A stretch of DNA of 64,000 bases from Roseivirga sp. Its GTDB lineage: Bacteria > Bacteroidota > Bacteroidia > Cytophagales > Cyclobacteriaceae. Positions 1-64,000 of this stretch are shown piece by piece. Location: assembly GCA_021404565.1 (NCBI GenBank), contig JAAWWF010000043.1, positions 1-64,000 of the forward strand, read 5' to 3'. The number at the start of each line of letters is the position of its first letter. Position 1 is the stretch's first letter. Under the pieces are notes generated by a model. It saw only the letters and a program-made list of their open reading frames with translations. It was not told the DNA's origin and made no database searches. Both the position numbers and the translations under genes were made by a program.

Positions 1-54
1 GTATTATATGTTGATTATATCGATGTAAATGGTAATGAAAAGAATTTTACGTAA
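1..54 (+). CDS. possible 3' end of an upstream gene (partial)
   Basis: Reading frame 1 is open from the first base to a TAA at 52-54 and gives 17 residues ending VNGNEKNFT. The composition is protein-like (mixed hydrophobic and acidic residues), so this may be the last codons of a gene that starts before the window. Seventeen codons are too few to name a family, and chance cannot be excluded in such an AT-rich stretch. Confidence 0.25.
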   Translation, partial: VLYVDYIDVNGNEKNFT

Positions 55-296
55 GTATTTACATTATCTCAGATAATATATTTTGAAATTAAATGATTGT
101 TTACTTTAAAATACGTAGAAATACTATTTGAACTTTTTTTATTTTCAAATTTATTCGCATAACTTCATTCTCTCTAAGACTCAAATCTTGGTCGTTCGTT
201 ATTAACTCTTCATCGAAAAGACAGATGTACTTTTCCTTAGGCATCCTGTATCCTTTTCGGTAAACAACTCACCAAAAAACCTTAAACCAAATAGAA
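55..296 (+). other. AT-rich leader upstream of the NusG-like gene
   Basis: No open frame of useful length is seen here. The stretch is much more AT-rich than the genes that follow and is the natural place for the promoter and 5' leader of the operon. I looked for the Bacteroidota -7/-33 pattern (TAnnTTTG with an upstream TTTG) and found only imperfect matches near 80-130, so I do not place a promoter. The start codon of the next gene is not preceded by a Shine-Dalgarno sequence, which is usual for Bacteroidota. Confidence 0.4.
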
Positions 297-830
297 ATGA
301 TTGCAAACCATAATCAGCATGGTGGCATAAAACCGTATTGGCATGTCCTTTATGTTCGACAGAAATACGAGAAATCCATTAGTGCCAGACTTAACGAGTT
401 GGGAGTAGAGCATATACTGCCAATGACGAAAACGTTGAGAGTCTATAAATCTCAAAGAAGAAGAGTCGTTGTTCCTTTATTCCCGGGTTATCTTTTCCTT
501 AATGTTCAACCAGGCAAAAGACATCATGTTACGAACTTAAATGGTGTATACAGTTTTGTAAAAATCGGTCAGGATTTTCAGAGAGTGAAAGACCGAGAGA
601 TCGAAAACATACGTATACTGTCCAGTAACATAGATTACCATCGTGACCTACGCTCAGAGCCCTATATTCAAACAGGTTCGTTCATTGAAATCACCGAAGG
701 TCCTTTTTGTGGCATGCGTGGTCTGGTTACCGGTAACAACGGGAACCGTATATTGGTGACACTTGATTCTATTAAGACTGCAATTAGCATTTCCTTGCCA
801 CAAAATCAGGTAGCGCTCAAAACTGCTTAA
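297..830 (+). CDS. NusG-family specialised transcription antiterminator (UpxY/LoaP type)
   Basis: This 177-residue protein has the two-domain layout of NusG paralogs. An NGN domain spans about residues 14-105: it begins WHVLYVRQKYE, has the conserved VVPLFPGYLFLNV strand, and contacts RNA polymerase in this family. A C-terminal KOW-like segment follows at about 125-170 (ITEGPFCGMRGLVTG). Length and motifs fit the specialised paralogs that accompany long operons: UpxY for Bacteroides capsule loci and LoaP for long polyketide operons in Bacillus. The housekeeping nusG normally sits with secE and ribosomal genes, which are absent here. It lies 81 bp upstream of the first NRPS gene and on the same strand, so its likely job is to keep RNA polymerase processive across the more than 60 kb of downstream genes. 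The family call is firm; the target is inferred from position. Confidence 0.88.
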   Translation: MIANHNQHGGIKPYWHVLYVRQKYEKSISARLNELGVEHILPMTKTLRVYKSQRRRVVVPLFPGYLFLNVQPGKRHHVTNLNGVYSFVKIGQDFQRVKDREIENIRILSSNIDYHRDLRSEPYIQTGSFIEITEGPFCGMRGLVTGNNGNRILVTLDSIKTAISISLPQNQVALKTA

Positions 831-911
831 GTCTGTATGACTCCCGGTGAGTGCTGACTTTGGCCATTTCCTCACAGATTCCCCTCCCCCTTAATCAAAA
901 TCTTCTTACCC

Positions 912-2870
912 ATGAATCAAACCACACTCGTGGAAGTGCTTCAGGATGCTGGTGCTCTCAAAAAGCGCGGAATTACCTTTATAGAACAAGGTGATCAAGA
1001 GGAATTTCTGTCGTATCAAGAATTGTATAGGCTTTCACTTCGAGGTTTGTATTTTCTGCAGAAAGCGGGGCTGAAACCTAAGGATGAGTTGGTCTTTCAG
1101 GTCGAGAACAATCGCGCATTTGTTATACTTTTTTGGTCATGTATTCTGGGCGGTATTGTGCCGGTACCGCTTTCAATTGGCAAAAATGATGACCAAAAAT
1201 CCAAGCTGTTTAATGTATGGAGCATTTTGCAGAGCCCATATCTGGTATGTACTCCTGAGCACCTTGACAGAGTTGCGAAATTTGGTCTTTCGACTGGTCA
1301 GGAGCATTTGTTTGCAAGAATCAGAGGAAAATCAATTGATTTGAATGACCTCGATGAGGTAAAAGAGCAAGGAGAAGTTCATCAGTCTAAACCGACTGAC
1401 CTGGCATTTATCCAGTTTTCATCCGGCTCAACAGGCAGTCCAAAAGGGGTAATGCTTTCCCATGAAAACCTGATCACCAATGTAGCGGCCATTGCGGGTG
1501 CTGCCGCTTATTCCTTAACCGACTCTACTTTGAGCTGGATGCCACTGACTCATGATATGGGTCTCATTGGTTTTCATATCAATCCGCTTTTTAGCAGAAT
1601 GAATCAGTGCCTGATGCCCACCACTGTTTTTGTGCGTAAGCCTACACTCTGGCTCACCAAAGCCACTGAGCATCAGACTACCGTTATTTGCTCTCCCAAT
1701 TTTGGCTACAAATACCTGTTGAAGTACCTGGATGAAAACAAGGAATACCCCTGGGATTTGTCCAGGATTCGGATTATATACAATGGAGCTGAGCCCATTT
1801 CAGAACAACTGGCCCGAACCTTTGTCAATGCTTTGACCAAATACGGCTTGTGTGAAAATACCATGCGTCCGGTTTATGGCCTGGCTGAGGCCAGTCTGGC
1901 CGTTTCCATTTCGGATCTAAAGACAGACATCATTTCCCTGGCCTTGGATCGCATCCAGCTTCATGTTGGTAACCCAATCACTGCTTCCAATGCTGAGAAT
2001 GCACTGTCATTTGTGAATGTAGGTAGGGCCATCAACGAGGTAAGCATCCGCATCACCGATGCATCAGGCAAGCGGCTAAAGGAAGAGGTAATTGGACATG
2101 TGAAGATTAAGGGCAAAAACGTAACTGCAGGGTATTACAATAATCCTGAGGCTACTCAAAAGGCCGTTTCGCAAGACGGTTGGCTCGATACGGGTGACCT
2201 GGGTTTTATGAAAGACGGAGCTCTGTACATCACAGGGCGCGCCAAGGACATCTTCTTTGTCAACGGACAGAATTTTTACCCGCACGACCTGGAGCGACTG
2301 GCAGAAGTGGTGGATGGAGTTGACCTGAATAAAGTCATCATTTCGGGCGCTCCGGATGGAGTAACCGAAGCGGTTATTGCTTTTGTGTTTCATCGGGGCG
2401 ATGTCGATTCCTTCATTCCTGTTTCCCGGGAGCTCAAAGCACACATCAATATGGAGGCAGGGGTTGAGCTGACAGCGGTGATTCCTGTGAAAGACATTCC
2501 CAAAACCACGAGTGGAAAGCTGCAGAGGTTCAAGTTGATGGAGAAGTACAGGTCGGGAGATTTTGATTTGGTAATACAGGAGATGCAGCTGGCTGAAAGA
2601 GATCTGGCGGAGGCTGGAAGAGTTAATGAGCAGCCACAAAATGAGGTAGAGCAGCGGCTATTAGATATGTGGGAAGAGCTTTTTGGTATGAAAGGGCTTT
2701 CGGTAACCGATAAGTTCTTTGAAATAGGCGGCAACTCGCTTAAGGCCGCAGAATTTGCCATGAGCGTGCTAAAAAAGTTTGAGTTGGAACTGCCTTTGGC
2801 GCAGCTATATGACCGGCAGTCCATACGCGATATCACTGGCGTATTAGATTCGCTGCAAAAGGCCAAATAC
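912..2870 (+). other. loading module FAAL-PCP
   Basis: The fatty acyl-AMP ligase activates a free fatty acid as acyl-AMP and transfers it to the fused carrier protein, without a CoA intermediate. The motifs seen are FSSGSTGSPKG, a PNFGYKYLLKYL helix and YGLAEASLA, which separate FAALs from amino-acid A domains. The carrier Ser lies in GGNSLKA (DNA near 2727-2747). This makes the product a lipopeptide, at least while it is on the enzyme. Confidence 0.88.
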
Positions 2871-5800
2871 GAGCCAATTCCTGATACCGGGGATTCAGAT
2901 CGTCATCCGGCATCGGCTTTGCAGAGAAGGCTTTTTTACTTTCAGGAAACCAACCCGGATGCTACAGCCTACAATGTGCCCGTTGCATTTGAAACGGATG
3001 TGCCTATTGACGCTGACAGATTACATGTAGCAGCCCGGCAAATGGTAGCAAGGTATGACACGCTGAGAAGTACTTTTTTTGAAGAGGGGCAGGAGTTGTT
3101 CATCAATGTGCATGACCAGGTTGACTTCCAGATTGAGTCAGTAGATAGCGATATATCCGATCCAGACTTTACGGCTTCGCTGGTGACTCCTTTTGATTTA
3201 AAGAAGCCCGGTCTTTTCCGCATGCTGCTTATCATCGATGGTACAGGTAAAAATTGCTTGTTTTTAGATTTCCATCACATTGTCATGGATGGGGTTTCTA
3301 TCTCCTTTTTTGTGGAAGAACTGTCTCGATTATACCAGGGTGAAAAGTTAAAAGCCCCTTTCACCCAATACATCGATTTTGCTCACTGGTCTGAAAAGCA
3401 ATGGGATACGGACAATTACGAGGAGCAAAAACAATATTGGCTAAACGAACTGGCCGGTGAGCTTCCACAACTGGAAATGCCACTGGACAGGCCGAGACCC
3501 GGTCAATTTGACCATGCAGGAGAGAAACTCAGCTTTAAACTAAGTAAGGCGAAGTCAATCAAATTGAGGGAGCTTTCAAAGAAGAACGGATGCTCCATGC
3601 ATGCCCTGATGCTTACTGCATACCAGGTGCTATTGCACAAGTATACCGGTCAATCCGTATTGATAACAGGATTACCGGTTACCCTGAGAAACCATCCTGA
3701 TGTTAGCCGATCCCTGGGTATGTTTGTGAATAACCTGGCGATAAAACATTCGATTGAGTCGGATGAGACATTTGAAACGCTGCTAGAAAAGCTGGCAAAG
3801 CAGGTTGAGGAGGCACTGACTCAGGAATATCCCTTTGACCTTCTGCTGAATGAGCTTTCACTCAAGAGAGATATAAGCCGCAATCCGGTATTCGATACAA
3901 TGTTCCTTTACCAGAACATGGATCAGCCCACATCTGGCAGTGATGCCTTGGTACTCAAGTCGGTAACCATACCTTCAGAGACTTCTAAATTTGACATTTC
4001 TCAAGAAGTTTTTAACAATGGAACCGGGCCGCTGACTTACAGTTTTGAGTACGCCACAGCACTTTTCGATCGGGAAACTATCCACAAAATGGCAGTCCGC
4101 TATGATGCGCTGTTGGACCGTCTTCTTCTGAATCCTCAATCAAAAATCTCAGACATTTCCCTACTGTCAGTTGATGAATACCAGAAACAAGTATTTGGCT
4201 TCAATGATAGTGCAAGGGTATTCAAAGGCCAAACCGTTCTGGACCTGATTGAAGGCCAAATCACAGCCTCTCCTGAGGCCATTGCTGTCGCTTATGGCGA
4301 GATGGAGCTGAGCTATCAGACACTGGCAGAGCAATCCGATTTGGTGGCGGCTGCGCTGCTTGCAGATGGACTGAAAAAGGGCGATGTGGTGGCCATTTAC
4401 ATGGACCGGTCAGCGAATTTGATCGTGGGCATGCTGGGCATCATCAAATCAGGTGGGGTATTTTTGCCAATAGATACAGAGCTGCCGGAGAAAAGAGTTC
4501 AATATCTGCTTTCGCACAGCCGTTGCCAGTGGGCCCTGACCAGCTATGGTTTGAAATCTCAACTTTCTGACTGGTCGGAGACTGAAGTCCAGGTAATGGT
4601 AGTGTCGCAACTGGTACGAGCGAAGGCGCCCTTAACAGCAGACAGTGCAATCGATTCCCCGGATTTGGCCTACCTGCTTTATACCTCCGGCACTACGGGA
4701 AACCCCAAAGGAGTGATGGTGAGCCATAAAGCCCTTCACAACTATGCTTCATGGGCGGCAGAAAAGTATGTGGGAAATGAGAGTGGTTCTTTTCCTCTTT
4801 TCACCTCCATTTCTTTCGACCTTACCTTAACCTCTGTTTTTACCCCCCTGATTACCGGAAATGCCATTGTGATTTACAATGATGATGAAGTAAACGAGCA
4901 GCACATGGTCATCAGGGCCCTGAAAGACAATCAGGTAGACATCATCAAGCTGACTCCTTCGCATCTGAGACTACTCAGAGATGTTGATCTGTCTGAATTG
5001 GGAGAAATCAGGCTGCAAAAAATGATCCTTGGTGGTGAAGCCTTAGACACTGGGCTGGCCCGGGAAATTTCCGAAAAGTTCAATGGAAAAGTGTCGCTAT
5101 TCAACGAGTATGGGCCTACGGAAAGCACTGTGGGCTGCATGATTCACCAATTCGACCCCGAAGAAGTATCAATGACCGTTCCCATTGGCGTGCCTGCCGC
5201 CAACACACAAATCTATTTGCTAGACAAGCACCTGCAATTGGTGCCGGACGGAGTCAAAGGGGAACTCTATATTTCAGGAACAGGATTGGCGTCAGGCTAT
5301 TGGTTAGACGAGCCGCTGAGCGCGGAAAAATTCCTGTCGAACCCTTATGCTGAAAATGAAAGAATTTATAAAACAGGAGATTTGGCCAGGAGAAGGGCCG
5401 ATGGCACCCTGGAGTTTTTAGGCAGGACCGATGAGCAGTTGAAGATCAATGGCTACCGGATTGAGTTGGACGAGATCAATCACCATTTGCGGGCATATCC
5501 AGGGGTTAGAGACTCAGTAGTGATACCCAGAGACATTCAAGAACGGAAAAGCCTCTTTGCTTATACATTGACTTACAAGAGTCACATTATTGAGGAAGCC
5601 GTGCTGAAAAATCATCTGGCTACACTGCTGCCATTTTATATGATTCCGGTCCGAATTGTAAGCCTGGAGGCTTTCCCGATGACAGACAATGGAAAGCTTG
5701 ATCGACAGGCCTTGACCGAAATGGTTGTAGCCGCTGAGACTGCGGTGGGGCAATTACCAACCAATGAACTGGAAAAGCTATTTGCAGCTGCCTGGCAAGA

Positions 5801-7343
5801 GGTGCTTGGGGTTGATGATATTGCGGTGACTGATAATTTCTTCGAGCTGGGTGGCGACTCTATCAAGGCAGTTCAAATTGCATCGAGGCTGCACGAAAAA
5901 AAGATCTCCGTACCGGTAAAAGATCTGCTCACTTACCATACGATAGCCCAACTGGTGGCCAATGCAAAATATGCTCAATCGGGCCAGAGGGCTCAGCAGG
6001 GAGTGGTTTTGGGGACCAAAGCCAAGACACCCATAGAGTCTTGGTTTTTCAATCAGCATTTTGCCAATCCATCTTTCTATAACCAGTCGGTACTGTTAAA
6101 TACCAACCAGGCATTGGATCTTGGCATGCTCCGGAAGGCATTTAAAACGCTCATTGCCCACCATGATGGACTACGTATCAACTACAATTCTACTGACCAG
6201 ATACTTTTCTTCAATGAACGCCATCTTAATGCTGATTTCCATATTCCTGAACGGCAACTTGAAGACGACTTTTCAGGTCAACTACTGGCTTTAAAATCAG
6301 GTTTCGACCTTGCTGAAAGCCTGCTGTTGAAAGCAGTTGTTTTTGTAGAAGGGGGCCGGCAAAAATACCTTTTTGTCACTGCACACCACCTGGTGACAGA
6401 TGGTATTTCTTGGCGCATACTGCTGCACGACCTGTCCAAGGTTTATGTCGCATTGGTAAATGGGCAACAGTCGGTTTTACCTCCCAAGACAGTCAGTCTG
6501 GTAGAATGGCAGTGCCAGCTTAGTGCCTGGCAGCCAGAAAATGAAGACTTGTCAAAGCAGTATTGGGATCACGTGAAAGGGCAAGCCTTTGCCCTTCCGC
6601 TTGACTTTGCTAATACCGACTGGGGTGTAAACGGCTTGCGGCAACATAGGTTGAGCTTGAGAGAAGCGCACACGGACTATTTGATTAAAGAAGCCCATAA
6701 AGCATACCAAACGGATGTATTTACCCTGCTTAATGTGGTGCTGGCTCAAACGCTACACGACTGGACAGGCGAGCGCCATTTTGTGATAGAACACGAAAGC
6801 CATGGAAGGCACCTTGACGACTGTGATGTATCGCGCACCATTGGGTGGTTTACGGCCATGTATCCGGTACAACTGGCATGGCTGGGAGACGATTTAAAAG
6901 AACAGATCAAGGCTATCAAAGAGCAGATCAGGCAGGTGCCCGACCATGGGTTGTCTTATGGCTTGCAAGCTCAACGGTCGGTTGATCAAGACTTGGAGAA
7001 ACAGTCGGAAATAAGGTTCAACTACCTGGGAGAATTTGTGCTCGAAGGCAGTGAGCAATGGTCTTTCAGCGGTAAGCCAATCGGTCCTGAAACTGCTTCA
7101 AACAACCATCTGACTACTAAACTGGAATTAAACGCCCTTGTGATGAATGGTCAATTTATTCTGGATATGTCCTATCACAAAGGAACCTTCAAAGAAGAAA
7201 CCATTGGAGACTTTGGCTTAAAATATATGAACCACCTCGTAGCGCTTTTAGAGCAAATCAGACAGGAAGGTGATGTGCATTTCACCCCCTCAGATTTTGA
7301 AGCCAGCCTGGACCAGCAGGAATTGGACGAACTATTCATGTAA
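912..7343 (+). CDS. NRPS-1: FAAL-PCP-C-A(Asn)-PCP-E, lipid-initiating megasynthase that makes N-acyl-D-Asn
   Basis: A 2143-residue starter protein. Domains in order: fatty acyl-AMP ligase (about 1-575; ATP-binding FSSGSTGSPKG near 170 and the FAAL-style YGLAEASLA); carrier protein (GGNSLKA, Ser near 609); condensation domain (about 664-1090; HHIVMDG near 788); adenylation domain (about 1110-1590; YTSGTTGNPKG near 1256, NEYGPTEST near 1398); carrier protein (ELGGDSIKA near 1643); and an epimerisation domain (about 1707-2130; HHLVTDGISW near 1826, then the E-specific RTIGWFTAMYPV). Aligning the A domain to GrsA gives the pocket DLTKIGEVGK, one conservative change from the standard Asn code DLTKLGEVGK. 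The predicted output is therefore a fatty acyl group on D-Asn, passed to the D-accepting type C domain at the start of NRPS-2. Domain calls are secure. Asn is strong but inferred. Fatty acid length cannot be read. Confidence 0.95.
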   Translation: MNQTTLVEVLQDAGALKKRGITFIEQGDQEEFLSYQELYRLSLRGLYFLQKAGLKPKDELVFQVENNRAFVILFWSCILGGIVPVPLSIGKNDDQKSKLFNVWSILQSPYLVCTPEHLDRVAKFGLSTGQEHLFARIRGKSIDLNDLDEVKEQGEVHQSKPTDLAFIQFSSGSTGSPKGVMLSHENLITNVAAIAGAAAYSLTDSTLSWMPLTHDMGLIGFHINPLFSRMNQCLMPTTVFVRKPTLWLTKATEHQTTVICSPNFGYKYLLKYLDENKEYPWDLSRIRIIYNGAEPISEQLARTFVNALTKYGLCENTMRPVYGLAEASLAVSISDLKTDIISLALDRIQLHVGNPITASNAENALSFVNVGRAINEVSIRITDASGKRLKEEVIGHVKIKGKNVTAGYYNNPEATQKAVSQDGWLDTGDLGFMKDGALYITGRAKDIFFVNGQNFYPHDLERLAEVVDGVDLNKVIISGAPDGVTEAVIAFVFHRGDVDSFIPVSRELKAHINMEAGVELTAVIPVKDIPKTTSGKLQRFKLMEKYRSGDFDLVIQEMQLAERDLAEAGRVNEQPQNEVEQRLLDMWEELFGMKGLSVTDKFFEIGGNSLKAAEFAMSVLKKFELELPLAQLYDRQSIRDITGVLDSLQKAKYEPIPDTGDSDRHPASALQRRLFYFQETNPDATAYNVPVAFETDVPIDADRLHVAARQMVARYDTLRSTFFEEGQELFINVHDQVDFQIESVDSDISDPDFTASLVTPFDLKKPGLFRMLLIIDGTGKNCLFLDFHHIVMDGVSISFFVEELSRLYQGEKLKAPFTQYIDFAHWSEKQWDTDNYEEQKQYWLNELAGELPQLEMPLDRPRPGQFDHAGEKLSFKLSKAKSIKLRELSKKNGCSMHALMLTAYQVLLHKYTGQSVLITGLPVTLRNHPDVSRSLGMFVNNLAIKHSIESDETFETLLEKLAKQVEEALTQEYPFDLLLNELSLKRDISRNPVFDTMFLYQNMDQPTSGSDALVLKSVTIPSETSKFDISQEVFNNGTGPLTYSFEYATALFDRETIHKMAVRYDALLDRLLLNPQSKISDISLLSVDEYQKQVFGFNDSARVFKGQTVLDLIEGQITASPEAIAVAYGEMELSYQTLAEQSDLVAAALLADGLKKGDVVAIYMDRSANLIVGMLGIIKSGGVFLPIDTELPEKRVQYLLSHSRCQWALTSYGLKSQLSDWSETEVQVMVVSQLVRAKAPLTADSAIDSPDLAYLLYTSGTTGNPKGVMVSHKALHNYASWAAEKYVGNESGSFPLFTSISFDLTLTSVFTPLITGNAIVIYNDDEVNEQHMVIRALKDNQVDIIKLTPSHLRLLRDVDLSELGEIRLQKMILGGEALDTGLAREISEKFNGKVSLFNEYGPTESTVGCMIHQFDPEEVSMTVPIGVPAANTQIYLLDKHLQLVPDGVKGELYISGTGLASGYWLDEPLSAEKFLSNPYAENERIYKTGDLARRRADGTLEFLGRTDEQLKINGYRIELDEINHHLRAYPGVRDSVVIPRDIQERKSLFAYTLTYKSHIIEEAVLKNHLATLLPFYMIPVRIVSLEAFPMTDNGKLDRQALTEMVVAAETAVGQLPTNELEKLFAAAWQEVLGVDDIAVTDNFFELGGDSIKAVQIASRLHEKKISVPVKDLLTYHTIAQLVANAKYAQSGQRAQQGVVLGTKAKTPIESWFFNQHFANPSFYNQSVLLNTNQALDLGMLRKAFKTLIAHHDGLRINYNSTDQILFFNERHLNADFHIPERQLEDDFSGQLLALKSGFDLAESLLLKAVVFVEGGRQKYLFVTAHHLVTDGISWRILLHDLSKVYVALVNGQQSVLPPKTVSLVEWQCQLSAWQPENEDLSKQYWDHVKGQAFALPLDFANTDWGVNGLRQHRLSLREAHTDYLIKEAHKAYQTDVFTLLNVVLAQTLHDWTGERHFVIEHESHGRHLDDCDVSRTIGWFTAMYPVQLAWLGDDLKEQIKAIKEQIRQVPDHGLSYGLQAQRSVDQDLEKQSEIRFNYLGEFVLEGSEQWSFSGKPIGPETASNNHLTTKLELNALVMNGQFILDMSYHKGTFKEETIGDFGLKYMNHLVALLEQIRQEGDVHFTPSDFEASLDQQELDELFM
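2880..7340 (+). other. module 1: C-A(Asn)-PCP-E
   Basis: Pocket residues read against GrsA positions 235, 236, 239, 278, 299, 301, 322, 330, 331 and 517 are D, L, T, K, I, G, E, V, G, K, the Asn code with Ile for Leu at 299. The terminal E domain carries the HHxxxDG motif and the EHESHGR and TIGWFT motifs. Together they predict D-Asn acylated by the fatty acid loaded upstream. Confidence 0.85.
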
Positions 7344-7455
7344 AAGGCAAAAGCCAAGCTTTAAGAAATATTACATCGGACCCATAACGGAAGCAATTAT
7401 GCTGCATCCACACATGAATCTGATCCAAATAGCCAACAGGTAAAACTAAACCAAC

Positions 7456-8433
7456 ATGCAGATTACACCGAGTATCCTGGAGAAAGTGGGCGATACACCC
7501 CTGGTCTCTATTGCAATGAGTGAATACGAAAACATCAATCTATTCACTAAAATAGAGGCCTACAACCCCACAGGCAGTGTGAAAGACAGGGCCGCCTCTT
7601 ACATCTTAAGAAAGCTCCTGGAAAGTGGCGAAATAGATCAGGAGACCACCATCATAGAGTCTACCTCCGGCAATTTTGGAGTAGCGCTTTCTGCTTATTG
7701 TAAGTACTATGGGCTGCCTTTCATAGCGGTGGTAGACCCTTTCATTACCAGGATCAACGAAATGCTCATAAGAGCCAATGGGGCCAGGGTGGTAAAGGTA
7801 AATAACCCCGATGCCCGAGGCGGGTACCTGCTTACCCGAGTGCAGCAGGTAAAAGATCTGATGCAAGAAATCAAAAACTCCTACTGGGTCAACCAGTATG
7901 AAAATCCGCTGAACGCCAGAGCTTACTACCAGTCGTTGGGCAAAGAGCTTTGCTTTCAGATAGAGGAGATCGACTACATCTTTCTAGGGGTAAGCTCGGG
8001 AGGAACCATTACCGGTGTATCTCAAAAGATCAAAGAGAATTTCCCCAATGCTCAGGTGATTGCCGTAGATGTGGAGGGCTCGGTGATTTTCGGCAATGAA
8101 TCGCGCAAGCGGTTTATTCCCGGCATTGGCTCCAGCATGAAGCCCAAGATTTTAAAAAATGCGCTGATTGACGACTTCATCATTACCGATGAGGTGGCTA
8201 CGGTCAAGGCCTGTCACGAGCTACTGGAAAAGCATAACTTCTTTGTAGGCGGCTCCTCAGGTTCTGTCTATGCCGCAGTGCAGCAATACTTTGCCGATCG
8301 CAAACTGAGCCAACCCGTGAATGTCGTAACCATCTTCGCAGACAGGGGCGAACGCTATTTCGATACCATTTACAACAAAGGTTGGTTAGATAATATCTTC
8401 AAAATCATGCGGGAAACAGCCATTTCTGCCTGA
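7456..8433 (+). CDS. sbnA: SbnA-like PLP enzyme, N-(2-amino-2-carboxyethyl)-L-glutamate synthase (Dap pathway, step 1)
   Basis: A 325-residue fold-type II PLP enzyme of the cysteine synthase family. The cofactor Lys is K43 in NPTGSVKDRA. STSGNFG (about 70-76) contacts the substrate, and a glycine-rich SSGGTITG loop binds the PLP phosphate. A plain cysteine synthase is the alternative, but the next gene, 32 bp downstream, is an SbnB-type dehydrogenase. That pair is the defining signature of L-2,3-diaminopropionate synthesis from O-phosphoserine and glutamate (known from staphyloferrin B, and found in zwittermicin and viomycin-type pathways). Its role here would be to supply Dap to the three A domains with an acidic pocket in NRPS-2 and NRPS-3. 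Confidence 0.9.
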   Translation: MQITPSILEKVGDTPLVSIAMSEYENINLFTKIEAYNPTGSVKDRAASYILRKLLESGEIDQETTIIESTSGNFGVALSAYCKYYGLPFIAVVDPFITRINEMLIRANGARVVKVNNPDARGGYLLTRVQQVKDLMQEIKNSYWVNQYENPLNARAYYQSLGKELCFQIEEIDYIFLGVSSGGTITGVSQKIKENFPNAQVIAVDVEGSVIFGNESRKRFIPGIGSSMKPKILKNALIDDFIITDEVATVKACHELLEKHNFFVGGSSGSVYAAVQQYFADRKLSQPVNVVTIFADRGERYFDTIYNKGWLDNIFKIMRETAISA

Positions 8434-8465
8434 AACAAATTCATCAATTTCATAAACATTATTCA

Positions 8466-9416
8466 ATGCGCATTCAAAACGAAAATGACCTCCTGGAAAT
8501 AGGAATTGACTGGGAAAAAACCGTCTCAATCATTGAAGAAACGGTCCAATGTTTGGCCGATGGTGATTATTCACAACCCATTAAACCCTATTTAAGGTAC
8601 CGCGATCCGCGCAACAGGATCATTGCCATGCCTGCATTTGTTGGGGGCAACATTAACATGGCGGGTATTAAATGGATTGCCAGCTTTCCCGGCAACATTG
8701 ACCGGGGCATTCCCAGAGCGCATAGTGTGGTGATATTGAATGAAGCGGATACAGGGCGCCCACTGGGAACCATCGATACCCCTTTGCTGAGTGTGATCAG
8801 AACTACTTCAGTAAGCGGCCTTGTATTCAAGTATTTCAATGAACTCAGAAAACCTCAGTCCATCAAAATTGGCATGACAGGCTTCGGCCCTATTGGTCAA
8901 TACCATGCCAAAATGTGCTTTTCCATGTTTGGTGGTATCATTGAAAAAATGAGCATTTACGACTTGCGCGAAATTGATCAGAGCTTGTTTGAAGATAGTC
9001 GGATGGAAGTGGCCGACTCATGGGAGCAAGCTTATGAAGGTGCAGATGTGTTCATCACCTGTACTGTCTCAGATGCTCCCTATATTGACAAAAAACCAAA
9101 AGTGGGTTCGCTTCACCTCAATGTGTCATTGCGCGACTATACCATAGAGGTATATGATTGGTTCAAAGAAGCCATGTATGTAGATGATTGGGAAGAGGTA
9201 AACCGTGAAAATACAGACATAGAAATGATGCACCTTCACAAGGGGCTCGAAGAAGAAGACACTTTTTCAATAGTAGATATGGTGGTAGGAAAAGCATTTG
9301 CCAGACATGCCCCTGAAACCCCAATTTTATTCAATCCCATGGGAATGGCCGTGTTTGATATTGCCATCGGTAGTTATTATTACCAGACAGAACCCGTTCA
9401 TGTTGTTAATTTGTAA
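8466..9416 (+). CDS. sbnB: SbnB-like dehydrogenase releasing L-2,3-diaminopropionate (Dap pathway, step 2)
   Basis: A 316-residue member of the ornithine cyclodeaminase / mu-crystallin family. It has an N-terminal substrate domain with KPYLRYRDP and MPAFVGG, and a Rossmann motif GMTGFGPIGQYHAKM at about 137-151 for NAD. In the SbnB branch, oxidative cleavage of N-(2-amino-2-carboxyethyl)-L-glutamate gives Dap and 2-oxoglutarate. It follows sbnA by 32 bp, so the two are almost certainly co-transcribed. After its stop come 193 bp of AT-rich sequence before the permease gene. Confidence 0.9.
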   Translation: MRIQNENDLLEIGIDWEKTVSIIEETVQCLADGDYSQPIKPYLRYRDPRNRIIAMPAFVGGNINMAGIKWIASFPGNIDRGIPRAHSVVILNEADTGRPLGTIDTPLLSVIRTTSVSGLVFKYFNELRKPQSIKIGMTGFGPIGQYHAKMCFSMFGGIIEKMSIYDLREIDQSLFEDSRMEVADSWEQAYEGADVFITCTVSDAPYIDKKPKVGSLHLNVSLRDYTIEVYDWFKEAMYVDDWEEVNRENTDIEMMHLHKGLEEEDTFSIVDMVVGKAFARHAPETPILFNPMGMAVFDIAIGSYYYQTEPVHVVNL

Positions 9417-9609
9417 TTATGATGCAACGGTTTTGTTTTTTATTTGTCTTTGAAAGACCTAATTTCTGATTATCAGTAAATGATACTATTTATTGAGGAT
9501 TTTAATGTGATAGAAATATGGATGAAAAAATCACAAGGCCATCCTAAAAATCATTCCTGATGCCTTTGCTCGAATTCACCTTGAATACAAACAAATAAAC
9601 TCAACTGCC

Positions 9610-11982
9610 ATGTTAAGACATTTTATCCTGATCTTCTTCCGAAATTTTAAGCGTTATAAGAGTGCTTCTCTCATCAATTTGTTTGGTCTTTCCGTGGGCT
9701 TGGCCAGTACCCTGTTGATTTATCTCTGGGTAGATTATGAATTGAACATGGGTGACTTCAAGGAGAAAGACAGTGACCGACACTACCAAATCTTGCATAG
9801 CTACCGCACCTCAGAAGGCTTTCATACCAAAGCCAATGGTACTACCCCAAATCCACTGAGCGATGCCATGAATGAGGAGTTTCCCGAGATAGACTATGCT
9901 ATCCCGGTCATCTCTAAGGATTTCCACCAGGGAGTACTCTCTTTAGGCGAAAATAGTGTGAAGGCCATGCCTCAGTATGTAGGTCCGGGCTATTTCAATG
10001 TGTTTCCGGCCAATTTTATCGAAGGTGATAAAACCAATGTGCTGGCTGATAAAAATGAGGTGGTTATCTCAGAGCAAATGGCCATGAGCCTGTTTCAATC
10101 TACCAAAGCGGCCATGGGTAAAACGGTATCATTTAAAAACAACAAGGGCTTCGATGGCATTCATGTCGTAACTGGGGTTTTCAAAAGCTCTCGCAATAAC
10201 CTGGCCCAATTCGATCTCATTTTCAGCTACGAACTCTTCCGAGACAGAGACCTGATGAACTGGTACAATGGAGGCACCCAGGTGCACCTGGTAATGAACC
10301 CTGGTGTCGACATGGACAGCTTTAACGAGAAGATCAAAGGGTTCTTGGCCACCAAGATAAATAAGTCGAAAGACATGCTGTTTGCCCAGCGCTATTCCGA
10401 TCGTTACTTGTATGATAAATATGAAAATGGCCAGGCCGTGGAGGGTCGCATTGGCTATGTTAGGCTGTTCTCACTCATTGCTATCTTTGTATTGGCCATT
10501 GCCAGCATCAACTATATGAACTTTTCTACGGCCAAAGCAGCCAGAAGAGTGAAAGAGATTGGTGTGAAAAAAGCCATCGGTGCCGAGCGTAAAAACCTGG
10601 TACTGCAGCACTTCGGAGAATCTTTGCTCATGTCGCTGCTTTCTCTGGCCATTGCCATTGTCTTCGTGTTCTTGTTATTGCCCAAATTCAACGAAGTGAT
10701 TGACAAAGAACTGATGTTGGAGGTAACACCAGACATCATTACCGGTTTCCTGGCCATTACCATCATCACAGGTTTGCTCTCTGGAATTTACCCTGCTATT
10801 CACCTATCCGGTTTTAAAACAGTGGTAGCTTTGAAAGGAAAGATGGCTGGCGGCTCAGGGGCGCTGTGGCTAAGAAAAGGGCTGGTGATTTTCCAGTTCA
10901 GCATTTCAGTGATCCTGATTGTGTCAGTACTGGTTATATACAAGCAGATTGAATACATACAAACAGCTAACCTGGGCTATGAAAAAGATCACATTGTGAC
11001 TTTCACCAAAGAAGGTAAACTCAAGAAAGATTTTGAGGCCTTCCTTTCAGAGGTAAAAAAAGTACCTGGTGTGATGAATGCTTCTCAAATGAAAGGCATC
11101 CTCCCGGGTCGCATAGATTACTCGCAAGGTTTTCAGTGGAAGGGCATGGATAAGGATGAAGACTGGAAGATACGTTTCTACCAGATTCGCGGAGGTTATG
11201 ACCTGATTGAGCTATTGGGCATAAAAGTAAAAGAGGGGCGTGTCTTCTCAAGAGATTACCCTTCGGATAAGGATGCCATGATTCTGAATCAGGCCGCCAT
11301 TGATATAATTAAGTACGAAAACCCCATTGGCGAACGCTTCTTTGGCAACCGTAGGATGCACCAGATCATTGGAGTGGTTGAAGACTTTCACTACCAGTCA
11401 TTCAGAGAAAAAGTAGGCCCTTTTGTCTTCTCCCTAAGCGATAATGGAGACCACTTTCTGGTAAAAATGCAGGCGGGTACTGTGAGAGAAACTGTTGATC
11501 GGGTGCAGGAGCTGTATGAGTCATTTAACCCCGGTTACTCGTTCGAATTTAAGTTTATGGATGAAAATTACCAGGCTGTTTATGCTGAAGAAGAGCGCAT
11601 TACTGTATTGTCCAGGTACTTTGCCGGAGTAGCCATTACTATCTCTTGTCTGGGCTTATTGGCATTGACTGCCTTTAGCACCCAAAGAAGGTTCAAGGAA
11701 ATTGCGATCAGAAAAGTGCTGGGCTCCAGTGGGTTAGGAATCATCAACCTACTATCCAAAGAGTTTATTCTGCTCGTGGTACTGGCCATTCTGGTGGCCC
11801 TGCCGGTAGGCTATTACCTTATGCAAAGCTGGCTGGATAGTTTTGCCTACAGAATAAACCTCACGCCTATATACTTTATACTGGCAGGTTTACTCATGCT
11901 CATAGTAGCCTGGCTTACCGTAGTGGTACAAACCGCCCGTTCGTCTAAAGTAAATGTCTCTGAAAGTTTACGCGGAGAATAG
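9610..11982 (+). CDS. FtsX/MacB-type ABC transporter permease (duplicated)
   Basis: A 790-residue membrane protein with the common Bacteroidota layout. There is one N-terminal membrane helix (about 19-40, SLINLFGLSVGLASTLLIYL), a MacB-like periplasmic core (about 45-275), a first FtsX block of membrane helices (about 283-400, with RRVKEIGVKKAIGAERK), another helix near 425-445, a second periplasmic core, and a final FtsX block (about 680-780, with RRFKEIAIRKVLGSS). Proteins of this class work with a separate ATPase and mostly move peptides, lipids or antibiotics, or act in resistance. No ATPase is encoded in the window, so it must use one from elsewhere. Its place inside the NRPS operon suggests export of, or self-protection from, the product. 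That is inference, since such permeases are abundant in these genomes. Confidence 0.85.
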   Translation: MLRHFILIFFRNFKRYKSASLINLFGLSVGLASTLLIYLWVDYELNMGDFKEKDSDRHYQILHSYRTSEGFHTKANGTTPNPLSDAMNEEFPEIDYAIPVISKDFHQGVLSLGENSVKAMPQYVGPGYFNVFPANFIEGDKTNVLADKNEVVISEQMAMSLFQSTKAAMGKTVSFKNNKGFDGIHVVTGVFKSSRNNLAQFDLIFSYELFRDRDLMNWYNGGTQVHLVMNPGVDMDSFNEKIKGFLATKINKSKDMLFAQRYSDRYLYDKYENGQAVEGRIGYVRLFSLIAIFVLAIASINYMNFSTAKAARRVKEIGVKKAIGAERKNLVLQHFGESLLMSLLSLAIAIVFVFLLLPKFNEVIDKELMLEVTPDIITGFLAITIITGLLSGIYPAIHLSGFKTVVALKGKMAGGSGALWLRKGLVIFQFSISVILIVSVLVIYKQIEYIQTANLGYEKDHIVTFTKEGKLKKDFEAFLSEVKKVPGVMNASQMKGILPGRIDYSQGFQWKGMDKDEDWKIRFYQIRGGYDLIELLGIKVKEGRVFSRDYPSDKDAMILNQAAIDIIKYENPIGERFFGNRRMHQIIGVVEDFHYQSFREKVGPFVFSLSDNGDHFLVKMQAGTVRETVDRVQELYESFNPGYSFEFKFMDENYQAVYAEEERITVLSRYFAGVAITISCLGLLALTAFSTQRRFKEIAIRKVLGSSGLGIINLLSKEFILLVVLAILVALPVGYYLMQSWLDSFAYRINLTPIYFILAGLLMLIVAWLTVVVQTARSSKVNVSESLRGE

Positions 11983-12440
11983 TTAACAGTAAAATTTCAA
12001 AGTATAAGCATTCGACCTGCCATTATAGACCGATCCGGTTTCATAACGTCAGGCCGTTTTCTTTGCCTTGATCAAGAATCATCAATTGCCAATACTTATC
12101 TATTTACCGTATATAAGCACCCTGCCGTTCTTGTCCAAAACGCTTCGACTACTTCCTAAAAACTCGTTGAATTAACCAGAGTTCGACACAAGCGGGGCTG
12201 CTTTAGGCTGGCAACAAAACACACGGGACCTTTCGGGCAGTTAGCGCTGCCTATCGATCATTATTCATCTTAGTTAATCCTTGGCTGCAAGCATGGCAAC
12301 TCCCAGGCCGGGAGCCTCTTGAAGTACCACGAAAAACCCTGGTGGGCATGGCACAAAGTTACAGTGCCACACAAGATCACTCCCTTGTATAAGACTACCG
12401 CTGTCTCATGCATACCAATTGACCATAATAACCCTCATTC
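11983..12440 (+). other. 458-bp non-coding gap before NRPS-2
   Basis: No coding frame of useful length is seen on either strand. The first part is AT-richer; the second half is GC-richer and contains a 5-bp perfect hairpin at 12300-12314 (CTCCC, 5-nt loop, GGGAG) with no U-run after it, so it does not look like an intrinsic terminator. The gap is long for this operon and could hold an internal promoter or a leader acted on by the NusG-like protein, but I found no convincing promoter match. Confidence 0.45.
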
Positions 12441-15400
12441 ATGACTGAAAAAATAGAAAAATCTAACGTTGATGGGATTTTTGAACTTAGCATGGTTCAA
12501 AAAGGGATGCTTTTTCATTACCTGAAGGAGGATCAAGGCAATCTCTACAATGTCCAGTTATCCTTTAAAATTGAAGGCGATTTGGATGTGGATCTTTTCA
12601 AAAAGGCATTCGAAAAGGTGCAGTCGGGCAATGAGGTGCTCAGGTCTGTTTTTCGATGGGATAAAATTTCGAAACCCATTCAGATCGTACTGAAAGATTG
12701 CCCGGTAGATTTCACCTATCATGACCTTGTGCAAGAGAAGACAGAAGCCTCGTCTGAGTTTGTGGAACAATTCCTGATCGATGATCGCAATCAGCGTTTT
12801 GACCTCACTAAGCTGGTGTTGAGGCTGAATCTGATCAAGACCGAAGCACAGTCCTATCTGTTTGTAATTACCCATCACCATATTCTCTATGATGGTTGGA
12901 GCACGGGGATTTTACTAAAAGAGCTTTTTGTGGGCTATCAGCAATTGGCGGTAGGTCAGGAGCCCGGGCTTACCACCAAACCAAGCTATGAAATAGTAAA
13001 AACGGCCCTGAAAAAGGAAGTAACAGACACTGTAGATGCCAGCTATTGGGAAAACTACCTGAGTGGACATGAAGAGAGTGCTTCTTTACCAGAAGAAAAC
13101 CCCAAAAAAGGAAGTCAGGTCAACGTGGAGAAATTTCGATTGACCCATCCCCTGGATGAACTTGAGACTTTTGCCCGGACCCATAAAGTAACCAAAGCTG
13201 CGGTGCTTTATGCCGCCTATGGCTTGCTGTTGCAAAAGCACAACGATGCGTCTGACGTTACCTTCGGCACTACGGTTTCCAACAGAAACTCTAGGGTCAA
13301 AGGTATGGGGCAGTTTATGGGTAACTTCATCACCTCTATTCCTTTGAGGCTACGAAATCAGGAAGGCAGTACCTTGCTTGAAGTGGTGAAAGGCCTCAAT
13401 CAGGAGCTAATCGAGAGAAATCCATACCATCACTCTTCACTCTACGAGATTAATCAGGCCCTGGGACTCAAAAGCGGTGAGGCCCTGTTTGATACTACTT
13501 TGGGTATTGAAAACTACCCACTTGATGAAGGCCTTCTCAATGCCATAGATGGGCTGTCTATCGCCTTGAATTCGGTATATGAGAACACCCATGTTTCACT
13601 GGCGGTTACTGCCATTTTTCGTGATAGCCTGGAATTGGAGTTCAATTACAAGCAGAATGTACTCAGTGCTGGTTTTGTGGCTTCAATGGCCCATCACTAT
13701 TGCACCATTCTAAACCAAATCACCTCACAGCCCGATCAGAAGGTAGAGGCATTGGACCTACTTTCCGAAAAGGAAAGCCATCAGTTGCTTCACGAATTCA
13801 ATAACACTGAAACCGACTATCCTTCAGAGAAGAGCTACATCGACTTATTTGAAGACCAGGTGGAGGAAACTCCAGATGCTTGTGCTTTGGCATATGGAGA
13901 AAGTCGTGTTACCTACCGTGAGTTAAACCAGCGAAGCAATGCGCTCTCGCTAAGACTGAAAGCAGCTGCAGGAGATGACGTGCTGGCAGCTCTCTATGTC
14001 CACCCATCCATTGAAATGGTGGTCAGCATTTTAGCTATCTGGAAAGGAGGCCTGGCCTATTTGCCGCTCGACCCAAACCAGCCAAAAGCCCGGTTGCAAG
14101 CCATGCTGGAAGACAGCCAGTGCCAGCTTTTGCTCACCACCACCGCTGATGAAAACGAACTCTCCTTTGCAGGGCAAAAACTACTGATTGATGAAAATGA
14201 CTCAGACGATGTCAATGAAATGCCCCCCTTACAAAGAAGCCCAGATCAGCTGGCCTATGTGATCTACACCTCGGGAAGTACAGGCAAACCCAAGGGGGTG
14301 AAGATAAAGCATGGCAACCTGGTGAACTATGTTAGCTGGATAAAAAAGGAGCTGGAATTAGGCGCTACTGATAAGGCAATATTGACACTTAACTATGCCT
14401 TTGATGCGGGTTATACCACCCTATTTCCAGCACTGGTTTGCGGGGGAGAAATTCACCTGATTCCCCGATCACTGATCTATTCGGCCGAAGGTTTGGTGGA
14501 CTATGTGTCGCAACAAGGCATTAGTTTTATGAAACTCACGCCTTCTTTATTCAAAGCGTTTATCGGTGCGGGTAATTTCGGCACAGTGCACCTGGATGGA
14601 CTCAAACACGTCCTTTTGGGGGGAGAAGCCATCATGGCAGCAGATGTGGAGAAAGCCGCATCGCTCTATCCTCACATCGGCTTCATCAATCATTACGGCC
14701 CATCCGAAACCACCATTGGTTGTATTACTCACCCTATTGACATGGGTGAATTCGATCATTTCAAAAACAGGCCTGTCATAGGAAAGCCCATTCATAACAG
14801 CCAGGCCTATGTGCTCGACAGGCATGGTAAGCCCTTGCCAATCGGGAGCAAAGGAGAGCTGTACATTGGAGGAGCAGGGGTTGGCCTGGGCTACCTGGGC
14901 AATCAAAAGCTCACCGATGAACGATTTCTTGATAATCCTTTTGTGCCCGGAGGCCGAATGTACAGAACCGGAGACATGGCCCGATGGCTTGCAAATGGTA
15001 CCGTAGAGTTTTTAGGTAGAACCGATGAGCAAGTGAAGGTCAGAGGCTACCGCATTGAATTGAAAGAAATACAAAAGCCTCTGGCCGCTTACGATGCCAT
15101 TGAAGAAGCAGTAGTGGTAACCAGAATCAAAGACGATGAAAGATACCTGGTGGCCTACTATCAGGCTAAATCCGCTGTGGAGGCGACAGTGCTCAGGGCA
15201 TATCTGCTCACCAAATTGCCCGCTTATATGGTGCCCACGCAATTTGTGCACCTTGAAGAGATTCCGCTCACAGTTAATGGAAAGGTAGACAAAAAGCAGC
15301 TGCCAGGACCAGAGATCAAGCCTCCGGCTGCGAGATTGACCACAGCCAATCAAACAGAAGAAATCTTGCTAAACATCTGGGCTGAAGTGCTCGGCCATGA

Positions 15401-18400
15401 TAGCATCAGTACCGATCAGAATTTTTTCGATGCTGGAGGTGACTCGCTCAAAATGATCACCATGTCTTCCAAAATCAGTAAGTTTTTCAAAAAAGAAGTT
15501 TCTGTAACCAACCTTTTTGCCCATCCCACCATTACCGAGCTGGCCCGCTTGGTTGGCCCGGAAGAAGTGGCTACAAACCGAGCGACTCGAAAGATGAAGA
15601 CAAAGAGCCAAAACAATGGAAAATCCGCAAATGAGTCTAATGACATTGCAGTGGTAGGCATTGCTGGGCGATTTCCCGGTGCGGCCAATGTGGGTGAACT
15701 TTGGGAGAACCTGAAAGCGGGGGTAGACTCGGTACAGCGGGAGATCAAAGAAACTGAGCAGGGAGGTATTATAAAAGCCAAAGGCATTTTGGAAGGAAAT
15801 GACATGTTCGAGGCCTCCTTCTTTAACTATACTCCGGATGAAGCCAACCTCATGGATCCTCAGATGCGCATCTTTCACGAATGTAGCTGGGAAGCCCTGG
15901 AAGACGCGGGCTATGACCCGTTTCAGTATGAGGGTGCCATCGGTTTGTATGGAGGTGCATCGGTTAACCCTTTTTACACACCAGCCATCGGCCAGGACAA
16001 TCACGAAACCTGGATGGAAAACTGGCAATCCCATATCTATTCTACTCACGATTACCTCTGCTCACGAGTCTCCTACAAACTGAACCTGAGAGGACCAAGT
16101 GTTAACATTGCTACGGCCTGTTCTACTTCTTTGGTCGCCATAGACGCGGCCTGCCGCGACTTGCAGGACGACCGTTGTGACATGGCCTTGTCAGGTGGAG
16201 TATCGCTTACTTTTCACGACACGGAGGGCTATAAGTACAAAAAAGACATGATTCTGTCTCCTGACGGCTACTGTAGGGCCTTCGACAAAGGTGCGGCCGG
16301 AACTGTAGGAGGAAATGGCGTGGGCATTGTGGTGCTCAAGCGACTCAAGGAGGCCCTCAGAGATGGGGACAACATTCACGCGGTCATCAAGGGGAGTGCT
16401 GTTAACAACGATGGCATACAGAAAGTGGGTTTCACAGCCCCCAGCATAACGGGGCAAGCCGAAGTGATTCAGTCGGCCATTCATAATGCCAATATTGACC
16501 CCGAATCGATCTCCTATGTAGAAGCACATGGCACGGGTACCTTACTGGGTGACCCGATTGAGATGGAAGGACTCAAGCGAGCCTTTGATTCTAAAAAAGA
16601 AAATTTCTGTGCCATTGGCTCTGTGAAGACCAACTTTGGCCATTTGAATGCCGCAGCAGGAGTCACGGGCTTTATCAAAACCGTTTTATCGCTTAAAAAC
16701 AAACAGATCCCGCCAAGCCTACATTTTGAGTCACCCAATGAAGCACTGGGCATTGAAAACAGTCCTTTTTACGTAAACAACAAGCTAAAAGACTGGCAAA
16801 GGAACGGAACCCCAAGGCGAGCGGGCGTGAGCTCATTCGGCATTGGCGGTACCAACGCCCATATTATTCTCGAAGAGGCTCCCGAAAGGATCAAAGTCTC
16901 TGAAAGCAGAGACTACCAGCTAATGGTCTTATCGGCCAAAACCCAGGCAGCCCTGGACCGCAACATGGCCAACCTGAAGCTGCACCTTGAGGCCCACTCC
17001 GATGAGTCATTGGAAGACATTGCCTACACCCTGAATCAGGGTAGGGCGCATTTTGATTATCGGAAATCCATCGTCTTTGAAAACCGTGAGCAGGCGATCG
17101 ATCAGCTTTCGAAAAGGGACGGGGCCAACCAAAAAGGCCCAGCCAGGCACTTTGAAGATCAGACAATTGCCTTCATGTTCCCCGGCCAGGGAGCGCAATA
17201 TCTCAATATGCTTCGCGACCTCTATGATGGTGAAGCAGCATTCAGGGAAATGGTTGACGAGTGTTTTGATCTGGTGAAATCGGTGGCGGGCAAAGACCTG
17301 AAGCCCATAGTTTTTGGCGATCCCGATCCTGATGGAGAAAACCTGATCAACCACACGGAGTTTACTCAGCCTTTGCTCTTCATCATGGAGTATGCCTTGG
17401 CGCGTCTGTTGATAAAATGGGGCATACAACCCGATGTGATGATAGGTCATAGCATTGGTGAATACGCAGCGGCCTGTATCAGCGGGGTTTTCTCATTAAA
17501 AGATGCCTTGACACTGGTGGTGAAAAGAGGCGAATTGATGCAGAAACTACCTACTGGCTCAATGCTCAGCCTGACCATGACTGAAGAGGAATTGAAGCCC
17601 TTCCTGGCAGAGGCACCAACGCTCTCGCTGGCAGTATCGAACAGCACCAAATCTTGTGTGGTTTCTGGTCCTCACGAGGCGATCGACTTTTTCCAAAAGC
17701 GTATGGAAATGGAGGGCCATAAAGGCAAAAGAGTGCAATGCTCTCATGCATTCCATTCAGCCATGATGGATGGAATGCTTGGAGAATTTACGGCTGTAGT
17801 AGATGCCATGGACCTGCAAAAACCACAGATACCTTTCATCTCTAACCTTACAGGAGTTGAGGCAGAAGCTGAGGAGGTGACGACCGCTAGTTATTGGGCA
17901 CAGCACTTGCGTGGGACCGTGCGGTTTTCGCAGGGCATTGAGACACTCATGGCTAATAAAAAGACCTTGTTTATTGAAAGCGGGCCGGGCGGCATCCTCA
18001 GCTCACTGGTACATGCCAACAAAGAAAAGGGAACGGGTCATCACACAGTCAACCTCGCGAGGCACCCAAAAGATCAGAAGAATGACTGGCAATTCCTGCT
18101 CTCTGCCCTGGGTGAGTTGTACCTGAAGGGGGGCATCATCGATTGGCAGGCTTTTTACGCTCATGAGTCACGTCTAAAGGTATCGTTGCCTACCTATGCT
18201 TTTGAAAAAATCCAATACCCGGTAAAAACACAGGCATTGGTGAGTCCGCAAGCAACGCAACAGCCGCTGGTGCGTATCGATGATGTTGCTGAGTGGTTCT
18301 ATGTGCCCTCCTGGAAGATGCTGCCGCTGTTTGCGAACGAGTCAGCTACGAAACCGGGTGCCACCAACCTTATTTTTATGGACGGGGCCAGCCTGGGCCA

Positions 18401-21400
18401 GTCGCTGATCAACCATTTTGAGAGCAAGGGTGACAAGGTAATTCAGGTGAGCAAAGGAGCCGCCTTCAAGGCCAACAGCGATACGACTTATCAGCTCAAC
18501 CCTGAGAAAGAAGGCAACATGAAAGCCTTGTTTGAACATTTGGCTGAGCAGGGCGTGACAGTAGACCGCATCATCTATGGCTGGTCTGTTGGAATGCAGG
18601 AAGAGGCCAATAACAGCTTCTGCCACCTGGTAGAATTGGTGCAGGCAGTCACGGCCAATACGGCCAGTTTGAACATGCAACTGGTATTATTGACCAATGA
18701 CCTGCAATCCGTACTGGGTCATGAAAACCTTGACATTGCCCAAAGTACCTCCACCGCATTGCTCAAAGTAATTGGTCAGGAATATCCGGGCATTACTACC
18801 AGTCAAATTGATGTAATGCAGTCTGAGTCAAACAATAAGGGACTCATTGATGCGCTTTACCAGGAAATTGCCCACCAGCAAGCTGGCAAAACAGTTGCCT
18901 ACAGGAATTCACGCAGATGGGTGCAGGTATTTGAGCAGTTATCCACAGAGCTGTGCGATAACAGCAGCCTGCTTCGCAAAAAAGGTGTCTACCTCATTAC
19001 AGGAGGCTTGGGCGATCTGGGATATCACTTGTCCAAATACCTGCTCAAAACCACGGAGGCCAGGTTGATACTGACCGGTCGTAGAACCCTGGGGGGGAAT
19101 GATGAGGCTAAGTCTAAGAAATTAAGTGAACTGCAATCACTCGGTCAGGTGATATACATCGCTTCCGATGTGACTGACCTGGAAGCCATGCGGCAAGCAG
19201 TGGCCCAGGGCGAAGAGCATTTGGGAGCCCTTAATGGGGTGATTCATGCGGCAGGGATGGTCGGGGAAGACTCCAAAGATTTTATCAAAAACCTTAACCG
19301 CAAAGTGATTGATACTCAGCTGGCTTCCAAAGTAACAGGAACCGCTGTGTTGCAAGAAGTGCTTGGTAAACGAGCACTGGATTTTTGTATCCTCACTTCT
19401 TCCATTTCCACCATACTGGGCGGTTTGGGATTTGCTGCTTATGCTTCGGCCAATGCTTATATGGACCATTTTGCACAAGCTTCGGGAGAAAACTGGCTCA
19501 GCGTCAATTTCGATGGGTTGAATTTGGTCGGAGGCACCGGGGAAGGCATTGATGCGGAAGAAATAATAACTGTCTTCCACCAGCTGTGGTCCTTCCTGCC
19601 CTTGCCGCAGGTGGCCGTTTCGGTAGCCGATTTGAATGAGCGACTGAATACATGGGTCTACCAAGCAGAGGCAGCCGGAGCCATGGAAAGAAGTCCGAAA
19701 GCTGCGGTAACTCAGGAGGCAGCACCTGCTGCCGTGGTGGCAGACAGCGAGCTGAGCATGGAAGATGCCTTGCTGGCCCTCTGGCAAAACTTCTTTGGCA
19801 CTTCAGAAATTTTCCCGGACGACAGCTTCTTTGCAATTGGTGGTGATTCGCTGAAGGCCCTGAGCATGATTGACCGTATCCAAAATCAGTTTGGCGCGGC
19901 CCTTTCAGTGGAGCAGCTCTTTGCCAACCCCACCATTTCCGAACTTTTGCTGCTGATTACCCCTGCCATAGAAGAAGTAACCATTGAACCGGTGGTGGAG
20001 GAAGTAAGCACTTCCATTCCAAAAGCACCGGTAAAGGACATTTACCCACTCAGCTCTGTTCAGCAAAGACTTTACTTCCTCAATGAATTCGACCAGGATC
20101 TGCTGGCTTATAACATGCCCATGGTACTCACCCTGGAAGGGACATTGGACCCAGCTCGCCTTAAGTCCGCCTTCAATGCACTGGGTGAACGCCATGAGAG
20201 CCTCAGAACTTTTTTCGATGTAGTAGAAGGAACACCAGCACAAAGAATACTGGCAGGTATTGATTTCAAAATTGAACATTACGAGGCCACTGAGGCCGAA
20301 GTGAAATCAGTCATTACCGACTTTATTCGGCCTTTTGACCTCAGTAGGGCACCTTTAATGCGCATTGGTCTGATTCAAACAGCGCCTGAGGCACACACTC
20401 TCATGGTAGACATGCATCACCTGATCAACGATGGGGTCTCTCGTGATGTGCTCGTCCGTGACTTCATGGCCCTGTACAATGGAGAAGCACTATGCCCACT
20501 CCAATTGCAGTACAAGGATTATGCAGAATGGCAGCAAAGTGAAGGCTTGCAAGAGGAGATATCCAAGCAAAAGGACTTTTGGCTAGACCAGTTTGCAGAA
20601 CAGGTGGAAACCCTGCAGTTACCACTTGATTTTGCCAGGCCTGCCATCAAGAGTCAGGTCGGTGATCATGTGCAATTTGACTTAAGTCCTGAACTGACGC
20701 AGCAACTAAAGGCCATTGCCAATACAGAAGGGGCCACCATGTTTATGGTGCTACTGTCGATTTACAACATTTTGCTATCCAAGCTGAGCCTTCAGGATGA
20801 CATCGTGGTTGGAACCTCAACGGCCGGTCGCCACCAACAAGCTCTGGAAGACATCATCGGGATGTTTGTCAAGACTATTCCATTGAGAAACCGCCCTGAA
20901 GGGGAGCTTACCTTCACTGAGTTTTTGAAAAATGTCAGGACGCAGGTCATTCGTTGCTTCGACAATCAGTCTTACCCTTATGAAGACCTGATTGGTGCAC
21001 TCAACATCGAGCGCGATACCAGCCATAACCCACTGTTCGATGTCCTGTTCTCCTATGAGAACTTTTCAAAGACAGACCTAAGCTTGCCCGGACTCAGCCT
21101 GAAGCCTTATGACTTTAAACATACCGATGCTAAGTTTGACCTGACGTTAACGGCCGGAGAAAAGGAGGATGGCTCGCTCTACCTGGGCTTAAATTACAGT
21201 GTTGGCCTATTCAAAAAACCCACGGTTGAAAGATTTGCCCGATACTTCGAAAACATTGTTAAAGGGGTAACGGCTAATGCAGAAGTCAGGCTCAAAGACA
21301 TTGAGGTATTGACCGATGAAGAGCGAAACCTGCTCTTGAGCAAATTTAACGTTACAGCACTGGATTATGCTGATAAGGATACACTGGTTTCTCTTTTCGA

Positions 21401-24400
21401 AAAACAGGTAGAAGCCACACCTGAAAGGGTAGCAGTGGTATTTGAGGGCCAGCGATTAACCTATGCTTCGCTGAATGAAAAGGCCAATTTATTGGCTGGC
21501 AACCTACGAAAGGCTTATGATATCAGGCCCAATGACGTGGTGGGTATCATGGTGAGAAGGTCTGAAATGATGATGACGGGCCTGATCGGTATCCTCAAAT
21601 CAGGAGCAGCCTATTTGCCCATTGATCCAGACCACCCGAAACAAAGAATTCAACATGTGCTTGAAGACAGCCATGCGGGCATACTCATTACAGAAGCCGG
21701 TCTGGAACAAGGACTGGATTTTGATGGACAGGTCATTTACCTGGAAAGCGAACTGGATCAGTCGGTAGGCAATACCAATCAGAAACCCGTGAACCGTCCG
21801 GAAGACCTCTGCTATTTGATTTATACCTCGGGTTCTACTGGTAAGCCCAAAGGGGTGATGATCTCACACCAGAATGTCATGAATTTCTTCTGTGGTATGA
21901 GTGATAAGATTCCGGCCACAGAAGAAGATTGCTTGCTGGCCGTAACGAATACAAGCTTCGATATCTCTGTTCTGGAGCTCTTCTGGACCCTGACACAGGG
22001 CATTGAGGTGGTGATCCATCCATCTGGCACCTCCCTGAACAACCTCGACCGCTATGTCTCTAATCAGGATGTGTCTATGGACTTCGGGCTGTTCTTCTTC
22101 TCCAGCTACAAGAATGAGGGCGATGATAAGTATGACCTGTTGCTAGAAGCCACTCGCTATGCCGATGAAGCTGGTTTTTCAGCCGTATGGACCCCAGAGC
22201 GTCATTTTCATGAGTTTGGTGGGTTATTCCCCAACCCATCGGTATTGAGTTCTGCCCTGGCCATGGTCACAGAACAGGTTGAGCTCAGAAGTGGGAGCGT
22301 GGTACTGGCCCTGCACGATGAAATAAGAGTGGTAGAAGAGTGGTCAGTGGTCGATAACCTTTCAAATGGAAGGGTGGCACTGTCCTTTGCTGCCGGTTGG
22401 AATCCGAACGACTTTGTGTTGAAAGATGCGAATTTCGCTGAGCGGCACCAGGTCATGTTTGAGAAGATCGAGGAAGTGCAAAAACTATGGAAAGGAGGAA
22501 GCATTGAACGCGAAAACGGGTTTGGTAAAACCATAGAACTAAGCGCTTTCCCTGTGCCTGTTAGGCCAGAACTGCCTATTTGGGTAACCTCCGGAGGGGG
22601 TGAAGAGACCTTTAAAAGTGCCGGTGAAGTGGGTGCGAATGTGCTCACGCACTTGCTGGGACAGGACATCGATGAATTAGCTCGCAAGATCAGACTTTAC
22701 CGGGAAGCCCGGGAGGCCCATGGTTTTGACCCCAAAGAAGGTAAAGTGGCCCTCATGTTGCATACTTATGTTGGTGAAGACATTGAAGAGGTTGAGCGAA
22801 TTGTTGAGCAGCCCTTCATTGAGTACCTGGAAAGTTCATTTGCCCTGAACAAGGCGATTTTTGAAGAAGAAGGAGTCAAGGAGGAAGAACTCTCTGAAGA
22901 GGTGAAGGCACAGATCATGAAGAATGCATTCAAGCGCTATTACAAAACCAGCGCCTTGATAGGAACGAAGAATAGCTGCAGTGAAATGGTGCTTAAGCTT
23001 AAGCAGGTTGGGGTTGATGAAATCGCTTGCCTGGTTGACTTTGGGGTAGAGCAGAAACTGATGATGGAAGGTTTAAAACACCTGAAAGGACTGAAGGAGC
23101 TGCATGCAGAGGTGACGATAGAGCATCATAAGCCAATCACCATGATGCAATCCACGCCATCATTTATGGGGCACCTCAACAAAGATTTGGGATCGCAGGC
23201 ATTTCTGAGGTCATTGAAAACACTGATGATCGGTGGTGAGGCCCTGCCCATGTCGCTGGTTCAAGAACTCAGAGAAACGACAGAGGCTGGCATATTCAAC
23301 ATGTATGGACCCACCGAATCGACCATTTGGTCATGCGTGTACGAGTTTGCTGGTGACGAAGACAAAGTGAGTATTGGTAAACCCATTGCCAATACCCAGA
23401 TTTATGTATTGGACCGTGCCAGACAACTCGTACCTATAGGGGTGGCGGGTGACCTTTACATAGGTGGTAAAGGCCTTTCAGGAGAGTATTGGAAAAGACC
23501 TGAACTGACAGCCAAAGTGTTTGTAGACAACCCTTTCATCGATGGAGAGAAGATTTACAGAACAGGCGATTCAGCCCGCTGGTCAGCCGATGGCACTTTG
23601 GAATTCATAGGCAGAACAGACTATCAGGTAAAACTCAAAGGCTACAGGATTGAGCTGGGTGAAATCGAACACATTTTACTGGAGTACCCTGGCATCACCG
23701 AAGCCATTGTGGTGGTAAAAGGTGAGCAGGAGAATGAGAGCCTAGTGGGCTACCTGGTGACCAAAGCTGTGGTTGATTTTACCGAGTTGAGGTCTCATGC
23801 CGGCCAAAAACTACCGCACTACATGATCCCTACAGACTTTATTGTGTTGGACAAAATGCCACTGACCCCAAATGGTAAGGTAAATCGCAAGGCCTTGCCA
23901 GAACCAGTGGCTACCACAAGAGACCAATATGAGGCCCCTCAAACAGAGAAAGAGCGACTTTTGGTTGAAGTGTGGTCCAAAGTGCTGGATGTAGAGCACG
24001 TGGGTGTAACCGATAATTTCTTCGCGGTAGGTGGCGACTCTATCAAATCCATCCAGATCATTTCCAGGGTGCGAAATGCAGGCTATGAAGTATCGGCCAA
24101 AGACATCTTCATTAGCCAGACCATCAGGCAACTGGCTACTAGGCTCAGAGAGATTACCCTCACTTCGGACCAGTCTACACTGACCGGACAAGGGGCACTG
24201 AGCCCTATTCAGCTGTGGTATTTCGACCGGGCTTCAGTAGACGTTCATCATTACAACCATGCAGTGATGCTTCACTTCCCCAAGGGCATTTCAGAGGACT
24301 TTGTTCGCAGGATTTTTGAAAAGCTGCAAGAGCATCATGATGCCCTGAGGACGGTCTTTCATAGGCAGGGAGAAGAGCTATTATCAGAGATTAAAGGAGT

Positions 24401-27400
24401 AGACCTGCCCGTTTCCCTTGCTACCTATTACCTGGAAGAAGACAGCGACTCACAAGCCGCGATACTTACCCATGCCAACGAAATACAAGCGTCAATCGAC
24501 CTGCAAGGTGGTCCATTGATGAAGCTTGGCCTTTTCCACACGCAAGAGGGCAGCCGCTTGCTAATCGTGATACATCACTTGGTTATCGATGGTATTTCCT
24601 GGAGGATCTTGTTCGAAGACATTGAGCAGGCGCACCAACAGCTCATTCACAAAAAGCCCTTGGTTTTGCCATTGAAAACCGATGCCTTCCAGGCTTGGCC
24701 AGGTCATTTACAGGCCTACATGGGAACAACGGCTTATGAAGAGGCACTACAATATTGGTCGGCCTTGTCGGCCCAGGAATTTGACCTGATCAAAAGAGAT
24801 CGGATTAGTGGAGAGAATATCGGAGAGCACAGTAGACTGGAGACCATTACCATAGACCCAGAGGCTACTCAAAAGCTGCTGACAGAAGTGCACGAGGCTT
24901 TCGGAACACAGATAAACGACCTCCTGCTAGCCGCCCTCTTACTGGCCTTCAACAAAAAACTGGGGCTGCAGAAGGTCATGGTTGACATTGAAGGTCATGG
25001 CAGGGAAGACTTGGGCACAGGGGTGAATATAAGCAGGACCATAGGCTGGTTTACCAGTATTTTCAGGCTGCTGCTGGATGGTGATACAGAGGACCTGGCC
25101 CGATACATTAAGCAGATCAAAGAGAAGATAAGGGAGATTCCGAATAATGGCATCGACTTCCTGCTGGCAAGGTTTTTTGATCAGGAAGGCCGCGAAACAA
25201 CTGATGGCCCCGAATCCAGACCACAGCTAAGCTTCAATTACCTGGGCCAATTCAATGCCGATACCAAAGGCAACACTTTTGAGCTGCTCGATGAGCCGGT
25301 AGGCGACATGGTTTCATCGCGTGCTACCTTGCTTTACGACTGGGACATTACCGGTCTGGTGATTGAGGATGAGCTGGAAATTCGCCTGCGCTACAGTGCC
25401 GATCAGTATGATGCCGAAACTATCAAAAGCTTCCTGGCTGAGTATAAGGCCAGTCTCGAAACCTTAATCAACTTCTGTAGCAGCTACGGCAAGGCAGAGC
25501 TCACTCCTTCCGACATCATCTATCCGGGCCTGTCCATTGATCAACTGGATGGACTACAGCAACAGTTTGAAGTAGAGAATGTGTATCCACTTTCTCCAAT
25601 GCAGGAGGCCATGCTTTTCCATGCTTTGATGGACCCTAATTCGGCCCATTACTTTGAGCAATTGACCTTTGATTTTAAGGGAGACCTAGACATCGCTAAG
25701 ATGGAGGAAAGTGTCAACGAGCTGATCAGGCGCTATGACATTTTCCGCACCCTCTTCCTGCACCAAGACCATGAATACCCATTACAGGTTGTGCTAAAAG
25801 ATCGCAAGGTAGATTTCATCAACAAAGACCTGAGAGCTGCTTGTCAGAAGCAATCAAGGGAAGCAGTGGTGGCCCGGTTCAAGCAAGAAGACCTGGACCA
25901 TAAGTTCGACCTGAGTAAAGACATCATGATGCGCCTTACCTTGCTAAGAACCGCTGACGATGAGTATACATTGATCTGGAGCTATCACCACATTGTCATG
26001 GACGGCTGGTGTGTACCGATCATATTCAATGAATTCAAAGAAATATACGCAGGTCTGAGACAAGGAACCGAAGCCACACTGCCGGTTGTCAAGCCTTTTT
26101 CAACCTACATTTCCTGGCTACAGCAACGCGAGGAGCAAGAGGCCCTGGATTATTGGCAGCGATACCTGTCTGACTATGACAGCCTGGCTACGCTACCGGT
26201 TAAAACAACCCTGCCGCAAACGGGCGAAAGGCCTTATGACCTGAAGTCGATGGGACTGGATCTGGATCCGGACATTGTGGCATCACTCAACGATATTTCC
26301 AAAACCCATGGTGTAACGGTGAACACCATCATTCAATTGGCCTGGAGTGTCTTGTTGAGCCGATACAATAATGTTGATGATGTGGTATTTGGAGCCGTGG
26401 TATCAGGCAGGCCTTCAGAGATCGAAGGCATAGACAGCATGGTGGGTATGTTCATCAATACCGTGCCGGTGAGAGTGAATTTTGAGCAGGAAGAGAAAGT
26501 GAGTGATGTACTGAAAAGAGTACAGGAAGAAGTGATGACAGGTACCCCTTACCATTACAGCCCATTGGTGAAGATACAATCGCTCAATGACCTAGGGGCC
26601 GACCTGCTGAACCATATTATACTTTTCGACAACTACCCGTTTTCGGAAGATGAAGCTGGAAGCGAAGAGGAAGCGAGGAATGGCTTCCGTGTGACAGGAG
26701 CGGGACTCTATGAACAGTCTTTCTTCGACTTTTACCTGGTGGTGGTACCAAGGGGTAAATTCCACATAGAATTAAACTACAATGCCAACGCCTTCGATGG
26801 CCATGTCATAGAAAGGGTAAGGGCACATTTCGCCCAAATCATCACGCAATTTACCAATGATTGTGAGGTGCCACTCTCGGCCATAGAGATGATTTCCGAA
26901 GGAGAAAGAAAAGAAGTGCTGGAGGTGTTTAACGATACTTTTGAAGCCTTTGATAAAGACAAAACCTTCATCAGCCTGTTTGAAGAGCAGACACAGAAAT
27001 CGCCTAAAAGTGTAGCAGTCCTCCATAATGGAGAATCATTTACTTACGAAGCGCTATATGAAAAGGCGGGCAGGCTCTCAGCCTTACTACAAAGTAAGGG
27101 CCTGAAAGACAACCAGAAAGTAGCACTTTACATGCCACGGGGCATCGACATGCTCACCAGTATTCTGGCCGTATTCTATGCCGGTGGGGCCTATGTACCC
27201 ATTGATGTGACCTACCCTGGAGAAAGGGTAAAAGAGATTCTATCCAACAGTGAAAGCCCACTGGTGCTGACACACCAGGCCCATCAGGAACAGATGGAAA
27301 ACCTGGTGGCTGCCATCCCAACACTGGAAACTACCCTGGCGGTAGATGGCTTGGCCCTGGAAGCTTTTGTAGCGAGCGAAAAAGCAGCGAGCAAGCCAGA

Positions 27401-30400
27401 TGACCTGGCCTACATCATCTATACTTCCGGTACTACCGGCAAGCCCAAAGGGGTAATGATTCACCAGCGTGGCATGGTCAACCACCTCTTCGCTAAAGTC
27501 AACGACCTAAACCTGACAGCCGAAGACATTGTGGCGCAAACCGCCTCACCGTGTTTCGACATATCAGTATGGCAATTCCTTTCTGCCCTGGTGGTAGGAG
27601 GCAAGACGCTGGTCATTGATAATGACATCATACTGGAGCCAAATGCCCTGGTAAACGTCCTGGAAAAAGGAGGTGTCACCATCTTCGAATCAGTACCTTC
27701 CCTCATCACCACCTTCCTGGATGGGCTACCTTCTGATGAGCAAAAATACCTGCAGGACCTGAGGTGGATGATTCCCACCGGAGAGGCCTTGACCATGGGG
27801 CTGGTGAAAAAATGGTACGCCTATTTCCCTCAAATTCCACTACTGAATGCTTACGGACCTACAGAGGCTTCTGACGATGTGACACACTTTGTAGTACCAC
27901 AGCCCAAAGAGGGGCAGTCTACAGTGCCAATTGGCAAACCAGTACAAAACACCCAAATCTACATTGTTGACAAGCACTTGAACCTGTGCCCTGTCGGGGT
28001 AAAAGGGGAGGTTTGCGTGGCAGGTTTGGGGGTAGGCAAGGGCTATTGGAAGAACGAGGAAAAAACGAAAAGTGCCTTTGTACCCAACCCATTTGGGGGA
28101 GCCTATGAAGGCTTGGCATTTGATACCCTTTACAAAACAGGAGATGTGGGCTACTACCAGCCCGATGGCAACATCGTGTGCCTGGGGAGGGTAGACAGCC
28201 AGGTGAAAATCCGCGGCTTCAGAATAGAGCTGGAAGAAATAGAAAGCCACCTGGCAATTCACGAACACATTGAGGAGGTGGCTGTGATTACCCGGGAAAA
28301 GAGTGGCCTCAAATTTTTAGTGGCCTACTATGTGGCTGCCGAGGTTTTGGAGACTTCTGTGCTCCGAGAGTACCTGCTGGCCCGCCTGCCCGATTACATG
28401 GTGCCTTCTTACTTTGTGCACGTGGAAGCCATGCCGCTTACAGCCAATGGCAAGCTCAACCGAAAGGCACTGCCTGAAGTAGAAGGAGTAGCGGTAGATG
28501 ACTATGTGGCCCCGGTTACCGCAGGTGAAAAGTTACTGGCCGAAGTTTGGTCCAATGTGTTGGGCATAGAACAGATAGGAGTGACGGACAACTTCTTTAT
28601 GCTGGGTGGAGATTCCATCAAGTCCATTCAAATCTGCTCAAGAGCCCGCAGTGCTGGTTTTGAGCTCGCGGTACAAGACATTTTCTCGCAACAAACCATC
28701 AGTGAACTGGCGCAACAACTGAAAGCCCTACAAGCGAATCAGGCACCAGTAACAGCAGCACCTCTGGAAAGAAACGGACGCCTGACCACAGAGCATCTTA
28801 CCTATCATGGCCTGTCGCAGGGCCAGTTAGACAAGCTGCTGGAGCGCTATGACATAGAAGACATTTATCCACTTTCTTCTATGCAGGAGGGCATGCTGTA
28901 CCATGCACTCATAGATCTTGATGCCGGAGACTACTTCGGGCAATCCACCTATGAATTACAGGGTAAACTGGATCTGAAACTGGTGGAAGAGAGCATGAAC
29001 GAACTCATGTCGCGCTATTTTATATTGCGCACCATCTTTCTGCATGAAGGCTATTCACGCCCCATTCAGGTGGTGCTCCAGGAACGTAAGATCGATTTCA
29101 GCCATCACGATCTGCGCAAAGAGCTGAATGGCTCAAAGGAAGCCAGGCTGGAGGCCTATCGCGATGCAGAGAAATCGAAGCCCTTTGACCTGACCGCAGA
29201 TGTACTCATGCGCCTGGTCGTATTGCAAAGCGCAGACGATGAATTCGAACTGATCTGGAGTCACCATCACGTGCTGATGGACGGCTGGTGTATCGGTATC
29301 CTGGTCAATGAGTTTACTATGATCTACAGCCGCAAGCTGCAAGACAGGCCTGTCTATTTGCAACCAACCACTCCTTATTCCACCTACATAAGGTGGTTGG
29401 AAAACAGGCAAAAAGAGGCATCTCAGACCTACTGGAAAGACTATCTGGCGGGTATAGAGACCGCGCCAACCTTTCCGCAAAAAGATGCCACGGCCGAGGC
29501 ACCCTATGTGCTGAAAAAGCAACACCTACAGTTTAGCAAAGAAGAAACCAGCGAAATGGAAACCTTTGCCAGGCAGCATGGCGCAACCATGAATACCCTC
29601 TTCCAGGCTGCCTGGGGCCTGATGCTGGCCCGCTACAACAATGCCGATGATGTAGTCTTTGGTTCAGTGGTTTCTGGTCGCCCGGTAGAGATTGAGGGCA
29701 TAGAAACCATGGTCGGTTTGTTCATCAACACCATCCCTACAAGGGTCAACTTCCAGTCGGAAGACACGGTAAATGACCTGCTACAGAAAACACAGCAAGA
29801 CAGCATCAATAGCGGACCGCACCACTACTTCCCGCTGGCCGAGATTCAAGCCCAAAGCGAACTGGGAGGCAATTTGATCAATCATATCATTGCCTTTGAA
29901 AACTTCCCGGTTACCCGTCATCTCATCGATCCGGAAGCAAAGGCACTGGAAGAAGCCATGCCTTTCAAAATCAAAAAGTCGGGCTACTGGGTACAGACCA
30001 ATTACGACCTGAGCCTCACGGTAATTCCGACCGAGGAATTCGAAGTAATCTTTGACTATAACCAAAACAAATACGGAGACAACATCATCGAGCAGATGCG
30101 TTCGGCACTGAAGCACATCATGACTGCTTTTGCAGCAGACGCTGACAAGCCACTGACCGACATAGCCCTGTTTGATGAGCAGTCTCAGCAAGCCCAAAGC
30201 CAGCACCTGGCTTGTGACCTGACCGTTCCCCTGGACTTTGTAACCATACAGGAAAGACTGGCCAGAAGCTTTGGCGAAAACAGTGCTGGCACGGCCATAG
30301 AGTACAAAGGCCAATCGTATGACTACGCCATGTTAGAGGCCAGGGCTAATCAAATTGCCCATGCGATAGTAGCAGGTAACTTGCCCGATGAGAGTAACAT

Positions 30401-33323
30401 TGGCATCCTCTGCGAAGACCGCTACTGGATGATCAGCGCGATGCTGGGTGTATTGAAAGCCCGCAAAGCCTTTGTGCCGCTGGAAGCAAGTCTTCCACCA
30501 GGTAGGCTTACTTCCATGATTGACCAAACGGAGGCGAAGCTGATCATTACCGATCAGTCGACCGAAACCCGCCAGTCACTGAAAGTAGCAGATAGCATCG
30601 AGTGGGTGACCACAGCTAACATTGAATCACAACCAGAAACGGCTATTGAAACGGAAAAAGACTACCAGGCAGATGACCGCATTTATGCGTACTTCACCTC
30701 TGGTAGTACCGGTCAACCAAAAGGGGTCATTGGCCGCAATACCGGGCTGTCTCACTTCATTGGTTGGGAGATTGACACTTATGGCATAGACAACAGCTTC
30801 CGCATCAGTCAGTTTACCAATCCCGGCTTTGATGTGTTCATGCGCGATGTATTTGTGCCGCTCTGTGCCGGGGGTACCCTTTGCATACCAGACGGCAACA
30901 TTCTGGAGCTGGATGATGGTATTCATCATTGGATTTCAGAACAACGCATCAATTTGATACACTGTGTGCCGAGCCTCTTCAAGCTCATTCAGAAGGAGGG
31001 TCTGACCGCTGCTTCTTTCGAAGACCTGAAGTACGTGCTGCTGGCAGGTGAAAAAATACTGCCCTGGGAGCTTAAAGACTGGTACAACACTTTCGAAGAG
31101 CGCATCAGCCTGGTGAATATTTACGGACCTACGGAAACCACCCTGGCCAAGGCCGCTTATGTGATTAAACCGGAAGACACTGAGCGCTCTTTTATGCCGC
31201 TCAAGGCCATTGCAGGTGCACAAATGTTGATATTGGATGAAGACCTGAACCTTTGCCCTCAGGGAGCTATTGGCGAAATCTATATCCGCACCCCCTACCG
31301 CTCACACGGTTACCTGGTACTGCCCGATCTGAATGAAAAGTCATTCATTGTCAACCCATTTGGAGATAACCAGAACGATACCCTTTACAAAACCGGTGAT
31401 TTGGGAAGACTTCATAATGATGATGAGGTTGAAGTCCTGGGCAGGGTAGATAACCAGATTAAGATTCGGGGCATCCGCATTGAGCTAGACGACATCAAAG
31501 AGAACATCTGCCAATTCAAGGGAGTGAGCGATACCGTGGTGTTGGTAAAGGAAGATGAAGAGGGAGACAAGCTCATCACTGCCTATATGGTAGAAGAAGA
31601 GGCTTTTGAAACCTCTGACCTAAGGGCATTTTTGGAAGAGACCCTGCCACCGAATATGATCCCCAGCTACCTTGTGACCATTCCGGAATTTCCGCTGTTA
31701 CCCAATGGCAAGATCAACCGCAAAGCATTGCCCGATCCTGCGCTTGAAGTAGCCCTACCAGAAGAGCAGGCAGCCAACCCAATCGAGGCCAAACTGCTGG
31801 ACATTTGGGCAGAAGTGCTGAAAGTTGAGAAAGACCAGATCAGTACTACTAAAACCTTTTTTGAAATGGGTGGACACTCCGTGAAAGTGTTCCATATCAT
31901 TAACAAAATACAGCAAGAGTTTTCTGTAAAACTGAAGCTGGCAGATGTCTTCAAGAATGCTTCCGTCAAGGAAACAGCCAGGTTGATAGCGGAGATGGGC
32001 CATGAGCATATTGAACAGATTCCAACAGCCGCTCAACGTGATTTCTATGCGGCTTCACCTGCCCAGGAACGCATGTACTATCAGCACCTGCTCCACGAAA
32101 ACAGTACGGCCTTCAATATTTCTATTGCAGTAGAAATCAAAGAAGAAGTGGAAGTGGAGGCCCTGAGAAGTTCTTTCCAAACAATGATCAACCGACATGA
32201 GGGACTCAGAACCAGTTTTGCCCTGACTGATGATGGCGTAATTCAGCGCATTCATAGAGAGGTGAGCTTTGAGTTGGAAATGCCGGACCAGAAAGTAGAG
32301 GATGTTGAGGCAGCCTTTGAGGCATTCACCAAACCCTTCGACCTATCTGCGAAATCGCTGATACGCGCAGGCTTACTGTGCAATACCAAGGGCAACTTCC
32401 TCTTTATCAACCTGCATCACATTGTGGCGGATGGCAGGTCGCTTGACATCCTCATCAATGACTTTAAGAAGATCCACCTTGGGGAGGCACTGGAGCCGCT
32501 GAAGCTGAGATATGTAGATTATGCCTGCTGGCTGAACGAGAACAAAGAGAAGCTGGACAAGCAGCAGCTGTATTGGACCGATAAGCTATCGGGTGAGCTC
32601 ACCAGGACGGACTTGCCGATAATTAGCGAAAGAGAAGAGGTAGATACCAAGCTGGTAGACGACAAAGAGCTGGTGATTGGCGACAAGGTATATGAAGCAC
32701 TCAAAACGGTAGCGGCCAACTACAAGGTCTCTGACTTTATGTTGATGCTCTCTGCCTACTACATACTGCTCCACAAAATGTCGGGCGAATCGGACCTCAT
32801 CATTGGTACCGAAGTGCTGGGCAGAACCCAGGCCGAACTCAAAGATGTGGTGGGCACTTTTGTGAACGTGTTGCCCTTGAGGGTTGACGCCAACCCTGAG
32901 CGGTCTTATGCAGACTTCCTCAGCGATGTTAAGGAGTGTGTGTTGCAGGCCTTCGACAACCAGGACTTCCAGTTCGAACAGATGGTGAAACTAGTGAGCG
33001 AAGACGAGGAGTCTCCCGGCCGTAACCCCATTTTCGATTTCTACTTCTCGTTGGCCAACACGATAGACAGTGATGCTGAACTGGATGAGTTGAAACTGTC
33101 ACCTGTCAACTTTGGCAAGCGCGTGAAAGGTGAATACGAATTCGCCATTAACGTGGTAGAGCACAACCAAAAAATGACCATGTCATTTATCTACAGCCAT
33201 GAACTGTACGATGAAGACACCATTGGTCTGTTGATGGACTATTACCACAACATACTGACCGACATTTTGAAAGACCAGATGCTGCGCATCGAAGACATCG
33301 ACATGGAAGGCGTGCTCTCTTAA
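12441..33323 (+). CDS. NRPS-2: 6960-aa hybrid NRPS-PKS with a monooxygenase inserted in its Gly A domain
   Basis: Domains with rough residues: C 8-440; A 450-953; PCP (Ser1002); KS 1067-1483 (Cys1227 in ACSTSL); AT 1574-1870 (Ser1671 in GHSIGEY, CSHAFHS); KR 2182-2360 (TGGLGDLG); ACP (Ser2470); C 2532-2965; A(Gly) 2980-3825, interrupted at about 3213-3558 by a luciferase-like monooxygenase; PCP (Ser3867); E 3917-4350; C 4377-4810; A(Dap/Dab) 4837-5340; PCP (Ser5392); C 5474-5910; A 5930-6427; PCP (Ser6480); and a terminal C 6532-6957. The first C domain (QKGMLFHY, HHHILYDGWS) is of the type found after E domains, which matches the E domain ending NRPS-1. The terminal C has no A domain in this protein; its partner is the A domain that opens NRPS-3. 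All catalytic motifs look intact. The frame is open for 20.9 kb without a break. Confidence 0.95.
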   Translation: MTEKIEKSNVDGIFELSMVQKGMLFHYLKEDQGNLYNVQLSFKIEGDLDVDLFKKAFEKVQSGNEVLRSVFRWDKISKPIQIVLKDCPVDFTYHDLVQEKTEASSEFVEQFLIDDRNQRFDLTKLVLRLNLIKTEAQSYLFVITHHHILYDGWSTGILLKELFVGYQQLAVGQEPGLTTKPSYEIVKTALKKEVTDTVDASYWENYLSGHEESASLPEENPKKGSQVNVEKFRLTHPLDELETFARTHKVTKAAVLYAAYGLLLQKHNDASDVTFGTTVSNRNSRVKGMGQFMGNFITSIPLRLRNQEGSTLLEVVKGLNQELIERNPYHHSSLYEINQALGLKSGEALFDTTLGIENYPLDEGLLNAIDGLSIALNSVYENTHVSLAVTAIFRDSLELEFNYKQNVLSAGFVASMAHHYCTILNQITSQPDQKVEALDLLSEKESHQLLHEFNNTETDYPSEKSYIDLFEDQVEETPDACALAYGESRVTYRELNQRSNALSLRLKAAAGDDVLAALYVHPSIEMVVSILAIWKGGLAYLPLDPNQPKARLQAMLEDSQCQLLLTTTADENELSFAGQKLLIDENDSDDVNEMPPLQRSPDQLAYVIYTSGSTGKPKGVKIKHGNLVNYVSWIKKELELGATDKAILTLNYAFDAGYTTLFPALVCGGEIHLIPRSLIYSAEGLVDYVSQQGISFMKLTPSLFKAFIGAGNFGTVHLDGLKHVLLGGEAIMAADVEKAASLYPHIGFINHYGPSETTIGCITHPIDMGEFDHFKNRPVIGKPIHNSQAYVLDRHGKPLPIGSKGELYIGGAGVGLGYLGNQKLTDERFLDNPFVPGGRMYRTGDMARWLANGTVEFLGRTDEQVKVRGYRIELKEIQKPLAAYDAIEEAVVVTRIKDDERYLVAYYQAKSAVEATVLRAYLLTKLPAYMVPTQFVHLEEIPLTVNGKVDKKQLPGPEIKPPAARLTTANQTEEILLNIWAEVLGHDSISTDQNFFDAGGDSLKMITMSSKISKFFKKEVSVTNLFAHPTITELARLVGPEEVATNRATRKMKTKSQNNGKSANESNDIAVVGIAGRFPGAANVGELWENLKAGVDSVQREIKETEQGGIIKAKGILEGNDMFEASFFNYTPDEANLMDPQMRIFHECSWEALEDAGYDPFQYEGAIGLYGGASVNPFYTPAIGQDNHETWMENWQSHIYSTHDYLCSRVSYKLNLRGPSVNIATACSTSLVAIDAACRDLQDDRCDMALSGGVSLTFHDTEGYKYKKDMILSPDGYCRAFDKGAAGTVGGNGVGIVVLKRLKEALRDGDNIHAVIKGSAVNNDGIQKVGFTAPSITGQAEVIQSAIHNANIDPESISYVEAHGTGTLLGDPIEMEGLKRAFDSKKENFCAIGSVKTNFGHLNAAAGVTGFIKTVLSLKNKQIPPSLHFESPNEALGIENSPFYVNNKLKDWQRNGTPRRAGVSSFGIGGTNAHIILEEAPERIKVSESRDYQLMVLSAKTQAALDRNMANLKLHLEAHSDESLEDIAYTLNQGRAHFDYRKSIVFENREQAIDQLSKRDGANQKGPARHFEDQTIAFMFPGQGAQYLNMLRDLYDGEAAFREMVDECFDLVKSVAGKDLKPIVFGDPDPDGENLINHTEFTQPLLFIMEYALARLLIKWGIQPDVMIGHSIGEYAAACISGVFSLKDALTLVVKRGELMQKLPTGSMLSLTMTEEELKPFLAEAPTLSLAVSNSTKSCVVSGPHEAIDFFQKRMEMEGHKGKRVQCSHAFHSAMMDGMLGEFTAVVDAMDLQKPQIPFISNLTGVEAEAEEVTTASYWAQHLRGTVRFSQGIETLMANKKTLFIESGPGGILSSLVHANKEKGTGHHTVNLARHPKDQKNDWQFLLSALGELYLKGGIIDWQAFYAHESRLKVSLPTYAFEKIQYPVKTQALVSPQATQQPLVRIDDVAEWFYVPSWKMLPLFANESATKPGATNLIFMDGASLGQSLINHFESKGDKVIQVSKGAAFKANSDTTYQLNPEKEGNMKALFEHLAEQGVTVDRIIYGWSVGMQEEANNSFCHLVELVQAVTANTASLNMQLVLLTNDLQSVLGHENLDIAQSTSTALLKVIGQEYPGITTSQIDVMQSESNNKGLIDALYQEIAHQQAGKTVAYRNSRRWVQVFEQLSTELCDNSSLLRKKGVYLITGGLGDLGYHLSKYLLKTTEARLILTGRRTLGGNDEAKSKKLSELQSLGQVIYIASDVTDLEAMRQAVAQGEEHLGALNGVIHAAGMVGEDSKDFIKNLNRKVIDTQLASKVTGTAVLQEVLGKRALDFCILTSSISTILGGLGFAAYASANAYMDHFAQASGENWLSVNFDGLNLVGGTGEGIDAEEIITVFHQLWSFLPLPQVAVSVADLNERLNTWVYQAEAAGAMERSPKAAVTQEAAPAAVVADSELSMEDALLALWQNFFGTSEIFPDDSFFAIGGDSLKALSMIDRIQNQFGAALSVEQLFANPTISELLLLITPAIEEVTIEPVVEEVSTSIPKAPVKDIYPLSSVQQRLYFLNEFDQDLLAYNMPMVLTLEGTLDPARLKSAFNALGERHESLRTFFDVVEGTPAQRILAGIDFKIEHYEATEAEVKSVITDFIRPFDLSRAPLMRIGLIQTAPEAHTLMVDMHHLINDGVSRDVLVRDFMALYNGEALCPLQLQYKDYAEWQQSEGLQEEISKQKDFWLDQFAEQVETLQLPLDFARPAIKSQVGDHVQFDLSPELTQQLKAIANTEGATMFMVLLSIYNILLSKLSLQDDIVVGTSTAGRHQQALEDIIGMFVKTIPLRNRPEGELTFTEFLKNVRTQVIRCFDNQSYPYEDLIGALNIERDTSHNPLFDVLFSYENFSKTDLSLPGLSLKPYDFKHTDAKFDLTLTAGEKEDGSLYLGLNYSVGLFKKPTVERFARYFENIVKGVTANAEVRLKDIEVLTDEERNLLLSKFNVTALDYADKDTLVSLFEKQVEATPERVAVVFEGQRLTYASLNEKANLLAGNLRKAYDIRPNDVVGIMVRRSEMMMTGLIGILKSGAAYLPIDPDHPKQRIQHVLEDSHAGILITEAGLEQGLDFDGQVIYLESELDQSVGNTNQKPVNRPEDLCYLIYTSGSTGKPKGVMISHQNVMNFFCGMSDKIPATEEDCLLAVTNTSFDISVLELFWTLTQGIEVVIHPSGTSLNNLDRYVSNQDVSMDFGLFFFSSYKNEGDDKYDLLLEATRYADEAGFSAVWTPERHFHEFGGLFPNPSVLSSALAMVTEQVELRSGSVVLALHDEIRVVEEWSVVDNLSNGRVALSFAAGWNPNDFVLKDANFAERHQVMFEKIEEVQKLWKGGSIERENGFGKTIELSAFPVPVRPELPIWVTSGGGEETFKSAGEVGANVLTHLLGQDIDELARKIRLYREAREAHGFDPKEGKVALMLHTYVGEDIEEVERIVEQPFIEYLESSFALNKAIFEEEGVKEEELSEEVKAQIMKNAFKRYYKTSALIGTKNSCSEMVLKLKQVGVDEIACLVDFGVEQKLMMEGLKHLKGLKELHAEVTIEHHKPITMMQSTPSFMGHLNKDLGSQAFLRSLKTLMIGGEALPMSLVQELRETTEAGIFNMYGPTESTIWSCVYEFAGDEDKVSIGKPIANTQIYVLDRARQLVPIGVAGDLYIGGKGLSGEYWKRPELTAKVFVDNPFIDGEKIYRTGDSARWSADGTLEFIGRTDYQVKLKGYRIELGEIEHILLEYPGITEAIVVVKGEQENESLVGYLVTKAVVDFTELRSHAGQKLPHYMIPTDFIVLDKMPLTPNGKVNRKALPEPVATTRDQYEAPQTEKERLLVEVWSKVLDVEHVGVTDNFFAVGGDSIKSIQIISRVRNAGYEVSAKDIFISQTIRQLATRLREITLTSDQSTLTGQGALSPIQLWYFDRASVDVHHYNHAVMLHFPKGISEDFVRRIFEKLQEHHDALRTVFHRQGEELLSEIKGVDLPVSLATYYLEEDSDSQAAILTHANEIQASIDLQGGPLMKLGLFHTQEGSRLLIVIHHLVIDGISWRILFEDIEQAHQQLIHKKPLVLPLKTDAFQAWPGHLQAYMGTTAYEEALQYWSALSAQEFDLIKRDRISGENIGEHSRLETITIDPEATQKLLTEVHEAFGTQINDLLLAALLLAFNKKLGLQKVMVDIEGHGREDLGTGVNISRTIGWFTSIFRLLLDGDTEDLARYIKQIKEKIREIPNNGIDFLLARFFDQEGRETTDGPESRPQLSFNYLGQFNADTKGNTFELLDEPVGDMVSSRATLLYDWDITGLVIEDELEIRLRYSADQYDAETIKSFLAEYKASLETLINFCSSYGKAELTPSDIIYPGLSIDQLDGLQQQFEVENVYPLSPMQEAMLFHALMDPNSAHYFEQLTFDFKGDLDIAKMEESVNELIRRYDIFRTLFLHQDHEYPLQVVLKDRKVDFINKDLRAACQKQSREAVVARFKQEDLDHKFDLSKDIMMRLTLLRTADDEYTLIWSYHHIVMDGWCVPIIFNEFKEIYAGLRQGTEATLPVVKPFSTYISWLQQREEQEALDYWQRYLSDYDSLATLPVKTTLPQTGERPYDLKSMGLDLDPDIVASLNDISKTHGVTVNTIIQLAWSVLLSRYNNVDDVVFGAVVSGRPSEIEGIDSMVGMFINTVPVRVNFEQEEKVSDVLKRVQEEVMTGTPYHYSPLVKIQSLNDLGADLLNHIILFDNYPFSEDEAGSEEEARNGFRVTGAGLYEQSFFDFYLVVVPRGKFHIELNYNANAFDGHVIERVRAHFAQIITQFTNDCEVPLSAIEMISEGERKEVLEVFNDTFEAFDKDKTFISLFEEQTQKSPKSVAVLHNGESFTYEALYEKAGRLSALLQSKGLKDNQKVALYMPRGIDMLTSILAVFYAGGAYVPIDVTYPGERVKEILSNSESPLVLTHQAHQEQMENLVAAIPTLETTLAVDGLALEAFVASEKAASKPDDLAYIIYTSGTTGKPKGVMIHQRGMVNHLFAKVNDLNLTAEDIVAQTASPCFDISVWQFLSALVVGGKTLVIDNDIILEPNALVNVLEKGGVTIFESVPSLITTFLDGLPSDEQKYLQDLRWMIPTGEALTMGLVKKWYAYFPQIPLLNAYGPTEASDDVTHFVVPQPKEGQSTVPIGKPVQNTQIYIVDKHLNLCPVGVKGEVCVAGLGVGKGYWKNEEKTKSAFVPNPFGGAYEGLAFDTLYKTGDVGYYQPDGNIVCLGRVDSQVKIRGFRIELEEIESHLAIHEHIEEVAVITREKSGLKFLVAYYVAAEVLETSVLREYLLARLPDYMVPSYFVHVEAMPLTANGKLNRKALPEVEGVAVDDYVAPVTAGEKLLAEVWSNVLGIEQIGVTDNFFMLGGDSIKSIQICSRARSAGFELAVQDIFSQQTISELAQQLKALQANQAPVTAAPLERNGRLTTEHLTYHGLSQGQLDKLLERYDIEDIYPLSSMQEGMLYHALIDLDAGDYFGQSTYELQGKLDLKLVEESMNELMSRYFILRTIFLHEGYSRPIQVVLQERKIDFSHHDLRKELNGSKEARLEAYRDAEKSKPFDLTADVLMRLVVLQSADDEFELIWSHHHVLMDGWCIGILVNEFTMIYSRKLQDRPVYLQPTTPYSTYIRWLENRQKEASQTYWKDYLAGIETAPTFPQKDATAEAPYVLKKQHLQFSKEETSEMETFARQHGATMNTLFQAAWGLMLARYNNADDVVFGSVVSGRPVEIEGIETMVGLFINTIPTRVNFQSEDTVNDLLQKTQQDSINSGPHHYFPLAEIQAQSELGGNLINHIIAFENFPVTRHLIDPEAKALEEAMPFKIKKSGYWVQTNYDLSLTVIPTEEFEVIFDYNQNKYGDNIIEQMRSALKHIMTAFAADADKPLTDIALFDEQSQQAQSQHLACDLTVPLDFVTIQERLARSFGENSAGTAIEYKGQSYDYAMLEARANQIAHAIVAGNLPDESNIGILCEDRYWMISAMLGVLKARKAFVPLEASLPPGRLTSMIDQTEAKLIITDQSTETRQSLKVADSIEWVTTANIESQPETAIETEKDYQADDRIYAYFTSGSTGQPKGVIGRNTGLSHFIGWEIDTYGIDNSFRISQFTNPGFDVFMRDVFVPLCAGGTLCIPDGNILELDDGIHHWISEQRINLIHCVPSLFKLIQKEGLTAASFEDLKYVLLAGEKILPWELKDWYNTFEERISLVNIYGPTETTLAKAAYVIKPEDTERSFMPLKAIAGAQMLILDEDLNLCPQGAIGEIYIRTPYRSHGYLVLPDLNEKSFIVNPFGDNQNDTLYKTGDLGRLHNDDEVEVLGRVDNQIKIRGIRIELDDIKENICQFKGVSDTVVLVKEDEEGDKLITAYMVEEEAFETSDLRAFLEETLPPNMIPSYLVTIPEFPLLPNGKINRKALPDPALEVALPEEQAANPIEAKLLDIWAEVLKVEKDQISTTKTFFEMGGHSVKVFHIINKIQQEFSVKLKLADVFKNASVKETARLIAEMGHEHIEQIPTAAQRDFYAASPAQERMYYQHLLHENSTAFNISIAVEIKEEVEVEALRSSFQTMINRHEGLRTSFALTDDGVIQRIHREVSFELEMPDQKVEDVEAAFEAFTKPFDLSAKSLIRAGLLCNTKGNFLFINLHHIVADGRSLDILINDFKKIHLGEALEPLKLRYVDYACWLNENKEKLDKQQLYWTDKLSGELTRTDLPIISEREEVDTKLVDDKELVIGDKVYEALKTVAANYKVSDFMLMLSAYYILLHKMSGESDLIIGTEVLGRTQAELKDVVGTFVNVLPLRVDANPERSYADFLSDVKECVLQAFDNQDFQFEQMVKLVSEDEESPGRNPIFDFYFSLANTIDSDAELDELKLSPVNFGKRVKGEYEFAINVVEHNQKMTMSFIYSHELYDEDTIGLLMDYYHNILTDILKDQMLRIEDIDMEGVLS
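12462..15600 (+). other. module 2: C-A(Asp-like)-PCP
   Basis: The A domain pocket reads DATKLGHIGK. It differs from the Asp code DLTKVGHIGK at positions 236 and 299, so Asp is the best guess, with low certainty. The C domain has HHHILYDGWS, typical of domains that accept a D-configured upstream donor. Confidence 0.6.
15640..19950 (+). other. module 3: PKS module KS-AT-KR-ACP (malonyl, ketoreducing)
   Basis: The KS has Cys1227 and the two His motifs EAHGTGTLLGDP and TNFGHLNAAAG. The AT has GHSIGEY and the HAFH signature of malonyl-CoA selective domains. The KR has the TGGLGDLG cofactor motif, TSSIST and the catalytic Tyr in AAYASANAY. No DH or ER is present, and the roughly 300 residues between AT and KR motifs fit the structural half of the KR. 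The module should extend the preceding aminoacyl unit by two carbons and reduce the ketone, giving a gamma-amino-beta-hydroxy (statine-like) acid. Confidence 0.88.
20035..25500 (+). other. module 4: C-A(Gly, monooxygenase inserted)-PCP-E
   Basis: Pocket residues on either side of the insertion give DILQMGMIWK, very close to the Gly code DILQLGLIWK. The insertion begins after the A4 motif (FDISVLELF) and ends just before the A5 region (MMQSTPSFM). The E domain (HHLVIDGISW near residue 4045, HGREDLG, RTIGWFTSIF) looks complete. Epimerising unmodified Gly would be meaningless, so the residue is probably modified before the E domain acts. Confidence 0.85.
22077..23112 (+). other. luciferase-like monooxygenase (LLM) domain inserted in the Gly A domain
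   Basis: About 346 residues (3213-3558) beginning MDFGLFFFSSY form a flavin-dependent bacterial-luciferase-fold domain of the secondary-metabolism type. Key motifs are AVWTPERHFHEFGG, FPNPS, NLSNGRVALSFAAGWNPNDF, LTHLLGQD, VALMLHTYVG and CLVDFGVEQK. The adenylation sequence resumes immediately after it. The same domain architecture is known from MtaG and MelG (myxothiazol and melithiazol), where a monooxygenase between A4 and A5 of a Gly A domain is linked to alpha-hydroxylation. It is a clear paralog of the stand-alone protein at 33416-34471. Confidence 0.92.
25560..28720 (+). other. module 5: C-A(Dap or Dab)-PCP
   Basis: Pocket DIWEITADDK. The acidic residues at 278, 330 and 331 suit a short basic side chain, and the code matches the one I know for 2,4-diaminobutyrate (DIWELTADDK). 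Since the cluster makes Dap, Dap is the likely substrate. The C domain (PMQEAMLFH, HHIVMDGW) is of the D-donor type expected after the E domain. Confidence 0.75.
28730..31990 (+). other. module 6: C-A(unassigned)-PCP
   Basis: The C domain is of the type normally found after an E domain (SSMQEGMLYH, HHHVLMDGW), yet module 5 has no E domain. An E-to-C style linker (LTYHGLSQGQLDKL) remains in front of it. The A domain is unusual: after YFTSGSTGQPKG it reads VIGRN and FIGWE, A4 is FDVFMRDVF, and the pocket reads DVRHLAILAK, which I cannot assign. It forms a subtype with the first A domain of NRPS-3. Confidence 0.72.
32035..33315 (+). other. terminal condensation domain (half of a split module)
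   Basis: A complete C domain (SPAQERMYYQH, HHIVADG near residue 6659) ends NRPS-2. No A or PCP domain follows in this protein. Its natural partner is the A-PCP pair that begins NRPS-3, 5 kb downstream, so one elongation module is divided between two polypeptides with three tailoring genes in between. Confidence 0.85.
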
Positions 33324-33415
33324 TCAGGCCCGATACCGGTCTGCACCGGCCTGCTGAGTGCAATTAGCAATGGTCAAATCTAAACTTTTTACCATACCCT
33401 AAATCTTGGACTAAC

Positions 33416-34471
33416 ATGATGGATTTTAGCCTTTTCTTTTTTTCGAATTATGATGTCGATGACAGCGACAAATACCACCTGCTCAAAGAGTCGGTCAAAT
33501 ATGCCGACCAGGAATGTTTCAAGGCGGTTTGGACCCCAGAGCGTCACTTTCATGAGTTTGGTGGCCTGTTTCCCAACCCTTCCGTAACCAGTGCGGCCCT
33601 GGCCATGATCACTAAGCAGATCGAGCTCAGGTCGGGCAGTACGGTTTCTCCACTGCATGACGAGATCAGGATTGCCGAAGAGTGGTCGGTGGTAGACAAC
33701 CTTTCCAAAGGCAGAGTGGCCCTTTCCTTTGCCTCGGGCTGGAACGGCAACGACTTTGCCATGGCCAAAGAAAATTATCAAAACCGCCATGAGGTCATGT
33801 ACAAGCAGATTGACAATATACAGCGGCTGTGGAAGGGGGAGAAGATCAAGCGCGTTAATGGCTTTAACAAAGAAGTAGAAGTTGGCACCTTTCCAAGACC
33901 CATTCAAAAGGAACTGTCTGTGTGGATTACCGCAGCTGGTAATGAGAAAACCTACATCATGGCCGGTGAAAAAGGGATGAACCTGCTCACTCATTTGCTG
34001 GGGCAAGACCTGGACGAGCTGGCGCGAAAAATTGCCCTCTATCGTGAAGCCAGAGAGACAAATGGTCATGGTGCCGATTTGGGCAAGGTGGCCCTGATGC
34101 TGCACACCTATGTAGGCGATGATGAAGACGAAACCATGAAGGTGGTGGAAAAGCCCTTCATCAACTACCTGAGAAGTGCCACCAGCCTGAGCAAAATCAT
34201 TTATGAAGAAGCGGGCCATAAGGCAGAAGACATTCCCGAAGAAGACAAGGAACTGATGCTACGGCATTCTTTCCTGCGCTACAGCAAGGAGGCGGCCCTC
34301 ATAGGTACGCTGGACAGTTGTAGCGAAACGGTGGTGAACCTTTCTGAAATAGGCGTAGATGAAATTGCCTGCCTGGTAGATTTTGGCGTGGAACCAAAGC
34401 TGACCCTGGAGGCCCTGAAAAACCTGAAGACACTACAGCAAATCTTCAGTAATCAGGAGGCAGTGGTATGA
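33416..34471 (+). CDS. stand-alone luciferase-like flavin monooxygenase
   Basis: A 351-residue protein that aligns along its whole length with the domain inserted in the Gly A domain of NRPS-2 (shared FHEFGGLFPNPS, LTHLLGQDLDELARKI, GKVALMLHTYVG, DEIACLVDFGVE). It belongs to the secondary-metabolism luciferase-like monooxygenase family, which uses reduced flavin and oxygen. The start is MMDF, with a second ATG one codon on; the second matches the start of the inserted domain. It begins 92 bp after NRPS-2. It could hydroxylate another carrier-bound residue in trans, for example the Gly of NRPS-3 whose A domain has no insertion, but no sequence feature shows its partner. Confidence 0.9.
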   Translation: MMDFSLFFFSNYDVDDSDKYHLLKESVKYADQECFKAVWTPERHFHEFGGLFPNPSVTSAALAMITKQIELRSGSTVSPLHDEIRIAEEWSVVDNLSKGRVALSFASGWNGNDFAMAKENYQNRHEVMYKQIDNIQRLWKGEKIKRVNGFNKEVEVGTFPRPIQKELSVWITAAGNEKTYIMAGEKGMNLLTHLLGQDLDELARKIALYREARETNGHGADLGKVALMLHTYVGDDEDETMKVVEKPFINYLRSATSLSKIIYEEAGHKAEDIPEEDKELMLRHSFLRYSKEAALIGTLDSCSETVVNLSEIGVDEIACLVDFGVEPKLTLEALKNLKTLQQIFSNQEAVV

Positions 34472-34545
34472 GCCTCGATCAATACTCAAAGAGCCAGGAG
34501 GCTCAACCCTTTTAAGAACATTTTTACAACCAGACCAACCAATAT

Positions 34546-36405
34546 ATGTGTGGAATTAGTGGTTTCGTGAATTTTACAAAGCGAATCTCTGAAGAGGACC
34601 AGCAGACCATCCAGAGAATGAACGACAGGCTCTTTCATAGAGGGCCCGATGCACAAGACACCCATTGCTTCGACAATGTGGCGCTGGGGTTTACCCGCCT
34701 GAGTATCATCGGCCTCAACAATGGAATGCAGCCCATTTATAACGAAGATGAGTCACTGGTACTGATCTGTAACGGAGAAGTTTTCAACTACATAGAACTG
34801 CGCAAGGCGCTGCAGGCAAGGGGGCATACCTTCCGCACCCATTCTGATGTAGAAGTGATCCTTCACCTGTACGAAGACCATGACATGGACTTTCTCAACC
34901 TGCTCAACGGACAGTTCGCTTTTGCCCTTTACGACAAGAATAAAAAGACCCTTTTCTGTGCCAGAGACCAAATGGGTATTGTGCCTTTTCATTACACCCT
35001 GCAAGGGGGTGTATTTGTGTTCTCTTCAGAGATCAAGTCCATTCTGGAGCACCCCTCAGTAAAGCGTGAGGTAGACACGGTGGGCTTAGACCAGGTATTT
35101 ACCTTCGCAGGGCTGGTGAGCCCGCGCACCATGTTCAAAAATATCAAGAGCCTGGAAAATGGCCATTACCTCACCGTAAACGACCAGGGCGAGATTACCG
35201 ATCAAGAATACTGGGACCTCATTTACCCACAGGAGGAAGTGAAACTCAATGGTAAGGCAGAAAGCTATTATGTAGATGAATTGGAGAAACTCTTCGAACG
35301 GTCCATCGATTTAAGGCTGCGGGCAGATGTGCCTTCCGGACTCTACCTCAGTGGCGGGCTGGATTCTTCCATGATTACCATGAAAGTGAACCAGATGAAT
35401 GCCAATGCCAAAAAAGAAGCATTCAGCATTGATTTTGCCGAATCGGAATTGTCAGAAACGCGCTATCAGGTGTTGGTGGCCGATAAGAGCAATTCGCTGC
35501 TCAATAAGAAAACCTTTTTCTACAAAGACATTAGTAAGAGGCTAAGGCAGGCCATTTACCACTGCGAATGCCCTGTGAAAGAAACCTACAACACGGCTTC
35601 GCTGGCCCTTTCGGAATCTACCCGGGCCAAGGGCATCAAAGTGATTTTATCAGGCGAGGGCTCTGACGAACTCTTTGCCGGTTATGTGGGGTATCGCTTC
35701 GATCAGATGCGCAAAATGAACATCGTTCAAAACGAGGCAGACCCTGCGGAAGAGGCACTACGCGAAAAGATTTGGGGCGATAAATCATTCTTCTACGAAA
35801 CCAACTTCACTGAGCTGGAGGAAATCAAAAAGAGCCTGTATTCAAAAGACATGAATGCGGCTTTTGACGAATTCAACTGCCTGAACCACCAGGTGGTTAA
35901 CAAAGACCGATTGGCCAATCGCGATGTATTAAGCAAAAGGTCATACCTGGATTATAAGCTCAGGCTAGTAGACCACTTGGTGTCAGACCATGGCGACCGC
36001 ATGGCCCTGGCCAATTCGGTAGAGGTGCGCTACCCCTTCCTGGACAAAGATTTCATTGAATTTTCTACTCAGGTGCCCCCTGAGATCAAACTCAAAGACT
36101 TTGCAGAAAAGTACATTCTTAAAGAAATGGCCACCCGCTTCGTGCCTAAAACTATCATAGAGCGCGAAAAATTCGGTTTTGTAGCTCCGGGTAGCCCCTA
36201 CCTGCTGCAAAACAAGGTAGAGTACATCAACGATCTGCTGTCTTACGACCTGATCAGGAAACAAGGCTATTTCGACCCGGATAAGATCGAATCGCTGAAA
36301 AATACCTACAAGCAAGACGGGTTTACCCTCAACATTCCGTTTGAGAGCGATTTGCTCATCACCGTCATCACTTTCGGCATTTTGCTGGATGAATACTTCA
36401 ACTAA
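34546..36405 (+). CDS. asnB: glutamine-hydrolysing asparagine synthetase (AsnB family)
   Basis: A 619-residue protein. The N-terminal class II glutaminase domain (about 2-190) starts MCGISGF with catalytic Cys2, and carries RLSIIG, CNGEVFNY and GQFAFALYD. The C-terminal synthetase domain has the PP-loop SGGLDSS at about 269-275 and SGEGSDELFAGY. The family amidates Asp to Asn with Gln and ATP. In this cluster the simplest role is supplying Asn for the D-Asn cap made by NRPS-1. AsnB-like proteins in biosynthetic clusters can also amidate or cyclise pathway intermediates, so tailoring of the peptide is the alternative. It lies 74 bp after the monooxygenase gene. Confidence 0.9.
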   Translation: MCGISGFVNFTKRISEEDQQTIQRMNDRLFHRGPDAQDTHCFDNVALGFTRLSIIGLNNGMQPIYNEDESLVLICNGEVFNYIELRKALQARGHTFRTHSDVEVILHLYEDHDMDFLNLLNGQFAFALYDKNKKTLFCARDQMGIVPFHYTLQGGVFVFSSEIKSILEHPSVKREVDTVGLDQVFTFAGLVSPRTMFKNIKSLENGHYLTVNDQGEITDQEYWDLIYPQEEVKLNGKAESYYVDELEKLFERSIDLRLRADVPSGLYLSGGLDSSMITMKVNQMNANAKKEAFSIDFAESELSETRYQVLVADKSNSLLNKKTFFYKDISKRLRQAIYHCECPVKETYNTASLALSESTRAKGIKVILSGEGSDELFAGYVGYRFDQMRKMNIVQNEADPAEEALREKIWGDKSFFYETNFTELEEIKKSLYSKDMNAAFDEFNCLNHQVVNKDRLANRDVLSKRSYLDYKLRLVDHLVSDHGDRMALANSVEVRYPFLDKDFIEFSTQVPPEIKLKDFAEKYILKEMATRFVPKTIIEREKFGFVAPGSPYLLQNKVEYINDLLSYDLIRKQGYFDPDKIESLKNTYKQDGFTLNIPFESDLLITVITFGILLDEYFN

Positions 36406-36537
36406 GGACCAATCCACCAAGCCCACCCTCTGTGAGTATTTGAGCCCAGGTCATCAATCTATTCGATAAACCATTTACCACCAGTCCGGCCATGAAGGCA
36501 GGGCGCAAACATCATTTTCAGAACTAAACGCTACATT

Positions 36538-38130
36538 ATGAATATCAAGCGATTCACTTTGTATTTGAATATAACCAGGCCATCCTATGTCTTTTTTCTG
36601 GCGCTGGGTTTCCTCCTTACAGTGGGGTTGGCACCTCAGGCCATGGCGCAGGCGCAAAAAAACTTTCGGTCTAACGGCAAGAAAGTCAATGTCAGGCGAT
36701 TCAATAAAGAGGTTGATAAAATGATGAATGAGATGGGGGTGCCCGGACTGTCATTGGCAATTATTGAAAATGACCAGATTGTGTTCCGTAATGGCTATGG
36801 TATGAAAAGACTGGGAGAAGCAAAGGATGCGAGTCAGGCTACTAATTTTGCCTATGGCTATTCAGTAAAGCACCTGGACATTGACAAACCTGTGGATGCT
36901 GCCACTGTGTTCAATGGAGCCTCATTATCAAAGACCTTTCTGGCTTTTGTGGCCTTGCAATTGGCCGAAGAGGAGCTTTTGGACCTGGACAAACCCATGT
37001 ACCAATACATGGCGTATTCACGCCTCGAACACGATGAACGCTACAAGCAGATCACCGCGAGAATGGCCCTGAGTCATTCCTCTGGCATGGAAAACTGGCA
37101 GCATCAAAACGACAGTAAAAAGCTTGAAATCATACATAATCCCGGAGAGGCTTTTTTGTATTCGGGAGAGGGCTACAACTTTCTGGCCCTGGTCATCAAG
37201 CAAATACTGCAGGAGTCTTATAGCGTGTATGCCAGGGAAAGAGTGATCGAAAAGCTGGAGCTGAAGAATTCTTACCTGAATTTTAACAGAGGAGAAAATC
37301 CGATTCCTCTTGAGAAACAGGTACCCATGAATTTTGTCGCGGCACACCCTATGGGAGGTGGTCAATACATCATCAGAAATATACGCGTGCAACCCGCCTA
37401 TGCCAACCACTTTAATGCCGAGGACTATGCCAAGCTTGTTTTGGGCATGTTCAATACAAAGAACCTTAGTAATAAAAGGATTAAAGAGATCCTGGAGCCC
37501 AAAGTTAAGATCGGTTGGTCAAAGGTGCACTATGGCCCTGGCTTCAAGCTCATTTTCAGCAAAGGAGACACCATAATCTGCCATGGGGGGGATAATCCCG
37601 GCTACAAGAACTTCATGTTTTACTCACCGGTCAAAAAACGGGGCTTTGTCATGTTGACTAATAGTGACAGGGGTAAATCCATGTCGGCTCGCCTTAATAC
37701 CCTTACCACCGAACTGGAAATTGAAGGTTTTCTGGCCGCGGAACATGATCTCTCCACCTATTTGCAGTACCCGGACCCCGCGTTTAACCTACTAAAGGCT
37801 TTTGATGAAAAAGGGGCTACTGAAATGTACGCTGCAATGGAAAGTGGAATAGCTAAAGGAAAAATTACTGCCAGGAGTATGAATGGATTGGCCATGTTCT
37901 TTCTCTGGTATGGTGACCGCGACATTGGGTTCAAAATTCTCGAAAATGCTAAAGCCACTTTCCCAAAATCAGCGTTAACCTACTGCCTGTTGGGCGATTA
38001 TTACCTCGACAATGGTGACTATAAACTGGCGCTTGAGCAATACCATAAGAGCAAGGCCTTGAATTTCAGCTATTGGGACTTGGAAGAGAAAATCAGGAAA
38101 TGTGAAAAGGGGATTTCTCAGATAGAGTGA
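36538..38130 (+). CDS. secreted serine hydrolase, S12/class C beta-lactamase family; candidate prodrug-activating peptidase
   Basis: A 530-residue protein with an export signal: a hydrophobic segment at about 16-33, then AMA|QA with likely cleavage after residue 37. The beta-lactamase/S12 catalytic set is present: SxxK at Ser129-Lys132 (GASLSK), Tyr208 in LYSGEGYNF, and His349-Gly-Gly as the third motif. The last 100 residues or so look like a TPR-type helical tail (GDYYLDNGDYKLALEQY). Family members hydrolyse D-residue peptides, esters or beta-lactams in the periplasm. ClbP, ZmaM and XcnG belong here and remove N-acyl-D-Asn caps, and NRPS-1 makes exactly that cap. Unlike ClbP, this protein has no C-terminal membrane helices, so it may be a general serine hydrolase or a resistance enzyme instead. 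The fold call is strong; the function is inferred from context. Confidence 0.85.
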   Translation: MNIKRFTLYLNITRPSYVFFLALGFLLTVGLAPQAMAQAQKNFRSNGKKVNVRRFNKEVDKMMNEMGVPGLSLAIIENDQIVFRNGYGMKRLGEAKDASQATNFAYGYSVKHLDIDKPVDAATVFNGASLSKTFLAFVALQLAEEELLDLDKPMYQYMAYSRLEHDERYKQITARMALSHSSGMENWQHQNDSKKLEIIHNPGEAFLYSGEGYNFLALVIKQILQESYSVYARERVIEKLELKNSYLNFNRGENPIPLEKQVPMNFVAAHPMGGGQYIIRNIRVQPAYANHFNAEDYAKLVLGMFNTKNLSNKRIKEILEPKVKIGWSKVHYGPGFKLIFSKGDTIICHGGDNPGYKNFMFYSPVKKRGFVMLTNSDRGKSMSARLNTLTTELEIEGFLAAEHDLSTYLQYPDPAFNLLKAFDEKGATEMYAAMESGIAKGKITARSMNGLAMFFLWYGDRDIGFKILENAKATFPKSALTYCLLGDYYLDNGDYKLALEQYHKSKALNFSYWDLEEKIRKCEKGISQIE

Positions 38131-38351
38131 CAACAATCCTTTACCCTTAAGAAAATTTAGCCCGCAGTCAGACTGATCTTCAAAACCGATCAGGCAGGAG
38201 TGGCCCGCATGTCAGGCCCTAAACTGACACAACCACCAATAGATAAAAGCCTGGTGCCGGTTGAATGGCACCGTCCACTCTGTGCCCGGTCCGGCCCGGC
38301 ACCCAGAACCATCAACATCAAATCAAACCTGAAGCGCTTAATTATTGCCAT
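38131..38351 (+). other. GC-rich gap with two hairpins before NRPS-3
   Basis: Two inverted repeats lie close together: GGTGCC (38253-38258) with GGCACC (38267-38272), an 8-nt loop; and GTGCC (38282-38286) with GGCAC (38298-38302), an 11-nt loop. Neither is followed by a U-run. An in-frame ATG at 38265 lies in the first loop, and the 29 residues it would add do not resemble an NRPS N-terminus. I therefore place the NRPS-3 start at 38352. The hairpins may be RNA structures that limit or tune translation, but this is a guess. Confidence 0.4.
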
Positions 38352-41300
38352 ATGATCTTTCAAAATCAATTAGTTAAAAGTCTGAAATCAAATAGTCAGA
38401 AAACCGCTATTGAGCACGAAGGCAAGACAACTTCTTACAGTGAGCTGTTGCAAAAAGCCAACAAGATTACACAGCACCTTTTAGCCCAACAGCTTGACAA
38501 AGAGACCATCATAGGGATAGATCTGAAAGACCGGTCAGACATTATAGCCGCTGTTATTGGGGTAGCCAATGCACGTTGCGTCTTTGTGCTGCTCGACCGA
38601 TCATTGCCCGACTCCCGAATGGAGCATTTGATCAGCGACCTGAACCTGCAATACCTGATCTCGGACAAAGGCTTGCACATTTCCTTGGCAAGTGCGGGGC
38701 TGAAAGGTTCGTGGCAGTATGAAGAAATACAGCAACTTGACCAGCCTGAAATCCTGAATTACCCTGAATTTGAAGGCGATGACAGCCTTTATGTTTATTT
38801 CACTTCAGGAACTACCGGTACGCCAAAAGGCATTGTTGGTAGAAATTGCAGTTTGTTGCAGTTTTTATACTGGGAAATCAATGCTTTTGACTTAAGTGAA
38901 GACAGTCGCTTCAGTCAGTTCATCAGCCCGTATTTTGATGCTTTTTTGAGAGACGTATTCGCACCGCTTTTGGCTGGGGGTACCATCTGCATTCCACCTG
39001 ATGAAGAAGACTTTTTCTCACCGGATAAAATCATACCCTGGATCAACGATTCGCAAATTACTGCGGTCCATTGCGTGCCAAGCTTATTCAGGCAAATCAA
39101 TACCGATGCGGTCAACGCAAGTCATTTTCAAAGCCTACGGCATGTGCTCATGTCAGGGGAGAAAATTAACCCTTCAGAGCTGGTCAATTGGTATGAAACC
39201 TTCGATAATCGCATCCAACTGGTAAACTTGTATGGAGCTACAGAGGCCACCATGATCAGGTCCTTCTACAACATTCAGCCTGGTGATGTGAAGCGCTCCA
39301 GAATGCCAATTGGCAACCCCATTGCTGATACGCAGCTGCTCATTACCAAAAAGAATATGCAGCCCTGCCCGGCATTAGTACCCGGTCAGCTGTACATTAT
39401 CTCTAATTACCTCACCAAAGGCTACCTGAACCGCCCTGAATTAACAGCCGAAAGATTTATAAAGCTCCATGAAGGTACTCCTGAGGAGACCATGGCTTAC
39501 ATGACAGGGGATAAAGCCAGGAAACTGGCGGCCGGGCAGATTGAACTGCTTGGACGCGAAGACCGACAGGTCAAACTCAGGGGCATCAGGATCGAACTTG
39601 ATGAAGTGGAAATGGTGCTGATGAATTCTGGCTTGCTGAGCAATGCCGTAGTGGTTTTGCATACAGATGATCAGGAGCAGGACTCCCTGGTGGCCTTTAT
39701 CATCAATAAAGAGGAAACCAGCGAAAAGGCGGAAGTAAAAAGTCAGCTGGCAGCCTACCTTAAAGCAAACGTACCGGGCTACATGATCCCGGCCAATTTG
39801 GTCTTGGTAGACGAATATCCGCTGCTGCACAATGGCAAAATCAACCTAAAAGGACTGCTGAGCAACCTGACCCTTGAACGGGAAATCGTACTACCTGTCA
39901 ATAAGACAGAAGAACGTATACTGGCCATTTGGAAAGAGATTCTGGGAGACAAAAGTATCTCTACAGAAGACAGCTTTCATCAAATAGGAGGCAACTCTCT
40001 CTCCTTGATGGGCTTGATCGCAAGAATCAATAAAGAGTTTCAGATAAGAATTTCTCTGAGTGAGCTATTCAAGAATCCGACCATTTGCAAACAGGCGGCC
40101 TTTGTGATCGGTGTCAAAGGGCATGAGGAGGAAAACGCAGCCATTCCTGCAGCCGAAAAAGCGGATCATTATACACTTTCCTCGGCCCAAAAAAGGCTGT
40201 TTTTCCTCTACAGGTTTGAACCTGGCTCCCTGGCCTATAACATGCCCAACGTATTTAGGCTGGAGGGTGAATTAGATAAAAACCACATCCAAAACGTGTT
40301 CGAGCAGCTCATTGCCCGACATGAGAGCCTGAGGACCTCCTTCGAATTGCTGGATGGTGAGCCGGTTCAGCGAGTATCGGCACAGGTGGAGTTGGCGATT
40401 GAGTACTTTACAGCCAGCGAGGAAGAAGCACCTGCGATTGTCCAATCCTTCATCAGGCCATTTGACCTGAGTGCTCCGTCATTGATCAGAGTGGGACTGA
40501 TCAAAACCGCACTTAATCAACACCAATTGATGGTGGATATCCACCATATCGTCAGTGATGGCATTTCACAGGAAATCCTGATTAAGGAATTCATGGCCTT
40601 GTATAACAATGAGGCCTTGGCAGCGCTCAAGATCAGCTACAAAGACTTTGCGGTATGGCAGCAGGACCAGGCACAGCAGGAAAGAGTAGTAAAGCAGGGT
40701 GAGTTCTGGAAAGAGGCCTTTGCGGAAGAAGTGGAAGCCCTTGACCTGCCTACAGATTTTGCCAGGCCGGCCATCAAAAGCAATGCCGGTAGCACCCTGA
40801 GTTTTGAGATCGATAGAGAAGAAACAGCCCGGCTGCAGGCCATTGCTGATGGTGAAGAGGCTACCATGTTCATGGTGCTGTTGGCAGCTTATAACATCCT
40901 GATGGTCAAGCTCACCAATCAGGAAGACATTGTGGTGGGTAGTCCTATTGCCGGGCGCCACCTGCCAGACCTGGAAAACATGTTCGGTATGTTTGTCAAT
41001 ACCCTGTCTTTGCGCAACCGACCCAAAGGAGGGCTGACCTACAAGGCCTTCTTGTCCATGCTAAAGTCTAATACACTGACTTGTCTGGAAAACCAGGACT
41101 ACCCCTACGAAGAGCTGATTGAAGCCCTGAAAGTAGAGAGAGATACGAGTCGAAACCCCTTATTCGATGTGATGTTCTCCTACCAGAATTACCAGGAAAG
41201 CCAACTGGAGATTCCGGATTTCACACTGAGTCAGCTTGCTCAGGAGCAGACCATTTCAAAATTCGATCTCACACTTTTCGTCTTTGAAAAGGGAGGTCGT

Positions 41301-44300
41301 CTAAAACTCGATATCGAGTATGCTACAGCACTTTTCAAGCGGGAAACCATCGAAAAGTTCGTGGGTTATTTCAGAAAAGTAGTATCAGCCATTACGGCCA
41401 ATATCAACACCAAAATTTCGGACATCGAGATTGTTTCCGATGATGAAAAAGCCAGACTCCTGGAGGATTTCAACAACACCAGCCTGGACTTTGACAAAGA
41501 CAGTACCATTGACTCCCTGTTTCAAAAAGTAGTGCACGCTCATGGCGACCGTACCGCTTTGGTGTTTAAAGACAAGCAACTGAGCTATGCTGAACTTAAT
41601 GAGCGCAGTGACCAACTCGCGCACCGCATTAGGAAAGCGGTAGGGGCAGAAGACAAATTCATAGGCCTGTTGATGGAACGCTCACCTGAGCTTATCGTGA
41701 GTATGCTTGCTGTTTTGAAAGCCGGTTTGGCTTATGTACCGATTGACCCTGAATACCCCTTTGTCAGGATTGAACACATCGTTCAGGACAGCCAGTTAGG
41801 AGTGATACTCATGTCACCAGCTATCGGGGAGATTTGCCAAAAGCTGCCGGAAAAACTGACTTTGATCGATGTGACCTCAGAAGTACTGAGTGCTGAACCA
41901 AAGAATCCTTTAAACCAGAGTAGTGCCACAGATTTGGCCTATCTGATCTATACTTCTGGCTCCACCGGCCTGCCAAAAGGAGTCATGGTAACCCATCGCA
42001 ATGTGATCAATTTTACGCACGGCATCCTCTACCGGATTGCCCTGGAAGACGCAGATAGCATCTTAAGTCTGACCACAGCCTCTTTCGATATTTTTGTTTT
42101 AGAGTCGATTCTGCCCCTTTTGAACGGCCTTAAAATTGTATTGGCCAGTACCGAAGAACAGAAAGATACCAAAGCGCTGTATCGGCTCATCAAGGGGCAA
42201 AAAACGGATGCCATTCAAATTACCCCAAGCCACTTAAAGCTGTTGCTGGCAGGAAGCAACTCAGACGTATTGGCCGATGTCAAAATACTCATGGTAGGTG
42301 GGGAAGCTTTTCCCGATCAATTATTGCATGACCTCCATGCGGGTTATTCAGGGAAACTTTTTAACATGTACGGCCCCACGGAAACCACCGTTTGGTCTAC
42401 CATCAGAGAGCTTAACCATGCCAACTCTATCAATATCGGGTCACCCATTGCTAATACTATCATTCGTATTCTCGATGTCCATGGCGGGCTACTGCCGGTG
42501 GGCATTGCAGGCGACCTCTATATCGGAGGAGAAGGAGTATCGCAAGGCTATTGGGGCAATCCGCAACTGACAGAAACACGATTTATACAAGACCCACTAG
42601 GCTCGCCCGTGACCATATATCAGACCGGAGACCGGGCCCGTTGGCTGGCTGACGGAAACATTGAGTATTTAGGCAGAAACGACAACCAGATTAAAATCAA
42701 CGGTTACAGGATAGAGCTAGGTGAGATTGAAAGTCAACTGGCTGCCCATGATCAAATCACAGAAGTATCGGTAGTGGTTAAAGATCGGGGCGAAAACAAA
42801 TTTCTGACCGCTTATTACCTCTCAGATGATATACAGACTCTGGCAAGCTTGCGCACATTTTTGGAAGAGAAGCTGCCGGTTTATATGCTTCCCTCATTTT
42901 ATGTACACCTGGAGTCTTTCCCCTTGACACCCAATGGCAAGCTGGACAAAAATGCTTTACCCGACCCGGAAATCGAAATAGGCGAGGACCTGGCGGCTCC
43001 TTCTAATGAAATGGAAGAGAAGCTGATCACACTTTGGTCAGAAACCCTTGAAATACCGCAAGAGGCCATTGGTGTGAACAGCAGCTTTTTTGAACTAGGT
43101 GGTCACTCCATTCTGGCAATTAAGCTCATTAGCCTGATCCAGGAACACTTTGGTGTAAACCTGGGACTACCCGCATTTTTCAAAGATCCATCAATCAGGG
43201 CCATTGCCCAAAAGCTACAAGAGGGTTCGGGAGAAAAAGAGGTGCTGCCTGAAATGGTGGCAGACCTGGAAAACAGGTTCGAACCTTTCGTGCTTACCGA
43301 TGTACAGCAAGCCTATTTGATCGGGCGAAAAGACATATTTGAGCATGGACAGGTAGGCACCCACATGTATTCTGAATCATTCATGGAGGCACTGGACATT
43401 GATGCCTTTAACCATGTACTGCAACGGCTGATTGCCCGTCATGAAATGCTCAGAGCCATCATTACTCCTGATGGCCATCAGCGCATACTCCGGGAGGTAC
43501 CGGCCTATGAGGTCAAAGTACTCGACCTGAATGAATGGTCAGAAGAAGAAGGAACAGCACAATTCCAAGCCCAAAGAGATGAACTCTCACACCAGGTGTT
43601 TTCCGGTGAGGAGTGGCCCTTGTTCGATATTCGAGTTACCAAATTCAGAGATGAAACCTACAAGGTCCATTACTCTGTAGATGCCATGATGATTGATGCC
43701 GGTAGTGGCATCATTTTAGGAAATGAGTTCAGAGAACTTTCCTTAGACCAGCATAAAGAATTACCACCGATAGCGGTTTCTTTCAGAGATTATGTGAAGA
43801 GCCTTGAAATATTGGAACAAGGCAGTCTCTTTGAAACCTCCAGACAATATTGGACCGCCAGGGTAGAAGACATGCCCTTTGCACCTGACCTGCCGATTGT
43901 GGCCCCCGAATTTCAAGCGGAAAAACCCAAATTCGAGCGCCATGCTGGTCAAGTGAAAAAGGGCCATTGGGATGCCTTGCAAAACAAGGTCAAAGGACTA
44001 GGCATTACACCCACAGTATTCCTGATTGGTTGTTTTGCCGAAGTACTGAACCGATGGAGCAAATCATCGCATTTCAGTCTCAACCTGACCCTGTTCAACC
44101 GCATTCCTTTTCACAAGGAGGTAGACAAATTGGTAGGCGACTTTACCTCGCTTACCTTACTGGAAGTTGATTTCCGTGAGGTTGAGGCTTTTTCTGCCCG
44201 ACTGAAAAACATTCAGGACAGACTTTGGGAAGACCTTGAGCACAAGTACTTCAGTGGTGTGGAAATGCAACGGGAAATGTCGCGTTTCCACGGTCACTCT

Positions 44301-47300
44301 GTGATTATTCCAGTGGTCATTACCAGCACTTTGGGGCTAGGAGATGACCAGGAAGAGGGAGGCACGGACGAACTGCCCGATAATCTTGAGGAAATCCAAA
44401 AGCCTTACTCTATTACCCAAACCCCACAGGTGTGGCTCGATTTTCAGCTAGGTGAAAATAAGGATGGCCTGTGGTTCATTTGGGATTCTGTAGAAGAGCT
44501 CTTCCCGGAAGCCTTGATAGATCATATGTTTGAAGCCTTCAATCAGCTTTTGAGTGCTCTGGTAGCTGATGAATCAATATGGCACAACCAGTCGCTGGTA
44601 ACCATGCCGGCAACTCAGGTCGGGGCCAGAGAAACAGTGAACAAAACACAGTCTCCGCAATCTGAAAAATACCTTCACGAATTATTCATCGACCAGGTTG
44701 GCCAGGCACCGGATCGCCTGGCGGTGATCACTGCAGAAAAGCAGTTTACCTATGGTGAGGTCCATACCATGAGTCTCGCACTGGGCAGGAAAATACGCGA
44801 CCTGGGAGCGAAACCTAATCGGCTTGTGGCCATTGTGATGGAGAAGTGCTGGGAGCAGGTAGTTGCCAGCTTTGCCATACAGTATGCCGGAGGCGCTTAT
44901 CTGCCCATTGGGTCTGAGCTGCCCGAAAGCAGGATCATGATGCTTTTGGAGCAGGGAGAAGTAGACATCGTTGTGACTACACAGACTGTGGCCGACCGCC
45001 TAAGCTTTGAAGCAGACAAGTCGGTAGTACTGGTTGAAGAAAGTCTCAAAGATGAGCAAGACCTGAGCCCAATGGAGCCGGTACAACAGCCCAGCGACCT
45101 GGCTTATGTCATCTTTACTTCAGGTTCTTCCGGCACACCCAAAGGCGTAATGATCGACCATATTGGCGCGGTCAATACGGTGATTGACATCAACGAGCGT
45201 TTTGACGTAGGTCCGGATGATCGCGTGTTGGCCATTTCTTCTTTGAGTTTTGACCTGTCGGTTTACGACATTTTTGGCCTGTTGGCTGTAGGAGGTGCTC
45301 TTGTGATCCCTGGCCAGGATGAACTCAGGTCTCCCGATCGTTGGATAGACTATATTCTGGAAAACAAAGTGACGCTGTGGAACACCGTACCGGCACTGAT
45401 GCAGATGCTGGTAGACCACAACCGCGAGCGGGAGCAAATACCATTGCGGGTGATCATGATGAGTGGTGACTGGATTCCCTTGAACCTGCCCGGTCGCATC
45501 AAGGCCATTGCACAAGATGCGGATGTTTACAGCCTGGGAGGGGCCACAGAGGCTTCCATCTGGTCTATCTACTACCCGATCAATGATATTGACAGGCAAT
45601 GGAAAAGTGTTCCTTACGGTAAGCCGTTGAAAAATCAGGGCTTCCATGTACTGAAACCAGATTTAAGTCATTGCCCTGATTATGTACCGGGCGACCTGTA
45701 TATCACGGGCATCGGGCTGGCCAAAGGCTACTGGAAAGACGAAAAGAAGACCAATTCTAGCTTCATTACTCACCCTGAAACCGGTCAACGTCTGTACAAA
45801 ACTGGTGACCTGGGCCGCTACCTGGCCGATGGCAATATTGAGTTCCTGGGCAGGGAAGACAACCAGGTGAAAATCCAGGGTTTCAGAATAGAGTTGGGTG
45901 AAATAGAACATCAACTCACCAATCACCCAGAGGTGAAAGAAGCCGCGGTATTGGCCAAAGACAATCTGGGTGAAAAATACCTGGTGGCCTACTACCAGGC
46001 AGACGATGAAATAGATGCAGAAGCTTTTGACCACTACCTGCAAGAAGTGCTGCCAGCTTACATGATTCCTTCTTACTACATGCACCTGGAGGCTTTCCCG
46101 CTGACGCCCAATGGCAAGGTAAGTGTGAAGCTGCTGCCAGAACCAGAGGTGAAAGCCAGATTGGACTATGTGGCACCAGAAAATGAAACCCAGGAAAAAC
46201 TCATCGACCTATGGTCGCAATTACTGGGTATTGAGGCCGAAGTGGTCGGCATCAACCGAAGCTTCTTTGAGCTGGGCGGCCATTCGCTGAAAGCCATGGA
46301 AATGATCAACCGGATCAGAGAAGAGCTGGATGTGGAAGTACCGCTGAAAGTAGTGTTCGAAAAAAGGGATGTAAAACAGATCAGCGAATACATTCAGAAA
46401 GCTGAACATTCCGACTTTTTGATGATCGAAAAGGCAGCTCCCAAGCCATACTACACGGTTTCCTCGGCTCAGAAAAGGTTGTTTTTCCTCTATAAGTTCG
46501 ACACTACTTCCCTGGCGTACAACATGCCTAGCGTATTTAAGCTGGAGGGTGAATTGGAAAAAGACCATATCCAAAAAGTGTTCGAACAGCTCATTGCCCG
46601 ACATGAGCCCCTGAGGACCTCTTTTGAATTTGTGGATGGTGAATTGGTTCAACGGATAATGGCACAGGTCGATTTTGAGATTGAGTATTTTACAGCCAGC
46701 GAAGAAGAAGCGCCTGCCATTGTCCAGTCCTTTATAAGACCGTTTGACCTAAGTACCCCATTATTGATGAGGGTGGGACTGATCGAAACAGGCCCTGATC
46801 ATCACCATTTGATGGTGGACATCCATCATATCGTCATCGATGGCATTTCACAGGAAATTCTGATCAAGGAGTTTATGGCCTTGTATAACAATGAGGCATT
46901 ACCAGCCTTGAAGATTAGTTATAAAGATTTTGCCGTTTGGCAACAAGGAGAGGAACAGCAGGAAAAAGTTGTCAGGCAGGCTAATTTCTGGAAAGAGGTC
47001 TTTTCTGAAGAAGTGGAAGCCCTTGACCTGCCCACAGATTTTGTCAGGCCGGCCATCAAAAGTAATGCAGGCAGTGTCCTGAGCTTTGAGATCAATCAGG
47101 AACAAACTGCCCGGCTCAAGGCCATTGCCGATGGTGAAGAGGCTACCATGTTCATGGTAATGCTGGCGGTCTATAATACCCTGTTGGCCAAGCTTACCAA
47201 CAAGGAAGACATTATCGTGGGTAATACTATTGCCGGTCGGCATTGGCCCGATCTGGAAAACATGTTCGGCATGTTTGTCAATACCCTGTCTTTGCGCAAC

Positions 47301-50300
47301 CAGCCCAAGGGCGAGCTTACCTTTAAGGCATTCTTGTCTATGCTGAAGTCTAATACATTGACTTGCCTGGAAAACCAGGATTATCCTTATGAAGAGTTGA
47401 TTGAAGACCTACAGGTAGAAAGAGATACGAGTCGAAACCCCCTGTTCGATGTGATGTTCTCCTATCAAAACTACCAGGAGACTAAACTGGAGATCCCGGA
47501 TTTAACCCTGAGCCAGCTGCCTAATTACCAGGCCATTTCTAAATTCGATCTCACGCTTTTCGTCTTCGAAAAGGAAGGACGTTTAAAACTCGATGTCGAG
47601 TATGCCAGTGAACTGTTTAAGGAAGAGACCATTCAGCGATTCATCTCCAACTTCGAACAGATTGTATCAGCTGTCATCAGGGATGTCAACACCCCCCTCA
47701 AAGACATTGAAATACTGACAAAACAGGAAAAGGAGCAGCTACAGGTCACTTTCAACGATACGAAGAGGCCCTACCCTGATGAAGAAACTATAGTTTCCCT
47801 GTTTGAAAAACAGGTGCTGGCCAACCCTGACCATCCTGCACTCTTTTTCGAAGCATCTGCAGTGAACTACGGCCAGCTCAAGCGCCAATCAGACCAGATT
47901 GCTAATTACCTGATTCAGGTAAAACATGTCAAAACTGGCGACAGATTGGGGGTGATGTTAGAGCGTGAGGCCTGGTTGATCCCTGTCATCTTTGGTGTAT
48001 TGAAAGCGGGTGGGGTATATGTGCCCATCGATCCTAATTTTCCAACCGAAAGGATTAATACCATCATTGAAGCATCTGGCCTCAAGGCGCTTATGACCAG
48101 GGGGCGATATGCATCGGAGGTAGCAACACCAGCACTTCTGGTAGACCTTGACCATGCTGAGCAAGAGATCCTATCACAGCCGGCAACAGCACCCGAGGCG
48201 AACCTCGACAGTCATGACCTGGCTTATATTATCTACACTTCCGGCTCAACGGGGAAGCCCAAAGGAGTAATGGTGGAGCATCATTCTGTGGTAAACAGAA
48301 TCTTGTGGATGCAAAAAGAATATCCGATTACTGAAAGTGACACCTTGCTTCAAAAGACCCCGATCATCTTTGATGTATCCGTTTGGGAGCTTTTTTGGTG
48401 GTCATTCACCGGAGCCTCCTTATGCCTTTTGAAGCCCGGAGCAGAAAAAGAACCAGGGGAAATCATCAAAGCCATTGAACAGCACAAAGTCACCACCATG
48501 CACTTTGTACCCTCCATGCTCAGTGTCTTTCTTTCGGTTACCCAAAAGGATTTAGGCATTGAAGGCCTTGGGAGTTTGAGGCAGGTATTTGCCAGTGGTG
48601 AAGCCCTGAAAGCAGAGCATGTACAGCAGTTTGGCCAGCTTATTCACCAGCGGTGGGGTACGCGCCTGATCAACCTGTATGGTCCAACAGAAGCCACGGT
48701 GGATGTCTCCTATTACGAGTGTGATTTTAATGATGCTACTACCACTCCTCCCATAGGCCAACCGATCGACAATACCACCCTGCATGTACTCAGTAAAGAC
48801 CAAAGGCTATTGCCTGTGGGAGTACCCGGAGAGCTGCACATAGGTGGAGTTGGCCTGGCCCGTGGTTATTGGGGCGACCCGGTGCAGACGCAAGAGAAAT
48901 TCATTACCAATCCGCTTACCGGAGAGGGAAGACTGTATAAAACGGGTGATCTGGCCAAATGGCTTCCCGATGGAAACCTTGCCTACCTGGGCAGGATAGA
49001 TCATCAGGTAAAAATCCGAGGCTTTAGAATAGAGTTGGGAGAAATAGAGAGCAACCTACTCGCACATGACCCAATAGAAGAGGCGGTTGTAGTAGTAAAG
49101 GAAAAAGAAGCAGACAAATTTCTGGTAGCCTATTACCGATCAGATGAAGTACAGGCTCCTGACACCTTGCGCGCATTTTTGGAAGAGCAGCTTCCAGGCT
49201 ATATGATTCCCGCGTTTTTTGTCCACCTGGAATCTTTCCCGTTGACGCCTAACGGTAAGTTGAATACTAAGGCGTTACCTGCTCCGGAAGCAGATCAGAC
49301 TGAAGATATGGTAGCACCGCAATCGGAAGAAGAAGCCCTGTTACTCAAGATCTGGACTGATGTGTTGAAGGTAGACAACATCAGTACGACCGATAATTTT
49401 TTCACCATTGGTGGAGACTCCATCAAATCTATTCTCATTTGCTCCAGAGCACGTACCATGGGCTATTCGCTGAGCATTGAGGATGTAATTACGCACCGTA
49501 CGGTACAAAATGTTGCCAGGAAACTTGAAAAACTAGAAACCAACTCAAGCCAGGAAGAGGTGAGCGGTACAGCGCCTTTGACTCCGATCCAAAAATGGTT
49601 TATGGCCGGGCCAATCAAGAATAAAAATCGTTTCAACCAGTCTGTCATGCTTGATTTTAAAGCAGACGTATCGCATGAAACGATCGGGAAGATCTTTGAT
49701 AAAATCCTGGCTCATCATGATGTCTTGCGCTCGGTCTTTAAGGAGGAAAACAACGAATGGGAGCAACAGATTACAGAGAAAAATGCCCCATTGGCTTTTG
49801 AAGAACATGATCTGAGAGGAATGGACGATTGGGAAGCACAACTCTCGTCACTTTCTGATAACATCCAGACAAGCCTGGATGTCGGGAAGGGCCCTGTACT
49901 TAAGCTGGGACTATTTAAGATGGATGCCGGAGATCGTTTGCTGATTGTGATTCATCATCTGGTGGTTGATGGTGTTTCCTGGCGTATTCTCTTTGAGGAC
50001 ATCGACAGTCTTTATCTACAGGCTAAAGCGAACGAGGCATTGTCTTTACCTGCCAAGACCGATGCCTATCATGCCTGGGCCAAACACCTGCTGGGCTATG
50101 TCAAGACTAAGGAATTTGAGCATGCCAATGACTATTGGAACCAGGCATTCTCTGCCAAACCAAATCAGCTGAAAAGGGACTTCCCGGAGGGTACCCGTAC
50201 CTACGACCAGAGCAGGGTACCGTCATTTACCTTGAGTAAGGAGTACACCTCAAAGCTGATGTCTGAAGTGAATGATAGTTTCCATACACAGATCAACGAT

Positions 50301-53300
50301 ATCCTTTTGGCTGCCTTGGTTATGAGTATTCATGAGCAATTCGATCAGCACAATGTGCAAATAGACCTGGAAGGACATGGTAGAGAGAACATTCACCAGG
50401 GAGAAAATGTGAACAGGACAGTAGGCTGGTTTACCAGCATTTATCCTGTATTGCTCTCGCACCATGAAGGGGAGTGGTCGCAGACCATCAAGCAAGTGAA
50501 AGAGTCGCTGCGAAATGTTCCAAATCATGGTATCGATTACCTCCTGAAAAGATATTTAGTAGACGATAATGATTCAGAAACGGCTGATCAGTCGTCACCC
50601 ATCATTTTCAACTACCTGGGCCAATTCGACTCCGATATTAATGATAAGTCATTTGAAGTGACCCGCGAATTTACCGGTGATAGCATTGCTCCCGATGAAC
50701 AAACTTCTCACGATTGGGATATCTCGGGTATGGTTACCGGGGGTATGTTGAAAATGACGCTGTCTTACAGCGAGGGTCAATACCGTGAAGAAACCATTAT
50801 CTCATTTATGTCGGCCTATGAGCAGCATTTGGTCAAGCTGATTGACTATTGCAGCAATTACGGCAAGGATGAGTTCACGCCTTCTGATTTCACTTACAAG
50901 GGATTGTCTATAGCAGAGGTTGATGAGTTGAACGAGCAATACGACCTTTCGGACCTTTATCCTTTGTCGCCTATGCAAGAAGGAATGCTGTTCCATTCCC
51001 TGTTCGACTCTGAAAGTGAGTTTTACTTTGAGCAGTTTACCCATAGCGTCAAAGGCCAGCTGGATGCGGCAGCGCTTGAGCACAGCATGAACGCGCTAAT
51101 GGCACGTCACGACATCCTACGTACGATTTTCTTGCACGAAGGTTTTGAGCGTCCAATACAATTGATACTGGATGAAAGAAAGATCGATTTCCAATTCATA
51201 GATGCCAAAGAAGACTGTCAAAAGCGGTCTAAGTCAGCGGTGAGGCGTGACTACCAGAACCGCCAGCGGGCCAGGAAATTCAATTTAAGCTCCGATGTAT
51301 TGGTGCGGCTCTTGGTAGTGCAAATGGACGATGATGAGTACGAATTGATCTGGGGTTATCATCACATCCTGATGGATGGCTGGTGTATGTCTATCATCAC
51401 CAGTGAACTCAAAAGCCTGTATGTAGCCCACAAAAAAGGAGTAGAACTGTCGCTTCCAGAAACCGAACCTTTCTCCAAATACATCGCCTGGATTGAGAAG
51501 CGGGATAAAAAGGAATCGCTCAACTATTGGCAAAACTATCTGGAAGGGTATCAGAACTCAGTTTCACTACCTAAAATCGAACAGTTACCAAATCAAGACC
51601 AGCCCTATGAACTGAGGTCCGAGGAGCTTAAAATAGATAAAGAACTTACCGCAGCATTGCAGGCAGCATCTGGCAAGTATGGAGTCACGGTGAATACCAT
51701 CGTGCAATGTGCCTGGGGTATGCTGCTGGGCCGTTATGGTAATTTTGACGATGTCGTTTTTGGCTCAGTGGTGTCGGGTCGTCCGGCAGAATTAACGGGC
51801 ATGGAGCGTGTCGTAGGATTGTTTATCAATACCATTCCGGTGAGGGTGAAAATGGATGCTGAGGCCAGCATAGAAGACCTGCTCACCAAGACTCAAAAAA
51901 GCGCGCTGACAGGAGATCAATACCATTACAATCCACTGTCTGAGATTCAAGCGCTGAGCGAAATGGGCAGTGACCTGATCAATTGTGTAATGGTCTTTGA
52001 AAACTATCCCATAGCAGACGAGATCATGGATACCAATTCGGACGATAGCAGTCTGGATGACTTCACCATTACCAATGTTGAGCTTTATGAACCCACCAAT
52101 TATGACCTGCTCATTTTTGTGAATCCTGGTGAGGAAATGCTCTTTAAAGTGGACTTCAATGCCAATGTGCATGCACCTGAAATGGTTGAAAAAGCAGTCG
52201 GACACTTTGGCAATATCATCGGTCAAATGGCCGGTAATATGAATGGATTGTTGGAAGACGTCACCTTTGAGAATTCTCAGATTCCTTTGGCACGGATTGA
52301 ACTGGCTGGAGTTGCCGAAAGAAACAGGCTTTTGTTCCAACTCAATGGACCCAAGCGCAATTTTGATCGTGAAAAGGTCTATTCTGAACTGTTCAGAGAG
52401 CAGGTAGAAAAAACTCCGGATCGTATCGCGGTAGCACACAATGGCGATACACTGACCTACCAGCAACTGCATGACAAGTCCATTAAGCTGGCCCGTTACC
52501 TGGTTTCAAAAGGCATTGGTAACGAAAACAAAGTGGCCCTCTTCATGTCTCGTGGTATCGATATGCTAGTGAGCATCCTGGCTAGCTTGAAGGCAGGCAG
52601 TTCCTATGTGCCTATAGACATCGATTACCCTGGCATTAGGGTAGAAGAAATCATCAAAGATAGTGAGGCACACATGGTGATTACCAAGGCAGCGCATCGG
52701 GCCGATCTTAATGAGATCTTTAACTCGACACCCACGCTGGAATCCGTCTTAGACATCGATACGCTGCCTCTGATCAGTCGTACCAACGGTTCGGCCCCTA
52801 CATTCTCAGGTAGTACCAACGATTTGGCCTATATAATCTATACATCTGGTACCACCGGAAAACCCAAGGGAGTGATGATCCACCAGCTGGGTATGATCAA
52901 TCACCTTTATGCCAAAATCAACGACCTGAACATAGGCGCAGATGATGTGATTGCACAAACGGCATCTCCCTGCTTCGACATTTCAGTATGGCAGTTCCTG
53001 GCCGCCTTGATGGTAGGAGGCAAAACCTGCATTATTGACAAGGAAAAAGTAGTTTACCCGGATAGCCTTTGCGATGAACTCCAGAAAGGCAAAGTGTCCA
53101 TCTTCGAATCGGTGCCCTCGCTCATGACCAGCTTCCTGGACGACTTGCCCTCTGATCATGATCTATCGCTCAAAGACCTGAGATGGATGGTACCTACTGG
53201 GGAGGCGCTCAGTGTAGCCCTGACCAAAAAGTGGTATGAACACTTTCCTGAGATCAAGTTGCTCAACGCTTATGGCCCTACGGAAGCATCGGATGATGTA

Positions 53301-56300
53301 ACGCATTATGTAGTGCCAAAACCAACCGGAGACGAGGATACCATTCCCATTGGGCAGCCCATGGCCAATACGCAGATCCTCATTCTCAACCCCCATTTAG
53401 GACTCTGTCCGGTGGGTGTAAGAGGAGAGATTTGTGTAGCAGGCCTGGGGGTCGGTAGGGGCTATTGGGGCAAAGAAGAATTGACCAATGCAGCTTTTGT
53501 TACCAACCCGTTCCTGACCGAGCTGGACGATCCTGATTATGCATTGCTGTACAAGACAGGTGATATTGGTTATTACCGTGAAGATGGCAATGTGGTCTAT
53601 ATTGGCCGTAAAGACGACCAACTAAAGATCAATGGTAATCGGGTTGAGCTGGGTGAGATTGAGAGCCACCTGTCTACCTATGAAGGCATATCCGAAGCGG
53701 TGGCCAATGTGAAAGAAAAGGGAGAAGACCACTACCTGATTGGCTATTACCTGTCTGAGGAGACTATTGAAGTCAACGAACTCATTGCACACCTTCAAAC
53801 CAGGATGCCAGAATATATGGTCCCTAATTTCTATATGCGTCTTGATAAATTTCCGTTGACCCAGAATGGCAAGCTGGACCGTAAAGCCTTACCTGATCCG
53901 GAAATTAGCGGAGAAGAAACGTTCATAGCGCCATCTACCGAAGCAGAGAAACAACTGGCCGTCATGTGGGCAGAGATTTTGAACGTAGATCTGGAAGTGA
54001 TTGGTGTGAACAGAAGCTTCTTTGAATTAGGAGGGCACTCTCTCAAATCTATCTCACTGGTAAACATGATAGCCAAGGCTTTTGGCGTGAAAGTGCTCTT
54101 GAAAGATGTGTTCACACATCAGAACATCCGAAACCTGGCCGAACTCATCACACAGTCTGCAGGTCTGCAGTACCAGGCCATCAAAAAGGCCGAAACCAAA
54201 CCGTATTATCCGCTGTCACAGGCACAATTACCGCTGTTCTTCCAACATGAAGTCAATCCAGATTCGTTGGAAAGAAACCAGACTTTTATAGGCGTGATAG
54301 AGGGGGATTTGGACAAGGAAAAACTGGAACAGGTTTTCCAAAAGCTGTTTGCCCGCCACGATAGTTTGCGTACCTCCTTCAAAATGAACGACCTGGAACC
54401 TGTACAGGTAGTAGCAGAGAAGGTTGATTTTGAGATTTCGCAATTTGAGGCCGAAGAAAGCAATGCGAGGGCCGTCATCAATGAGTTTGTTCGACCCTTT
54501 GACATAGGCAAGGCTCCTCTGATGCGGGTTGGCCTGGCCACCTTAGAGCCGCAGCGCCATGGGCTTATGGTAGACATTCATCACCTGGTGGCCGATGGGC
54601 TGTCCCTGGAAATACTAACAGACGAATTTTTAGCACTGTATAACAGTACTGAGTTGCCAGCAACGGAAGCGCAATACACCGATTTTGTGAGCTGGGAAGA
54701 GAGCGAAGAGTACCAGGAAAGCATGGCCGATCAAAAGCAATTCTGGGTGAATGAATTTAGCAAGGAGATCCAACCCCTGGAAGTGCCAATCGACTATGAG
54801 CAACCCGATAGCGAGGAGAGTGAAGGAGAAAGAATTGCACTGGAGTTAGACTCAGAAAAAGTTCAGTTACTGCGGCAGCTGGCCGAGAAACAGGGAGCTA
54901 CACTTTCCATGGTCATGCTGGCTTTTTATAACATTCTGCTTTCGAAACTCACCCGGCAGGAAGACATCATTGTGGGCGTGCCGCTAAATGGTAGAGAGCG
55001 TGCCGAGTTTGAAAAAACGGTGGGCATGTTTGCCAAAGTATTGCCGGTGCGCAATTACCCGAAGGCACAATTGACTTTTGATGAGTTTTTGGCCGAAGTG
55101 AAGCACAAGTTTTCCAGCGCCCTCGACCATCAGACCTACCCCTATGAAGAATTGGCCAGAGAACTGGGCATTGAGCGAAATACCGGGCGTAACCCCTGGT
55201 TTGATGTCATGTTTACCTACACCCATCAGCGCTCAACCGATGGGCACATTGAAGGGCTCATCATCAACCAATTTGCAGGCAAAGAGGTATTGATTCGGCA
55301 AAACATGGGGCTGGATATTGCCGAGAGCGAAGATGGCCTCTTGCTACTATTCGGCTATTCCAGGGCACTCTTCAGAAGAGAGACCATGGATAAATTCATT
55401 GAATACTTTAAGCAGATCACAGATGCCGTGCTGGAAAACCCAGCCTGTTTGATTTCACAAATTGACATTGTAGAAGGTGAAGAAAGAAGAAAACTGCTAT
55501 TTGAGTTTAATGGACCAATCAGAACATTCAACCGTGAAAAAACCTACTCCACGCTCTTTAAAGAGCAGGCAGAGAAGAGCCCCGAATCTGTGGCAGTAAT
55601 CCACAATGGAACCAGTCTGAGCTATGAGCAATTGCATGAAAAGTCAATTCATCTGGCGACCTACCTGGTGAGCAAGGGAGTGAGTAGCCAAACCAAGGTG
55701 GGCATTTACATGCCGCGCGGTATCGATATGCTTGTGAGCATTCTGGGTATTTTACAGGCCGGAAGTGCCTATGTGCCCATCGATATCTATTATCCGGAAA
55801 AAAGGATTGATGAGATTGTCAAAGACAGCGAGCTGTCCATAGTCATCACCAAGGCAGTCCCTCAGTCGGATTTCGATGCAATATTTGACTCGACACGCAC
55901 GCTGGAAACTGTCTTAGACATCGATACGCTACCCCTGATCAAGGGCAGCAATGGTTCGGTCCCTTCATTCTCTGGCACTACCAACGATTTGGCCTATATG
56001 ATCTTTACTTCTGGTACCACGGGAAAACCCAAAGGGGTGATGATCCATCAACTGGGTATGATCAATCACTTGTATGCCAAAATCAACGACCTGAACATTG
56101 GCGCAGATGATGTGATTGCACAAACGGCATCACCCTGTTTCGACATTTCAGTATGGCAGTTCCTGGCCGCCTTGATGGTTGGGGGCAAAACCTACATCAT
56201 TGACAAGGAAAAAGCGGTTTATCCCGATAGCCTTTGCGAAGAATTGCAGCATGGCAAAGTATCCATCTTCGAATCGGTGCCCTCGCTGATGACCAACTTC

Positions 56301-57383
56301 CTGGACGACCTGAGTGCAGATCATGATGTATCGCTCAAAGATCTGCGATGGATGGTACCCACCGGAGAAGCTCTGAGTGTAGCCCTGACAAAACAGTGGT
56401 ATGAGTATTTCCCTGACATCCGCTTGCTTAACGCCTATGGCCCTACGGAAGCATCGGATGACGTAACGCATTATGTAGTGCCAAAACCAACCGGAGGCGA
56501 GCATACCATACCGATTGGTCAGCCATTGGCCAATACGCGCATCTTCATTCTCAACGAGCATTTAGGACTCTGCCCTGTGGGTGTAAGAGGAGAAATTTGC
56601 GTGGCAGGCCTGGGGGTTGGAAAGGGCTACTGGCGCAACGAAGAAAAGACCAATGCTGCCTTTGTACCCAACCCGTTCCTGAACGAACTGGATGATCCTG
56701 ATTATGCCCTATTGTACAAAACGGGCGACATTGGCTACTTCCGTGAAGATGGCAATGTAGTCTATGTGGGGCGTAAAGACGACCAGCTCAAAATCAACGG
56801 TAACCGTGTGGAACTGGGTGAAATAGAAAGCAGACTGTCTCTTCATGACAGCATCAAAGAAGCAGCCGTGATGGCCAAAGACAGCGGGCCAGGCAAGCTC
56901 CTGGTGGCCTATTATGTGTCTGATGAGGCCATTGATCCAAGTGAATTGCGGCTTTACCTTATCAATCAGCTGCCCGATTACATGGTGCCAGCCATTTACA
57001 AGCGACTGGACAAAATGCCTTTGACAGCCAATGGCAAGCTGAACAGAAAGGCCTTGCCAGAACCAGTCATCACCCTGAATGAAGATTTTACCAAGGCAGA
57101 AACGGTGACAGAGATCAAGCTGACAGAGATATGGGCAGAAGTACTGAAAATCACCGCGGAGCAAGTGAGCGTAACCACAGACTTTTTCAGCCTGGGCGGT
57201 AACTCCCTGATGTCCATCACACTTGTTGGCAAAATCCACAAACAATTGAATGTCAAAATCACCCTGAGAGATTTCTTTGAAAAGCCCACTGTTCGCGCTA
57301 CAGCGGAGTACATAGACACCGTCTCCTGGCTCACCCACGAGACCAAAGAAGACGGCAAGGGAAAAATCGAAATCAGCATATAA
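38352..57383 (+). CDS. NRPS-3: six-module megasynthase A-PCP / C-A(Gly)-PCP / Cy-A(Cys)-PCP / C-A(Ser)-PCP-E / 2x C-A(Dap/Dab)-PCP
   Basis: A 6343-residue protein if started at MIFQNQLV (38352). The frame extends upstream to 38265, but that extension is not domain-like. Rough residues: A 7-500; PCP Ser549; C 605-1033; A(Gly) 1050-1537; PCP Ser1586; Cy 1640-2090 (DAMMID, Asp1777 and Asp1782); A(Cys) 2107-2593; PCP Ser2645; C 2700-3127; A(Ser) 3140-3643; PCP Ser3690; E 3739-4173; C 4200-4637; A 4670-5180; PCP Ser5230; C 5285-5713; A 5734-6233; PCP Ser6285. The protein begins directly with an A domain, so it needs the orphan C domain that ends NRPS-2. It ends on a PCP without a release domain, and NRPS-4 follows. 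The C domains of the Gly and Ser modules are close copies of each other, as are the last two A domains. Confidence 0.95.
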   Translation: MIFQNQLVKSLKSNSQKTAIEHEGKTTSYSELLQKANKITQHLLAQQLDKETIIGIDLKDRSDIIAAVIGVANARCVFVLLDRSLPDSRMEHLISDLNLQYLISDKGLHISLASAGLKGSWQYEEIQQLDQPEILNYPEFEGDDSLYVYFTSGTTGTPKGIVGRNCSLLQFLYWEINAFDLSEDSRFSQFISPYFDAFLRDVFAPLLAGGTICIPPDEEDFFSPDKIIPWINDSQITAVHCVPSLFRQINTDAVNASHFQSLRHVLMSGEKINPSELVNWYETFDNRIQLVNLYGATEATMIRSFYNIQPGDVKRSRMPIGNPIADTQLLITKKNMQPCPALVPGQLYIISNYLTKGYLNRPELTAERFIKLHEGTPEETMAYMTGDKARKLAAGQIELLGREDRQVKLRGIRIELDEVEMVLMNSGLLSNAVVVLHTDDQEQDSLVAFIINKEETSEKAEVKSQLAAYLKANVPGYMIPANLVLVDEYPLLHNGKINLKGLLSNLTLEREIVLPVNKTEERILAIWKEILGDKSISTEDSFHQIGGNSLSLMGLIARINKEFQIRISLSELFKNPTICKQAAFVIGVKGHEEENAAIPAAEKADHYTLSSAQKRLFFLYRFEPGSLAYNMPNVFRLEGELDKNHIQNVFEQLIARHESLRTSFELLDGEPVQRVSAQVELAIEYFTASEEEAPAIVQSFIRPFDLSAPSLIRVGLIKTALNQHQLMVDIHHIVSDGISQEILIKEFMALYNNEALAALKISYKDFAVWQQDQAQQERVVKQGEFWKEAFAEEVEALDLPTDFARPAIKSNAGSTLSFEIDREETARLQAIADGEEATMFMVLLAAYNILMVKLTNQEDIVVGSPIAGRHLPDLENMFGMFVNTLSLRNRPKGGLTYKAFLSMLKSNTLTCLENQDYPYEELIEALKVERDTSRNPLFDVMFSYQNYQESQLEIPDFTLSQLAQEQTISKFDLTLFVFEKGGRLKLDIEYATALFKRETIEKFVGYFRKVVSAITANINTKISDIEIVSDDEKARLLEDFNNTSLDFDKDSTIDSLFQKVVHAHGDRTALVFKDKQLSYAELNERSDQLAHRIRKAVGAEDKFIGLLMERSPELIVSMLAVLKAGLAYVPIDPEYPFVRIEHIVQDSQLGVILMSPAIGEICQKLPEKLTLIDVTSEVLSAEPKNPLNQSSATDLAYLIYTSGSTGLPKGVMVTHRNVINFTHGILYRIALEDADSILSLTTASFDIFVLESILPLLNGLKIVLASTEEQKDTKALYRLIKGQKTDAIQITPSHLKLLLAGSNSDVLADVKILMVGGEAFPDQLLHDLHAGYSGKLFNMYGPTETTVWSTIRELNHANSINIGSPIANTIIRILDVHGGLLPVGIAGDLYIGGEGVSQGYWGNPQLTETRFIQDPLGSPVTIYQTGDRARWLADGNIEYLGRNDNQIKINGYRIELGEIESQLAAHDQITEVSVVVKDRGENKFLTAYYLSDDIQTLASLRTFLEEKLPVYMLPSFYVHLESFPLTPNGKLDKNALPDPEIEIGEDLAAPSNEMEEKLITLWSETLEIPQEAIGVNSSFFELGGHSILAIKLISLIQEHFGVNLGLPAFFKDPSIRAIAQKLQEGSGEKEVLPEMVADLENRFEPFVLTDVQQAYLIGRKDIFEHGQVGTHMYSESFMEALDIDAFNHVLQRLIARHEMLRAIITPDGHQRILREVPAYEVKVLDLNEWSEEEGTAQFQAQRDELSHQVFSGEEWPLFDIRVTKFRDETYKVHYSVDAMMIDAGSGIILGNEFRELSLDQHKELPPIAVSFRDYVKSLEILEQGSLFETSRQYWTARVEDMPFAPDLPIVAPEFQAEKPKFERHAGQVKKGHWDALQNKVKGLGITPTVFLIGCFAEVLNRWSKSSHFSLNLTLFNRIPFHKEVDKLVGDFTSLTLLEVDFREVEAFSARLKNIQDRLWEDLEHKYFSGVEMQREMSRFHGHSVIIPVVITSTLGLGDDQEEGGTDELPDNLEEIQKPYSITQTPQVWLDFQLGENKDGLWFIWDSVEELFPEALIDHMFEAFNQLLSALVADESIWHNQSLVTMPATQVGARETVNKTQSPQSEKYLHELFIDQVGQAPDRLAVITAEKQFTYGEVHTMSLALGRKIRDLGAKPNRLVAIVMEKCWEQVVASFAIQYAGGAYLPIGSELPESRIMMLLEQGEVDIVVTTQTVADRLSFEADKSVVLVEESLKDEQDLSPMEPVQQPSDLAYVIFTSGSSGTPKGVMIDHIGAVNTVIDINERFDVGPDDRVLAISSLSFDLSVYDIFGLLAVGGALVIPGQDELRSPDRWIDYILENKVTLWNTVPALMQMLVDHNREREQIPLRVIMMSGDWIPLNLPGRIKAIAQDADVYSLGGATEASIWSIYYPINDIDRQWKSVPYGKPLKNQGFHVLKPDLSHCPDYVPGDLYITGIGLAKGYWKDEKKTNSSFITHPETGQRLYKTGDLGRYLADGNIEFLGREDNQVKIQGFRIELGEIEHQLTNHPEVKEAAVLAKDNLGEKYLVAYYQADDEIDAEAFDHYLQEVLPAYMIPSYYMHLEAFPLTPNGKVSVKLLPEPEVKARLDYVAPENETQEKLIDLWSQLLGIEAEVVGINRSFFELGGHSLKAMEMINRIREELDVEVPLKVVFEKRDVKQISEYIQKAEHSDFLMIEKAAPKPYYTVSSAQKRLFFLYKFDTTSLAYNMPSVFKLEGELEKDHIQKVFEQLIARHEPLRTSFEFVDGELVQRIMAQVDFEIEYFTASEEEAPAIVQSFIRPFDLSTPLLMRVGLIETGPDHHHLMVDIHHIVIDGISQEILIKEFMALYNNEALPALKISYKDFAVWQQGEEQQEKVVRQANFWKEVFSEEVEALDLPTDFVRPAIKSNAGSVLSFEINQEQTARLKAIADGEEATMFMVMLAVYNTLLAKLTNKEDIIVGNTIAGRHWPDLENMFGMFVNTLSLRNQPKGELTFKAFLSMLKSNTLTCLENQDYPYEELIEDLQVERDTSRNPLFDVMFSYQNYQETKLEIPDLTLSQLPNYQAISKFDLTLFVFEKEGRLKLDVEYASELFKEETIQRFISNFEQIVSAVIRDVNTPLKDIEILTKQEKEQLQVTFNDTKRPYPDEETIVSLFEKQVLANPDHPALFFEASAVNYGQLKRQSDQIANYLIQVKHVKTGDRLGVMLEREAWLIPVIFGVLKAGGVYVPIDPNFPTERINTIIEASGLKALMTRGRYASEVATPALLVDLDHAEQEILSQPATAPEANLDSHDLAYIIYTSGSTGKPKGVMVEHHSVVNRILWMQKEYPITESDTLLQKTPIIFDVSVWELFWWSFTGASLCLLKPGAEKEPGEIIKAIEQHKVTTMHFVPSMLSVFLSVTQKDLGIEGLGSLRQVFASGEALKAEHVQQFGQLIHQRWGTRLINLYGPTEATVDVSYYECDFNDATTTPPIGQPIDNTTLHVLSKDQRLLPVGVPGELHIGGVGLARGYWGDPVQTQEKFITNPLTGEGRLYKTGDLAKWLPDGNLAYLGRIDHQVKIRGFRIELGEIESNLLAHDPIEEAVVVVKEKEADKFLVAYYRSDEVQAPDTLRAFLEEQLPGYMIPAFFVHLESFPLTPNGKLNTKALPAPEADQTEDMVAPQSEEEALLLKIWTDVLKVDNISTTDNFFTIGGDSIKSILICSRARTMGYSLSIEDVITHRTVQNVARKLEKLETNSSQEEVSGTAPLTPIQKWFMAGPIKNKNRFNQSVMLDFKADVSHETIGKIFDKILAHHDVLRSVFKEENNEWEQQITEKNAPLAFEEHDLRGMDDWEAQLSSLSDNIQTSLDVGKGPVLKLGLFKMDAGDRLLIVIHHLVVDGVSWRILFEDIDSLYLQAKANEALSLPAKTDAYHAWAKHLLGYVKTKEFEHANDYWNQAFSAKPNQLKRDFPEGTRTYDQSRVPSFTLSKEYTSKLMSEVNDSFHTQINDILLAALVMSIHEQFDQHNVQIDLEGHGRENIHQGENVNRTVGWFTSIYPVLLSHHEGEWSQTIKQVKESLRNVPNHGIDYLLKRYLVDDNDSETADQSSPIIFNYLGQFDSDINDKSFEVTREFTGDSIAPDEQTSHDWDISGMVTGGMLKMTLSYSEGQYREETIISFMSAYEQHLVKLIDYCSNYGKDEFTPSDFTYKGLSIAEVDELNEQYDLSDLYPLSPMQEGMLFHSLFDSESEFYFEQFTHSVKGQLDAAALEHSMNALMARHDILRTIFLHEGFERPIQLILDERKIDFQFIDAKEDCQKRSKSAVRRDYQNRQRARKFNLSSDVLVRLLVVQMDDDEYELIWGYHHILMDGWCMSIITSELKSLYVAHKKGVELSLPETEPFSKYIAWIEKRDKKESLNYWQNYLEGYQNSVSLPKIEQLPNQDQPYELRSEELKIDKELTAALQAASGKYGVTVNTIVQCAWGMLLGRYGNFDDVVFGSVVSGRPAELTGMERVVGLFINTIPVRVKMDAEASIEDLLTKTQKSALTGDQYHYNPLSEIQALSEMGSDLINCVMVFENYPIADEIMDTNSDDSSLDDFTITNVELYEPTNYDLLIFVNPGEEMLFKVDFNANVHAPEMVEKAVGHFGNIIGQMAGNMNGLLEDVTFENSQIPLARIELAGVAERNRLLFQLNGPKRNFDREKVYSELFREQVEKTPDRIAVAHNGDTLTYQQLHDKSIKLARYLVSKGIGNENKVALFMSRGIDMLVSILASLKAGSSYVPIDIDYPGIRVEEIIKDSEAHMVITKAAHRADLNEIFNSTPTLESVLDIDTLPLISRTNGSAPTFSGSTNDLAYIIYTSGTTGKPKGVMIHQLGMINHLYAKINDLNIGADDVIAQTASPCFDISVWQFLAALMVGGKTCIIDKEKVVYPDSLCDELQKGKVSIFESVPSLMTSFLDDLPSDHDLSLKDLRWMVPTGEALSVALTKKWYEHFPEIKLLNAYGPTEASDDVTHYVVPKPTGDEDTIPIGQPMANTQILILNPHLGLCPVGVRGEICVAGLGVGRGYWGKEELTNAAFVTNPFLTELDDPDYALLYKTGDIGYYREDGNVVYIGRKDDQLKINGNRVELGEIESHLSTYEGISEAVANVKEKGEDHYLIGYYLSEETIEVNELIAHLQTRMPEYMVPNFYMRLDKFPLTQNGKLDRKALPDPEISGEETFIAPSTEAEKQLAVMWAEILNVDLEVIGVNRSFFELGGHSLKSISLVNMIAKAFGVKVLLKDVFTHQNIRNLAELITQSAGLQYQAIKKAETKPYYPLSQAQLPLFFQHEVNPDSLERNQTFIGVIEGDLDKEKLEQVFQKLFARHDSLRTSFKMNDLEPVQVVAEKVDFEISQFEAEESNARAVINEFVRPFDIGKAPLMRVGLATLEPQRHGLMVDIHHLVADGLSLEILTDEFLALYNSTELPATEAQYTDFVSWEESEEYQESMADQKQFWVNEFSKEIQPLEVPIDYEQPDSEESEGERIALELDSEKVQLLRQLAEKQGATLSMVMLAFYNILLSKLTRQEDIIVGVPLNGRERAEFEKTVGMFAKVLPVRNYPKAQLTFDEFLAEVKHKFSSALDHQTYPYEELARELGIERNTGRNPWFDVMFTYTHQRSTDGHIEGLIINQFAGKEVLIRQNMGLDIAESEDGLLLLFGYSRALFRRETMDKFIEYFKQITDAVLENPACLISQIDIVEGEERRKLLFEFNGPIRTFNREKTYSTLFKEQAEKSPESVAVIHNGTSLSYEQLHEKSIHLATYLVSKGVSSQTKVGIYMPRGIDMLVSILGILQAGSAYVPIDIYYPEKRIDEIVKDSELSIVITKAVPQSDFDAIFDSTRTLETVLDIDTLPLIKGSNGSVPSFSGTTNDLAYMIFTSGTTGKPKGVMIHQLGMINHLYAKINDLNIGADDVIAQTASPCFDISVWQFLAALMVGGKTYIIDKEKAVYPDSLCEELQHGKVSIFESVPSLMTNFLDDLSADHDVSLKDLRWMVPTGEALSVALTKQWYEYFPDIRLLNAYGPTEASDDVTHYVVPKPTGGEHTIPIGQPLANTRIFILNEHLGLCPVGVRGEICVAGLGVGKGYWRNEEKTNAAFVPNPFLNELDDPDYALLYKTGDIGYFREDGNVVYVGRKDDQLKINGNRVELGEIESRLSLHDSIKEAAVMAKDSGPGKLLVAYYVSDEAIDPSELRLYLINQLPDYMVPAIYKRLDKMPLTANGKLNRKALPEPVITLNEDFTKAETVTEIKLTEIWAEVLKITAEQVSVTTDFFSLGGNSLMSITLVGKIHKQLNVKITLRDFFEKPTVRATAEYIDTVSWLTHETKEDGKGKIEISI
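38370..40110 (+). other. module 7 (second half): A(unassigned)-PCP
   Basis: The A domain shares the unusual features of module 6 (YFTSGTTGTPKG then IVGRN, FLYWE, FDAFLRDVF, HCVPSLF, SGEKI). Its pocket reads DARHMSLMIK, which I cannot assign. The YGATEAT motif replaces the usual YGPTE. The carrier Ser lies in GGNSLSL. The matching C domain is at the end of NRPS-2. Confidence 0.75.
40160..41460 (+). repeat. C-domain repeat, copy 1 (module 8)
   Basis: The DNA of this C domain is very similar to 46440-47740, with long identical stretches such as the block around 40300-40330 and that around 41090-41170. This points to a recent duplication or gene conversion inside NRPS-3. Confidence 0.75.
40160..43240 (+). 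other. module 8: C-A(Gly)-PCP
   Basis: Pocket DILQMGMVWK, close to the Gly code DILQLGLIWK. The A domain is uninterrupted, unlike the other Gly A domain (module 4). The C domain (SSAQKRLFFLY, HHIVSDG) is of the ordinary L-donor type. Confidence 0.82.
43260..46400 (+). other. module 9: Cy-A(Cys)-PCP, thiazoline-forming
   Basis: The heterocyclisation domain opens with LTDVQQAYLIGR and has the diagnostic DxxxxD motif (Asp1777-Ala-Met-Met-Ile-Asp1782) in place of HHxxxDG. The A domain pocket reads DLYNMSLIWK, one conservative change from the Cys code DLYNLSLIWK. Predicted result: condensation of Cys with the upstream Gly and cyclisation to a thiazoline. No oxidase domain is inserted in this A domain or placed after the PCP, so thiazole formation would need an external oxidase. 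Confidence 0.9.
46440..47740 (+). repeat. C-domain repeat, copy 2 (module 10)
   Basis: The partner of 40160-41460. The offset between the copies is about 6.28 kb, which is two modules. The proteins share the ends ERDTSRNPLFDVMFSYQNYQE and FDLTLFVFEK. Confidence 0.75.
46450..50890 (+). other. module 10: C-A(Ser)-PCP-E
   Basis: Pocket DVWHFSLVDK, the Ser code DVWHLSLIDK with conservative changes. The E domain shows HHLVVDGVSWRI, EGHGREN and RTVGWFTSIYPV, so D-Ser is predicted. The next C domain is of the D-donor type (PMQEGMLFH, HHILMDGW), which is consistent. Confidence 0.87.
50900..54160 (+). other. module 11: C-A(Dap or Dab)-PCP
   Basis: Pocket DIWEVTADDK, the same acidic pocket as module 5. 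The A domain is a close copy of the one in module 12. Confidence 0.75.
52340..53900 (+). repeat. A-domain repeat, copy 1 (module 11, Dap/Dab)
   Basis: Closely matches 55510-57070. Between about 52830 and 53480 the two copies are nearly identical in DNA, including silent positions, which marks a recent tandem duplication or conversion of the A domain. The flanking C domains differ. Confidence 0.8.
54200..57330 (+). other. module 12: C-A(Dap or Dab)-PCP
   Basis: Pocket DIWEVTADDK. The C domain is of the L-donor type (SQAQLPLFF, HHLVADG), which agrees with the lack of an E domain in module 11. The carrier Ser lies in GGNSLMS and is the last domain of the protein. Confidence 0.75.
55510..57070 (+). 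repeat. A-domain repeat, copy 2 (module 12, Dap/Dab)
   Basis: The partner of 52340-53900, about 3.17 kb downstream. The pocket residues are the same in both copies. Confidence 0.8.
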
Positions 57384-57516
57384 ATCTACCCGGCCTTTTC
57401 CTCTGAGGATTCTAAAAAGCCCGATTGCTCCCTGACTGGTAATTCGGATCTCTGACCGCCTCTGAGTGGTCGGGGGGCCACCACATATGCGAACGGTAAA
57501 AGCGAAACATCAATAT

Positions 57517-64000
<6,484 letters not shown>

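Follow-up and report, generated by a model that had tools for sequence, protein, structure and literature searches.

An epimerization domain behind a glycine-code A domain with an inserted luciferase-like monooxygenase in Roseivirga sp.: a candidate module for configured in-chain alpha-hydroxyglycine

Organization of the hybrid NRPS-PKS locus

The DNA analyzed here (hereafter the window) is a stretch of 64,000 nucleotides from Roseivirga sp. One unbroken frame on the forward strand (12441-33323) encodes a hybrid NRPS-PKS of 6960 aa. Domain borders in this frame were drawn with HMMs built on the window itself, whose C training rows included the E domain of ORF 912-7343; Pfam was applied to positions 18900-26400. 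A[LLM] denotes an A domain with an inserted luciferase-like monooxygenase (LLM), T a carrier domain, and E an epimerization domain. The features are as follows.

12441..33323, +, hybrid NRPS-PKS gene, C-A-T-KS-AT-KR-T-C-A[LLM]A-T-E-C-A-T-C-A-T-C (ORF and HMMs)
15612..19940, +, PKS module KS-AT-KR-T, 5' of the Gly module (own HMMs)
15612-16916, +, KS (own HMMs)
17160-18089, +, AT (own HMMs)
18972-19541, +, KR (own HMMs)
19743-19940, +, T of the PKS module (own HMMs)
20004..21338, +, C domain of the Gly module, C1 motif YPLSSVQQRL, outside the D-donor fork (HMM, tree)
21375..22022, +, A domain, N-part, with A4 at 21957 and code residues D, I, L
22083..23093, +, inserted LLM, TIGR04020 (MupA/Atu3671 FMN-dependent luciferase-like monooxygenase)
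23139..23921, +, A domain, C-part, with code residues Q, M, G, M, I, W, K and A5 at 23298
23919..24128, +, carrier (T), motif GGDSI, the type seen before E (HMM, motif)
24153..25508, +, E domain, complete, catalytic motifs intact (structure matches, motifs)
25560..26921, +, next C domain, D-donor type (tree, HMM, structure matches)
26955..28487, +, A domain of the acceptor module, code DIWEITADDK, presumably Dap/Dab-like
33416..34471, +, stand-alone LLM gene, TIGR04020 (profile score)

The A4 motif (FDIS) of the A[LLM] domain starts at 21957 and the A5 motif (NMYGPTE) at 23298; hence, the LLM sits between A4 and A5, as in MtaG-type modules and as stated in an earlier interpretation of the bare DNA letters (the sequence-only reading). 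The inserted LLM scored 479.9-480.3 bits against TIGR04020, above the curated cut-off of 244.45, and matched PuwE (6ket) with E = 2.8e-116. The stand-alone LLM is 62% identical to it, was also above the cut-off (477.6-477.9 bits), and may act in trans.

The pocket of the A[LLM] domain reads DILQMGMIWK. With pocket positions following GrsA numbering, we take this code to mean Gly, as proposed before, and a code for a chiral amino acid was ruled out. The matches listed include 5u89, presumably a glycine A domain. A Gly-type code was present in 111/112 deduplicated A[LLM] domains retrieved, using a pattern loosened by one letter to take in the domain of a Bacteroidota cluster, G502; the stricter pattern gave 110/112. 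The PKS module 5' of the Gly module would provide its acyl chain.

The window E domain was aligned nearly full-length to the solved E domains of tyrocidine synthase 2 (333 bits), gramicidin S synthase 1 (323 bits), and bacitracin synthase 3 (319 bits). It retains HHLVIDG, EGHGRED, TIGWFTS, and FNYLGQ, so that HHxxxDG, EGHGR, GWFT, and NYLG are intact and the catalytic His and Glu are present; a broken E domain was ruled out by the structure matches and by the motifs. The C domain behind it scored 352-367 bits against the C domains of bacitracin synthase 3 (367 bits), surfactin synthetase, and tyrocidine synthase 2, which we take to be D-donor domains, and 96 bits against that of tyrocidine synthetase 3, presumably an L-donor domain. 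Both the complete E domain and the D-donor type of the next C domain had been recognized in the sequence-only reading.

A[LLM] modules in other genomes and the domains behind them

Glycine A[LLM] domains occur widely and in many cases internally, with 12 A[LLM]-T-C arrangements within a protein and seven across a gene border. An LLM above the TIGR04020 cut-off was found in 4/59 genomes of relatives and 3/395 of the phylum, and in 2/295, 1/22, and 2/214 genomes of further samples (centre genomes included throughout). The corresponding counts were 61/96 for myxobacteria and 87/217 for one cyanobacterial family; from these two groups, up to 30 loci per query were examined, together with 19 further myxobacterial stretches chosen by frame length.

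Since an internal position is common, only the T-E directly after A[LLM] is unusual. The search for such an order, proposed in the sequence-only reading, recovered it in two other Bacteroidota clusters (L059 and G502) and in three cyanobacteria with near-identical loci, whose retrieved DNA stops inside E. These loci rule out that A[LLM]-T-E is unique to the window, and the count of cases is to be read as "at least". The occurrence of A[LLM]-Gly with a complete E domain behind it is confirmed as real and far beyond chance. In all four cluster types, an upstream PKS module with a KR adjoins the A[LLM] module. No colinear A[LLM]-T-E on plasmids was present among the 10 listed of 2618 records, and the accessible portions of open-licence papers yielded no description of a module with this order. 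The earlier statement that no assembly line with this exact order had been described thus holds for those papers, but other genomes carry the order.

A[LLM] was followed by E in three cases plus one cut E (L066), versus 12 C. After plain Gly, the counts were three E rows (L265 and L316 are one module, so two modules) versus 27 C and one KS; after non-Gly plain A, they were 39 E plus one cut versus 136 C plus one cut, and nine KS. The E-versus-C rate showed no clear difference between A[LLM] and plain Gly. A motif filter, which drops the PERHLH group (L143, L211), was passed by 105 A[LLM] modules. By motif, a TE lies behind 8/105, and 74/105 run into a stop soon after T; close myxobacterial kin account for 21 of these 74. 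The gene after these 74 modules starts with KS in 25 and with C in seven, is without an NRPS domain in nine, and is absent or short in 33.

Across A[LLM] modules, the carrier motif, the presence of E, and the type of the next C domain switch together. The carrier is GGDSI before E (6/6) and GGHSL or GGNSL before C (12/12). According to HMM scores, the C domain after A[LLM]-T-E is of the D-donor type in 3/3 clusters, and that after A[LLM]-T without E is of the L-donor type in 19/19 (12 in-protein rows, of which five are myxobacterial and four of those one close group, and seven across a gene border). The D-donor and L-donor HMMs sorted 8/8 and 76/76 of their own training rows, from which three C-after-T rows that the tree placed in the D-donor fork had been left out. 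In this tree of 82 rows, the D-donor C rows form one fork (SH-aLRT 100). The window follows the pattern, with a GGDS-type carrier before E and a D-donor C domain after it; the accessible part of a published study (PMC10212144) describes T motif and C type as linked. A D-type C domain is not strictly tied to E, because a second one in the window ORF (28842-30197) and two further tree rows (L123, L094) follow modules without E.

The E motifs were intact after A[LLM]-Gly in 3/3 and after non-Gly A in 34/35, versus 0/2 after plain Gly; these samples are small, with three clusters bearing a full E and two plain-Gly controls. Both E-like domains behind plain Gly have altered motifs and have lost EGHGR. 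Because they exist, E behind Gly cannot in every case be a sign of hydroxylation. The premise of the sequence-only reading, that an E domain in a Gly module is useful only if the alpha carbon is substituted, agrees with intact E domains after A[LLM]-Gly and altered ones after plain Gly, but it is not strict.

Relation to known systems and origin of the pairing

Comparisons with published systems draw on excerpts of the papers cited. The Gly A domains of MtaG (myxothiazol) and MelG (melithiazol) likewise carry a monooxygenase between A4 and A5, associated with glycine alpha-hydroxylation (PMC10204066, PMC11342130). MtaG-type modules are terminal, with cleavage to the amide and release of glyoxylate by a TE, whereas the window module has an internal position and is followed by T-E and a D-type C domain. 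In clusters of the corallorazine type from Serratia and Pseudomonas, a MOx lies within A2, and the authors compared this MOx-A to the A domains that recruit glycine for myxothiazol and melithiazol; in contrast to our proposal for the window, the MOx is predicted to truncate the peptide, and the excerpt mentions no E (PMC11342130). In SolF of solanimycin, the Gly A domain contains a monooxygenase, and alpha-hydroxyglycine is retained in the chain; the insert, termed FMO, lies between A8 and A9 instead, and no E of that module is mentioned in the excerpt (PMC10204066). Of the in-chain, internal alpha-hydroxyglycine that the sequence-only reading raised as a possibility, the internal position of the module is borne out, but internal A[LLM] modules are common and retention is known in solanimycin (PMC10204066). 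Skyllamycin and epoxinnamide retain in-chain alpha-hydroxyglycine as well, but with a stand-alone hydroxylase (Sky39, EpcG; PMC9321520). MupA of mupirocin, the namesake of TIGR04020, alpha-hydroxylates a carrier-bound thioester, but it acts in trans on a PKS beta-ketoacyl-ACP and not on glycine (PMC10952193).

The Pedobacter sp. PF22-3 cluster (L056, G450) resembles that of the window in its start, ligase-T-C-A (Asn-like code)-T-E, and in having an Asn synthase and a beta-lactamase-fold protein. Its A[LLM] Gly module matches the window module at 61% (LLM), 51% (A domain), and 54% (both). It differs in that A[LLM] is without E and is followed by a GGHSL carrier and an L-donor C domain, which scored 373 bits to tyrocidine synthetase 3 and 73 to surfactin synthetase subunit 3.

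The A[LLM] and E pairing probably arose more than once, because neither the three full E domains (AU p 1.2e-6) nor the three LLMs (p 0.032) form one clade. The LLM test gave p 0.43 with the window and L059 only (G502 left out), and the A-domain tree is compatible with the three sharing a single origin (AU p 0.30). Given the E and LLM results, descent of the three full cases from one inherited module was rejected.

Proposed mechanism, alternatives, and significance

Glycine is the sole proteinogenic amino acid on which an epimerase should be useless. We propose, with a probability of roughly 0.6, that the LLM makes an in-chain alpha-hydroxyglycine, the E domain inverts it, and the D-type C domain forwards the D-like (R) residue. 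Judging from its code, the A domain would activate glycine, which the C domain at 20004..21338 would couple to the acyl chain of the KS-AT-KR module, in keeping with the observed domain order. By inference from MtaG/MelG and MupA, the LLM would use FMNH2, O2, and a reductase supplied by the rest of the cell to hydroxylate the alpha carbon of carrier-bound glycyl. The product would be an N-acyl alpha-hydroxyglycyl thioester with H on a stereogenic alpha carbon, like a normal E substrate. The E domain, whose motifs are intact, would equilibrate this thioester; the D-donor C domain would pick the D-like isomer, and the chain would elongate with the carbinolamide kept within it. By the CIP rules, D-like alpha-hydroxyglycine is (R). 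The residue of skyllamycin and dolyemycin is described as S, the L-like form (PMC9321520), in contrast to the R predicted here.

In-chain alpha-hydroxyglycine is known from solanimycin B, skyllamycin, and spergualin (PMC10204066). In vitro, with Fre, FMN, and NADH supplied, MupA alpha-hydroxylated a thioester bound to ACP, and it was inactive on a beta-hydroxy substrate without an acidic alpha carbon (PMC10952193); glycyl thioesters, too, are less activated, which by analogy counts against hydroxylation of glycine by the LLM. Decay of N-acyl alpha-hydroxyglycine into an amide and glyoxylate can occur and has been proposed for myxothiazol (PMC10204066, PMC11342130). At the level of sequence, the earlier interpretation is supported because the types of T, E, and C change in concert and because E is intact after A[LLM]-Gly and altered after plain Gly. 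T, E, and D-type C often move as a block, so their agreement alone is no proof that E acts.

A relic of such a block swap would also show these types together: an A[LLM] cassette may have recombined into a former D-amino-acid module, where the LLM hydroxylates glycine and E and the D-type C domain are idle leftovers that set no configuration. As expected for local recruitment, the nearest relative of the E domain is another E of its own cluster in the window (40%) and in G502 (41%). We nevertheless consider a relic unlikely, as at least two likely independent pairings retain every E motif and the E-like domains behind plain Gly have lost EGHGR. The insertion site shared with the myxothiazol and melithiazol synthases (PMC10204066, PMC11342130) and the eight modules followed by a TE would suit a cleavage like that of MtaG, in which alpha-hydroxyglycine breaks, the upstream chain is freed as a primary amide, and glyoxylyl stays on the carrier. 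However, E and further modules continue in the same window polypeptide, the next C domain resembles peptide-forming D-donor domains, and glyoxylyl offers E no alpha stereocentre; cleavage is quite improbable.

It is very improbable that E, rather than inverting, removes water to give an N-acyl imine or aids a nucleophile (e.g., an upstream hydroxyl) in closing an N,O-acetal of fixed configuration. Relatives of the E-domain fold with other chemistry are known, the KR-bearing PKS module lies directly 5' in all four cluster types, and only a KR was recognized between AT and T in the window, so a beta-hydroxyl may exist there. However, the window E motifs are ordinary and the next C domain is an ordinary D-donor type, and a longer AT-to-KR gap in L059, G502, and L066 suggests extra reductive domains, so the hydroxyl need not exist. 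Hardly any weight is given to an LLM that is silent or acts at another position, with E working on plain glycine or idling. MupA, a TIGR04020-type enzyme of a PKS line, acts on a polyketide carbon (PMC10952193), and the same is proposed for the LLM of the palmerolide PKS (PMC8739492), but the Gly-type code of the A[LLM] fusions (111/112) is hard to explain unless the loaded glycine is the target.

Returning to inversion of alpha-hydroxyglycine, C-A[LLM]-T-E followed by a D-type C domain may represent a recurrent stereo-editing class, in which flavin hydroxylation and then inversion would give (R) in-chain alpha-hydroxyglycine; at least two separate fusions of A[LLM] with T-E-C(D) blocks would have produced it, behind a PKS module in all cases seen. 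We hold this broader proposal at even odds. A[LLM] with GGDSI, an intact E, and a D-type C domain makes a sequence rule for finding such compounds, and the window module permits a direct assay of an ordinary E domain on a hemiaminal carbon. If the reading is true, the module would be a self-contained route for placing a configured N,O-hemiaminal in a peptide, with glycine made chiral and then set, and its D-like isomer would be opposite in configuration to the residue of skyllamycin and dolyemycin, which is reported as S.

The glycine module and its cluster

The window covers the opening 64 kb of a contig of 77,106 bases from a genome of 8.57 Mb. The features considered here are as follows.

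912-7343: ORF with the order acyl-AMP ligase-type A, T, C, A, T, E; the second A bears the Asn-like code DLTKIGEVGK, and E the motif ESHGRH
7456-9416: SbnA/SbnB-like pair for 2,3-diaminopropionate
12441-33323: ORF with the glycine module (C 20004-21338; inserted luciferase-like monooxygenase, LLM, 22083-23093; carrier, T, 23919-24128; epimerization domain, E, 24153-25508; next C 25560-26921)
33416-34471 (+): stand-alone LLM gene
36538-38130: beta-lactamase-fold protein, further along the cluster, where an Asn synthase is also encoded
41499-46160: plain Gly module (Gly-coded A domain lacking an LLM, 41499-42986), a domain with DAMMIDAGS and an A domain with the code DLYNMSLIWK

The domain order of ORF 12441-33323, determined using our own HMMs, is C-A-T-KS-AT-KR-T-C-A[LLM]A-T-E-C-A-T-C-A-T-C, A[LLM] being an A domain with an inserted LLM; Pfam agrees on 18900-26400. 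The insertion lies after A4 (21957) and before A5 (23298). The inserted LLM is a member of TIGR04020 (480 bits; cut-off 244), and the nearest solved structure is PuwE. In a tree of 105 LLMs, it lies nearest to the stand-alone LLM from its own cluster (62%; support for the pair 76).

Alignment to other A domains gave the pocket DILQMGMIWK; the plain module at 41499-42986 carries DILQMGMVWK. This type of code was present in 111 of the 112 deduplicated A[LLM] domains fetched (110 by a stricter pattern). With pocket positions taken from GrsA numbering, DILQMGMIWK reads as a glycine code. Two papers (PMC10204066, PMC11342130) describe the myxothiazol and melithiazol A domains that bear this insert as recruiting glycine.

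The SbnA homologue scored over the NCBIfam cut-off (395 against 350) and the SbnB homologue under it (292 against 327). The code DIWE(I/V)TADDK is common to three A domains. By analogy, 912-7343 and 36538-38130 may represent a prodrug start of the acyl-D-Asn kind together with the matching peptidase. The DAMMIDAGS domain is presumably of the heterocyclization type, and DLYNMSLIWK presumably a Cys-like code. A comparable cluster in Pedobacter sp. PF22-3 contains A[LLM], with no E behind it. The place of the stand-alone LLM is occupied there by a Cupin_8 protein (L056:16590-17675); hydroxylases may be exchangeable at this position. The stand-alone LLM may act in trans on the plain Gly module. 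Near the window's end, a stretch of about 50 residues is shared, in different frames, by the end of ORF 57466-63975 (63702-63975) and the start of the next NRPS frame (L023, contig 63701 onward), so that one A domain lacks its T and one T its A; this is either a join made in assembly or a short duplication.

Epimerization domain, carrier and next C domain

The sequence-only reading had described the E domain of the glycine module as complete, and its catalytic motifs are indeed kept, as in all full-length E domains after A[LLM] (3/3). The control set consisted of 66 rows of plain Gly-coded modules, in which the next domain was C in 27, KS in 1 and E-like in 3, the remaining 35 ending, being unclear or lacking T. 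Two of the three E-like rows are one module, hence two distinct E-like domains. EGHGR is replaced by ENNGRG in that of genome G791 and by EGNARI, with Glu retained, in that of G222, whose plain-Gly assignment rests on position and the A code read. E domains after non-Gly A domains were intact in 34 of 35 cases, as were 8 further ones after A domains with an unread code; one after a PKS module was altered (49 E domains in the whole comparison). These groups are tiny, with Fisher p = 0.0045 for intactness in plain Gly versus non-Gly and p = 0.10 for A[LLM] versus plain Gly. At L063:2-6349, an E-like domain with the altered motifs HQLVADE and QGRGREA stands straight after the PKS module KS-AT-KR-T.

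The next C domain had been read as D-donor type, that is, expecting an epimerised donor, and profile scores, tree and solved C domains all bear this out. C domains after A[LLM]-T-E scored as D-donor in 3/3 cases (one in the next gene), whereas those after A[LLM]-T without E scored as L-donor in 19/19 (12 encoded by the same gene and 7 by the following one; Fisher p 6.5e-4, rows counted as independent and kinship ignored). A tree of 82 domains, including 25 random ordinary C-after-T rows, gave the same split, and the solved C domains used as yardsticks agreed with it. After A[LLM], the carrier motif is GGDSI in 6/6 carriers before E (three being cyanobacterial near-copies) and GGDS in 0/12 before C. 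Of the carriers of ordinary modules in this set, 43/45 before E and 10/179 before C have the D. The tie of D-donor C domains to E is not absolute, since three C-after-T rows lie inside the D-donor fork. One of them is the C domain at 28842-30197 in ORF 12441-33323, which is of the D-donor type although the preceding module lacks E.

Distribution and origin of the pairing

An LLM-alignment scan of genome contigs yielded at least 583 confirmed relatives. Of the best 80 loci, which were kept for analysis, 54 had an A[LLM] in which both A parts were clearly identified (55 domains). Among 105 distinct A[LLM] modules passing a motif filter, T was followed by a stop in 74, C in 10 and TE, assigned by motif, in 8; T was not seen in 4, and 5 had other tails. 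The proposed search for further LLM-inserted A domains followed by E was successful: besides the window, E follows T in two Bacteroidota clusters (L059, G502) and at a cyanobacterial locus (L066). The G502 and L066 loci are cut, and E was seen there on separate inspection (automatic listing, 'other139' and 'other86'). Near-identical copies of the L066 module occur in two more cyanobacterial genomes (G1413 L348, G1414 L351); these modules run about 86 to 130 residues past T, with an E-like opening, up to the end of the retrieved DNA. A[LLM]-T-E, seen in three clusters of Bacteroidota and in one type of cyanobacterial cluster, is thus a rare but recurrent arrangement. A PKS module with KR lies upstream of the Gly module in 4/4 E-bearing cluster types.

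At L147, L148 and L149, the order is KS-AT-T, C, a degenerate A N-part, LLM, a degenerate rest and directly the next C (order for all three; sequence inspected for L147 and L149). Judged by sequence, these are putative pseudo-A domains bearing an LLM.

A single clade of the three full E domains was rejected (AU p 1.2e-6); the nearest E to those of the window and G502 is, in each case, another E of its own cluster. The L059 LLM pairs with that of G502 (support 91, unstarred). The window LLM belongs to a starred group of four including its cluster's stand-alone LLM, and its nearest inserted relatives are Pedobacter and Chitinophaga LLMs, both without E. Grouping all three LLMs together was rejected (p 0.032); for the A domains, one group of three was neither supported nor rejected (p 0.30). 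By the E and LLM tests, A[LLM] was likely joined to T-E-C(D) at least twice.

Proposed chemistry and stereochemistry

Domain order, E intactness, carrier type and next-C type were observed directly, and the following route is proposed around them. The A domain would load glycine, which would be condensed with the polyketide chain. The LLM may then alpha-hydroxylate it, by analogy with MtaG/MelG and MupA. The E domain would invert the hydroxylated residue, and the D-like isomer would be handed on to the next module. Supplied with Fre, FMN and NADH, MupA is reported to hydroxylate a beta-keto thioester bound to ACP; it did not act on the beta-hydroxy form (PMC10952193).

In the open-licence literature searched, as far as its available text goes, neither a Gly-A[LLM]-T-E module nor an R-configured alpha-hydroxyglycine residue was found. 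The arrangements described for epoxinnamide (PMC9321520) and solanimycin (PMC10204066) differ, in the excerpts available, from that of the window. By our own derivation from the CIP rules, L-like alpha-hydroxyglycine is S and the D-like form is R. The excerpted text of PMC9321520 gives the alpha-hydroxyglycine residues of skyllamycin and dolyemycin as S; measured against these papers, an R residue would therefore be new.
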